Source: a virus. Taken from it: a stretch of DNA of 27,247 nucleotides. The notes below the pieces were generated by a model. That model was not told where the DNA came from and searched no databases. It saw nothing but the letters and a program-made list of their open reading frames with translations. Made by a program: the position numbers and the translations under genes. Below are positions 1 through 27,247 of this stretch, in pieces; the first letter of the stretch is position 1, and each line of letters starts with the position of its first letter. The DNA lies in IMG/VR virus record IMGVR_UViG_3300017706_002750, positions 1 through 27,247 of that record. One strand, given 5' to 3'.

Positions 1-287
1 GTACCATCACACAGTGTCTGAAGAGATCCAGAAAATCCTAATTCAGAAAAAATAACGCCTGAACCCGTTATATGGCCTGTGACTAGAAGATCTGTTAAGA
101 AATTTTTGTCTAACAGACCAACTTGAAATCCATTCGGGGCAACAACAGTGTCAACGTATTGTGACCGGTCTTCTCTGAAAACAAGTATGTCAGATTTCCT
201 AATATCATCTACTGTCCAATTCGACACTTCGTTAGAAGGTGCTGAAAGACTAGTTGACTTATGCTCTGTAGAATCAAGTGTTGCCAT
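1..287 (-). CDS. Probable virion/tail structural protein, N-terminal part (cut by window edge)
   Basis: The first 95 codons of a gene that continues past the left edge. The ATG at 287-285 follows the ribosome site TAGGAGAAAATAA, whose TAG is the stop codon of the upstream 2346-aa gene, so the two are probably translationally coupled. The product starts MATLDSTEHKSTSLSAPSNE. It then has a hydrophobic Gly/Ser-rich stretch, reading LTDLLVTGHITGSGVIFSE followed by GFSGSLQTLCDGT. From memory, the 'GSL..L.DGT' phrase is common near the start of marine phage fibre or virion proteins; this is family recollection, not a search. Position at the end of the baseplate/tail series fits a tail fibre or appendage protein. 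The exact role is unknown. Confidence 0.7.
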   Translation of the reverse strand, partial: MATLDSTEHKSTSLSAPSNEVSNWTVDDIRKSDILVFREDRSQYVDTVVAPNGFQVGLLDKNFLTDLLVTGHITGSGVIFSELGFSGSLQTLCDG

Positions 288-297
288 TTATTTTCTC

Positions 298-3200
298 CTA
301 ATCATCCCTAATGCTACTTCTTATTGTACCAGGTGACACGACAGCATTAGTTGCAATTACGCCAGGAAGCCCTACAGTAATGTTTCGATTAACAGAAGCT
401 TGTTCTAGAATTGAACCTGAATCTGTATATTCCTCAAGTGTTTCAGAATTAACACCAGAAGAGTTAGAATTTGTATCAAAGTCCGGAAGATTATCTTGTA
501 TTTGTGAACCACTAGGAGCGATTAATCCATAATCATACGTATCATCCCCTGTTCTATCGAACATAGGATAGTATACTCTTTGGTATCTATCTTTGTTTCT
601 TCTATTGTTTTCTTTTAATTCTACTTCTATTCTAGGATCATTTGGATTCTTTGAGGAGTAGAATATCGGCGGACCAAAGCTAGGATCATGATTTATATTT
701 GCAGATGGTATTACATATGCACCATCTAATGACTGTTCCATCATGTCTTTAACTTGACCATATGAATTTCTAGAAAATATAAATGATCGGCTCTGCTTTC
801 TTGTGTTAGAAAGCCCGTATCTTGCACCACGTATTGGATCAATCTTTAAGAAAAAGTGTGTGACATCTCCTTGGGCATCTCCTCCGTTATTATTGTCAAA
901 AGCAACATGCTTGAAAATTGATGGCCTGAACACTAACCTATTCTGTAGGCCTTGTCCGAAACCACCTGCTAGATCCCCTAATGTTTTCTGTATGCTTGAT
1001 AGAGATGGAAAGTTTTCCCCTATGTGGTCTTTGAGCTCTATATCTGTTCCATTGGAGCCATCTAATTCGAAAGTAACTGTGTTTCTTAAGTCATCTTTCA
1101 TTATAAGCATTGCATCATCTCTGGAGCTAGCACTTTCTGGAATAGGAAGAGATAGGATAGAATTTGGTCCATCAACTGTTCCAGGCACGATAACTTTTTT
1201 AATTGATTGATCAAAGCTAGCAACAGAGTCTGTAGGATATTCTAAACATGGCCAATTCGAAGAAATTGGATCAGTCAAATCTATAACGACTTCATTGTCG
1301 ACAATTGTCCAGAAACTGGAGTTTTGATTAAATATATTCCTAGGATAAGAATCTATAAATTCACCTTTTTGAAAAGTTTGATTATTTACTAATTTTTGGA
1401 ATTTATTAAGAGACCCAAAAGGCCCAGCTGTTCCTTCAGTAGTACGAAATGTGACTTTTTTATTAATAGGGTATTCTGTTACGGAAGCCGGAGTAAATGC
1501 TGACTTAATATCAATCATGATTGCTTTTTGCTTGGGTAAATTAGAGTAATCGATTGAGATGTTAAAACCTGTATGCTCATGATCAAAAGCATTATGGCTT
1601 GGATTCAATGAACCAGCAGTATAATCACTGTGTTGTCGAAAGTATGTGTCTGTCATCATCCTGTCAGTTGAAACAACTGTGTTGTCAACAGTGGACACGG
1701 TGTATGAGCTACCAGATCCTGTCTCTTTCTGGAATTGATTGAAGCCCCAGTTACCAATAGTAGTATTATTGTACCCTTGGTTATTAGTCATGTTTTCATC
1801 TCTGTAAGCCCATATCTTAGAATCCGGAATATCATTCGTTGCAAAATCTCCTGAAGTTCCTAAAAGTGAAAATTCTAACAAAGAGTTAAAAGTCGCCTGT
1901 TTCTCTACTAGTCTTGCAAGAGCAAAATCGTCAGCGATATACTCTATCTGAAACCAATCAGTGTCGACATTATTTTCTCCAACAGTGTAATTCAACCCCT
2001 TGATAGCCACTTCAGATTTTAATATTTCTTTGATAGATCCCATCATTGCATTCCAAGTGATAGGAACTGTAACATTGTGCCATGGATTATAAGAGCCGCT
2101 TGATTGAAAGCTAAACAACATGTCATCACCGTCACTAAATCCGGTTGCAACATGGCCTTGTGCGGCCACAATATATATGTCTGCTAGTAAATCTGAACCT
2201 GATGCATACGCGTGTTCACTCCAACTAGACCCTGTAGATTCTGAACCCACACCAGCAGATACATTCCACAACAAAACAGGATGGGAACCCCTTACTGCAT
2301 CTGAAGCTGTACTACTGAAAGTAAAAATATCACCAGGCTGTAGAGTTTCCCAACTACCGCCCGAATTTGGATTATATGCTTGAGGCAGATTATCTTGGTC
2401 TAATGCAATAATTCTAGCAGTAAGCAGAAGGCTTTTCCATTTTACGTCTGTTGCTGAATTGGTGAATAATGGAAATATAGCTTTGAATTTCCACGATGAA
2501 AATGCTGGATTTTCAGCTGTCGGACTAAATGAAAAGTCATTACTGCTGTTGTCTACTGTCATTTTGTTACTAGCCAAAGTAGGAACTACTCTAGCAGGAT
2601 TTCTATTTAATTCCCAAAGTGCACAGCAACCACCATATCTTGAATTGATATGTTGACTAGTATACTCGGGTCTTGGGTTAATCCTTGCTATAGCAGTACT
2701 TACAGGCCAGATTCCTACTTGCAAAGAGCCCAGAAGTGCATAATTGTCCACAGGCGACGCATTAGTTGTTCCCGGATCCATCAACTCTTTAAAATTAGGC
2801 TTACTATAGAAGCATGAATCTCCAGATGCATGAGTATGAGTATTGGGTGTTCTATCTTTAAATGTCAGCTCATTCAGAAAGAGCCAGTTATACTTTATTT
2901 CTTCGTGTGGAGGCGATGCTTGTGATACTGCATAGTCTCTGCTTACAGTATTTGAGAAAGACGGAAGAACGGGCCCTGTTGGATCAAACTCCGATGTTGC
3001 TGTTCCTTGAAATTGGCTGTACTGAACCCTAAGTGATGCTTTTGCTTGCGTAAATGGGTGCGGTGACATAATATCGTCACTCATCGAACCCGAATACATT
3101 CTCAGAGGTGCAGTTTCATATGAATCAGAAATAATAACATTTCCTAATGCTTCATTCACATCTTCTGTAAAACCATGTGATTGGTTGGATCTCGGTGCAT

Positions 3201-6200
3201 ACCCTTTCCCGTTTCTTTGTCTTTCTACAAAGAGCCTAAGGTAACTGCCAGTCTGCTGGTGAGGTATTTTTAAAGAATTTCTTCCCCATTTTGCAAGATT
3301 ACCTGCTTCATCTATCATCTGTGAACCTAAAACTGTTGATATAGAATCTTGGATTCCCAACACTAGTTTGTCATGAGGGTGTAATATAACTTCAGAATCT
3401 TTTTCTGGATTAATTGACATTTTTTGATTCAGGTGTTCTATTTTTCTATTTGCAGCACCTATAGCTCCACTCATCGGCACTGCAAATCTACTGATTGGCA
3501 AAACATCGCCAAACTCTTGGCCGGCTATCCCAACAGCACTAGAACCATCGCTCAAGTCACCGGTACCAGAGCCTCCGTTCCAGCTATCAACAATCGAGTA
3601 GTTTGTTACGAAGTTTTGAGTATCAGTATCATGTGCTTCCGATGTATCTAAAAATGCATTTCCACTATTGGCACTAACACTTCTATTAGCCCTAATAAAA
3701 AATGGAGAAACAACAGAGAAGTTTGACATTTTAGAATTAGATTTAATCGATCCTGTCACATGAAAATCATACGTCGCAGTATTGCCATGTAGAGTTGTAA
3801 TAAAAGTATTATTTTCTCTGTTAAAAACATTGTCAAAATGGACAGTTTGATTACCAGGAATAAGACTTAAGTCTAATAGAGTGTTTTGGTGTATTCGAAC
3901 TTTATAATTCGAATCTTGAGACCAATGAGAGTCGTTGTGGTATACATGTTGCAGATACCCTAAGAGTTCTCTTGTTTTAGAATTATCAAAAAAGGTCGAG
4001 CTGTGAGGCCCTGATTGCAATGTGGTGGAATTGCCTATATCATTGGGACCGATATCAAATTCATGAATCCCTTTTAATTCAGGCTGCTTTGTTAATTTGA
4101 CTTGACTTCCAGAGTAGTGATTCGAATAAAATGTGTATTCTCTTGGATTAGATGTATACATGTCCAATGAAAGATTTGGTTCAATAAAATCAGATTGCCT
4201 TAACAAGAAAGCTGTCACTCCTTTTGTAGCTTGAGAAGTACTACTTTGGTTTTTAGTACCCGTAGGGAAAGAATTACCGTATTGATATTTACTGGATCCA
4301 TTGATGTACTCTGCGAATAAGATTGGAGAAGAATAGTCACCACTCGCAATGACATTCGAATTGATCAATCCTCTGATTCCATCGAAATCATATCCAGAGG
4401 ATCCACCAAAATCAATGTCGCTGCTAGATACTCCTACCTGGGGTATAACATCCATCTTTAATTCCCAACCTTTCAGTATAACAGATTCTGATATATACTG
4501 TGAGAGATCTAAAGTTTGATTGTTCGATGCATCGTATTTCTCATGGAATGGAAATCCGTATGCAGAAGTAGGTCGACCAGCCGAATCAACTATTTCTTCT
4601 AATTTATCGACGTCGAAAGGATATACTAGGTTTGTCATCGGAGAAAATCCTATACTAGCCGAGTGCACAAACCTAGTGGGATCTACTTCAGTCGACTCTG
4701 TTGAAGAAAAACTCTGTCTTTCTTCCCATTCTCCGGTCGAGAAATTATGGTAAGCCATTGTTGTAATTTCAATTGATGGATCTTGAAGAGCCAAAGATCC
4801 ACCACTCAATAACTCATGCGTAATCCATGGATTGCCAGATGCATCATTTACATGATTCGGGTAAAGTCCAGGAGTCCAAAAAGCTGCAGCCGCTGCCTGC
4901 GTGTAATTTGCAACTACTTTGGTGAAAGCATAATCAGCTACGGAATATCCCCACTCATCAGCTTGCTGTGTCGAAGGAATCAAGATAAAAGTACCAATAG
5001 TTCCTGTCCCTGCAGTAACTGATTTCCCCAAATCATGGTAATTGGTCTCACTGATTTGAATTTCTGACACCTTCTTCGGAGTGATATCATTTGGGTATAA
5101 AATTGTTGAACCATTTTCTAGATTAATTCCACCAAGGCCTTTGAGTAGATGAATTGCTGCAGATAAATACTGCCAATCTGTACTAGTGGTCGCTGGGTTG
5201 TAGATGGGTTGGATACTAGTTACATCGCCTTCGAATGCGCCAGTGGGTACTTTCATAATTGCAGATACTACGTTTGCGTGGTAAGGATTATTCAAGTAAA
5301 AATCTCTGATATTGCCATCTCTATCTAAAACAAATTCATTCCACCAGGCCGCCTGCTGGCTTTCTCCATCGGAGATTCTCGTTTTTATCTGAGGCCAATG
5401 ATACGCTAACAAAGCATGCTTCAAATATGATATTATACCTCTCCAAGCATCATACTCGGCTGGATCTAATTGAGCTCCTGAATTGGTGTCCAAGCTTGGT
5501 GCTGTTGGTCCAGCATAATTAAAAAATTTCCATTTAGGAATCGTAGAAGAACTAATAGTGTTGACAACAGGTACCCAATACGGGTCTGGTGTTGCCGTGG
5601 TTGTGACGCCAATATTGTCCGATCCCCATTTTATCTGTGCGAAGCCAGAAGTAGGGTAATAAATAGTTACATCACCTATCCAAAATCCAGTGTACGTCAC
5701 TGAAGGGCTAGTCCCTGTAATCATACCTGTTTCGCTAGAAGAATTAGTACTAAGGATACACTGGGTGCTTCCTCCTTGGGCGATAGGGATATCAATCGTA
5801 AATGAATTTACGAACGACTCGTTATCTTCGTCTCTAATGTAGTCATTAAAAGGGCCTACAGTCTGTTCTTGCTTGGTATCTCTATACAGCCAATCAGAAG
5901 TCACTATACTGTCGGACAGAATAGAGAATCCACCGTTGGATGGGATATCTAAGTCTTCTGCAAAGAATACGCTTCTATCTGGAGACAACCAATGCTGAAG
6001 GACTTCGTCGTCCGGATTTGTCTTCAAGTGTGGCAGTATAACATTGCTTTGCTTGTAGAATTTTGAAGCATCATAATTAAAAGATTCTGGTGTGTCATAT
6101 ATAGAAGTATCCGGATTATACAGCATCGACCTTCCTTCTTCGAACATGTTCCTATTCTCTGTAGTTAAAAGGTGTTGATCTGCTCCTCCATTGTTGGGAG

Positions 6201-7338
6201 GATAATACCTGATTCTTCTTTGTTCTTTTATTTCTCTGAGTGGTTCACTATTATGTGTGCCAGAATGTACGCCAAATGACCCTTCTCTAAATGCTTCATA
6301 TAAAAATCTTCCTACGCCATCTAGATTAGAGTCATGGTAATTTAATATTAAAAATTCTCCAATCCAGCCTTCAAATCCTTCACTTGCATTGACAATGTTC
6401 TCACTACTGTCGAGTGGATCTGTATCTGTTGTTGCCCAAAAAGAATTCGAATTTCCTAAAACAAGCCAATGATTAACACCAAAAGAAGAAACATTGAAAT
6501 CACCAAAGCTGTTATTACTACATTGAGTATCTTCTACTCCGTTAATCCAAATCCTAGTGTCTGCAACAAAATCTTTGGCACTTATATCTGCTAGATTTGT
6601 CGTAGCACCTGCAGAAATAGGCATACATATCGAGACAAGGTTCCACTCATTATCATGAGTCGACCTAGAAGAAACTCTTTCTGCAAAGAATATATCCGTA
6701 TCAATTCTAGGAGTTAAATCGCTAGAATCTGTGTTTACCGTAGACATTCTGACAGATATTTTTCCCGTTGATGTGATATATATTCCCAAACTTGGCTGGG
6801 TATCTGTTGGGTTAGATGCATCTGTTGGATCTTGTCTAAGAAAACCACCTATAGATTGGCCTAGATTCGAGGCTCCTGGGTATCTATCGGGTGATTTATA
6901 CCAAAATGATATCCAACAAGCAGAATCCACAGACTTGTACTGGTTGCTACTGTTTTTAGTAAACAGGATCTCGGCTAGATTGCCAACGTGACCGTTGGAT
7001 TGCACATAGCCTTGGTTTCCATCGTACCCAAATCTAATAGCTTGATGATCGAACCTAGTCACTTCTATATCGTCTATAGCAGGATCAACACCCTCATGCT
7101 TAAGGGAAACAACATCATAACCATTGTTGTCAGCATTGAGGTTGGTAAAATTATATACGTCTGTAGAATCTATAGAAACTGCATCTAAATAAAACCACAA
7201 CCGAGCATTCAAGTTGAACTTTTTGGGCGATGAAGAAGAAGAACTATCTCTCTCTAGATGAATAGTCCTGTTCTTTGTAGTTTTATTTAGTGGCTTTGTT
7301 GGAATCCATTTTTCTTTTTGTCTATTAAAAATAGCCAT
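298..7338 (-). CDS. Giant 2346-aa tail/baseplate structural protein with N-terminal LamG-like domain
   Basis: A single uninterrupted frame of 2346 codons, ATG at 7338 and TAG at 298. The start is supported by AAGAGGTAATCA just upstream, overlapping the stop of the preceding 761-aa gene. After a basic N-terminus and a run of six serines (about residues 32-37), residues about 42-345 look like a concanavalin A-type LamG sandwich: a 'LWFYLDA' opening strand, an 'ISFWYKSP' strand, 'TRIWINGVED', and the closing strand 'GWIGEFLILNY'. The remaining 2000 residues are rich in Ser, Asn, Thr, Asp and aromatics, with no transmembrane segment, coiled coil or signal peptide visible. A C-terminal segment near residues 2180-2205 contains SRNSYGQVKDMMEQ. 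Position after the baseplate wedge genes suggests a peripheral tail or receptor-binding protein. LamG domains often bind glycans, but the ligand is unknown. Confidence 0.85.
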   Translation of the reverse strand: MAIFNRQKEKWIPTKPLNKTTKNRTIHLERDSSSSSSPKKFNLNARLWFYLDAVSIDSTDVYNFTNLNADNNGYDVVSLKHEGVDPAIDDIEVTRFDHQAIRFGYDGNQGYVQSNGHVGNLAEILFTKNSSNQYKSVDSACWISFWYKSPDRYPGASNLGQSIGGFLRQDPTDASNPTDTQPSLGIYITSTGKISVRMSTVNTDSSDLTPRIDTDIFFAERVSSRSTHDNEWNLVSICMPISAGATTNLADISAKDFVADTRIWINGVEDTQCSNNSFGDFNVSSFGVNHWLVLGNSNSFWATTDTDPLDSSENIVNASEGFEGWIGEFLILNYHDSNLDGVGRFLYEAFREGSFGVHSGTHNSEPLREIKEQRRIRYYPPNNGGADQHLLTTENRNMFEEGRSMLYNPDTSIYDTPESFNYDASKFYKQSNVILPHLKTNPDDEVLQHWLSPDRSVFFAEDLDIPSNGGFSILSDSIVTSDWLYRDTKQEQTVGPFNDYIRDEDNESFVNSFTIDIPIAQGGSTQCILSTNSSSETGMITGTSPSVTYTGFWIGDVTIYYPTSGFAQIKWGSDNIGVTTTATPDPYWVPVVNTISSSTIPKWKFFNYAGPTAPSLDTNSGAQLDPAEYDAWRGIISYLKHALLAYHWPQIKTRISDGESQQAAWWNEFVLDRDGNIRDFYLNNPYHANVVSAIMKVPTGAFEGDVTSIQPIYNPATTSTDWQYLSAAIHLLKGLGGINLENGSTILYPNDITPKKVSEIQISETNYHDLGKSVTAGTGTIGTFILIPSTQQADEWGYSVADYAFTKVVANYTQAAAAAFWTPGLYPNHVNDASGNPWITHELLSGGSLALQDPSIEITTMAYHNFSTGEWEERQSFSSTESTEVDPTRFVHSASIGFSPMTNLVYPFDVDKLEEIVDSAGRPTSAYGFPFHEKYDASNNQTLDLSQYISESVILKGWELKMDVIPQVGVSSSDIDFGGSSGYDFDGIRGLINSNVIASGDYSSPILFAEYINGSSKYQYGNSFPTGTKNQSSTSQATKGVTAFLLRQSDFIEPNLSLDMYTSNPREYTFYSNHYSGSQVKLTKQPELKGIHEFDIGPNDIGNSTTLQSGPHSSTFFDNSKTRELLGYLQHVYHNDSHWSQDSNYKVRIHQNTLLDLSLIPGNQTVHFDNVFNRENNTFITTLHGNTATYDFHVTGSIKSNSKMSNFSVVSPFFIRANRSVSANSGNAFLDTSEAHDTDTQNFVTNYSIVDSWNGGSGTGDLSDGSSAVGIAGQEFGDVLPISRFAVPMSGAIGAANRKIEHLNQKMSINPEKDSEVILHPHDKLVLGIQDSISTVLGSQMIDEAGNLAKWGRNSLKIPHQQTGSYLRLFVERQRNGKGYAPRSNQSHGFTEDVNEALGNVIISDSYETAPLRMYSGSMSDDIMSPHPFTQAKASLRVQYSQFQGTATSEFDPTGPVLPSFSNTVSRDYAVSQASPPHEEIKYNWLFLNELTFKDRTPNTHTHASGDSCFYSKPNFKELMDPGTTNASPVDNYALLGSLQVGIWPVSTAIARINPRPEYTSQHINSRYGGCCALWELNRNPARVVPTLASNKMTVDNSSNDFSFSPTAENPAFSSWKFKAIFPLFTNSATDVKWKSLLLTARIIALDQDNLPQAYNPNSGGSWETLQPGDIFTFSSTASDAVRGSHPVLLWNVSAGVGSESTGSSWSEHAYASGSDLLADIYIVAAQGHVATGFSDGDDMLFSFQSSGSYNPWHNVTVPITWNAMMGSIKEILKSEVAIKGLNYTVGENNVDTDWFQIEYIADDFALARLVEKQATFNSLLEFSLLGTSGDFATNDIPDSKIWAYRDENMTNNQGYNNTTIGNWGFNQFQKETGSGSSYTVSTVDNTVVSTDRMMTDTYFRQHSDYTAGSLNPSHNAFDHEHTGFNISIDYSNLPKQKAIMIDIKSAFTPASVTEYPINKKVTFRTTEGTAGPFGSLNKFQKLVNNQTFQKGEFIDSYPRNIFNQNSSFWTIVDNEVVIDLTDPISSNWPCLEYPTDSVASFDQSIKKVIVPGTVDGPNSILSLPIPESASSRDDAMLIMKDDLRNTVTFELDGSNGTDIELKDHIGENFPSLSSIQKTLGDLAGGFGQGLQNRLVFRPSIFKHVAFDNNNGGDAQGDVTHFFLKIDPIRGARYGLSNTRKQSRSFIFSRNSYGQVKDMMEQSLDGAYVIPSANINHDPSFGPPIFYSSKNPNDPRIEVELKENNRRNKDRYQRVYYPMFDRTGDDTYDYGLIAPSGSQIQDNLPDFDTNSNSSGVNSETLEEYTDSGSILEQASVNRNITVGLPGVIATNAVVSPGTIRSSIRDD

Positions 7339-7341
7339 TGA

Positions 7342-9627
7342 TTACCTCTTATGTTCTTGAGCTATTATACCATTGACTCTAGAAGAGTGAACTGTTGTAT
7401 GGCCTGTATTTTGGTATATATAATCACTTTGCTGCCATTCTCTGCTATCTATTTCTAAAGATCTTCCTGTCAGCACATCGATTGTACTAGCGTCATTGTC
7501 GTCATCCCAGTATTTTTGAGTAAGCCAAACCATCATCTCATCATCGATCCTTGTCCATCTTTTTTCTTCTACATATTTCAAAACTGCAGGTTCTTCTTGG
7601 TCAAAATAATCCTCAAACATGATCGATTCTCCCGGGCTAACTGCGGGAACCCTTTTTAAATACACCCAATCAGCATTCTGTGTATTTTGTGTTGGAAAAT
7701 TAGGACTAGTGCTGGTAAAATTGGCTGTTGCAATTCCGCCTTTATATTTGATATTAAACTCAATATCACCGTTTGGGTTATATTTCCACTGATAGCTTTT
7801 GTAATTGCCGGTTGGTAGCGTGCCAGTTGGCACGAGTGATCCAAAAGAGTTTGTTATCATAGATTGCACGCCAGGGGAGGTGAGCTGTATAATATGATAC
7901 TCTTCTTCTCCTTCGTCTCTAATTCCTTTTAAGTCTTCAAACTTCTTAATATCTATCTGTTCACTTTTCTTAAGATGCTTGTCTTTTACGATTACAATTG
8001 ATTCAAGGTCAAAAGATTGTGCAGATACAGATTTTCTAGTATTCCATAGCACTGTTTCTGGCATATTGCTATAATATGATTGCACCCTGTCAAAAAGATC
8101 AATTCTTCCGGACATGGGCGATTCTTTTATAGAGTTTGTCGAAGAATATCTTTTGTCAAACATGTTTTCAAGATGCGCGACGAAAGCATCTTGGGTTCTT
8201 CCACCGTGATCATTTACGTCGACCCATTGTGGCCACTTTTCAACTAACTGTGAATGTGTTTGTTGGTCTGGATCCACATAATGAATGTCTTCAAAATAAG
8301 TATGATTGCTAACATGCGTGTTGTCAACTATTTGTTTAGATTGAGTTTTTCTTATAGATAAAAGCTCAGATGTAACTACTTCATCAATAAGAGCAGGTGA
8401 ATTTGACAAAGTTTCTTCGTATTTGGATATCTCTACGCCTGCAGAAAACTGTGGCGTCGATGTCCCTAATGAGACTTGTGGAGAATAAAAATTGATGCTA
8501 GCTGTCGACGCGTCTATTGGCCGGACTTCGGTCTGTTTCAAGAAGTCAGTCCTAAAGTCTTCATAAAACACCTTGCTTTGTCTTTGTATCTTTCTATGAC
8601 CAGCCCTCGTCCATTGGTGAGGTACAGAAAAATCCCACGATTCTATAGAAATATCAGATCCAGATGCTGTTACGTTGACTGCATTACTATTCGGATTTTG
8701 TACTACACCATTTCTCTGATAGTTAAGTTTTATACGAATGGGTGAGCCGGCTGACGTATCCGACAGATCGTAATTGTCCCACAAGTAGAAAGCACCGTCT
8801 TCTTTGGATATATTCAGATAATTTTCTGATTCGGGATCTAAGATCTCTATATAAGAAGGCAACACTCTATGCAAAGCCCTAGTTATGGTTGCATATAGCC
8901 AATATGGGTTTTTTGCCAATGATTGAAAAACAGATGAAACCGATAAATCAAATTCAGACACAGGAATGGCTGTGCCAAATTCATCTGAAGGCTGATCAGT
9001 AGGAAACGCAGTAGACGGAAGCCCTATAGGGATTTTATATAAGTTGTTTGTAGTATCATGTGCTCCATAGTTCTGTAAAACACTGTCCTGATTTAATTCA
9101 AAATCAGCATGATAAAACTCTCTAGGGATTGGCTTGAGAAGATGCATGTGCATATTTGCGTTCCATGTATTTCCTTTCCTTCCTGGATATCCATTGTACA
9201 GCCCGTTTTCTTGGTATACCAATCTTGGATCCACTCCTAGTTCATTGACAAATTTAAATTTCCATGAAAATGGCTCAGAAGAATCAAATTGATATTCAGG
9301 ATTGTATATAATAAATTCTTGGTCAACCAAAGTAGAAAAGTTTCCACTCGAATCATAAGATGCCGAAGATCCTATCGACACCTGAATATCAATTGTTTTA
9401 TTCTTTCCTAATTCATCAATGTCTGAAGCTGACTTGTAAACTGTTTGGACTGCTGAGTATTCATGGCCTAAACTTCTTCCTAATATCGGTAAACAACTTC
9501 TGGAAACATCTCCTGTTTTTAAATCAAGTCCTTGATCATAGATTTCTATGCCTGGAAGTCGACCACCCGATCTTCTTTTAACATCAGATCTAAAAGTTCT
9601 TCTATTTTTATCTAAACTTATTGACAT
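7342..9627 (-). CDS. 761-aa virion protein of unknown fold, tail module
   Basis: The ATG at 9627 directly abuts the stop of the gp7-like gene (TAAATG), and GGAGA lies about 8-12 bases upstream. The stop TAA at 7342-7344 sits 3 bases before the next ATG. The protein begins with a very basic stretch (MSISLDKNRRTFRSDVKRRS). It continues as a Ser/Asn/aromatic-rich, probably beta-rich protein with no transmembrane segment. The C-terminal third has acidic and Trp-rich stretches such as KYWDDDNDAST and SREWQQSDYIY. I do not recognise the family. Being locked between a wedge protein and a giant LamG protein makes a baseplate or tail structural role very likely. It might take the place of T4 gp8, gp9 or gp10, but no residue pattern proves this. 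Confidence 0.8.
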   Translation of the reverse strand: MSISLDKNRRTFRSDVKRRSGGRLPGIEIYDQGLDLKTGDVSRSCLPILGRSLGHEYSAVQTVYKSASDIDELGKNKTIDIQVSIGSSASYDSSGNFSTLVDQEFIIYNPEYQFDSSEPFSWKFKFVNELGVDPRLVYQENGLYNGYPGRKGNTWNANMHMHLLKPIPREFYHADFELNQDSVLQNYGAHDTTNNLYKIPIGLPSTAFPTDQPSDEFGTAIPVSEFDLSVSSVFQSLAKNPYWLYATITRALHRVLPSYIEILDPESENYLNISKEDGAFYLWDNYDLSDTSAGSPIRIKLNYQRNGVVQNPNSNAVNVTASGSDISIESWDFSVPHQWTRAGHRKIQRQSKVFYEDFRTDFLKQTEVRPIDASTASINFYSPQVSLGTSTPQFSAGVEISKYEETLSNSPALIDEVVTSELLSIRKTQSKQIVDNTHVSNHTYFEDIHYVDPDQQTHSQLVEKWPQWVDVNDHGGRTQDAFVAHLENMFDKRYSSTNSIKESPMSGRIDLFDRVQSYYSNMPETVLWNTRKSVSAQSFDLESIVIVKDKHLKKSEQIDIKKFEDLKGIRDEGEEEYHIIQLTSPGVQSMITNSFGSLVPTGTLPTGNYKSYQWKYNPNGDIEFNIKYKGGIATANFTSTSPNFPTQNTQNADWVYLKRVPAVSPGESIMFEDYFDQEEPAVLKYVEEKRWTRIDDEMMVWLTQKYWDDDNDASTIDVLTGRSLEIDSREWQQSDYIYQNTGHTTVHSSRVNGIIAQEHKR

Positions 9628-12600
9628 TTAAGATATCTCCGATTGGATGATTCCAATAAAAAGTGGTACTTGCTCAAAAGAGATTCTATCTGCCACATCA
9701 ACATGTACATCTCCCTGCTTGTATTCGAATTTATGTCTTTCCAACATGTGAGACTCTATCACGAAATTAATGCCTAAAAATTCTGCAGTATGAGGTATGA
9801 ATTGTTCTACTAAAGAAGAGAAGTTTCCATTGAACCACCTTTGGAACTCTATGACACTGTTGTAATTAACCCTCCCAACAATTCTTTCGAAGTATAAATC
9901 CCTTATTTTTGCCAATTCAGGATAAGAAACCGCGTACTCAAGCTCCGGTCGACCTAAATAGTTGTTGAATATATCAGAATCCCCTGTCAAGTTCATCATG
10001 TCTTCATTCAATGCATGAACTAATGAAGACTCTATCGAAAATCTTCGATCATCCACTCCTACCTGTGATGGAATACGTGTAATTTTTCCATGTTGTGCAA
10101 AATTTTCTTTTGCTGTTTTCTTATCTAGATAAGACCTAACTCGCACTTTATTAGAAGCACTGTTAAAATCAAAATCCGTGGGGGATATATTATACACCAT
10201 TTCTTGTGTGAAGAATGCTTTTGTTTCATTCGCATCTCCGTATAGAGTTAAATTATTTTCATTCTGTGATGTGTCAATAACCTCTATTTCGCCTGATGAA
10301 TCAAGCTTTGTATTCCCTTGAAGCATATCATATGAATTTCTTAAACGTTCCCAACTCCCTTGAGGCAATGCATGCTGATACGTTGAAGAGAATTTTTCCA
10401 ATGGAACATTTTCATACAGACCAGATGAATTGAGTTGTTGATTAGGAGCTATCATGAAAGAATAGGAGCTCACAGGATCTACAGAGGCAATAGAAAAAGG
10501 ATTTCTGACATGTTCTATTGCCTCATATTCGGAAATAGCTTTTGTCCAAAATCTCATGTGACTCAACATACCATTATACGATGTAGCACGAGCATGCTCT
10601 GTGTCTGTTCCTGCAGACCCTACTGGATTTCGAGAACCATATGAAGCACCAGATGGCCCAACATAATATCTCAAAGTGTCAGAGTGAGTATTGTCAAAAA
10701 GATAGAAAGGAGCATTAGACTCTTTTTCTATATTTACGTATACATCTTTATTCTCTATTATGTATTTATCATTTGATTTTAAAACCCTTATGCCTATTCT
10801 AGGGTTGTCACCCACTTCATGGTAGACAGAGATATACCATGGAGAAGAATCCCACAGATTAAGCTTTTCAACTTCTAAGAAAACAGGGTCTGTAGAGTTT
10901 TTGTGACCATCTATGTGCAATTGCAAGCCATATCGGAGAAGTGCATTTGTATTTAAGTCAGTTTCTTTATGAGCAACTAAATTCAGAAGTATTTCATTAT
11001 TCCTTTCTATTCTAAAAAGAGAGCATGTGTCTTCTGATGGATTCAAAGTATATCGACCTTCATGTGACCATGAGCCTGAAGTATACTGCGTTTTGATCGG
11101 AGGGCCTGCAGGTGTGCTGTATACAATGTCTCCAAACTGGCTATCTATCGTTGCCATCGCAGGAGCTCCTCCTGCATCTGGTGCACCGGGTTCGTGTCTA
11201 TAAGCCCAAAGAGAATTTGATTTTGCATAAGAAATATTTTTAAAGTCAAGCGTTTTTATTCTCTTCTTTCGTTTGTTACGGGAAGAATTAATTCTAGTTG
11301 AAATATTACCGCCAAACTCTCTGAACTTGAATATTCCATCTGATTCAATTCCTAAAGTGTTAAAAAGTGCACGTATCCCTTGGATTGTGCCTCTACTCCT
11401 AAGCAAAAATGGTAGATTGACTAAAATTCTTCTCCACATAGTGTCTATTGTTTTCTTAAGAGGAACATGCACACCATCCGTTATCTCTACGCCTTCCCCT
11501 CTCTGGTATCTATCAGGTGTCTCATCAGTATATGGATCTGGCAAATTAATACCGTAGTAGTCACTCATGAATGTTATCAACTGGGGTGGAATCTGATCGT
11601 AATTATCATATGAAACTTTATCTAAAGTAGCAAAATGATCTAAGTACAGCTTGATTTCATCGAAGAAATTAGCCCATACTAGTAGGAATGACATTAAAAC
11701 AAGGCCGGTCGGCATATCTCCATGTCCAGGTATAGGATAACTTGGTTTTTCGCTTGTTCCGTACGACTCAACTTCTTCAAATTCTTTATCAACACCTTCG
11801 AAGAATGTAGCTTCTTCAAAATAATGCTTAGGCACTAAAGAAGTGATGATATTAGGATTATTCCTATCGTAATGATTTCCTTCGATTAGAAGACTTTCGT
11901 TCAAAGCTTTTGTAGGAGGCCAATCTGGAAACAGTACCTTGTTATCTTCTTCTCTTTCATATGCTACTGGAGTAGAGACTTCTTCTCCACTAGAGTTCTC
12001 ATATATGTTTCTCATAGAGACATTATAATTTTCAATTTTACTATGAAGAGAGTTCCCAGAATAATCTAGTACGATTAGTGATGCTGCATACGAATGAATT
12101 GCTGTTGGTGGTTCATTGAATCTATATGAAACTAACAAATTCGTCTGATTATCTGCATTTCTCTTATGGTATCTATTAATATTTTGACTAGATCTAGGGC
12201 CTAGCCAAACTCTGAGTTCGTCCAAAAGCCCTTGAAAATAAACTGGAGTGTTTCCGGTGCTTAGTGCTAAGCTATTAGTAGCATATCCCACTTGCCTAGT
12301 ATCAGACCATCCAATCCGGATTTTACCTCTATACGCAGTGATATCATCTAGTTCTGCTTGTATCGCAGACGTACTATCAATGTATTTTCCATTTAAGTAC
12401 GATAGTATCTTTTCACTTTGTGTTCTTTCGTACACAAATGCGACATGATGCCATGTATCGTGTGCTAGATTAGTTAGTGAATGAGTTATAGATTTATAAT
12501 TTCCGGATCCAATAAGAAAATGAATGTCAAATTCCCAAATACCTGATTCCGGATTCAAAGTACTCTCTTCGTGCCAAATTGTTATTCCTTTCTTTGTTTC

Positions 12601-13263
12601 TTTCAGAGGAGTCCAAGTGTGGCCGGCGCTTTCGCAAGTCGACTGGTTGCTTTGGTGACTAGAATCACTAGCAGAACAAGATCCAATAGTCAAATCAGGA
12701 TCTGCAGATTTCTGATATATTACTGCATATTCATTTGAATTAAGCTTTCCAGCTTCTGGGATATATACCCAAAACTCATGAGTCGAGCCATTGGTGTTCA
12801 TGAATTGAGAGGCTTTTGCTTCACCAACAACAGTAGCTAGATCTGGAGCATGATAACCTGTGTGATCTATCACTTCTAAGTGTGAAGACCCAGCTGTAAA
12901 GTTCATGTATCCCATATGGGAATCGATTTTTCCTAGTATGTGTTTTGTATACCCATTGATGCTAGCCAAATATTCTCTTTTTTCTTGACTCGTTCCGTCG
13001 AATGGATATCCATTAACGATCTGATCAAAAGATAGATTGACTTTTGCTTCTGCGCTATTAAAGAATACATGTTTCTCAAAGTTATCCCAATCCACTAACA
13101 ACTGCTGTGTATTTTTTACACCTGTTCCTATAGGTTCATTCTCCCATGATTCTACAGATGAGCCAGCTAGATTAGATTCTAGCGTATCACCGGTTACATT
13201 TCTAACTACCGGCTTTGCAGAAGCTGAATTTACTAAAGGAGATGTTGTGAATAAATTGCTCAT
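9628..13263 (-). CDS. Baseplate wedge protein, gp7/gpI-like, with two LamG-like regions
   Basis: I start this gene at ATG 13263, giving 1211 aa beginning MSNLFTTSPLVNS. That start lies one base after the TAA of the 505-aa gene. The longer frame from 13329 would overlap that gene by 65 bases. Residues about 115-385 resemble a LamG sandwich ('THEFWVYIPEAGK', 'TWHHVAFVYERTQSEKILSYLNGKYI', 'GLLDELRVWLG'). Residues about 620-639 read LLRSRGTIQGIRALFNTLGI, close to the 'RGT..airral..lG' signature of the phage P2 gpI tail family, which is related to part of T4 gp7. A second LamG-like region spans about 715-920 and ends with 'GMLSHMRFWTKAISEYE'. The C-terminus has RWFNGNFSSLVEQFIPH. T4 gp7 is about 1032 aa and forms the wedge core with gp6 and gp53. 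Gene order after gp25 and gp6 supports this. A Cys mini-motif (C196, C210, W217) sits in the first LamG region. Confidence 0.75.
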   Translation of the reverse strand: MSNLFTTSPLVNSASAKPVVRNVTGDTLESNLAGSSVESWENEPIGTGVKNTQQLLVDWDNFEKHVFFNSAEAKVNLSFDQIVNGYPFDGTSQEKREYLASINGYTKHILGKIDSHMGYMNFTAGSSHLEVIDHTGYHAPDLATVVGEAKASQFMNTNGSTHEFWVYIPEAGKLNSNEYAVIYQKSADPDLTIGSCSASDSSHQSNQSTCESAGHTWTPLKETKKGITIWHEESTLNPESGIWEFDIHFLIGSGNYKSITHSLTNLAHDTWHHVAFVYERTQSEKILSYLNGKYIDSTSAIQAELDDITAYRGKIRIGWSDTRQVGYATNSLALSTGNTPVYFQGLLDELRVWLGPRSSQNINRYHKRNADNQTNLLVSYRFNEPPTAIHSYAASLIVLDYSGNSLHSKIENYNVSMRNIYENSSGEEVSTPVAYEREEDNKVLFPDWPPTKALNESLLIEGNHYDRNNPNIITSLVPKHYFEEATFFEGVDKEFEEVESYGTSEKPSYPIPGHGDMPTGLVLMSFLLVWANFFDEIKLYLDHFATLDKVSYDNYDQIPPQLITFMSDYYGINLPDPYTDETPDRYQRGEGVEITDGVHVPLKKTIDTMWRRILVNLPFLLRSRGTIQGIRALFNTLGIESDGIFKFREFGGNISTRINSSRNKRKKRIKTLDFKNISYAKSNSLWAYRHEPGAPDAGGAPAMATIDSQFGDIVYSTPAGPPIKTQYTSGSWSHEGRYTLNPSEDTCSLFRIERNNEILLNLVAHKETDLNTNALLRYGLQLHIDGHKNSTDPVFLEVEKLNLWDSSPWYISVYHEVGDNPRIGIRVLKSNDKYIIENKDVYVNIEKESNAPFYLFDNTHSDTLRYYVGPSGASYGSRNPVGSAGTDTEHARATSYNGMLSHMRFWTKAISEYEAIEHVRNPFSIASVDPVSSYSFMIAPNQQLNSSGLYENVPLEKFSSTYQHALPQGSWERLRNSYDMLQGNTKLDSSGEIEVIDTSQNENNLTLYGDANETKAFFTQEMVYNISPTDFDFNSASNKVRVRSYLDKKTAKENFAQHGKITRIPSQVGVDDRRFSIESSLVHALNEDMMNLTGDSDIFNNYLGRPELEYAVSYPELAKIRDLYFERIVGRVNYNSVIEFQRWFNGNFSSLVEQFIPHTAEFLGINFVIESHMLERHKFEYKQGDVHVDVADRISFEQVPLFIGIIQSEIS

Positions 13264-13264
13264 T

Positions 13265-14782
13265 TTATATAACCCTGAATGCTTGATTTGACTCGTAAAT
13301 CCTTCGTTCTCCTCTATCGTAGAACGCAATGTCTACCGTGTATGTTCTTCCTCTAGGAAGTACACTGACAGGGAAAGAAAAGAACATACCATCAGAATTA
13401 ACTGATATTCTAGTTGATTCATCAGGAGTACTGAGTGAATCAGAAAACGGTATAAGAACATTAAGAGAATTAGTGTCTTTTATTTGGTAATAGGCTTTCT
13501 GCACTATCTGAGATGCCAACTTTATAGGGATTCTGACTGGTTCATCAACCAAACTTCTATCTCGAACAAACAATCTTATTTTTGGAACATCTAAATGAGA
13601 GTATTTAGTTTTCAAATCGATGACACTAAATCTTAAATTTCTAGATAATTCTGATGATTTTGCCAGCGGCCGTATTAACTTTATGGAACCGCTATATACA
13701 GTCTTTGCACCGACTGTCCATTCCTCTTGTAAGAGTATACTCCCCGATGCTAACAGATGAGGATTTAAAACTGAATCCAATGAGTCAATAGGAGCAAAAT
13801 CAGCAGAATACAACCCTGTTTGAGATTTCCCAGACAAAGAAACAGATTCTCCTACAGAGCTTGATGAGTATGTGTTATATGAAACAGTGCATGTTGGTGC
13901 ACCTGTCAGAGTTGAAGGCTGGTCTTGCACGTAATTTTGAATAAATATTTTATTTGAATTATCTGCTTCAAAATCTAATCGATCATCTAAATAATAGTCT
14001 TCCCAAGAAGCTATAATCTTTGGCCTTAAAAAAGGATTCCTAGTGTGTCTAGACGCAAATCTCTTAACAAAATAACTTTTCGAATCAGTTTCTTCTGTTG
14101 TAAACTTAAGAACCCAGCCAAAGTTATTTGTCACGCTGGTATTTCCAGAAGACCAATACGCTTTCAGCCAATCTGTTATATCCATTTCTAGATCTTCTTC
14201 GCCGGAAACAAAAGATTGCGATGCTATGTAAGTTCTAAGATCATCTGCTTCAGAGTCATCTGCAGCATCCCAAGATGATTCCCAATCTCCCCCGGCAGTT
14301 GACCAACTAGTATCTTCATCTGAATTTACCCAATTGGTGGGTGCAAGCTCAGAAAAACTAGCAACATCATCTCCAATGCCTTCTGACCATGCTTTTGACA
14401 CTGGCCACAGCTGTAAGGTGAAATTAGACGGAGACACTTGAGATCCTTGCACATCTTTTAGAACTAGCTTGAACTTAAGTGAGCTATCTGTTAGGGAAGA
14501 ATATTTTTCTACTTCGGTTTTTAATTGACCAAGATCGAATTGTAATAACCCTCTAGACAATTCTGACAGATTATAATCCCATGTCCCAGAACATGAAGAT
14601 TCCTCATCTGTGTCCACTCCATCACACGTTCCCTTATACCCTTTTAGAGTATTTTCTCCATAAAGCTTGAACATATCTACAGTAGATGCGTATCCAACAT
14701 TAGAGGTTGTTGCCCTTCTTGTTCCTGCTACAATTTTGTTAGTTATATATGTATCTTTCGATCCTGTATGGTGTAGTATCAT
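13265..14782 (-). CDS. 505-aa DNRLRE-like virion protein between gp6 and the gp7-like gene
   Basis: ATG at 14782 after TAGGAGAAATAA, where the TAG is the stop of gp6; stop TAA at 13265-13267. The N-terminal ~260 residues follow the layout of DNRLRE-type beta domains. There is an opening 'SKDTYITNKI' strand, then 'RGLLQFDLGQL', an 'LQLWPVSKAWSEG' strand, a Trp/Asp/Ser-rich stretch, 'MDITDWLKAYWSS', and a closing 'SRHTRNPFLRPKIIASW'. In other proteins this domain occurs in secreted or surface-bound, often carbohydrate-related, proteins. C53, C64 and W68 form a short Cys/Trp mini-motif like one in the downstream gp7-like protein. The C-terminal half has an 'RPLAKSSELSRNLRFSVIDL' region and looks beta-rich. 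A baseplate-attached structural role is inferred from its place between two wedge genes. Confidence 0.75.
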   Translation of the reverse strand: MILHHTGSKDTYITNKIVAGTRRATTSNVGYASTVDMFKLYGENTLKGYKGTCDGVDTDEESSCSGTWDYNLSELSRGLLQFDLGQLKTEVEKYSSLTDSSLKFKLVLKDVQGSQVSPSNFTLQLWPVSKAWSEGIGDDVASFSELAPTNWVNSDEDTSWSTAGGDWESSWDAADDSEADDLRTYIASQSFVSGEEDLEMDITDWLKAYWSSGNTSVTNNFGWVLKFTTEETDSKSYFVKRFASRHTRNPFLRPKIIASWEDYYLDDRLDFEADNSNKIFIQNYVQDQPSTLTGAPTCTVSYNTYSSSSVGESVSLSGKSQTGLYSADFAPIDSLDSVLNPHLLASGSILLQEEWTVGAKTVYSGSIKLIRPLAKSSELSRNLRFSVIDLKTKYSHLDVPKIRLFVRDRSLVDEPVRIPIKLASQIVQKAYYQIKDTNSLNVLIPFSDSLSTPDESTRISVNSDGMFFSFPVSVLPRGRTYTVDIAFYDRGERRIYESNQAFRVI

Positions 14783-14791
14783 TTATTTCTC

Positions 14792-16618
14792 CTAGAGGAC
14801 AGTTATCTCAATATCTGAATTAGGGTATCTTAACTCAAATATTTCGTATTCGTCTGCAAAGATAACATCATTTTCTATTTCCAACTTCTTTTTATCAGAT
14901 GAATATTCCCTACCCTCTATTGTACCCGTTAAGTTTGTTATTTGAGGAGTAAGACATGACACAACACCGGGTTGACTTATCACTACATTTAATATGTCAC
15001 TCATCACTAAAGGCTTGCCCATTGCGATTTTTTCTGCAGTATAAAGCTTTTTAACTTCCCTAAGTATCTTAGATATCAAATTATATTTATTAACGTTGTG
15101 AGAAAATCTACAACTAATTTTTATTTTAAAATTGACAATTGATGCATCTAAAATATCCATTGCATCGCCAATGAGTCGAAATTCATTTAAATATATAGAA
15201 AGGTTCTGTTTCAATGCATCACTTGATTGAGTAAGCCTGCCGGATGCATCTCTCGATGTAACGTAAAGTATCGACGCTAATGCGTTTTCTGGATTCGGTA
15301 TAACGTTTGCTCGATATACAATACCAAACTCTGTTGGAAGTGTATATATTCTCGCTAAGAGATCTTCTCTGGTCACTATTCTATTCTGCATTGTTCTTGC
15401 AGATGTTATATAAGATTTCAAATCTTGTAAAGTTGGAGCAGAGGCTCCACCTGTTGCACTTTTAGGATTCCCAAGGCCTAATTTTCTTTTAATATCTTGA
15501 ATTTTATTAAAAGCTCCATTACTTGGAAATTTCCACTCTATAGTGGAAACTTGCCTAATTGTGTCTGGTCCTACATTGTGATTCGCTCCTCCACCATGTC
15601 TGTAAACTACTCTCAGGGTAGTTCCTGTAGGTGAAACACCCAATGAAGGAGATTTTAATAATCTGTTTGGATCCAAAGAAAACGAAGAAAACGTTTCTTT
15701 TCCGTAAAGTGGCAAAGCCAAATCAGATGCATCAGGTACCGAAGTATCAAATATAGTTGAAGAATCACCTGACCCAAATCGCAGTGTCGTATTTCTAGAT
15801 GTGACATTTGTAAAAGAAACATATCGGTATGGTGCAGATATAACCTCGACAGAAGAGTCACCTGAGCTTAGCCTATTTCTTTTGTATACAGTGTCTTGTG
15901 ATAAAGATTCTACTTCATAATAATCATTACCTTCAGAGTCATATACTCTAAGAATAGCGGAAACGTGTGCCTTGTTTAATGAAATAGTCCTGAATGGAAC
16001 GAATGTATTGTTGACTGTTATACTTTGTTCAACTACTTCACCTGAAACACACAAGCCTGATTTCTTTAAAACAATAGAGCTTACTTGCCCTGAAGAATCT
16101 TGAATGGGAGTTTGTTCAGCTTTTAAAACTCCATTGATATTAACTTCGGAAAAATCTATATCATGAGTAAGGTTAAAATGAACTCCTGAATTTGATTTAA
16201 TTCTTGCATTCGCCTTGATAACAGGAAGATACAGTGGGTCTGCAATTTTTAGACCGGTTTCTGAACTAGTGATCGATGGAACCTCAATATAGAAATCAAC
16301 ATCTACTGATGCAGGAGAATTACCGGTTATTTTTATACCAGCATTCCTCACCATAGCCTCTATATTTTTTGATTCTACAGCAGTGACTGGATTCATTTCT
16401 CTAAATTGGTGATCCATGTAAAATGCCATGTTATCACCTATGTAGGCAGCCATGTCTAAAAATAGGCCTCCCATTGAAGCTTCAGAGAAATCTTGTATTT
16501 TATCTTTAAAGTAAACGTTTGCATACTTTAATAGATCTAATCTAAAATCGTCAAAATCCCTATTAAGATATGACCTCTGTCTCTGCAAACCAAATTTTGC
16601 TTTTATATCATCTGCCAT
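14792..16618 (-). CDS. 6: Baseplate wedge subunit, gp6-like (baseplate J family)
   Basis: 608 aa, against about 660 for T4 gp6. The ATG at 16618 has a perfect GGAGG eight bases upstream region (16624-16628), overlapping the end of gp25. The N-terminus carries the typical gp6/gpJ block: 'DFRLDLLKYANVYFKDK', then 'DFSEASMGGLFLDMAAYIGD', then 'AFYMDHQFREMNPVTAVE'. The middle is beta-rich. The region 'DLKSYITSARTMQNRIVTRE' (about residues 400-420) and the C-terminal 'GKPLVMSDILNVVISQPGV' plus 'IFELRYPNSDIEITVL' match the C-terminal organisation of this family. In T4, gp6 dimers tie neighbouring wedges into the inner baseplate ring, working with gp25, gp53 and gp7. Direct linkage to gp25 upstream and a gp7-like gene downstream supports the call. 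Confidence 0.93.
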   Translation of the reverse strand: MADDIKAKFGLQRQRSYLNRDFDDFRLDLLKYANVYFKDKIQDFSEASMGGLFLDMAAYIGDNMAFYMDHQFREMNPVTAVESKNIEAMVRNAGIKITGNSPASVDVDFYIEVPSITSSETGLKIADPLYLPVIKANARIKSNSGVHFNLTHDIDFSEVNINGVLKAEQTPIQDSSGQVSSIVLKKSGLCVSGEVVEQSITVNNTFVPFRTISLNKAHVSAILRVYDSEGNDYYEVESLSQDTVYKRNRLSSGDSSVEVISAPYRYVSFTNVTSRNTTLRFGSGDSSTIFDTSVPDASDLALPLYGKETFSSFSLDPNRLLKSPSLGVSPTGTTLRVVYRHGGGANHNVGPDTIRQVSTIEWKFPSNGAFNKIQDIKRKLGLGNPKSATGGASAPTLQDLKSYITSARTMQNRIVTREDLLARIYTLPTEFGIVYRANVIPNPENALASILYVTSRDASGRLTQSSDALKQNLSIYLNEFRLIGDAMDILDASIVNFKIKISCRFSHNVNKYNLISKILREVKKLYTAEKIAMGKPLVMSDILNVVISQPGVVSCLTPQITNLTGTIEGREYSSDKKKLEIENDVIFADEYEIFELRYPNSDIEITVL

Positions 16619-16619
16619 T

Positions 16620-17108
16620 TTATCCTCCCATGTACAGCATTATTTCCAAAGATCGCATTGCTTTGTCTAGCTGTGGAATTGTATATGTAACCTGTATACC
16701 AATCTTTGCGACTTCTTTATTGTCTTCTCTATCTACCAGTGTTTGAAATTCCTGAAGAGAAACAAAAGGAAGATATTTTGCGACGGCTGTCTTTATTCTA
16801 TTAACTGCTTCGGAATCACCTCCATCAGACCCTAAGTTAAAAAGAATTGGTCTTAAATTTGCCCCGAAATCGTAAAATCCCAATCTTTCTCCGTGATTGG
16901 TCAATATTAAATTTCTTAAATTATCAGATATTTGTTTAGCGACGTTCGTATGCATTTCAAACAATCCTTCAGAACTTGATAGCCTCATAGGGGTCTGTAT
17001 ACCTATGGGAGGCGAAACTGTTGTGGTTGCAATAGTCTCTTCTTTTTGTCTTTCTCCGACGGATGTGAATGAATACTTTTTTCTAGTCTGTTTTCTTGTC
17101 AAGCTCAT
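16620..17108 (-). CDS. 25: Baseplate wedge subunit, gp25-like
   Basis: 162 aa; T4 gp25 is 132 aa, and the extra length is mainly a basic N-terminal tail (MSLTRKQTRKKYSF). The core shows the gp25/W family pattern: 'MRLSSSEGLFEMHTNVAKQI', then 'NLRNLILTNHGERLGFYDFG', then 'LRPILFNL', followed by 'RIKTAVAKYLPFVSL' and a C-terminal strand pair ending 'MLYMGG'. Known role in the family: gp25 starts tail sheath polymerisation on the baseplate and joins the gp6/gp7/gp53 wedge core. The ATG at 17108 has AAAGGAGAAG upstream. The 42-bp gap before it is one of the larger ones in this module. The stop TAA touches the gp6 ribosome site. Confidence 0.93.
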   Translation of the reverse strand: MSLTRKQTRKKYSFTSVGERQKEETIATTTVSPPIGIQTPMRLSSSEGLFEMHTNVAKQISDNLRNLILTNHGERLGFYDFGANLRPILFNLGSDGGDSEAVNRIKTAVAKYLPFVSLQEFQTLVDREDNKEVAKIGIQVTYTIPQLDKAMRSLEIMLYMGG

Positions 17109-17150
17109 GAATCACTTCTCCTTTAACTCTAATTAGGCACATTCGAAAAA

Positions 17151-17576
17151 TTATGATAATTTTCCACTGCCCTTTGCTAACCCTAAGACAGGGCCGCTTG
17201 CATTTGACATTGGTGGTATACCTAGAGCAGGATTAACAGAAGTTGTAACAGTTGCGTTTGACACATAGTGATGTACAGACAATGCAATTTCCTTTGCTAT
17301 AGTTCTAATCACCACATTGGGGTCTGAAGGTTGCTCTGTTGTTTGCTGTGCTTTATGAAAAGCATCTTCTATTTCCATAAACATGGTTATCCAAGATCCG
17401 ATAAGTGAAGGCATGCCAACCACATTATCTCTATCTAATTTTCCAAAATAAGGTACTTTATCAGACAGATTTCTTAAATCATCGTCTGTTGCAATAGTGA
17501 CCCCTGCTAGTTCTGTTGCTAAATGCAAAGCAGAAACTATTTCATTGACGTCAGCTGAGTTTCTTTCGTTTGACAC
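17151..17576 (-). CDS. 141-aa protein of unknown function in the baseplate module, GTG start
   Basis: The start is GTG at 17576-17574, with GGAG (17584-17587) seven bases upstream, overlapping the end of the gp5-like gene whose TAA ends at 17579. No ATG lies near enough to that ribosome site. The N-terminal two thirds look helical ('VNEIVSALHLATELAG', 'MPSLIGSWITMFMEIEDAFH'). The C-terminus is Gly/Pro/Ser-rich and ends 'GLAKGSGKLS'. The 'PALGIPPM' stretch lacks the repeated metal-binding His of PAAR spike-tip proteins, so I do not call it PAAR. The neighbours gp5 and gp25 make a small baseplate or tail protein the best guess. The function is not recognised. Confidence 0.75.
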   Translation of the reverse strand: MSNERNSADVNEIVSALHLATELAGVTIATDDDLRNLSDKVPYFGKLDRDNVVGMPSLIGSWITMFMEIEDAFHKAQQTTEQPSDPNVVIRTIAKEIALSVHHYVSNATVTTSVNPALGIPPMSNASGPVLGLAKGSGKLS

Positions 17577-17578
17577 TG

Positions 17579-19099
17579 TTATTCTCCGTAGATTTTTGAT
17601 GAAGGAAACTTTTTAATACCTTTTTTGTAAAGAGATAAATGCGTGCGCAGTGTTGAGGCTGCAGCAGTTAACTGTGGTGATTGACCGAAGAAAGGTATAG
17701 CATGTGCAGACACTGTTCCGCAAAAACTCTCAAGAGCATCGTGTACATTATTAAGATATTTTTCAAGTTCAGAATACTTTATATATGGTTCTGTCCCTGA
17801 TGACCCTTGTCCAGACCCTCCATTTTCACCGATATAAATTTTAGTGCCTTGAATGTTAATTTGGCCATCGGAATTTAATATTATCTGTGCAGTATTCCCG
17901 GAATCTCCTTTCTCTTTGATTATCCGAATCGATCCATCCTCTCTGGCTATGACCCTTATTTCATTGGACTTCATTGCTATAGACGCGGCTTCTTTACTTT
18001 CCAAAGAGCCTTCGAGTATACCAATATATTCTTCTTCAAGTGCAAAATTTTCATCTATAGGGGATTTCATAGACACATAAAGTCGACTAGCATCCATGTG
18101 GAAATCTGGATCTCCTTCAGACCTATTGACATCTTGTCCATTGAGCTTCGAAACTTTGTCAGTTTCAATTTCGCCATTTTCATCTTCAATGACCCTTGCA
18201 CCTGTTCTTGACGGAGCTTCTCCGTCAGATGACTTTGATGTGGGTTTACTAGCAGAAGTAGCTGCGCCTCTTCCAGACACTATATCAATAGTACCTGTTC
18301 CTGTCTGAGGTTCTGAATCTGCGTTGGATGTTGAGAAGTCTTCGTCTGATTTTTTCCAACCTCTATCAGTACCTAGTGATATCAAGGTATTGTTCGAACC
18401 CTGAAGAACTAAATCTCCGACTCTAGGCGTGAATCTGGGAACTGTGTCTTTTGCATGTTTAGAAAGCATGATTTCTGACTTTACAGACTTCGCAGTAACT
18501 CCGCCAGAAGAGTTTTTCGTGCCACCAATCGATCCAGCAACACCATCATTGAACCTAGGAATAAATTTTGATTTTTCTCCCTTTGCCGCTTGTGCTTTTG
18601 ATTTAGCATCTTCCGGAGGGTTATTAGGAGTCTCCATCTCTCTGTCTTTATGCGTGAAATTAACGTCTTCAACCATTCCTGAAGCACCAACTCTTCCTAA
18701 CCAATAAACGTAATCACCACCATCATCGAATATCCATACTTGCTCACCTGGCTTAGCTGGTACCATCAAATGTGACGAGAGCATAGGAATTGCAGCATCT
18801 AATTCTGCAGAGCCTTTTTCTCCCATCTTTTTCACTAACAAAGCACCTCTAGGAAGATTCTGTGATACATCTTTGTTTTTCACTTTCTTGTCTGTTGGTT
18901 TTGCTTCTTCTTCCTGGTCTTTGATATGCTTTGCAAAGACCTCAGGGTCAGTAATCACTTCTGCTACAACCGCTCGAGAAAAACCTCCAGAGGGAGCTGC
19001 ACCTTGTGCGGACTTTAATGCTTGTGACGTTTCCACTTGCTGTGCTGTTTTACCAACTGCATCAGTACCAAATTTTCTATCAGCTGCTTTTGTTGCCAT
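17579..19099 (-). CDS. 5: Baseplate hub/spike protein, gp5-like OB-fold, lysozyme domain absent
   Basis: 506 aa, ATG at 19099, 3 bases after the stop of the 121-aa gene. Residues about 38-140 look like the N-terminal OB-fold of gp5-type hub proteins: 'FSRAVVAEVI', 'LPRGALLVKKMGEKGS', and the key run 'MLSSHLMVPAKPGEQVWIFD' followed by 'YVYWLGRV'. A charged Lys/Ser/Gly-rich linker (about 150-220) leads to 'RFTPRVGDLVLQGSNNTLIS'. After a further low-complexity Ser/Asp/Glu stretch comes a repetitive beta region (about 365-425: 'IAMKSNEIRVIAREDGSIRI', 'AQIILNSDGQINIQG', 'TKIYIGE') resembling the start of a trimeric beta-helix. No phage-lysozyme catalytic segment is visible between the OB-fold and the beta region, unlike T4 gp5 (575 aa). 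The inferred site is the centre of the baseplate at the cell-puncturing tip. Confidence 0.8.
   Translation of the reverse strand: MATKAADRKFGTDAVGKTAQQVETSQALKSAQGAAPSGGFSRAVVAEVITDPEVFAKHIKDQEEEAKPTDKKVKNKDVSQNLPRGALLVKKMGEKGSAELDAAIPMLSSHLMVPAKPGEQVWIFDDGGDYVYWLGRVGASGMVEDVNFTHKDREMETPNNPPEDAKSKAQAAKGEKSKFIPRFNDGVAGSIGGTKNSSGGVTAKSVKSEIMLSKHAKDTVPRFTPRVGDLVLQGSNNTLISLGTDRGWKKSDEDFSTSNADSEPQTGTGTIDIVSGRGAATSASKPTSKSSDGEAPSRTGARVIEDENGEIETDKVSKLNGQDVNRSEGDPDFHMDASRLYVSMKSPIDENFALEEEYIGILEGSLESKEAASIAMKSNEIRVIAREDGSIRIIKEKGDSGNTAQIILNSDGQINIQGTKIYIGENGGSGQGSSGTEPYIKYSELEKYLNNVHDALESFCGTVSAHAIPFFGQSPQLTAAASTLRTHLSLYKKGIKKFPSSKIYGE
17584..17587 (-). promoter_or_regulatory. Ribosome binding site that supports a GTG start
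   Basis: GGAG is seven bases before GTG 17576-17574. It sits inside the last codons of the gp5-like gene. It is the best evidence that the 141-aa gene uses GTG. Confidence 0.55.
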
Positions 19100-19102
19100 G
19101 AC

Positions 19103-19468
19103 TTATTTCCCCGATATTTGAGCAAACAAATTATCTGGATCAATTTGAGCTGCTTTTTCTTCTTCTTTTGCAATTAAATCGGCTAATTTAAGTAATTGAT
19201 CATTTGATTTATTCATTCTTTCAATATACTTGGCCATCATTGGCCCTAAGGTCACGTGGTCAGCTTTGTCACCTGTCATACATCCATATACGTCAGTAAA
19301 AAGCATGTACGCATTCATGCGATCTACGATGGCATTTTCATAGATCTCTCTCCAAAGATGTTTTTTCTTTTCTTCAAGATTTTCAATAGACTCTAGCAAA
19401 GCACCGAACTGCTCAGTTTTTCTAGAAACATCATCAAATGTCATTACTGGATCTTCTTTTTTTGTCAT
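19103..19468 (-). CDS. 121-aa helical protein of unknown function downstream of the late sigma gene
   Basis: The ATG at 19468 overlaps the TGA of the sigma gene by four bases (ATGA), indicating translational coupling; the stop is 3 bases before the gp5 start. The protein is strongly charged and mostly alpha-helical. A likely coiled coil lies near residues 20-45 ('FGALLESIENLEEKKKHLWR') and a second helix near 80-107 ('IERMNKSNDQLLKLADLIAK'). It contains one Cys (C63) and no transmembrane segment. The C-terminus, 'DPDNLFAQISGK', has a mixed hydrophobic/acidic character. Placement next to the sigma factor leaves open a late-transcription accessory role, and placement before gp5 leaves open a tail assembly role. 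Neither is shown by the sequence. Confidence 0.75.
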   Translation of the reverse strand: MTKKEDPVMTFDDVSRKTEQFGALLESIENLEEKKKHLWREIYENAIVDRMNAYMLFTDVYGCMTGDKADHVTLGPMMAKYIERMNKSNDQLLKLADLIAKEEEKAAQIDPDNLFAQISGK

Positions 19469-20202
19469 AATATATCAAACTCCTTCCCCGAACCATTCAA
19501 TTGCCTGTAGATACCTCTTATTGATGACATGCATACGGACAATTGTTTTGAATTTAAACCAGACATTTCTCTAACATACACAAAAATTGCTCTCTTATTC
19601 AAGAAATCAAGTTCATCTACTTTGTTAAATATCTCTATGATCGCATCTACACACTTAATTTCTCTTTCATTTCTAACTCTTTTTCTAATTTCATAAAAAA
19701 GCTTTCTAATTTCTTCTGTTTTTTCTTGTTTTTCCATTTGAGAAGAAGGGGCTTGAACATATTGGCCATTTTTATGAAATAAAGCATCTACATTTATTTC
19801 ATTATCTGGATCATCTATAGAGACGTGCCTGAATTTGTATTTGTTCTTTTTTCTAGAGTGTATAATGAGCCAATGCTTGGCTACTACATTAAAATAAGAG
19901 AATGCTCTATGGCCTTTTGATGCATCAAACTTATGAAGTGTCTCATACAAATTGATAACACAGTCTTGCTTGAGAGTATCCACGTTGTCATGCTGTTTGT
20001 GAAAACCATAAACGTATATAAGATTCTCAGAAAGTTTTTCAAGTGCTTCTCGAATGATATCTGTATACAATTTTTCTTTTTCTTTAGGGCAATCTGAACT
20101 GCAGAACTGCACTATCGCATCTTGGTGTTCTCTACGGAAATAACCCTTATTTTTTGCTTTGGATTTTCCTCTACGCCTTTTAACTATTTTCTTCTTCGCC
20201 AT
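19465..20202 (-). CDS. 55: Late transcription sigma factor, T4 gp55-like
   Basis: 245 aa, ATG at 20202 with TAGAGGAGACAACCG upstream; the first 23 bases overlap the membrane-protein gene. The N-terminus is very basic (MAKKKIVKRRRGKSKAKNK), perhaps aiding DNA binding. Residues about 45-120 resemble sigma region 2 as kept in gp55: 'TDIIREALEKLSENLIYVYG', then 'TLKQDCVINLYETLHKFDAS', then 'RAFSYFNVVAKHWLIIHSRK'. There is no clear region 4, as expected for gp55 (185 aa in T4). The last residues are EFDIL, a hydrophobic/acidic tail of the kind gp55 uses to touch the sliding clamp; that is inference. The known family role is to direct host RNA polymerase to late promoters with a TATAAATA-type box. 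Confidence 0.85.
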   Translation of the reverse strand: MAKKKIVKRRRGKSKAKNKGYFRREHQDAIVQFCSSDCPKEKEKLYTDIIREALEKLSENLIYVYGFHKQHDNVDTLKQDCVINLYETLHKFDASKGHRAFSYFNVVAKHWLIIHSRKKNKYKFRHVSIDDPDNEINVDALFHKNGQYVQAPSSQMEKQEKTEEIRKLFYEIRKRVRNEREIKCVDAIIEIFNKVDELDFLNKRAIFVYVREMSGLNSKQLSVCMSSIRGIYRQLNGSGKEFDIL

Positions 20203-20485
20203 CGGTTGTCTCCTCTAAACGGCCAATCTCGTTAGCTACGAATAAAATACTTCTCTGACACTCTTTTATGTCCGCCACTACTTGGCGAATTTGAGGAGAG
20301 TCAGAAAACAAAGGTATTTCTAATACCTTTGATATTGAATTGTATCTATCGTCTAACTTTTCTATAGATTCTTCTAAAGCATCTTCCATTCGGATCAGAG
20401 CTCGGCCAAATTTATAATTATAATACAATGAAACCACTAACATAACTGTAACTAGAAGAGAGTATATAGAGATAATATACATCAT
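20180..20485 (-). CDS. 101-aa membrane-anchored coiled-coil protein
   Basis: I place the start at ATG 20485, which overlaps the TGA of the upstream glycosyltransferase (ATGA) and lies eight bases after GGAGG in GGAGGAG (20492-20498). A TTG at 20500 would place the start before that ribosome site, and an adjacent ATG at 20482 is also possible. Residues about 3-28 (IISIYSLLVTVMLVVSLYY) form one transmembrane helix. A charged helical region follows ('RALIRMEDALEESIEKLDDR') and then a second helical stretch near 'ADIKECQRSILFVANEIGRL' with an acidic tail. The layout fits an N-in or N-out single-pass protein with a coiled-coil domain. I do not recognise the family. Spanin-like, membrane-recruiting and sigma-linked roles are all possible. 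Confidence 0.75.
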   Translation of the reverse strand: MMYIISIYSLLVTVMLVVSLYYNYKFGRALIRMEDALEESIEKLDDRYNSISKVLEIPLFSDSPQIRQVVADIKECQRSILFVANEIGRLEETTDGEEENS

Positions 20486-21621
20486 TTCCATCTCCTCCAA
20501 AACTTTGAATATTTTTCACTAATTTTATCAAAAGAATATTTATTTTGAACTGCAATCTGTAGGCTTTTTGTATCTATCTGATCACCCAATACAAAATCTT
20601 CGAGGGATTTTCTTGCATAATCAATATCAGGGTTTGCCCACTTGGCTCCTTTGACAAAAACACCATTGTCAATTTTCTTTGCCGGGATTGATTCTATTCT
20701 TCCTTTAATTTTCTTCCACTCACCAAGATTAAGAAACTCTGTATGCGCAGACCAATTTGTTGCACAGACAGGAAGGCCACATGCTGCTGCTTCAAGCAAA
20801 GGAAGACCAAATCCTTCGCCATGTGTAAGAGATATTAGTCCTTTTATTTTTGGATGCTTGTACAGAGATGCTACTTCTTTATCATTTAAGTATCCATGTA
20901 AAAAATATATTTTCGGAAAAGGACCTTTTCTCACTTGTCTTATTATCGAATTAACTCTAGACTTTGTGATATGTCTATCCACTGTTGAGTTGCCACCTGA
21001 ATTTGTTTTTATAACAAGTCCTACGTTAGCATTGTCTTTAAAAGTATCACAAAACAGGGATAAGGTCAACGCTGTATTCTTTCTATCCGTTTCATAATCT
21101 CCAGACAATTGTCCGAACACTAAATAATTTTCTTGAGTCTGGAAGTTTATAGAAAGTTCTACAGGGTCATCCAAACATGCATCTATAAAAGACTCTGGTA
21201 TAACTGTCACCCTTTTCGATTTAAGGCCAGAATTAACTAAACACCTTTTAGCAAACTCGCTTGGGACAATTACATGGTCCATTCTTTGACATGCTGTTAC
21301 CCAATCCGTATGACATGTGTCAGTTTCCACAACAGCAGACACACCATAATTTTTATCAGCAAGTGATGGATTCCATTCACTCGGTAGCATAATCTGGAAT
21401 GAAACATCTGGCTTTCCCTTGAGTGGTGAAGAAGCTTCCATAATTTTTTCAATCAAACCATGACACTCTTTACGATCAGTATACCATGGGGTATTGCCCC
21501 AGGGGGTAATCTCTGTCGTTATATGAAAATCTTGTTCAAAAGCCCATCTTGCTAATTGTCTAGCATGGACTCCATAGCCAGAAATTGACAAGAGAGGACC
21601 TTTAATGTGTACGTGCGTCAT
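20482..21621 (-). CDS. GT4-type glycosyltransferase (GT-B fold), 379 aa
   Basis: The ATG at 21621 shares one base with the TAA of the upstream glycosyltransferase (TAATG), with GGAGAC just upstream. The N-terminal domain has 'GYGVHARQLARWAFEQ' (residues 15-30), the usual 'G.g..a..L' loop-helix of GT4 enzymes. 'VIVPSEFAKRCLVNSG' (117-132) is the classic hinge-side motif. 'YLVFGQLSGDYETDRKN' (166-182) starts the C-terminal nucleotide-sugar domain. 'HGEGFGLPLLEAAACGLPV' (267-285) holds the E-x7-E pair, E269 and E277. All expected elements are present, so the enzyme looks active. Donor and acceptor sugars cannot be told from sequence. It is encoded in tandem with a second GT4 and coupled to the membrane protein/sigma pair. 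Confidence 0.92.
   Translation of the reverse strand: MTHVHIKGPLLSISGYGVHARQLARWAFEQDFHITTEITPWGNTPWYTDRKECHGLIEKIMEASSPLKGKPDVSFQIMLPSEWNPSLADKNYGVSAVVETDTCHTDWVTACQRMDHVIVPSEFAKRCLVNSGLKSKRVTVIPESFIDACLDDPVELSINFQTQENYLVFGQLSGDYETDRKNTALTLSLFCDTFKDNANVGLVIKTNSGGNSTVDRHITKSRVNSIIRQVRKGPFPKIYFLHGYLNDKEVASLYKHPKIKGLISLTHGEGFGLPLLEAAACGLPVCATNWSAHTEFLNLGEWKKIKGRIESIPAKKIDNGVFVKGAKWANPDIDYARKSLEDFVLGDQIDTKSLQIAVQNKYSFDKISEKYSKFWRRWK
20492..20498 (-). promoter_or_regulatory. Ribosome binding site that fixes the membrane-protein start
   Basis: GGAGGAG lies inside the last codons of the 379-aa glycosyltransferase, eight bases (from GGAGG) before the ATG at 20485. It argues against the upstream TTG at 20500, and indicates translation by reinitiation at the overlapping TGA. 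Confidence 0.6.
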
Positions 21622-22877
21622 TACATTGTCTCCATCTTATAGCGATTATACCGGGTTTTCCACGATTGGATAGTGTGATTAATCAATTCGTCCCACTGAT
21701 TGATTCTATTTTCATAATTAAATTCGTAATCTGCGTATTTCTGCACTTTGTCGCACAGTGTACTATACCCTTGAGGTAACTGCTTTATAAACCACATATC
21801 TAGAATAGCATCCGATATAGTCTCTGCAGATGTGTAGTCTTCGAGAATATAAGGAATCTGTTGATTTCCTACCATAGTTTGAAACTCAATTGGTAGGGCA
21901 ATACCATTCTGTGTATTATCTCTATAGTCTTGTACTTGTCGACTTTGACCGCCAGTTAGTGGAGCAATGATTGGAGTTCCAGTCATCATAGATTCTAAAG
22001 TTGATAACCCAAAGCCTTCACTGTGGGATATATTGATCGTGAAATCCGAAAGATTATAATATTCATTGAGTTGATCAAACCCTATTCTTTCTGTGCTGAA
22101 CACAACATTTTCTTCCAAACCATAATAATCTCTTAAAGCAAGTAGGTTAGGGCCTTCAGGATCAAATGGGTCTGTATGCATCAACAATACCCCTTGTCGG
22201 TGCCCTTTCTCCTTCTCTAGTTTGTCTAAGAAAAGAGACCAAGCCCAAAGAAGATCATTCGGTCTTTTCCTCCTTGCATTTCTATTAGACCAAAACCCTA
22301 CGAACCAATCACTCTTATTAGGAAGCCATTTCTTTTTACATTCTAGAATTTGATCGTCTGTCATTCTAAAATATACTTCCTTAGGGATTGTATGAGGCAC
22401 AAAATGTGTTTTATCCGGATAGTGTTCTACTATTTGATCATATGTGTGATGAGAATGGCAAGCTATCAAGTCTGTTGCTTCGTAATACATATCATTAAAT
22501 TTTGGGTATGGTTTATTGTCCCACACATGCCAGTATGAAATAGGGCAAACTTGATGAATTTCATCTTCCATGCTAAACAACCAATGAAAAAACCTCGGAT
22601 CTGTGAAGACCATCACCATGTCTGGTTGTTCTGTCGCCAAAGCCAATCTCAACATTTCAGGTGTGCCAAATCCGTCTATAGGCTTTATTATAAAGTCATC
22701 ATTAATTTTCGCTACATTGTAATCTTGGTGCTTCATTGCTGCACCAAATTGTCTAAAAGTATAATTTCCTGTCGATACTAATCCATTTATTAAAAATCTA
22801 GATTGTACACCAACACCTGAAGTGCTGAGTGCATGATCAGAAAGCATTAGTATTTTCTTTTTACCATTGGCCGCCAT
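21621..22877 (-). CDS. GT4-type glycosyltransferase (GT-B fold), 418 aa
   Basis: ATG at 22877, inside the last 17 bases of the nuclease gene, with CGGAG about nine bases upstream. The first ~16 residues include a Lys run and the opening strand 'KKILMLSDHALSTSGVGVQS', a typical GT4 N-terminus with the small-residue loop. 'WFVGFWSNRNARRKRPNDLL' (191-210) is the first strand of the C-terminal domain, with the Arg/Lys pair that usually meets phosphate. 'HSEGFGLSTLESMMTGTPII' (285-304) carries E287 and E295 (E-x7-E). It looks like an intact enzyme. It differs clearly from the 379-aa neighbour in length and N-terminal sequence, so it is not a recent duplicate. It probably acts in the same glycan pathway. 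Confidence 0.92.
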   Translation of the reverse strand: MAANGKKKILMLSDHALSTSGVGVQSRFLINGLVSTGNYTFRQFGAAMKHQDYNVAKINDDFIIKPIDGFGTPEMLRLALATEQPDMVMVFTDPRFFHWLFSMEDEIHQVCPISYWHVWDNKPYPKFNDMYYEATDLIACHSHHTYDQIVEHYPDKTHFVPHTIPKEVYFRMTDDQILECKKKWLPNKSDWFVGFWSNRNARRKRPNDLLWAWSLFLDKLEKEKGHRQGVLLMHTDPFDPEGPNLLALRDYYGLEENVVFSTERIGFDQLNEYYNLSDFTINISHSEGFGLSTLESMMTGTPIIAPLTGGQSRQVQDYRDNTQNGIALPIEFQTMVGNQQIPYILEDYTSAETISDAILDMWFIKQLPQGYSTLCDKVQKYADYEFNYENRINQWDELINHTIQSWKTRYNRYKMETM

Positions 22878-23703
22878 TACAGTGCTCCGAGTTTGCGAAA
22901 GGACAGAATCGACATGAAGTGTAATTCTTCATTGCAAAGCCTTTCTTTACGTTTTTAATCATTGAATCTACCATTTTATCAGCTCTTTCTACAAACTTAG
23001 GGCCGACGGACACTGTGAAGATATCCAAGCATTTTTCTTTCTTAGCTCCACGCTTAAGAAATACGTAAGCACACCTGATATCTTTTAGTTCCACACCTAG
23101 TTTTCTAGAAATATACCGCTTGTATAGGCCTACTTGCGATGTTTTTAAAAAATCTTTTCTTTGTTTTCCAAACCAACCAGCTTTTCCAGTAGTCTTCCAG
23201 TCTATAACCCAGAGAAGGTCTTTTCCTTTCTTGTCTTTACACCTAAGAAGACAATCGACAAATCCTTTGAAAGACACATCATCGTGGCCTTCGATAGACT
23301 CATACAGTTTATGTTCTGCATCTACTAATTCCCACTCAGGAAATTGATTATCTAGCCATTCAGGAAAAGATTCTAAAACATCAGTTGCATATGATTGCCA
23401 TTCTTCTACTGGAAGATCTTTGTACCACTTATTTGGTTTCATCTTTTCGAGGTATGCTTCACCCCTATAATCGTTTTCTACCCATTTTTGTACTATTTCT
23501 GCATGGCAAGTCGGTATATCCATCGTCTTTGTCTTAAGATAGTTCTCAATCGCATTGTGTACGGCTGTCCCGTAGTCTGCATAAGGGTTTGCCTCATACG
23601 AATCTAATTTGTCTACGTATGCTAGTTTGTGCCTATATGAGCATTCTTTCCAGACTTTGACTTCTGAAAAGCTTACATGTGGTTTTCCTGTTGGAAATAA
23701 CAT
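22861..23703 (-). CDS. PD-(D/E)XK nuclease with Fe-S cluster motif, Cas4/RecB-like
   Basis: 280 aa, ATG at 23703 with CGGGAG upstream. The protein shows the full Cas4/AddB-type plan. C21 (KECSYRHKL) and C264, C267, C275 (CRFCPFANSEHC) would bind a 4Fe-4S cluster. H49 (GTAVHN) provides motif I. D150 (FKGFVDC) and D168-x-K170 (VIDWKTT) are the metal-binding catalytic set. Q190 and Y194 (SQVGLYKRY) form the QhXXY motif. All expected residues are in place, so the enzyme is probably active. Family members are 5'-3' or structure-specific DNA exonucleases in recombination and, for Cas4, CRISPR adaptation. No Cas gene or array is near, so a phage recombination/processing role is more likely. It leads the coupled run that includes two glycosyltransferases. 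Confidence 0.92.
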   Translation of the reverse strand: MLFPTGKPHVSFSEVKVWKECSYRHKLAYVDKLDSYEANPYADYGTAVHNAIENYLKTKTMDIPTCHAEIVQKWVENDYRGEAYLEKMKPNKWYKDLPVEEWQSYATDVLESFPEWLDNQFPEWELVDAEHKLYESIEGHDDVSFKGFVDCLLRCKDKKGKDLLWVIDWKTTGKAGWFGKQRKDFLKTSQVGLYKRYISRKLGVELKDIRCAYVFLKRGAKKEKCLDIFTVSVGPKFVERADKMVDSMIKNVKKGFAMKNYTSCRFCPFANSEHCNGGQW

Positions 23704-23716
23704 AATTCTCCCGTGC

Positions 23717-23730
23717 TATGATTAATCATA
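23717..23730. repeat. Perfect 14-bp palindrome overlapping the promoter -10
   Basis: TATGATTAATCATA reads the same on both strands. It includes the candidate -10 hexamer and the expected transcription start. A site of this size and place could be an operator for a dimeric repressor; it is too AT-rich and loopless to be a good terminator. Confidence 0.5.
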
Positions 23731-23753
23731 ACGAAAAATATGCCATTGTACAA
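23725..23753 (-). promoter_or_regulatory. Candidate sigma70-type promoter for the nuclease-glycosyltransferase-sigma run
   Basis: On the minus strand TTGTAC (23753-23748) and TATGAT (23730-23725) are separated by exactly 17 bases. It lies in the 51-base gap upstream of the nuclease gene. Start of transcription would be near 23718, about 15 bases before the ATG, with CGGGAG inside the leader. Both hexamers match the bacterial consensus at four or more positions. Not tested for activity. Confidence 0.5.
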
Positions 23754-23754
23754 A

Positions 23755-23919
23755 TTAATGCTTTTCTAATTCGGTTAGACTAGTGTAGTCTTTGATATAC
23801 TCTAAAAGCGCCTCTTTATACTTTGCCTTGTATCCTTCTTGGATCCAGCCATCATTTCGAAAACTTTTCGATTCTGATAGTAAAAAGATTAAATTTAGCT
23901 TTGCAACTACTCTTATCAT
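23755..23919 (-). CDS. 54-aa small protein of unknown function
   Basis: ATG at 23919 overlaps the TGA of the 610-aa glycosyltransferase by four bases (ATGA), which is why I prefer it to the longer frame starting at 23970. The ribosome site is weak (AAGGGTCC). The product is MIRVVAKLNLIFLLSESKSF followed by a mixed charged segment with two Tyr-Lys repeats and ending ELEKH. It has a short hydrophobic stretch (residues 8-14), too short for a membrane helix. I see no known domain. Coupling to the upstream gene and the promoter region directly after it are the main evidence that it is real. Confidence 0.55.
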   Translation of the reverse strand: MIRVVAKLNLIFLLSESKSFRNDGWIQEGYKAKYKEALLEYIKDYTSLTELEKH

Positions 23920-25748
23920 GTGAGAGGACCCTTTCTTCGTAATTCGATTGAAGGAACTTCTACAGACCAATCAACCTTGTTATGGAATATATGACCTCCT
24001 TTCTCCTCTTCGAGTCGTTGGGCTAACACTTTTATATCGTCTTCTGTCACATCGGCCCATGGTTTGTCGAAGCATACATTATTTTCAGCTGTATCTTCTG
24101 TGTCCAAGTCGTACATGGATTTCCAGAACTTGCCCCAATGTGATTTATAAGAAGTGATCTTTCGTTCTATGTCAAACCAAGAATAATGATAGACAGTAGG
24201 AAGAGATTCTACACATACATCAAACCAATTTTGGTACTGTGCAGCTGCTGCTTTATCTCCTTGCAAGGCTTTAATTCTTGTGTCATGTGCATTCTGATCA
24301 TAGAAAGTCGCATGAGGAATCCTAGTATAAGATTCAGCCGTGACATAATCACACGAGTCGGTTCCTTTGCCAGCATACACATTTCCTTCGTCGTCTTTCA
24401 TCCGGAGCTCTGCAGGGATTCCATGAATGATTTCCTGTTTATTGCGACTTAGTCTCCATTTCCATGGATTAACATCCATTCTCACTTTTCCAGTAGATCC
24501 CCAATATTCTACTACCGGTAATGACAATATGTCAAAAGCTTTTGGAGCTGTTTGCAAAAGACTTTGTATCTTTTCCCTTTCATCTGCATGCAGAATTTCA
24601 TCTACATCCATCTGCCAGCACCAATCAGAAGTCACATAACCTCTTGCATAAGTCTTTAGATCTCCATCAGAATGAATCGCCCATCTAGGATGATCAAAAT
24701 CAATTTTTTTCTGGAAAGCTTTGATACCTTCAATTTCTTGAAGTTTTTCCCACGTGCCATCGGTTGATCCAGCGTCGACTACTATCACCTCGTCAAAGTT
24801 AGCCAACAGAGATTCTATACATTTTTCGAACGGATAGCCTTGAGATACGCAATTATACGTTGTAGTATAAGCCCCTACTGTCGAAGTGATATCCATGCTA
24901 CGTTTTGTTTCGTTCCAGAACCGATTGGGAAGATCTTTAAGATGTTCGAGCATTGAATCTGGCGTACCATGTGAGAACCATGCTTCATTCGCCATCTGTA
25001 CGTTGTTATTGATGTGTAATTCACACCCTAGAACTTTGGCTTCTATAACCACTCGAGGACAAGTATCTCCTCCTCTAGGAAGAAAGCAAAAAGAACTTGC
25101 ATTAGCAACCTTATTCAGAAGGGCCACCCGAGACAATCCAGAAAATTTTTCATATTCCAAACCAGAGTCATCACAAAACTTGGCTGCATCTTCTGTTCCT
25201 TTTATCCAAGACTCTGAATCTTGTATTAAAGTTGGTCCATTGCCATTTTCTGTTTTGAGAAAATCTAGCATCTGAATGTCTTCTTTTGAGAAAACAGATC
25301 CAAGTACTCTTCCTTTGCCTTCCAAGAATGGAAATCTATCCACGTATCTATTTTCTTGATCAGATGACATCCAAAAGACTCTATTAGCTCCATAATAAAA
25401 TGCTGAAACTAATTTGCCAAGCTGGTCTGTATGACAAGTGCACTCTTCTTTGGTTTCGTGTACATGTTTTTCTATAGATCTATATTTGCAAAACTTGTAA
25501 TCATATTCAAGCACAGAATATTTTATATTAGCTACAATAGAAGGTATCAACTGTGTATTTAAAGAAGCAAAATTACCAAATATCCAATAACAGTCGATAT
25601 ATTTGTTCAGAACTTGTATTGTCACATCTTTTGAATTTATTTTTATAAATTCAAAAGGACATGATTCAATCAATGCCTCTGTTGTTAATTCAGCACCGCC
25701 AACATACTGGTCTGCAAATAAATCGGCTACAAAAACTATCTTCGTCAT
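23916..25748 (-). CDS. Two-domain glycosyltransferase: GT4-like N-terminus fused to GT2 C-terminus
   Basis: 610 aa, ATG at 25748 with GGAG six bases away. Residues 1-280 are GT-B/GT4-like: 'KIVFVADLFADQYVGGAELT' at the start and 'FLPRGGDTCPRVVIEAKVLG' (222-241) at the donor site, where the first Glu of E-x7-E is an Asp (D228...E236). Residues about 288-560 are GT-A/GT2-like: 'VGAYTTTYNC' strand, 'VIVVDAGSTDGTWEKL' (321-336), and the DxD-type metal site 'WQMDVDEILHADE' (378-390; D381-D383). 'WRLSRNKQEIIHGIPAE' then gives an Arg-rich acceptor-side segment. Such fusions can add two sugars in one step. The GT2 half looks fully equipped; the GT4 half may have reduced or altered activity. Substrates are unknown. 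Confidence 0.88.
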   Translation of the reverse strand: MTKIVFVADLFADQYVGGAELTTEALIESCPFEFIKINSKDVTIQVLNKYIDCYWIFGNFASLNTQLIPSIVANIKYSVLEYDYKFCKYRSIEKHVHETKEECTCHTDQLGKLVSAFYYGANRVFWMSSDQENRYVDRFPFLEGKGRVLGSVFSKEDIQMLDFLKTENGNGPTLIQDSESWIKGTEDAAKFCDDSGLEYEKFSGLSRVALLNKVANASSFCFLPRGGDTCPRVVIEAKVLGCELHINNNVQMANEAWFSHGTPDSMLEHLKDLPNRFWNETKRSMDITSTVGAYTTTYNCVSQGYPFEKCIESLLANFDEVIVVDAGSTDGTWEKLQEIEGIKAFQKKIDFDHPRWAIHSDGDLKTYARGYVTSDWCWQMDVDEILHADEREKIQSLLQTAPKAFDILSLPVVEYWGSTGKVRMDVNPWKWRLSRNKQEIIHGIPAELRMKDDEGNVYAGKGTDSCDYVTAESYTRIPHATFYDQNAHDTRIKALQGDKAAAAQYQNWFDVCVESLPTVYHYSWFDIERKITSYKSHWGKFWKSMYDLDTEDTAENNVCFDKPWADVTEDDIKVLAQRLEEEKGGHIFHNKVDWSVEVPSIELRRKGPLT

Positions 25749-25793
25749 AAAATCTCCAGGTACGTAGAAACTTTAATGCAAATGTGGAAAATG

Positions 25794-26315
25794 TTAAAGC
25801 GTGAGAATAATAACTTGCCAATTGGCTGCAGATGTCTTTAGAAACAGAGCTCTTTTGCCTATATCGATGGTGATTTGACTAACTGTCGAACCACTAGGAT
25901 CTTTAAAATCGACATCCGCTATTACATTCTTCGTGATAACAAGCTCATCTCCGGAGCCATTTATAATCTCTACTCTTGCTCCTAGTCCATACTCCGCAAT
26001 TCCTTTTATCTTTATTGCATGATCTGCTGAGCTGTCATTGTCTGCGTCTTGATCTGCAGTGACATAATATGTGACATTTGTGTAATTAGTACTAGCAGGA
26101 ATCACGACATCTCCACTCAGTGCAGATAAAACTTCATTTGCAGGATAATAAGGTGCACTATCGACATTCGACCAGCTAGAGGTGGCCGTGTTGTATACTT
26201 GCAGTGCACCCGCTGTCAATGCAATATCACCTGTTGCAGCAGACGTGATTGCTGCATCTCTTGCAGTGGCATCTGCATAGTTTTTAAGTTTTATCGAATC
26301 TGTTTTGAAAGCCAT
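25794..26315 (-). CDS. 173-aa probable virion structural protein
   Basis: I start at ATG 26315 (MAFKTDSIKLKNYADATARD). It has GGAG at 26324-26327, whereas the seven-codon-longer frame has none. The N-terminal half is Ala/Thr/Ser-rich, with 'GDIALTAGALQVYNTATSSW', a phrase typical of small beta-structured fibre-tip or virion proteins that begin with 'gd.a...g.l.vy....w'. The middle is rich in Asp/Asn and beta strands ('NYTNVTYYVTADQDADND'). The C-terminus ends 'RALFLKTSAANWQVIILTL'. No transmembrane segment is seen. A T4-late-type promoter box is placed about 25 bases before this start. A decoration, fibre or neck-region protein is plausible. The exact role is inferred only from composition and neighbours. 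Confidence 0.7.
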   Translation of the reverse strand: MAFKTDSIKLKNYADATARDAAITSAATGDIALTAGALQVYNTATSSWSNVDSAPYYPANEVLSALSGDVVIPASTNYTNVTYYVTADQDADNDSSADHAIKIKGIAEYGLGARVEIINGSGDELVITKNVIADVDFKDPSGSTVSQITIDIGKRALFLKTSAANWQVIILTL

Positions 26316-26339
26316 TTTTCTTACTCCAAATGTCAATTT

Positions 26340-26347
26340 TATTTATT
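26340..26347 (-). promoter_or_regulatory. Candidate T4-type late promoter box upstream of the 173-aa gene
   Basis: AATAAATA on the minus strand matches seven of eight bases of the T4 late box TATAAATA and the NATAAATA form reported for related marine phages. It ends 25 bases before the ATG at 26315, leaving room for a start site and a ~19-base leader with GGAG. It lies between genes, unlike the other close matches seen. Confidence 0.4.
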
Positions 26348-26353
26348 ATATTT

Positions 26354-26369
26354 TCTAGACAAATCTAGA
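26354..26369. repeat. Six-bp inverted repeat with 4-base loop (TCTAGA-N4-TCTAGA)
   Basis: TCTAGA, four bases, TCTAGA, lying just after the stop of the 83-aa gene and just before the late-promoter-like box. On the minus strand it is followed by A-rich, not T-rich, sequence, so it is not a standard intrinsic terminator. It may be an RNA-end or processing hairpin, or chance in AT-rich sequence. Confidence 0.45.
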
Positions 26370-26372
26370 TTG

Positions 26373-26624
26373 TCAAGATGAAGGAACTCTTATCATTACT
26401 TGAATTTTCCCTGTGTAACTCCCACTAGTATCATCAGAATATACCTTCCAAACACTACCGACACTATCCCAAGCAACCCTAAGAGGAATATTAGCATCAG
26501 AAACGCTATTTCCTCCAAGAGAGACTACTACTTGGTCTGTCTCTGCAGGGGTCCACCCAGTAAGGCCGACAGGAATATTCATCCCATCAGTAAAAGCTGA
26601 TATTTCTATTGCATATAGAGACAT
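26373..26624 (-). CDS. 83-aa small beta-rich virion-like protein
   Basis: ATG at 26624 directly abuts the stop of the preceding gene (TAAATG), with AGAGG about nine bases before it. The product is mostly beta-prone, with Gly/Ser/Val/Thr and few charges. It ends 'VWKVYSDDTSGSYTGKIQVM' and four more residues. That tail resembles the C-terminus of the upstream 109-aa protein ('DWKVTVISSSAFTGEVHVLL'), so the two may be distant paralogues. It has no Cys, transmembrane segment or recognised domain. The surroundings suggest a small head, neck or tail decoration protein. Confidence 0.65.
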   Translation of the reverse strand: MSLYAIEISAFTDGMNIPVGLTGWTPAETDQVVVSLGGNSVSDANIPLRVAWDSVGSVWKVYSDDTSGSYTGKIQVMIRVPSS

Positions 26625-26954
26625 TTACGAAGCCTCTACAAGAAGGACATGTACTTCGCCTGTGAAAGCTGAACTTGAGATTACTGTCACTTTCCAATCA
26701 CTTGTTCCATCGGTAGGAATAGATCTAGCTATCGAGCTGATCCACACATTTACACTATCTGTGCTGGTAATTGTTGCAACAGGCGTAGAAGATATGGTGC
26801 CAGAATTTTCCACTACAGTCTCTGCAGTATCAGTTGCAGTGAAAGTGATTGTTGCTCCATATGCTTCATAGTTCTTATTAAGATTTTGAGGACTTTTTCT
26901 CTGAAGAGGATATATTTTTTTATATCGATTTAGATCGATCCTTTGTTTAGCCAT
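26625..26954 (-). CDS. 109-aa small beta-rich virion-like protein
   Basis: I start at ATG 26954 (MAKQRIDLNRYKKIYPLQRK), with AAGGAGA about nine bases upstream. A frame extended to 27062 would run into the PhoH gene. After a basic, Asn/Lys-rich N-terminal tail of ~35 residues, the rest looks like a single Ig-like or beta-sandwich domain: 'YGATITFTATDTAETVVENS', 'DSVNVWISSIARSI', 'DWKVTVISSSAFTGEVHVLL'. It shares its C-terminal motif with the 83-aa protein just downstream. The family is not recognised. A virion surface or decoration protein is the most economical guess. Confidence 0.65.
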   Translation of the reverse strand: MAKQRIDLNRYKKIYPLQRKSPQNLNKNYEAYGATITFTATDTAETVVENSGTISSTPVATITSTDSVNVWISSIARSIPTDGTSDWKVTVISSSAFTGEVHVLLVEAS

Positions 26955-26967
26955 TTTGTGAGTCTCC

Positions 26968-27247
26968 TTACAGGATATTTGACGCAGTTGTGGCGAGATC
27001 AGATCTTTGTCCCTTTGAAAGATTAACATGCGCACACAGAGATGAGTTTTGGAACTTGTCAATAACTATACTCAAACCGGAACTTTGTCTATCGATATAT
27101 GGAGTGTCAATTTGATCAACATCACCAAGAAGAACAATTTTTGAGTTCGTACCCATTCGAGTGATAATGGTTTTTAACTCATGAATAGTCGCATTCTGCG
27201 CTTCATCAACAATAAGTATTGAGTTTGCAAATGTTCTACCTCTAATA
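26968..27247 (-). CDS. phoH: PhoH-family ATPase, C-terminal part (cut by window edge)
   Basis: The last 92 codons; the start and the Walker A loop lie beyond the right edge. Reading from the edge, 'RGRTFANSILIVDEAQNATI' contains the Walker B DEAQ box. It is followed by 'KTIITRMGTNSKIVLLGDVD' and 'QIDTPYIDRQSSGLSIVI', the sensor-like GD.dQ.D and SGL segments that define PhoH proteins. PhoH genes are widespread in marine phages of many host types. Their function is uncertain: they have been proposed to act as RNA- or phosphate-stress-linked ATPases. The gene lies upstream of small virion-like genes and ends 13 bases before the next ATG. Confidence 0.95.
   Translation of the reverse strand, partial: IRGRTFANSILIVDEAQNATIHELKTIITRMGTNSKIVLLGDVDQIDTPYIDRQSSGLSIVIDKFQNSSLCAHVNLSKGQRSDLATTASNIL

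Follow-up and report, generated by a model that had tools for sequence, protein, structure and literature searches.

A probable gpI/gp7-type baseplate wedge protein with two laminin-G-like regions in uncultured phages

In known contractile tails, the baseplate wedge protein BW3 (T4 gp7, P2 gpI, pyocin PA0619) is bundled with a pair of gp6-type subunits and serves as the attachment point of receptor-binding proteins (PMC10811340). A preliminary description of the DNA analysed here treated T4 gp7 as an internal component of the wedge, a view that needs qualifying, as the gp7/gpI-type BW3 forms the periphery of the baseplate and is not purely internal (PMC10811340). Because BW3 is the attachment site of receptor-binding proteins, any extra domains it carries are expected on the rim.

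Sugar-binding modules in wedges are already known from two systems. In AlgoCIS, the gp6-like wedge protein Alg11 carries two CBMs (PMC8894135), which have been proposed as contacts to a secondary receptor (PMC13314943), and the gp7-like part has been described as a re-engineering hotspot (PMC8894135). The wedge protein Gp119 of phage Vp4 (Herelleviridae) contains sugar-binding sandwich folds and decorates host cells (PMC11406892); it relates to A511 gp105, a T4 gp8-type connector, and not to gp7/gpI (PMC10811340). Literature searches joining LamG or laminin G with the baseplate wedge returned nothing.

Here we describe a gene from a virus record of 27,247 bases (IMGVR_UViG_3300017706_002750; hereafter the window) whose product would combine these themes. 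Like AlgoCIS Alg11/Alg12, it appears to be a wedge component with inserted modules of a carbohydrate-binding type, but the AlgoCIS CBMs are found in the gp6-like Alg11, where they form a spike cage, whereas here laminin-G folds are found in a gp7/gpI-type protein. It likewise resembles Vp4 Gp119 as a baseplate wedge protein bearing sandwich folds, although those of Gp119 are CBM16-like, not laminin-G, and belong to an A511 gp105 homologue. The likeness to T4 gp7 lies in gene order, as both follow gp6, and in architecture, as both are long multidomain proteins with large N-terminal parts ahead of a helical core; T4 gp7 differs in having no laminin-G family match, and the flanks of the new protein have no sequence match to the other domains of T4 gp7. 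With P2 gpI, R2 pyocin Tri2 (PA0619) and A-1(L) gp32 the protein shares a related core domain, and with P2 the gene order W-J-I, yet those proteins are about 180-190 aa long, while the core described here has one sandwich ahead of it and a second dividing it.

The wedge gene, its neighbours and its relatives

The gene lies on the minus strand and encodes 1,211 aa, with its ATG at 13263 and a stop codon ending at 9628. The coordinates given in the preliminary description were exact, and the strand is minus; a plus-strand reading of 9628-13263 is riddled with stop codons and was ruled out. The tail genes discussed below are as follows.

16620..17108, minus: gp25/gpW-type wedge protein (BW1, sheath initiator); phrog_261, E 2.8e-8, with PF04965 below cut-off
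14792..16618, minus: gp6/gpJ-type wedge protein (BW2); phrog_219 and phrog_6, E 4e-9 to 5e-9
13265..14782, minus: conserved 505-aa gene between the gp6-type gene and the wedge gene; present in 122 loci, Disaggr_repeat below cut-off
9628..13263, minus: wedge gene; its product is a probable BW3 of gp7/gpI type that bears two laminin-G-like inserts
7342..9627, minus: 761-aa gene directly downstream of the wedge gene; only in close relatives
298..7338, minus: 2,346-aa mosaic tail/adhesin-like gene; laminin-G-like stretch near residues 222-332

Read in the direction of the minus strand, the genes are one of 506 aa (17579-19099), one of 141 aa, gp25/W, gp6/J, the 505-aa gene, the wedge gene, the 761-aa gene and the 2,346-aa gene. 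The wedge gene adjoins the gp25/W- and gp6/J-type genes, as BW3 genes do, with the 505-aa gene intervening after gp6 and ending at 13265. No named family was matched by the 505-aa gene (minus strand), and its place between the gp6-type and wedge genes suggests a further baseplate part. In the locus comparison, the gp6-type, gp25-type and 505-aa genes were each present in around 120 loci.

Several other minus-strand genes lie in the window. Three glycosyltransferase-like genes are found beside the tail genes (20482-21621, 21621-22877 and 23916-25748; Glycos_transf_1/_2, phrog_2170, phrog_13126), and the gene at 19465-20202 is a probable late sigma factor resembling T4 gp55 (phrog_234, E 5.6e-4; Sigma70_r2 below cut-off). 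A PD-(D/E)XK nuclease of exonuclease-like type is encoded at 22861-23703 (PF12705, E 1e-26).

A tblastn search with the whole wedge protein against cultured phages gave no match. Related IMG/VR loci were instead reached through the gp6-type neighbour and two short segments of the wedge protein, and a profile was built from 14 of these loci; tblastn then confirmed at least 568 relatives, 80 of which were kept, nearly all of them full length. Full-length relatives mostly measure 1,100-1,260 aa and are around 30% identical to the window protein. The named or cultured relatives are remote, comprising Microcystis phage Mel-JY01, immuto-group phages of Flavobacterium and LR756508, a huge-phage genome. 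Genome collections yielded only four matches (L215-L218), in MAGs of four unrelated taxa, and these are probably mis-binned phage contigs; no host is inferred for the wedge gene for this reason. One of the four, filed as a Euryarchaeota MAG (L217), has an ORF at 3-3362 in which three stretches match the profile of the second sandwich described below. In another locus (L013, 13163-21769) the wedge protein is fused to around 1,700 extra residues in a single open frame of 2,869 aa.

A gpI/gp7-type core interrupted by sandwich regions

The protein can be divided into five parts, listed here from the N-terminus together with two short segments of the core; all are on the minus strand.

12922..13176, minus: N-terminal conserved region, residues 30-114; motif DWxxFxxHxFFNSAExKVN
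11941..12921, minus: first sandwich of laminin-G/pentraxin fold, residues 115-441; Pfam and PDB profile matches, VIA Z about 20
11284..11940, minus: probable gpI/gp7-type helical core, residues 442-660; Pfam scans of relatives, hhalign, fold search
11785..11850, minus: ITSLVPKHYFEE and the residues following it, residues 472-493; aligns with T4 gp7 648-669, the start of Gp7_helical, E 0.005
11347..11406, minus: LLRSRGTIQGIRALFNTLGI, residues 620-639; corresponds to the KGT-helix motif of gpI (hhalign)
10219..11283, minus: second, predicted laminin-G-like sandwich between the core halves, residues 661-1015; model and weak profiles, absent in immuto
9694..10068, minus: C-terminal core, residues 1066-1190; the most conserved part, containing FVIESHMLERHK

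As a single sequence, the whole window protein matched Laminin_G_3 alone in Pfam, and nothing in PHROGs or among PDB sequences; the middle of the window protein gave no wedge-family match in any of these single-sequence searches. The relatives were more informative. In a Pfam scan of the middle (residues 441-690), Tail_P2_I was found in half of the relatives (28/56, best 5.9e-4) and Gp7_helical in four of the 56 (best 0.0097). These two families rank top among 24,736 Pfam models, with every other family matching at most 2 of the 56. When profiles were compared by hhalign, residues 554-658 aligned with the gpI family at a probability of 83-86% (E 5e-6 to 9e-6), and control slices taken elsewhere in the wedge protein gave nothing against the same family. 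The gpI profile comprised P2 gpI and genome loci, as viral-contig copies of P2 gpI are near-identical and unusable for a profile. The match to the T4 gp7 profile is short, being confined to the 22 residues of the ITSLVPKHYFEE segment. A direct scan for Tail_P2_I in W01-W03 and two MAGs at E 0.001 found none, so the gpI relation is visible only with family profiles. The preliminary description had placed LLRSRGTIQGIRALFNTLGI between two LamG-like regions and read it as a gpI-type motif; its position is as claimed, and the gpI relation goes beyond chance.

Structural comparison of the middle is weaker. A profile of the middle gave only chance-level matches to PDB sequences, none of them a baseplate protein. 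Folded alone, the middle was modelled with a pLDDT of 72 and a pTM of 0.41, and a fold search of the PDB with this model listed first 9gtp_A, from the baseplate of a Streptomyces contractile system, and third 8kea_c, the A-1(L) wedge protein gp32, both with weak scores (Foldseek E 1.3 and 3.9, respectively). Superposition on 8kea_c was also weak (VIA Z 4.1, rmsd 5.1, 100 aligned). The gpI profile independently finds 8kea_c, pyocin Tri2 and the entry 9gtp, the last via chain 9gtp_E where the fold match was to chain 9gtp_A. T4 gp7 itself was not listed in the fold search, which we do not count against the gp7 relation. Judged by these family-level comparisons, the middle of the wedge protein is a gpI/gp7-type (BW3) domain.

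We considered whether the protein is instead a tail fibre or adhesin, with the helical middle serving just as its attachment domain. Its length and laminin-G domains are adhesin-like, and the single-sequence searches show no wedge match, but the gpI relation of the middle and the position behind gp6, which relatives conserve, make this highly improbable. No other gene in the window matches gpI or gp7, a weak argument given that the wedge protein alone matches neither.

The first flank is of laminin-G/pentraxin fold. Laminin_G_3 matches residues 246-362 of the window protein (E 4.5e-11; 43.6 bits against a cut-off of 27.6), and in an AlphaFold2 model of the whole protein the sandwich spans residues 115-441, close to the 115-385 or so first described as LamG-like. 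The closest structural comparison is with PAPP-A (VIA Z 20.0, rmsd 3.7, 218 aligned), followed by pentraxins at 17-18 (PTX3 17.6) and laminin-G/neurexin domains at around 15. A profile of the whole protein, searched against the PDB, detected the first sandwich alone and matched it to pentraxin and S-layer structures.

For the second flank a laminin-G-like fold is predicted only. The region first described as residues 715-920 or so appears in the whole-protein model as a wider beta-sandwich, with mixed confidence (block pLDDT 46-93), and the profile evidence is thinner than for the first flank: the flank of the window protein itself has no Laminin_G profile match, 6 of 55 relatives match Laminin_G_3 on the second flank (best 8e-5), a profile of this flank gives a weak hhalign match to the first flank (E 0.002), and it has no profile match in the PDB. 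Tandem LG chains (3qcw, 6cw1, 2jd4) align over both regions, at about 100-1005 of the model and over around 340-360 residues.

Sandwiches as insertions in a shared scaffold

The three anchors (N motif, gpI core and C core) and their spacing were sought in all loci, covering 121 ORFs. Among the fetched ORFs, 97 carry all five parts, both sandwiches included. A further 19, the immuto-type group among them, have the three core anchors and no match to the sandwich profile, a profile that also misses the sandwich of Mel-JY01. The N-terminal motif region is also present in immuto, Mel-JY01 and LR756508. Both Mel-JY01 WWT39511 and immuto QQO92079, each annotated as hypothetical, share the scaffold of N motif, gpI core and C core, but the former lacks the first sandwich and the latter lacks both. 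In immuto the core halves are around 53 residues apart, and its core, which has no second sandwich, gives one unbroken alignment spanning the two core halves of the family described here (probability 99.6%, E 2e-24). In Mel-JY01 around 114 residues separate the N motif (E 4.6e-6) from the core, leaving no space for the first sandwich, and the core halves are parted by a laminin-G-like domain (E 1e-5 against flank 1). LR756508 is without the first sandwich and has around 400 residues between the core halves.

These comparisons support the view that the sandwiches are insertions in a scaffold that relatives possess without them, the first entering after the N-terminal motif, ahead of the gpI domain, and the second between the two core halves; from immuto through Mel-JY01 to the two-sandwich ORFs, the number of inserts thus runs from none to one to two. 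That a baseplate scaffold had gained sandwiches was suggested in the preliminary description. The insertions themselves stand, and gain is the likelier direction than loss, because neither P2 gpI nor Tri2 is nearly long enough to contain sandwiches. The reverse would make the laminin-G domains an ancestral trait that immuto, Mel-JY01 and LR756508 have since lost, and not a gain in the window lineage. We regard it as distinctly unlikely, given that the compact P2 gpI and Tri2 (176-177 aa) could not accommodate domains of this kind, that T4 gp7 is without a Laminin_G family match, and that the first domain is missing in three separate lineages.

Possible roles of the laminin-G-like domains

The reading we favour, with a probability of about 0.75, is that the gene encodes a BW3 with two laminin-G inserts on the rim, acting alongside separate adhesins. 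The protein would be baseplate wedge 3 of a contractile phage tail, in the role of T4 gp7, P2 gpI or pyocin Tri2. Its core would consist of the N-terminal motif, the gpI-type helical domain and the C-terminal helices, and would pack with two gp6-type copies per wedge, as homology and gene order suggest. Both laminin-G-fold domains would then sit at the outer rim of the baseplate, beside separate adhesins and not in their place.

The preliminary description had gone further, proposing receptor binding built into the wedge instead of into separate fibres. This is unsupported, because BW3 is known as the site where fibres dock and because two genes that look like adhesin-type genes lie downstream: the 761-aa gene, which the locus comparison finds in no relatives but the closest, and the 2,346-aa gene, a mosaic with its own laminin-G-like stretch (hhalign E 2.6e-4). 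Both are far more variable than the wedge gene. That the laminin-G domains are nonetheless the main receptor-binding apparatus, replacing such fibres, would fit the frequent glycan binding of LG/ConA-like folds, the host-cell binding of Vp4 Gp119, a wedge-associated protein with CBM folds (PMC11406892), and the faster evolution and greater length variation of these regions compared to the core. When the window protein is compared with the two relatives closest to it, identity is 57-65% in the sandwiches and 76-90% in the core, with more length change in the sandwiches; the N region and C core are almost free of indels and the laminin-G regions change faster. Set against this are the much greater variation of the large separate tail genes, the two-sandwich layout common to the 97 ORFs with no sign of module swapping, and a laminin-G binding site that is putative only, and we consider such a replacement very unlikely.

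Beside separate adhesins, the inserts would most likely be rim modules that dock those adhesins or clamp neighbouring parts, a role which in our judgement has about an even chance of being correct. Evolutionary rates fit either docking or glycan contact, as the sandwiches vary faster and the two-sandwich layout is group-wide. The main alternative, which we hold to be less likely, is that the domains are secondary glycan sensors of low specificity that help to trigger the baseplate once the fibres have bound: on the rim they would touch surface polysaccharide and so promote sheath contraction, as proposed for the AlgoCIS CBM cage. The fold type of the modelled flanks is compatible with glycan binding, and the Alg11 CBMs have been proposed as secondary-receptor contacts (PMC8894135, PMC13314943), but laminin-G folds can be purely structural and the AlgoCIS precedent is itself only a proposal. 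The stronger version, in which laminin-G domains on a gp7/gpI wedge read host glycans at the rim and signal straight into the wedge, seems to us unlikely; if true, it would place recognition and triggering in one polypeptide across a large group of contractile phages that have not been cultured.

The two-sandwich wedge layout appears to be common to many uncultured aquatic phages and absent from well-studied ones. Several hundred uncultured virus loci, unnamed in current family libraries, would thereby receive a wedge-protein name, and the relatives offer a natural series in which a single scaffold with two set insertion points bears zero, one or two laminin-G inserts. This makes it testable whether a wedge protein senses the host surface itself or merely holds what does.

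Follow-up and report, generated by a model that had tools for sequence, protein, structure and literature searches.

A conserved set of glycosyltransferase genes joined to a putative late-sigma gene may encode the core of a cytoplasmic glycan assembly in large gp23-type myophages

Why should a phage keep three glycosyltransferases in one gene block with a putative late sigma factor, and which molecule might they decorate? This question is raised by a stretch of viral DNA of 27,247 nucleotides (IMG/VR record IMGVR_UViG_3300017706_002750), referred to here at its full length as the window. It is a 27-kb fragment of a phage, and nucleotide-sugar and DNA-modification genes located elsewhere in the genome are consequently out of view. 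The locus comprises the following features:

25794-26336, minus strand: protein of 180 aa (or shorter) that fills the slot of the one or two large S/T/G-rich fibre-like proteins of relatives
23916-25748, minus strand: GT-B/GT2 fusion glycosyltransferase ('GT42'), 610 aa, full-length ORF
23755-23919, minus strand: 54-aa ORF with no assigned function, its start overlapping the stop of the fusion gene (ATGA)
23704-23915, minus strand: empty island site of 212 nt from the fusion gene to the nuclease gene, holding up to ~24 kb of glycan genes in relatives
22861-23703, minus strand: PD-(D/E)XK nuclease of the Cas4/RecB-like exonuclease family (PF12705, 1.1e-26; phrog_69 exonuclease, 1.1e-25)
21621-22877, minus strand: GT4-type glycosyltransferase GT4a, 418 aa, full-length ORF (PF00534, 1.2e-10; phrog_2170, 3e-21)
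20482-21621, minus strand: GT4-type glycosyltransferase GT4b, 379 aa, full-length ORF (PF00534, 9.6e-10; phrog_2170, 4.8e-22)
20180-20485, minus strand: small membrane protein with one N-terminal span and a helical tail, ATGA overlap with GT4b
19465-20202, minus strand: gp55-like late sigma factor, 245 aa (phrog_234, 5.6e-4)

An earlier note on this DNA had described a module of three glycosyltransferase proteins, the last of which overlaps a membrane-protein gene that in turn overlaps a gp55-like sigma gene. Both overlaps were found, the first as ATGA and the second over 23 nt, and all three enzymes are intact; that description had overlooked the nuclease and the 54-aa ORF that lie between the fusion gene and GT4a. 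The nuclease belongs to the conserved block and was recognised in 86 loci as the gene immediately preceding GT4a. As the overlap with GT4b is -4 in many relatives, the true start of the membrane-protein gene is probably 20485. The glycosyltransferase set is physically joined to the late-sigma/baseplate block, and is probably translationally coupled to it as well.

Family and structure searches place all three enzymes above the curated Pfam cut-offs, the fusion protein by way of its GT2 half, and both the fusion protein and GT4b were modelled. Glycos_transf_1 is found in GT4a and GT4b (41.6 and 38.7 bits versus a cut-off of 26.4), and each keeps the E-x7-E motif together with basic phosphate-binding residues, in keeping with the two separate, intact GT4 proteins previously described: R199/R203/K204 and E287 are invariant and E295 nearly so among 18 aligned GT4a proteins, as are R180/K181/K205 and E269/E277 without exception among 19 GT4b proteins. 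GT4b is a distant full-length paralogue of GT4a (hhalign 98.5% over 346 columns), and its AF2 model (pLDDT 91.4, pTM 0.90) adopts a GT-B fold with the chlorovirus enzyme 3oy2 as the best Foldseek match (1.6e-14, TM 0.64). The same protein, chlorovirus B736L, is the best PDB profile match of GT4a (4.7e-16), whose GT-B fold is assigned by profile only. Further structural neighbours of GT4b are the lipid/LPS enzymes PimA and WaaG and the small-molecule glycosyltransferases MshA, BshA and trehalose synthases.

The fusion protein had been labelled a GT4-GT2 fusion, and this holds for its C-terminal half, but for its N-terminal half only as far as a GT-B fold. The former matches Glycos_transf_2 (PF00535, 2.3e-9; 37.8 bits versus a cut-off of 23.3), with a GT2 domain at residues ~290-430 in which D325, D330 and the DxDE motif (D381, D383, E384) are invariant among 15 aligned homologues. 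The N-terminal half (residues ~1-285) has a D-x7-E motif (D228...E236) instead of E-x7-E, no GT1 or GT4 match in Pfam and no profile match to GT4a (hhalign 0.2%), for which reason we rejected profile-level homology between the two; it is the predicted structure (mean pLDDT of the whole model 89.5), and not the sequence, that assigns it to the GT-B fold. Foldseek places it nearest to SenB (8rz3, 4.6e-6) and Gtf3 (3rhz, 1.4e-5), and the C-terminal half near SunS/ThuS, TarS and RmlT. No relatives of the fusion protein were detected in cultured phages at 1e-5. With regard to a virion protein as the acceptor, the chlorovirus glycosyltransferase (3oy2) and the peptide/protein glycosyltransferases SunS and GmaR are supporting neighbours; what counts against it is that the fold leaves the acceptor unfixed, since the neighbours also include the lipid/LPS enzymes PimA and WaaG and the teichoic-acid glycosyltransferases TarS, TarP and RmlT.

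The catalytic residues of the glycosyltransferases are invariant or nearly so across 15-19 homologues with identities down to 25-30%, and dN/dS relative to the nearest relative is 0.07-0.10, a degree of conservation well outside what chance would produce. Both observations exclude dead host-derived remnants, an outcome that the earlier note had considered, for GT4a, GT4b and the GT2 domain. The three enzymes are evidently kept under purifying selection in the clade of the window after the loss of the glycan island described below.

Among the surveyed IMG/VR loci, the order nuclease-GT4a-GT4b-membrane protein-sigma factor is nearly invariant. GT4a is followed by GT4b in 115 of the 117 cases in which a downstream gene is present, and GT4b leads into the membrane protein and/or the sigma gene in 103 of the 108 with a next gene; when the search was started from the sigma gene, GT4b was found upstream in all loci with enough upstream sequence (62/62). 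Long contigs contain GT4b in 13/13 and the fusion gene in 12/13 cases. GTDB matches fall in metagenome bins from a mixture of phyla (Methylococcaceae, Halobacteriovorax, Pelagibacter, Flavobacteriales and others) that are probably binned phage contigs, and we therefore claim no host. The designation of the sigma factor as gp55-like is a weak one, derived as it is from a weak profile match (phrog_234; Sigma70_r2, at 0.007, is below cut-off), yet the family is well conserved in its alignment. T4-type late promoters (TATAAATA) number 0 in the window with 2.4 expected by chance, a motif that may not be the one used by this sigma factor, and promoter and terminator scans of the window stayed at chance level. 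Because intact and selected glycosyltransferases are joined lineage-wide to the late-sigma/baseplate block, it is likeliest that the glycan is synthesized while virions are being assembled. The timing proposed previously, a glycan used in late infection, thus gains support from this conserved coupling; the target proposed along with it does not.

In most relatives, an island of up to ~24 kb is inserted between the fusion gene and the nuclease gene, directly after tail-fibre-like proteins. It carries GT2, GT4, GT9 and GT11 glycosyltransferases, epimerases, GDP-mannose 4,6-dehydratase, UDP-glucose dehydrogenase, DegT aminotransferases, FkbM methyltransferases, a sulfotransferase and radical SAM proteins. 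The clade of the window has lost this island, and its glycosyltransferase set, not complete in itself, is what is left of a much larger group of glycan genes. The S/T-rich fibre-like proteins of relatives that adjoin the locus lie immediately upstream of the fusion gene; the LamG/DNRLRE tail proteins encoded downstream, which had been suggested as acceptors, find no direct support. We also considered a Wzx/Wzy-type O-antigen or capsule locus and rejected it, as flippase, polymerase and initiating phosphoglycosyltransferase are absent: just 1 of 938 island ORFs has at least two predicted spans, counted by hydropathy only with a script that scores 6 for the E. coli O-antigen polymerase and 9 for the flippase, and the initiating transferase PF02397 is above cut-off in 0/16 records.

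We propose that a lineage of large gp23-type myophages encodes its own cytoplasmic glycan assembly, with the three enzymes as the conserved core. In the phage of the window, the four predicted catalytic domains of the fusion protein, GT4a and GT4b would draw on host nucleotide sugars to make a short glycan, to which the variable island of relatives would add phage-made sugars (e.g., via GDP-fucose and UDP-glucuronate routes), methyl and sulfate groups. A virion protein would be the most likely acceptor, for instance a tail fibre or some other surface structure, and its glycosylation before or during assembly would explain why the block is locked to late-sigma and baseplate genes. To a virion protein glycosylated in the cytoplasm by such a chlorovirus-like system, in which activity, sugar identity, acceptor and timing are all inferred, we assign a probability of about 0.5. 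Tentatively, and with the odds somewhat against it, the locus of this widespread lineage might be viewed as an export-free counterpart of O-antigen loci, in which the invariant, sigma-linked pair makes a core glycan on virion proteins and the hypervariable island determines virion glycotypes.

A rather doubtful alternative is that the enzymes remodel the host surface (LPS or another envelope glycan) in the course of infection, for instance to block superinfection or the adsorption of progeny to debris. Such a role has been argued by the authors of a pelagimyophage survey for the glycosyltransferases in the host-recognition region of their phages (PMC7029224), and some of the families represented in the island, namely GT9 and GT4 with WaaG/PimA-like folds, have LPS core or lipids as substrates at the cytoplasmic face, where a flippase of their own is unneeded. 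However, the island lacks the flippase, polymerase, multi-span and initiating-transferase genes sought above, the block is coupled to late-sigma and baseplate genes and not to early genes, and a core pair that is invariant across differing predicted hosts fits poorly with the variability of host LPS.

The glycosylation of modified bases (5hmC) in phage DNA, as in T-even phages, is attractive at first sight: in 9 of the 13 long relatives, a thymidylate-synthase-type protein has Asp at the position of TS Asn177, one of these enzymes is 52% identical to T4 gp42, which makes 5hmC plausible in the lineage, and DNA-acting glycosyltransferases span several fold types. Against this, in the 273-kb contig the hydroxymethylase gene lies ~117 kb away, next to DNA Pol III alpha and with sugar genes of its own (UDP-galactopyranose mutase with a PF13524 glycosyltransferase, myo-inositol-phosphate synthase and an epimerase). 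Four long contigs without a hydroxymethylase at that place have nevertheless kept GT4a, GT4b and the fusion protein; the complete genomes of Mel-JY01 and RM378 possess the GT4 pair without a PF00303 match, and the thymidylate-synthase-type enzyme of immuto has Asn. A search for TET/JBP (PF20515) gave no match, a result of little weight since the control genomes gave none either. Because hydroxymethylases have their own locus and GT4a and GT4b persist where they are absent, 5hmC-containing DNA is an unlikely acceptor.

Improbable, too, is that the enzymes modify some other target in the cytoplasm, be it a small molecule, a host protein, a polymerase or RNA, as an inhibitory or counter-defence step; the likeness of GT4b to MshA, BshA and trehalose synthases and the position beside a nuclease and a sigma factor would suit host takeover, but this would leave unexplained why a variable, multi-gene glycan island that encodes fucosyl-, sulfo- and methyltransferases adjoins fibre genes. 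That the genes are passive hitchhikers, host-derived and retained by linkage with no role in infection, is highly improbable, for even though the island was lost in the window's clade and glycosyltransferase genes are frequent phage cargo, the low dN/dS, the invariant catalytic residues and the retention of the block lineage-wide and in three cultured phages all speak against it.

Phage glycosyltransferases are common and have mostly been described singly, with DNA or host LPS as the guessed target. Here, across hundreds of large aquatic phages, a glycosyltransferase pair is as conserved as the adjoining late-sigma gene, and a hypervariable island of sugar genes sits between fibre and baseplate genes, flanked by this pair. 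Should the product of the proposed cytoplasmic assembly be carried on the virion, strain-specific sugar coats could control adsorption and the stability of the particles as well as their recognition by hosts or grazers, and the core enzymes could serve as a handle for glycan engineering.

How does this locus compare with known systems? The alpha- and beta-glucosyltransferases of T4 are likewise enzymes of a gp23-type myophage; they belong to other families and act on 5hmC in DNA, whereas here the hydroxymethylase, if encoded at all, has a locus of its own. Work by Freeman et al. in 2023 is said to have found that mycobacteriophage glycosyltransferases decorate capsid and tail-tube proteins. 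Those phages are siphophages of Actinobacteria with one or two glycosyltransferases, and we know of no large glycan island in them. Moraphages are likewise large aquatic phages with four glycosyltransferase groups and a sigma factor in their core genome (PMC12619734); they encode DNA polymerase B, whereas ten long relatives of the window have no PF00136 match, with Pol III alpha present in those examined, so that identity with moraphages is doubtful. In Flavobacterium phage immuto, Microcystis phage Mel-JY01 and Rhodothermus phage RM378, GT4a and GT4b are adjacent, and immuto and Mel-JY01 also have a PD-(D/E)XK nuclease upstream of the pair and sugar or glycosyltransferase genes after it; at 25-34% identity, this pair is not located by a sigma gene, and no fusion protein was found in the three phages. 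Pelagimyophages, with glycosyltransferase genes in their host-recognition cluster, and cyanomyophages, with LPS-type genes, are T4-type marine myophages in which sugar and glycosyltransferase genes likewise occupy a hypervariable region close to those for tail fibres, but their main family is GT8, the invariant GT4a-GT4b-sigma block is not described there, and the authors favour modification of the host O-chain (PMC7029224); none of these phages in the phage collection gave a sequence match to the enzymes of the window.

The system by which the chloroviruses PBCV-1 and NY2A autonomously glycosylate their major capsid protein likewise comprises virus-encoded glycosyltransferases, some of them multidomain, with a conserved core and a variable outer set. 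Both sets are present in our lineage, the nucleotide-sugar enzymes being seen in relatives and not in the window; this includes the GDP-fucose route (GMD and epimerase) that chloroviruses also encode. B736L (3oy2), the nearest structure to GT4b and the best PDB profile match of GT4a, shares only ~15% identity. Chloroviruses are eukaryotic algal viruses whose acceptor, the capsid with its N-glycan, is proven, whereas that of the present system is a predicted one; and while the chlorovirus glycosyltransferase genes are scattered, those reported here form a single operon together with a sigma gene.

The minus-strand genes of the window, a 27,247-base piece of an uncultured virus (IMG/VR), form one unbroken series whose gaps are all short or negative:

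Start, minus strand: the end of PhoH, three small ORFs and a 610-aa two-domain glycosyltransferase, here the fusion GT (23916-25748, minus strand)
Middle, minus strand: a 54-aa ORF, a PD-(D/E)XK nuclease and the glycosyltransferases GT4a (418 aa) and GT4b (379 aa)
End, minus strand: a small membrane protein (20180-20485; single-span, always between GT4b and the sigma gene, no family match), a gp55-like sigma factor, a 121-aa protein and baseplate genes including gp25

GT4a and GT4b overlap by 1 nt, GT4b and the membrane-protein gene by 4 nt, and the latter shares 23 nt with the sigma gene. These short gaps and overlaps mostly confirm the earlier note, which had described three glycosyltransferases coupled to the sigma block; it had overlooked the nuclease, and its GT4 label for the N-terminal half of the fusion GT has no support in the sequence.

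The suspicion that these enzymes might have dead active sites was dispelled by catalytic residues kept in homologues and by dN/dS values of 0.07 to 0.10 against the closest relative, L002. The two E-x7-E glutamates and the R-K-N and K motif of GT4b do not vary among the 19 homologues aligned; in GT4a (18 homologues), the first glutamate and the R/K residues are likewise invariant, the second glutamate nearly so. The GT2 part of the fusion GT retains D325, D330, D381, D383 and E384 and its GT-B half D-x7-E, all invariant in 15 aligned homologues. AlphaFold models were confident (pLDDT 89.5 and 91.4), and the closest structure to the model of GT4b is B736L of chlorovirus NY2A (TM 0.64, 1.6e-14), an enzyme that also ranked first in the PDB profile search with GT4a; profile comparison makes GT4a and GT4b distant, full-length paralogues. 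Nearest to the C-terminal half of the fusion GT are the peptide S-glycosyltransferases SunS/ThuS, followed by TarS, TarP and RmlT, and nearest to its N-terminal half SenB and Gtf3; the flagellin glycosyltransferase GmaR was a further match in the profile search. The window enzymes belong to a known kind, virus-encoded glycan synthesis.

Relatives of GT4a are encoded in at least 595 IMG/VR stretches and those of the fusion GT in at least 200. As the surveyed loci were the best-scoring 80 per scan and include near-copies, the following counts hold for the lineage to which the window's sigma and GT4a belong rather than for phages at large: GT4b follows 115 of the 117 fetched GT4a genes that have a downstream gene, a recognised nuclease lies directly upstream of 86, and GT4b leads into the membrane protein and/or sigma in 103/108 cases with a next gene. 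Searching in reverse from sigma, we found GT4b upstream in 62/62 loci with at least 2.2 kb of upstream sequence and GT4a in 54/54 with more than 3.6 kb. Thirteen long contigs (167-306 kb) all carry GT4b, and 12 the fusion GT; the ten longest all encode a gp23-type capsid protein, and PolB was found in none of these ten. Two large relatives each have two gp23-type major capsid protein genes side by side (G011:C1:139350-142938 and G017:C1:176509-180120). The fusion GT homologue at G010:C1:139569-141431 has one in-frame TGA, which may reflect decay of this copy or an error in assembly. One large phage of the lineage sits in a bacterial metagenome bin, Methylococcaceae TMED69: L125 (NHDW01000006.1, 305838 bases), a contig with gp23, the sigma block and a hydroxymethylase.

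The GT4a-GT4b pair also occurs in the more distant complete genomes of phages immuto, Mel-JY01 and RM378. RM378 gp014 (Rhodothermus phage, L038:10616-11893), annotated as hypothetical, is the GT4b homologue and second gene of the pair (hhalign 98.5%). The GT4a homologue of the Microcystis phage Mel-JY01 (L037:13442-14933) is spread over two adjacent ORFs of 190 and 302 aa, so that the gene may be broken, or contain a frameshift or sequencing error.

In most relatives, other genes separate the fusion GT from the nuclease; the fusion GT lies 3.6-24.6 kb from GT4a (contig ranges, fifteen contigs showing both). The intervening island encodes GT2, GT4, GT9 and GT11 enzymes, epimerases, aminotransferases, FkbM and other methyltransferases, sulfotransferases and radical SAM enzymes. 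On a 273-kb contig it includes a GDP-mannose 4,6-dehydratase (436 bits), epimerases, UDP-glucose dehydrogenase, a sulfotransferase and a GT11 enzyme (fucosyltransferase family), among others. A homologue of the median island ORF occurs in 3.5% of the other loci, compared with 87% for genes past sigma. In the literature consulted, we found no description of the invariant coupling of a glycosyltransferase pair to a late sigma gene, or of the hypervariable island adjoining it.

The gap between fusion GT and nuclease is about 210 nt in the window, L002, L003 and L005, which form a fully supported group nested within island-bearing lineages in a quick GT4a tree. Since a second island-less case, L084, is separate from this group, two or more losses of the island are probable. 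Because L108 lacks the fusion GT too, yet keeps the nuclease, GT4a and GT4b, the GT4 pair is the irreducible core of the locus.

The proposal that these enzymes build a late-infection glycan, perhaps on tail proteins or the host surface, is supported in part: they are intact, under selection and coupled to the genes for the late sigma factor and the baseplate, while for the acceptor we infer virion proteins. This choice is favoured by that same coupling and by the position of the block, which has no export genes, after fibre genes; upstream of the fusion GT, relatives encode one or two fibre-like proteins of about 500-2000 aa, with about 20% Ser+Thr, 12% Gly and scarce Lys/Arg.

A change of the host surface is possible, since LPS core glycosyltransferases act in the cytoplasm and require no flippase. 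The authors of a pelagimyophage study propose such a change for their glycosyltransferases (PMC7029224).

Glycosylation of 5hmC in phage DNA was probed via the presence and place of a hydroxymethylase. Nine of the 13 long contigs carry a thymidylate-synthase-type gene; all nine proteins share with T4 gp42 an Asp at the position of the dUMP-binding Asn of thymidylate synthase, and one reaches 52% identity to gp42, which makes 5hmC likely in many members of the lineage. However, this gene adjoins DNA Pol III alpha at a site distant from the GT block and has its own sugar genes beside it (UDP-galactopyranose mutase and a glycosyltransferase, or myo-inositol-1-phosphate synthase). In the four long contigs that lack it, different genes occupy its place, yet GT4a, GT4b and the fusion GT are all retained. 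The complete phage genomes either lack the thymidylate-synthase-type gene (2/3) or encode a normal thymidylate synthase. The separate locus, and the retention of the glycosyltransferases where the gene is absent, argue against the GT4 pair serving 5hmC. At L224:9492-12719 (G013), the predicted dCMP hydroxymethylase is directly followed by UDP-galactopyranose mutase and then a PF13524 glycosyltransferase; at L230:9386-about 12700 (G020), it is again directly followed by the mutase, and a gene of the same glycosyltransferase family is present. These phages may possess galactofuranosyl-5hmC DNA. At L223:9237-17784 (G011), and in identical order in L227 (G017), the hydroxymethylase precedes myo-inositol-1-phosphate synthase, an FkbM methyltransferase, a 484-aa protein (in L223, a weak match to the 5-hmdU-kinase helical domain) and a C5 cytosine methylase, a putative and unfamiliar base hypermodification pathway.

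That the phage itself encodes the export of a polymer to the cell surface is unlikely, given that just 1 of 938 island ORFs has two hydrophobic spans (the same script finds 6 in the O-antigen polymerase of E. coli and 9 in its flippase) and that 16 records yielded no initiating phosphoglycosyltransferase.

Virion proteins as acceptor are further favoured by the likeness of this locus to the chlorovirus system, in which a conserved core is likewise combined with a variable outer set and a GDP-fucose supply, and for which the acceptor is proven.
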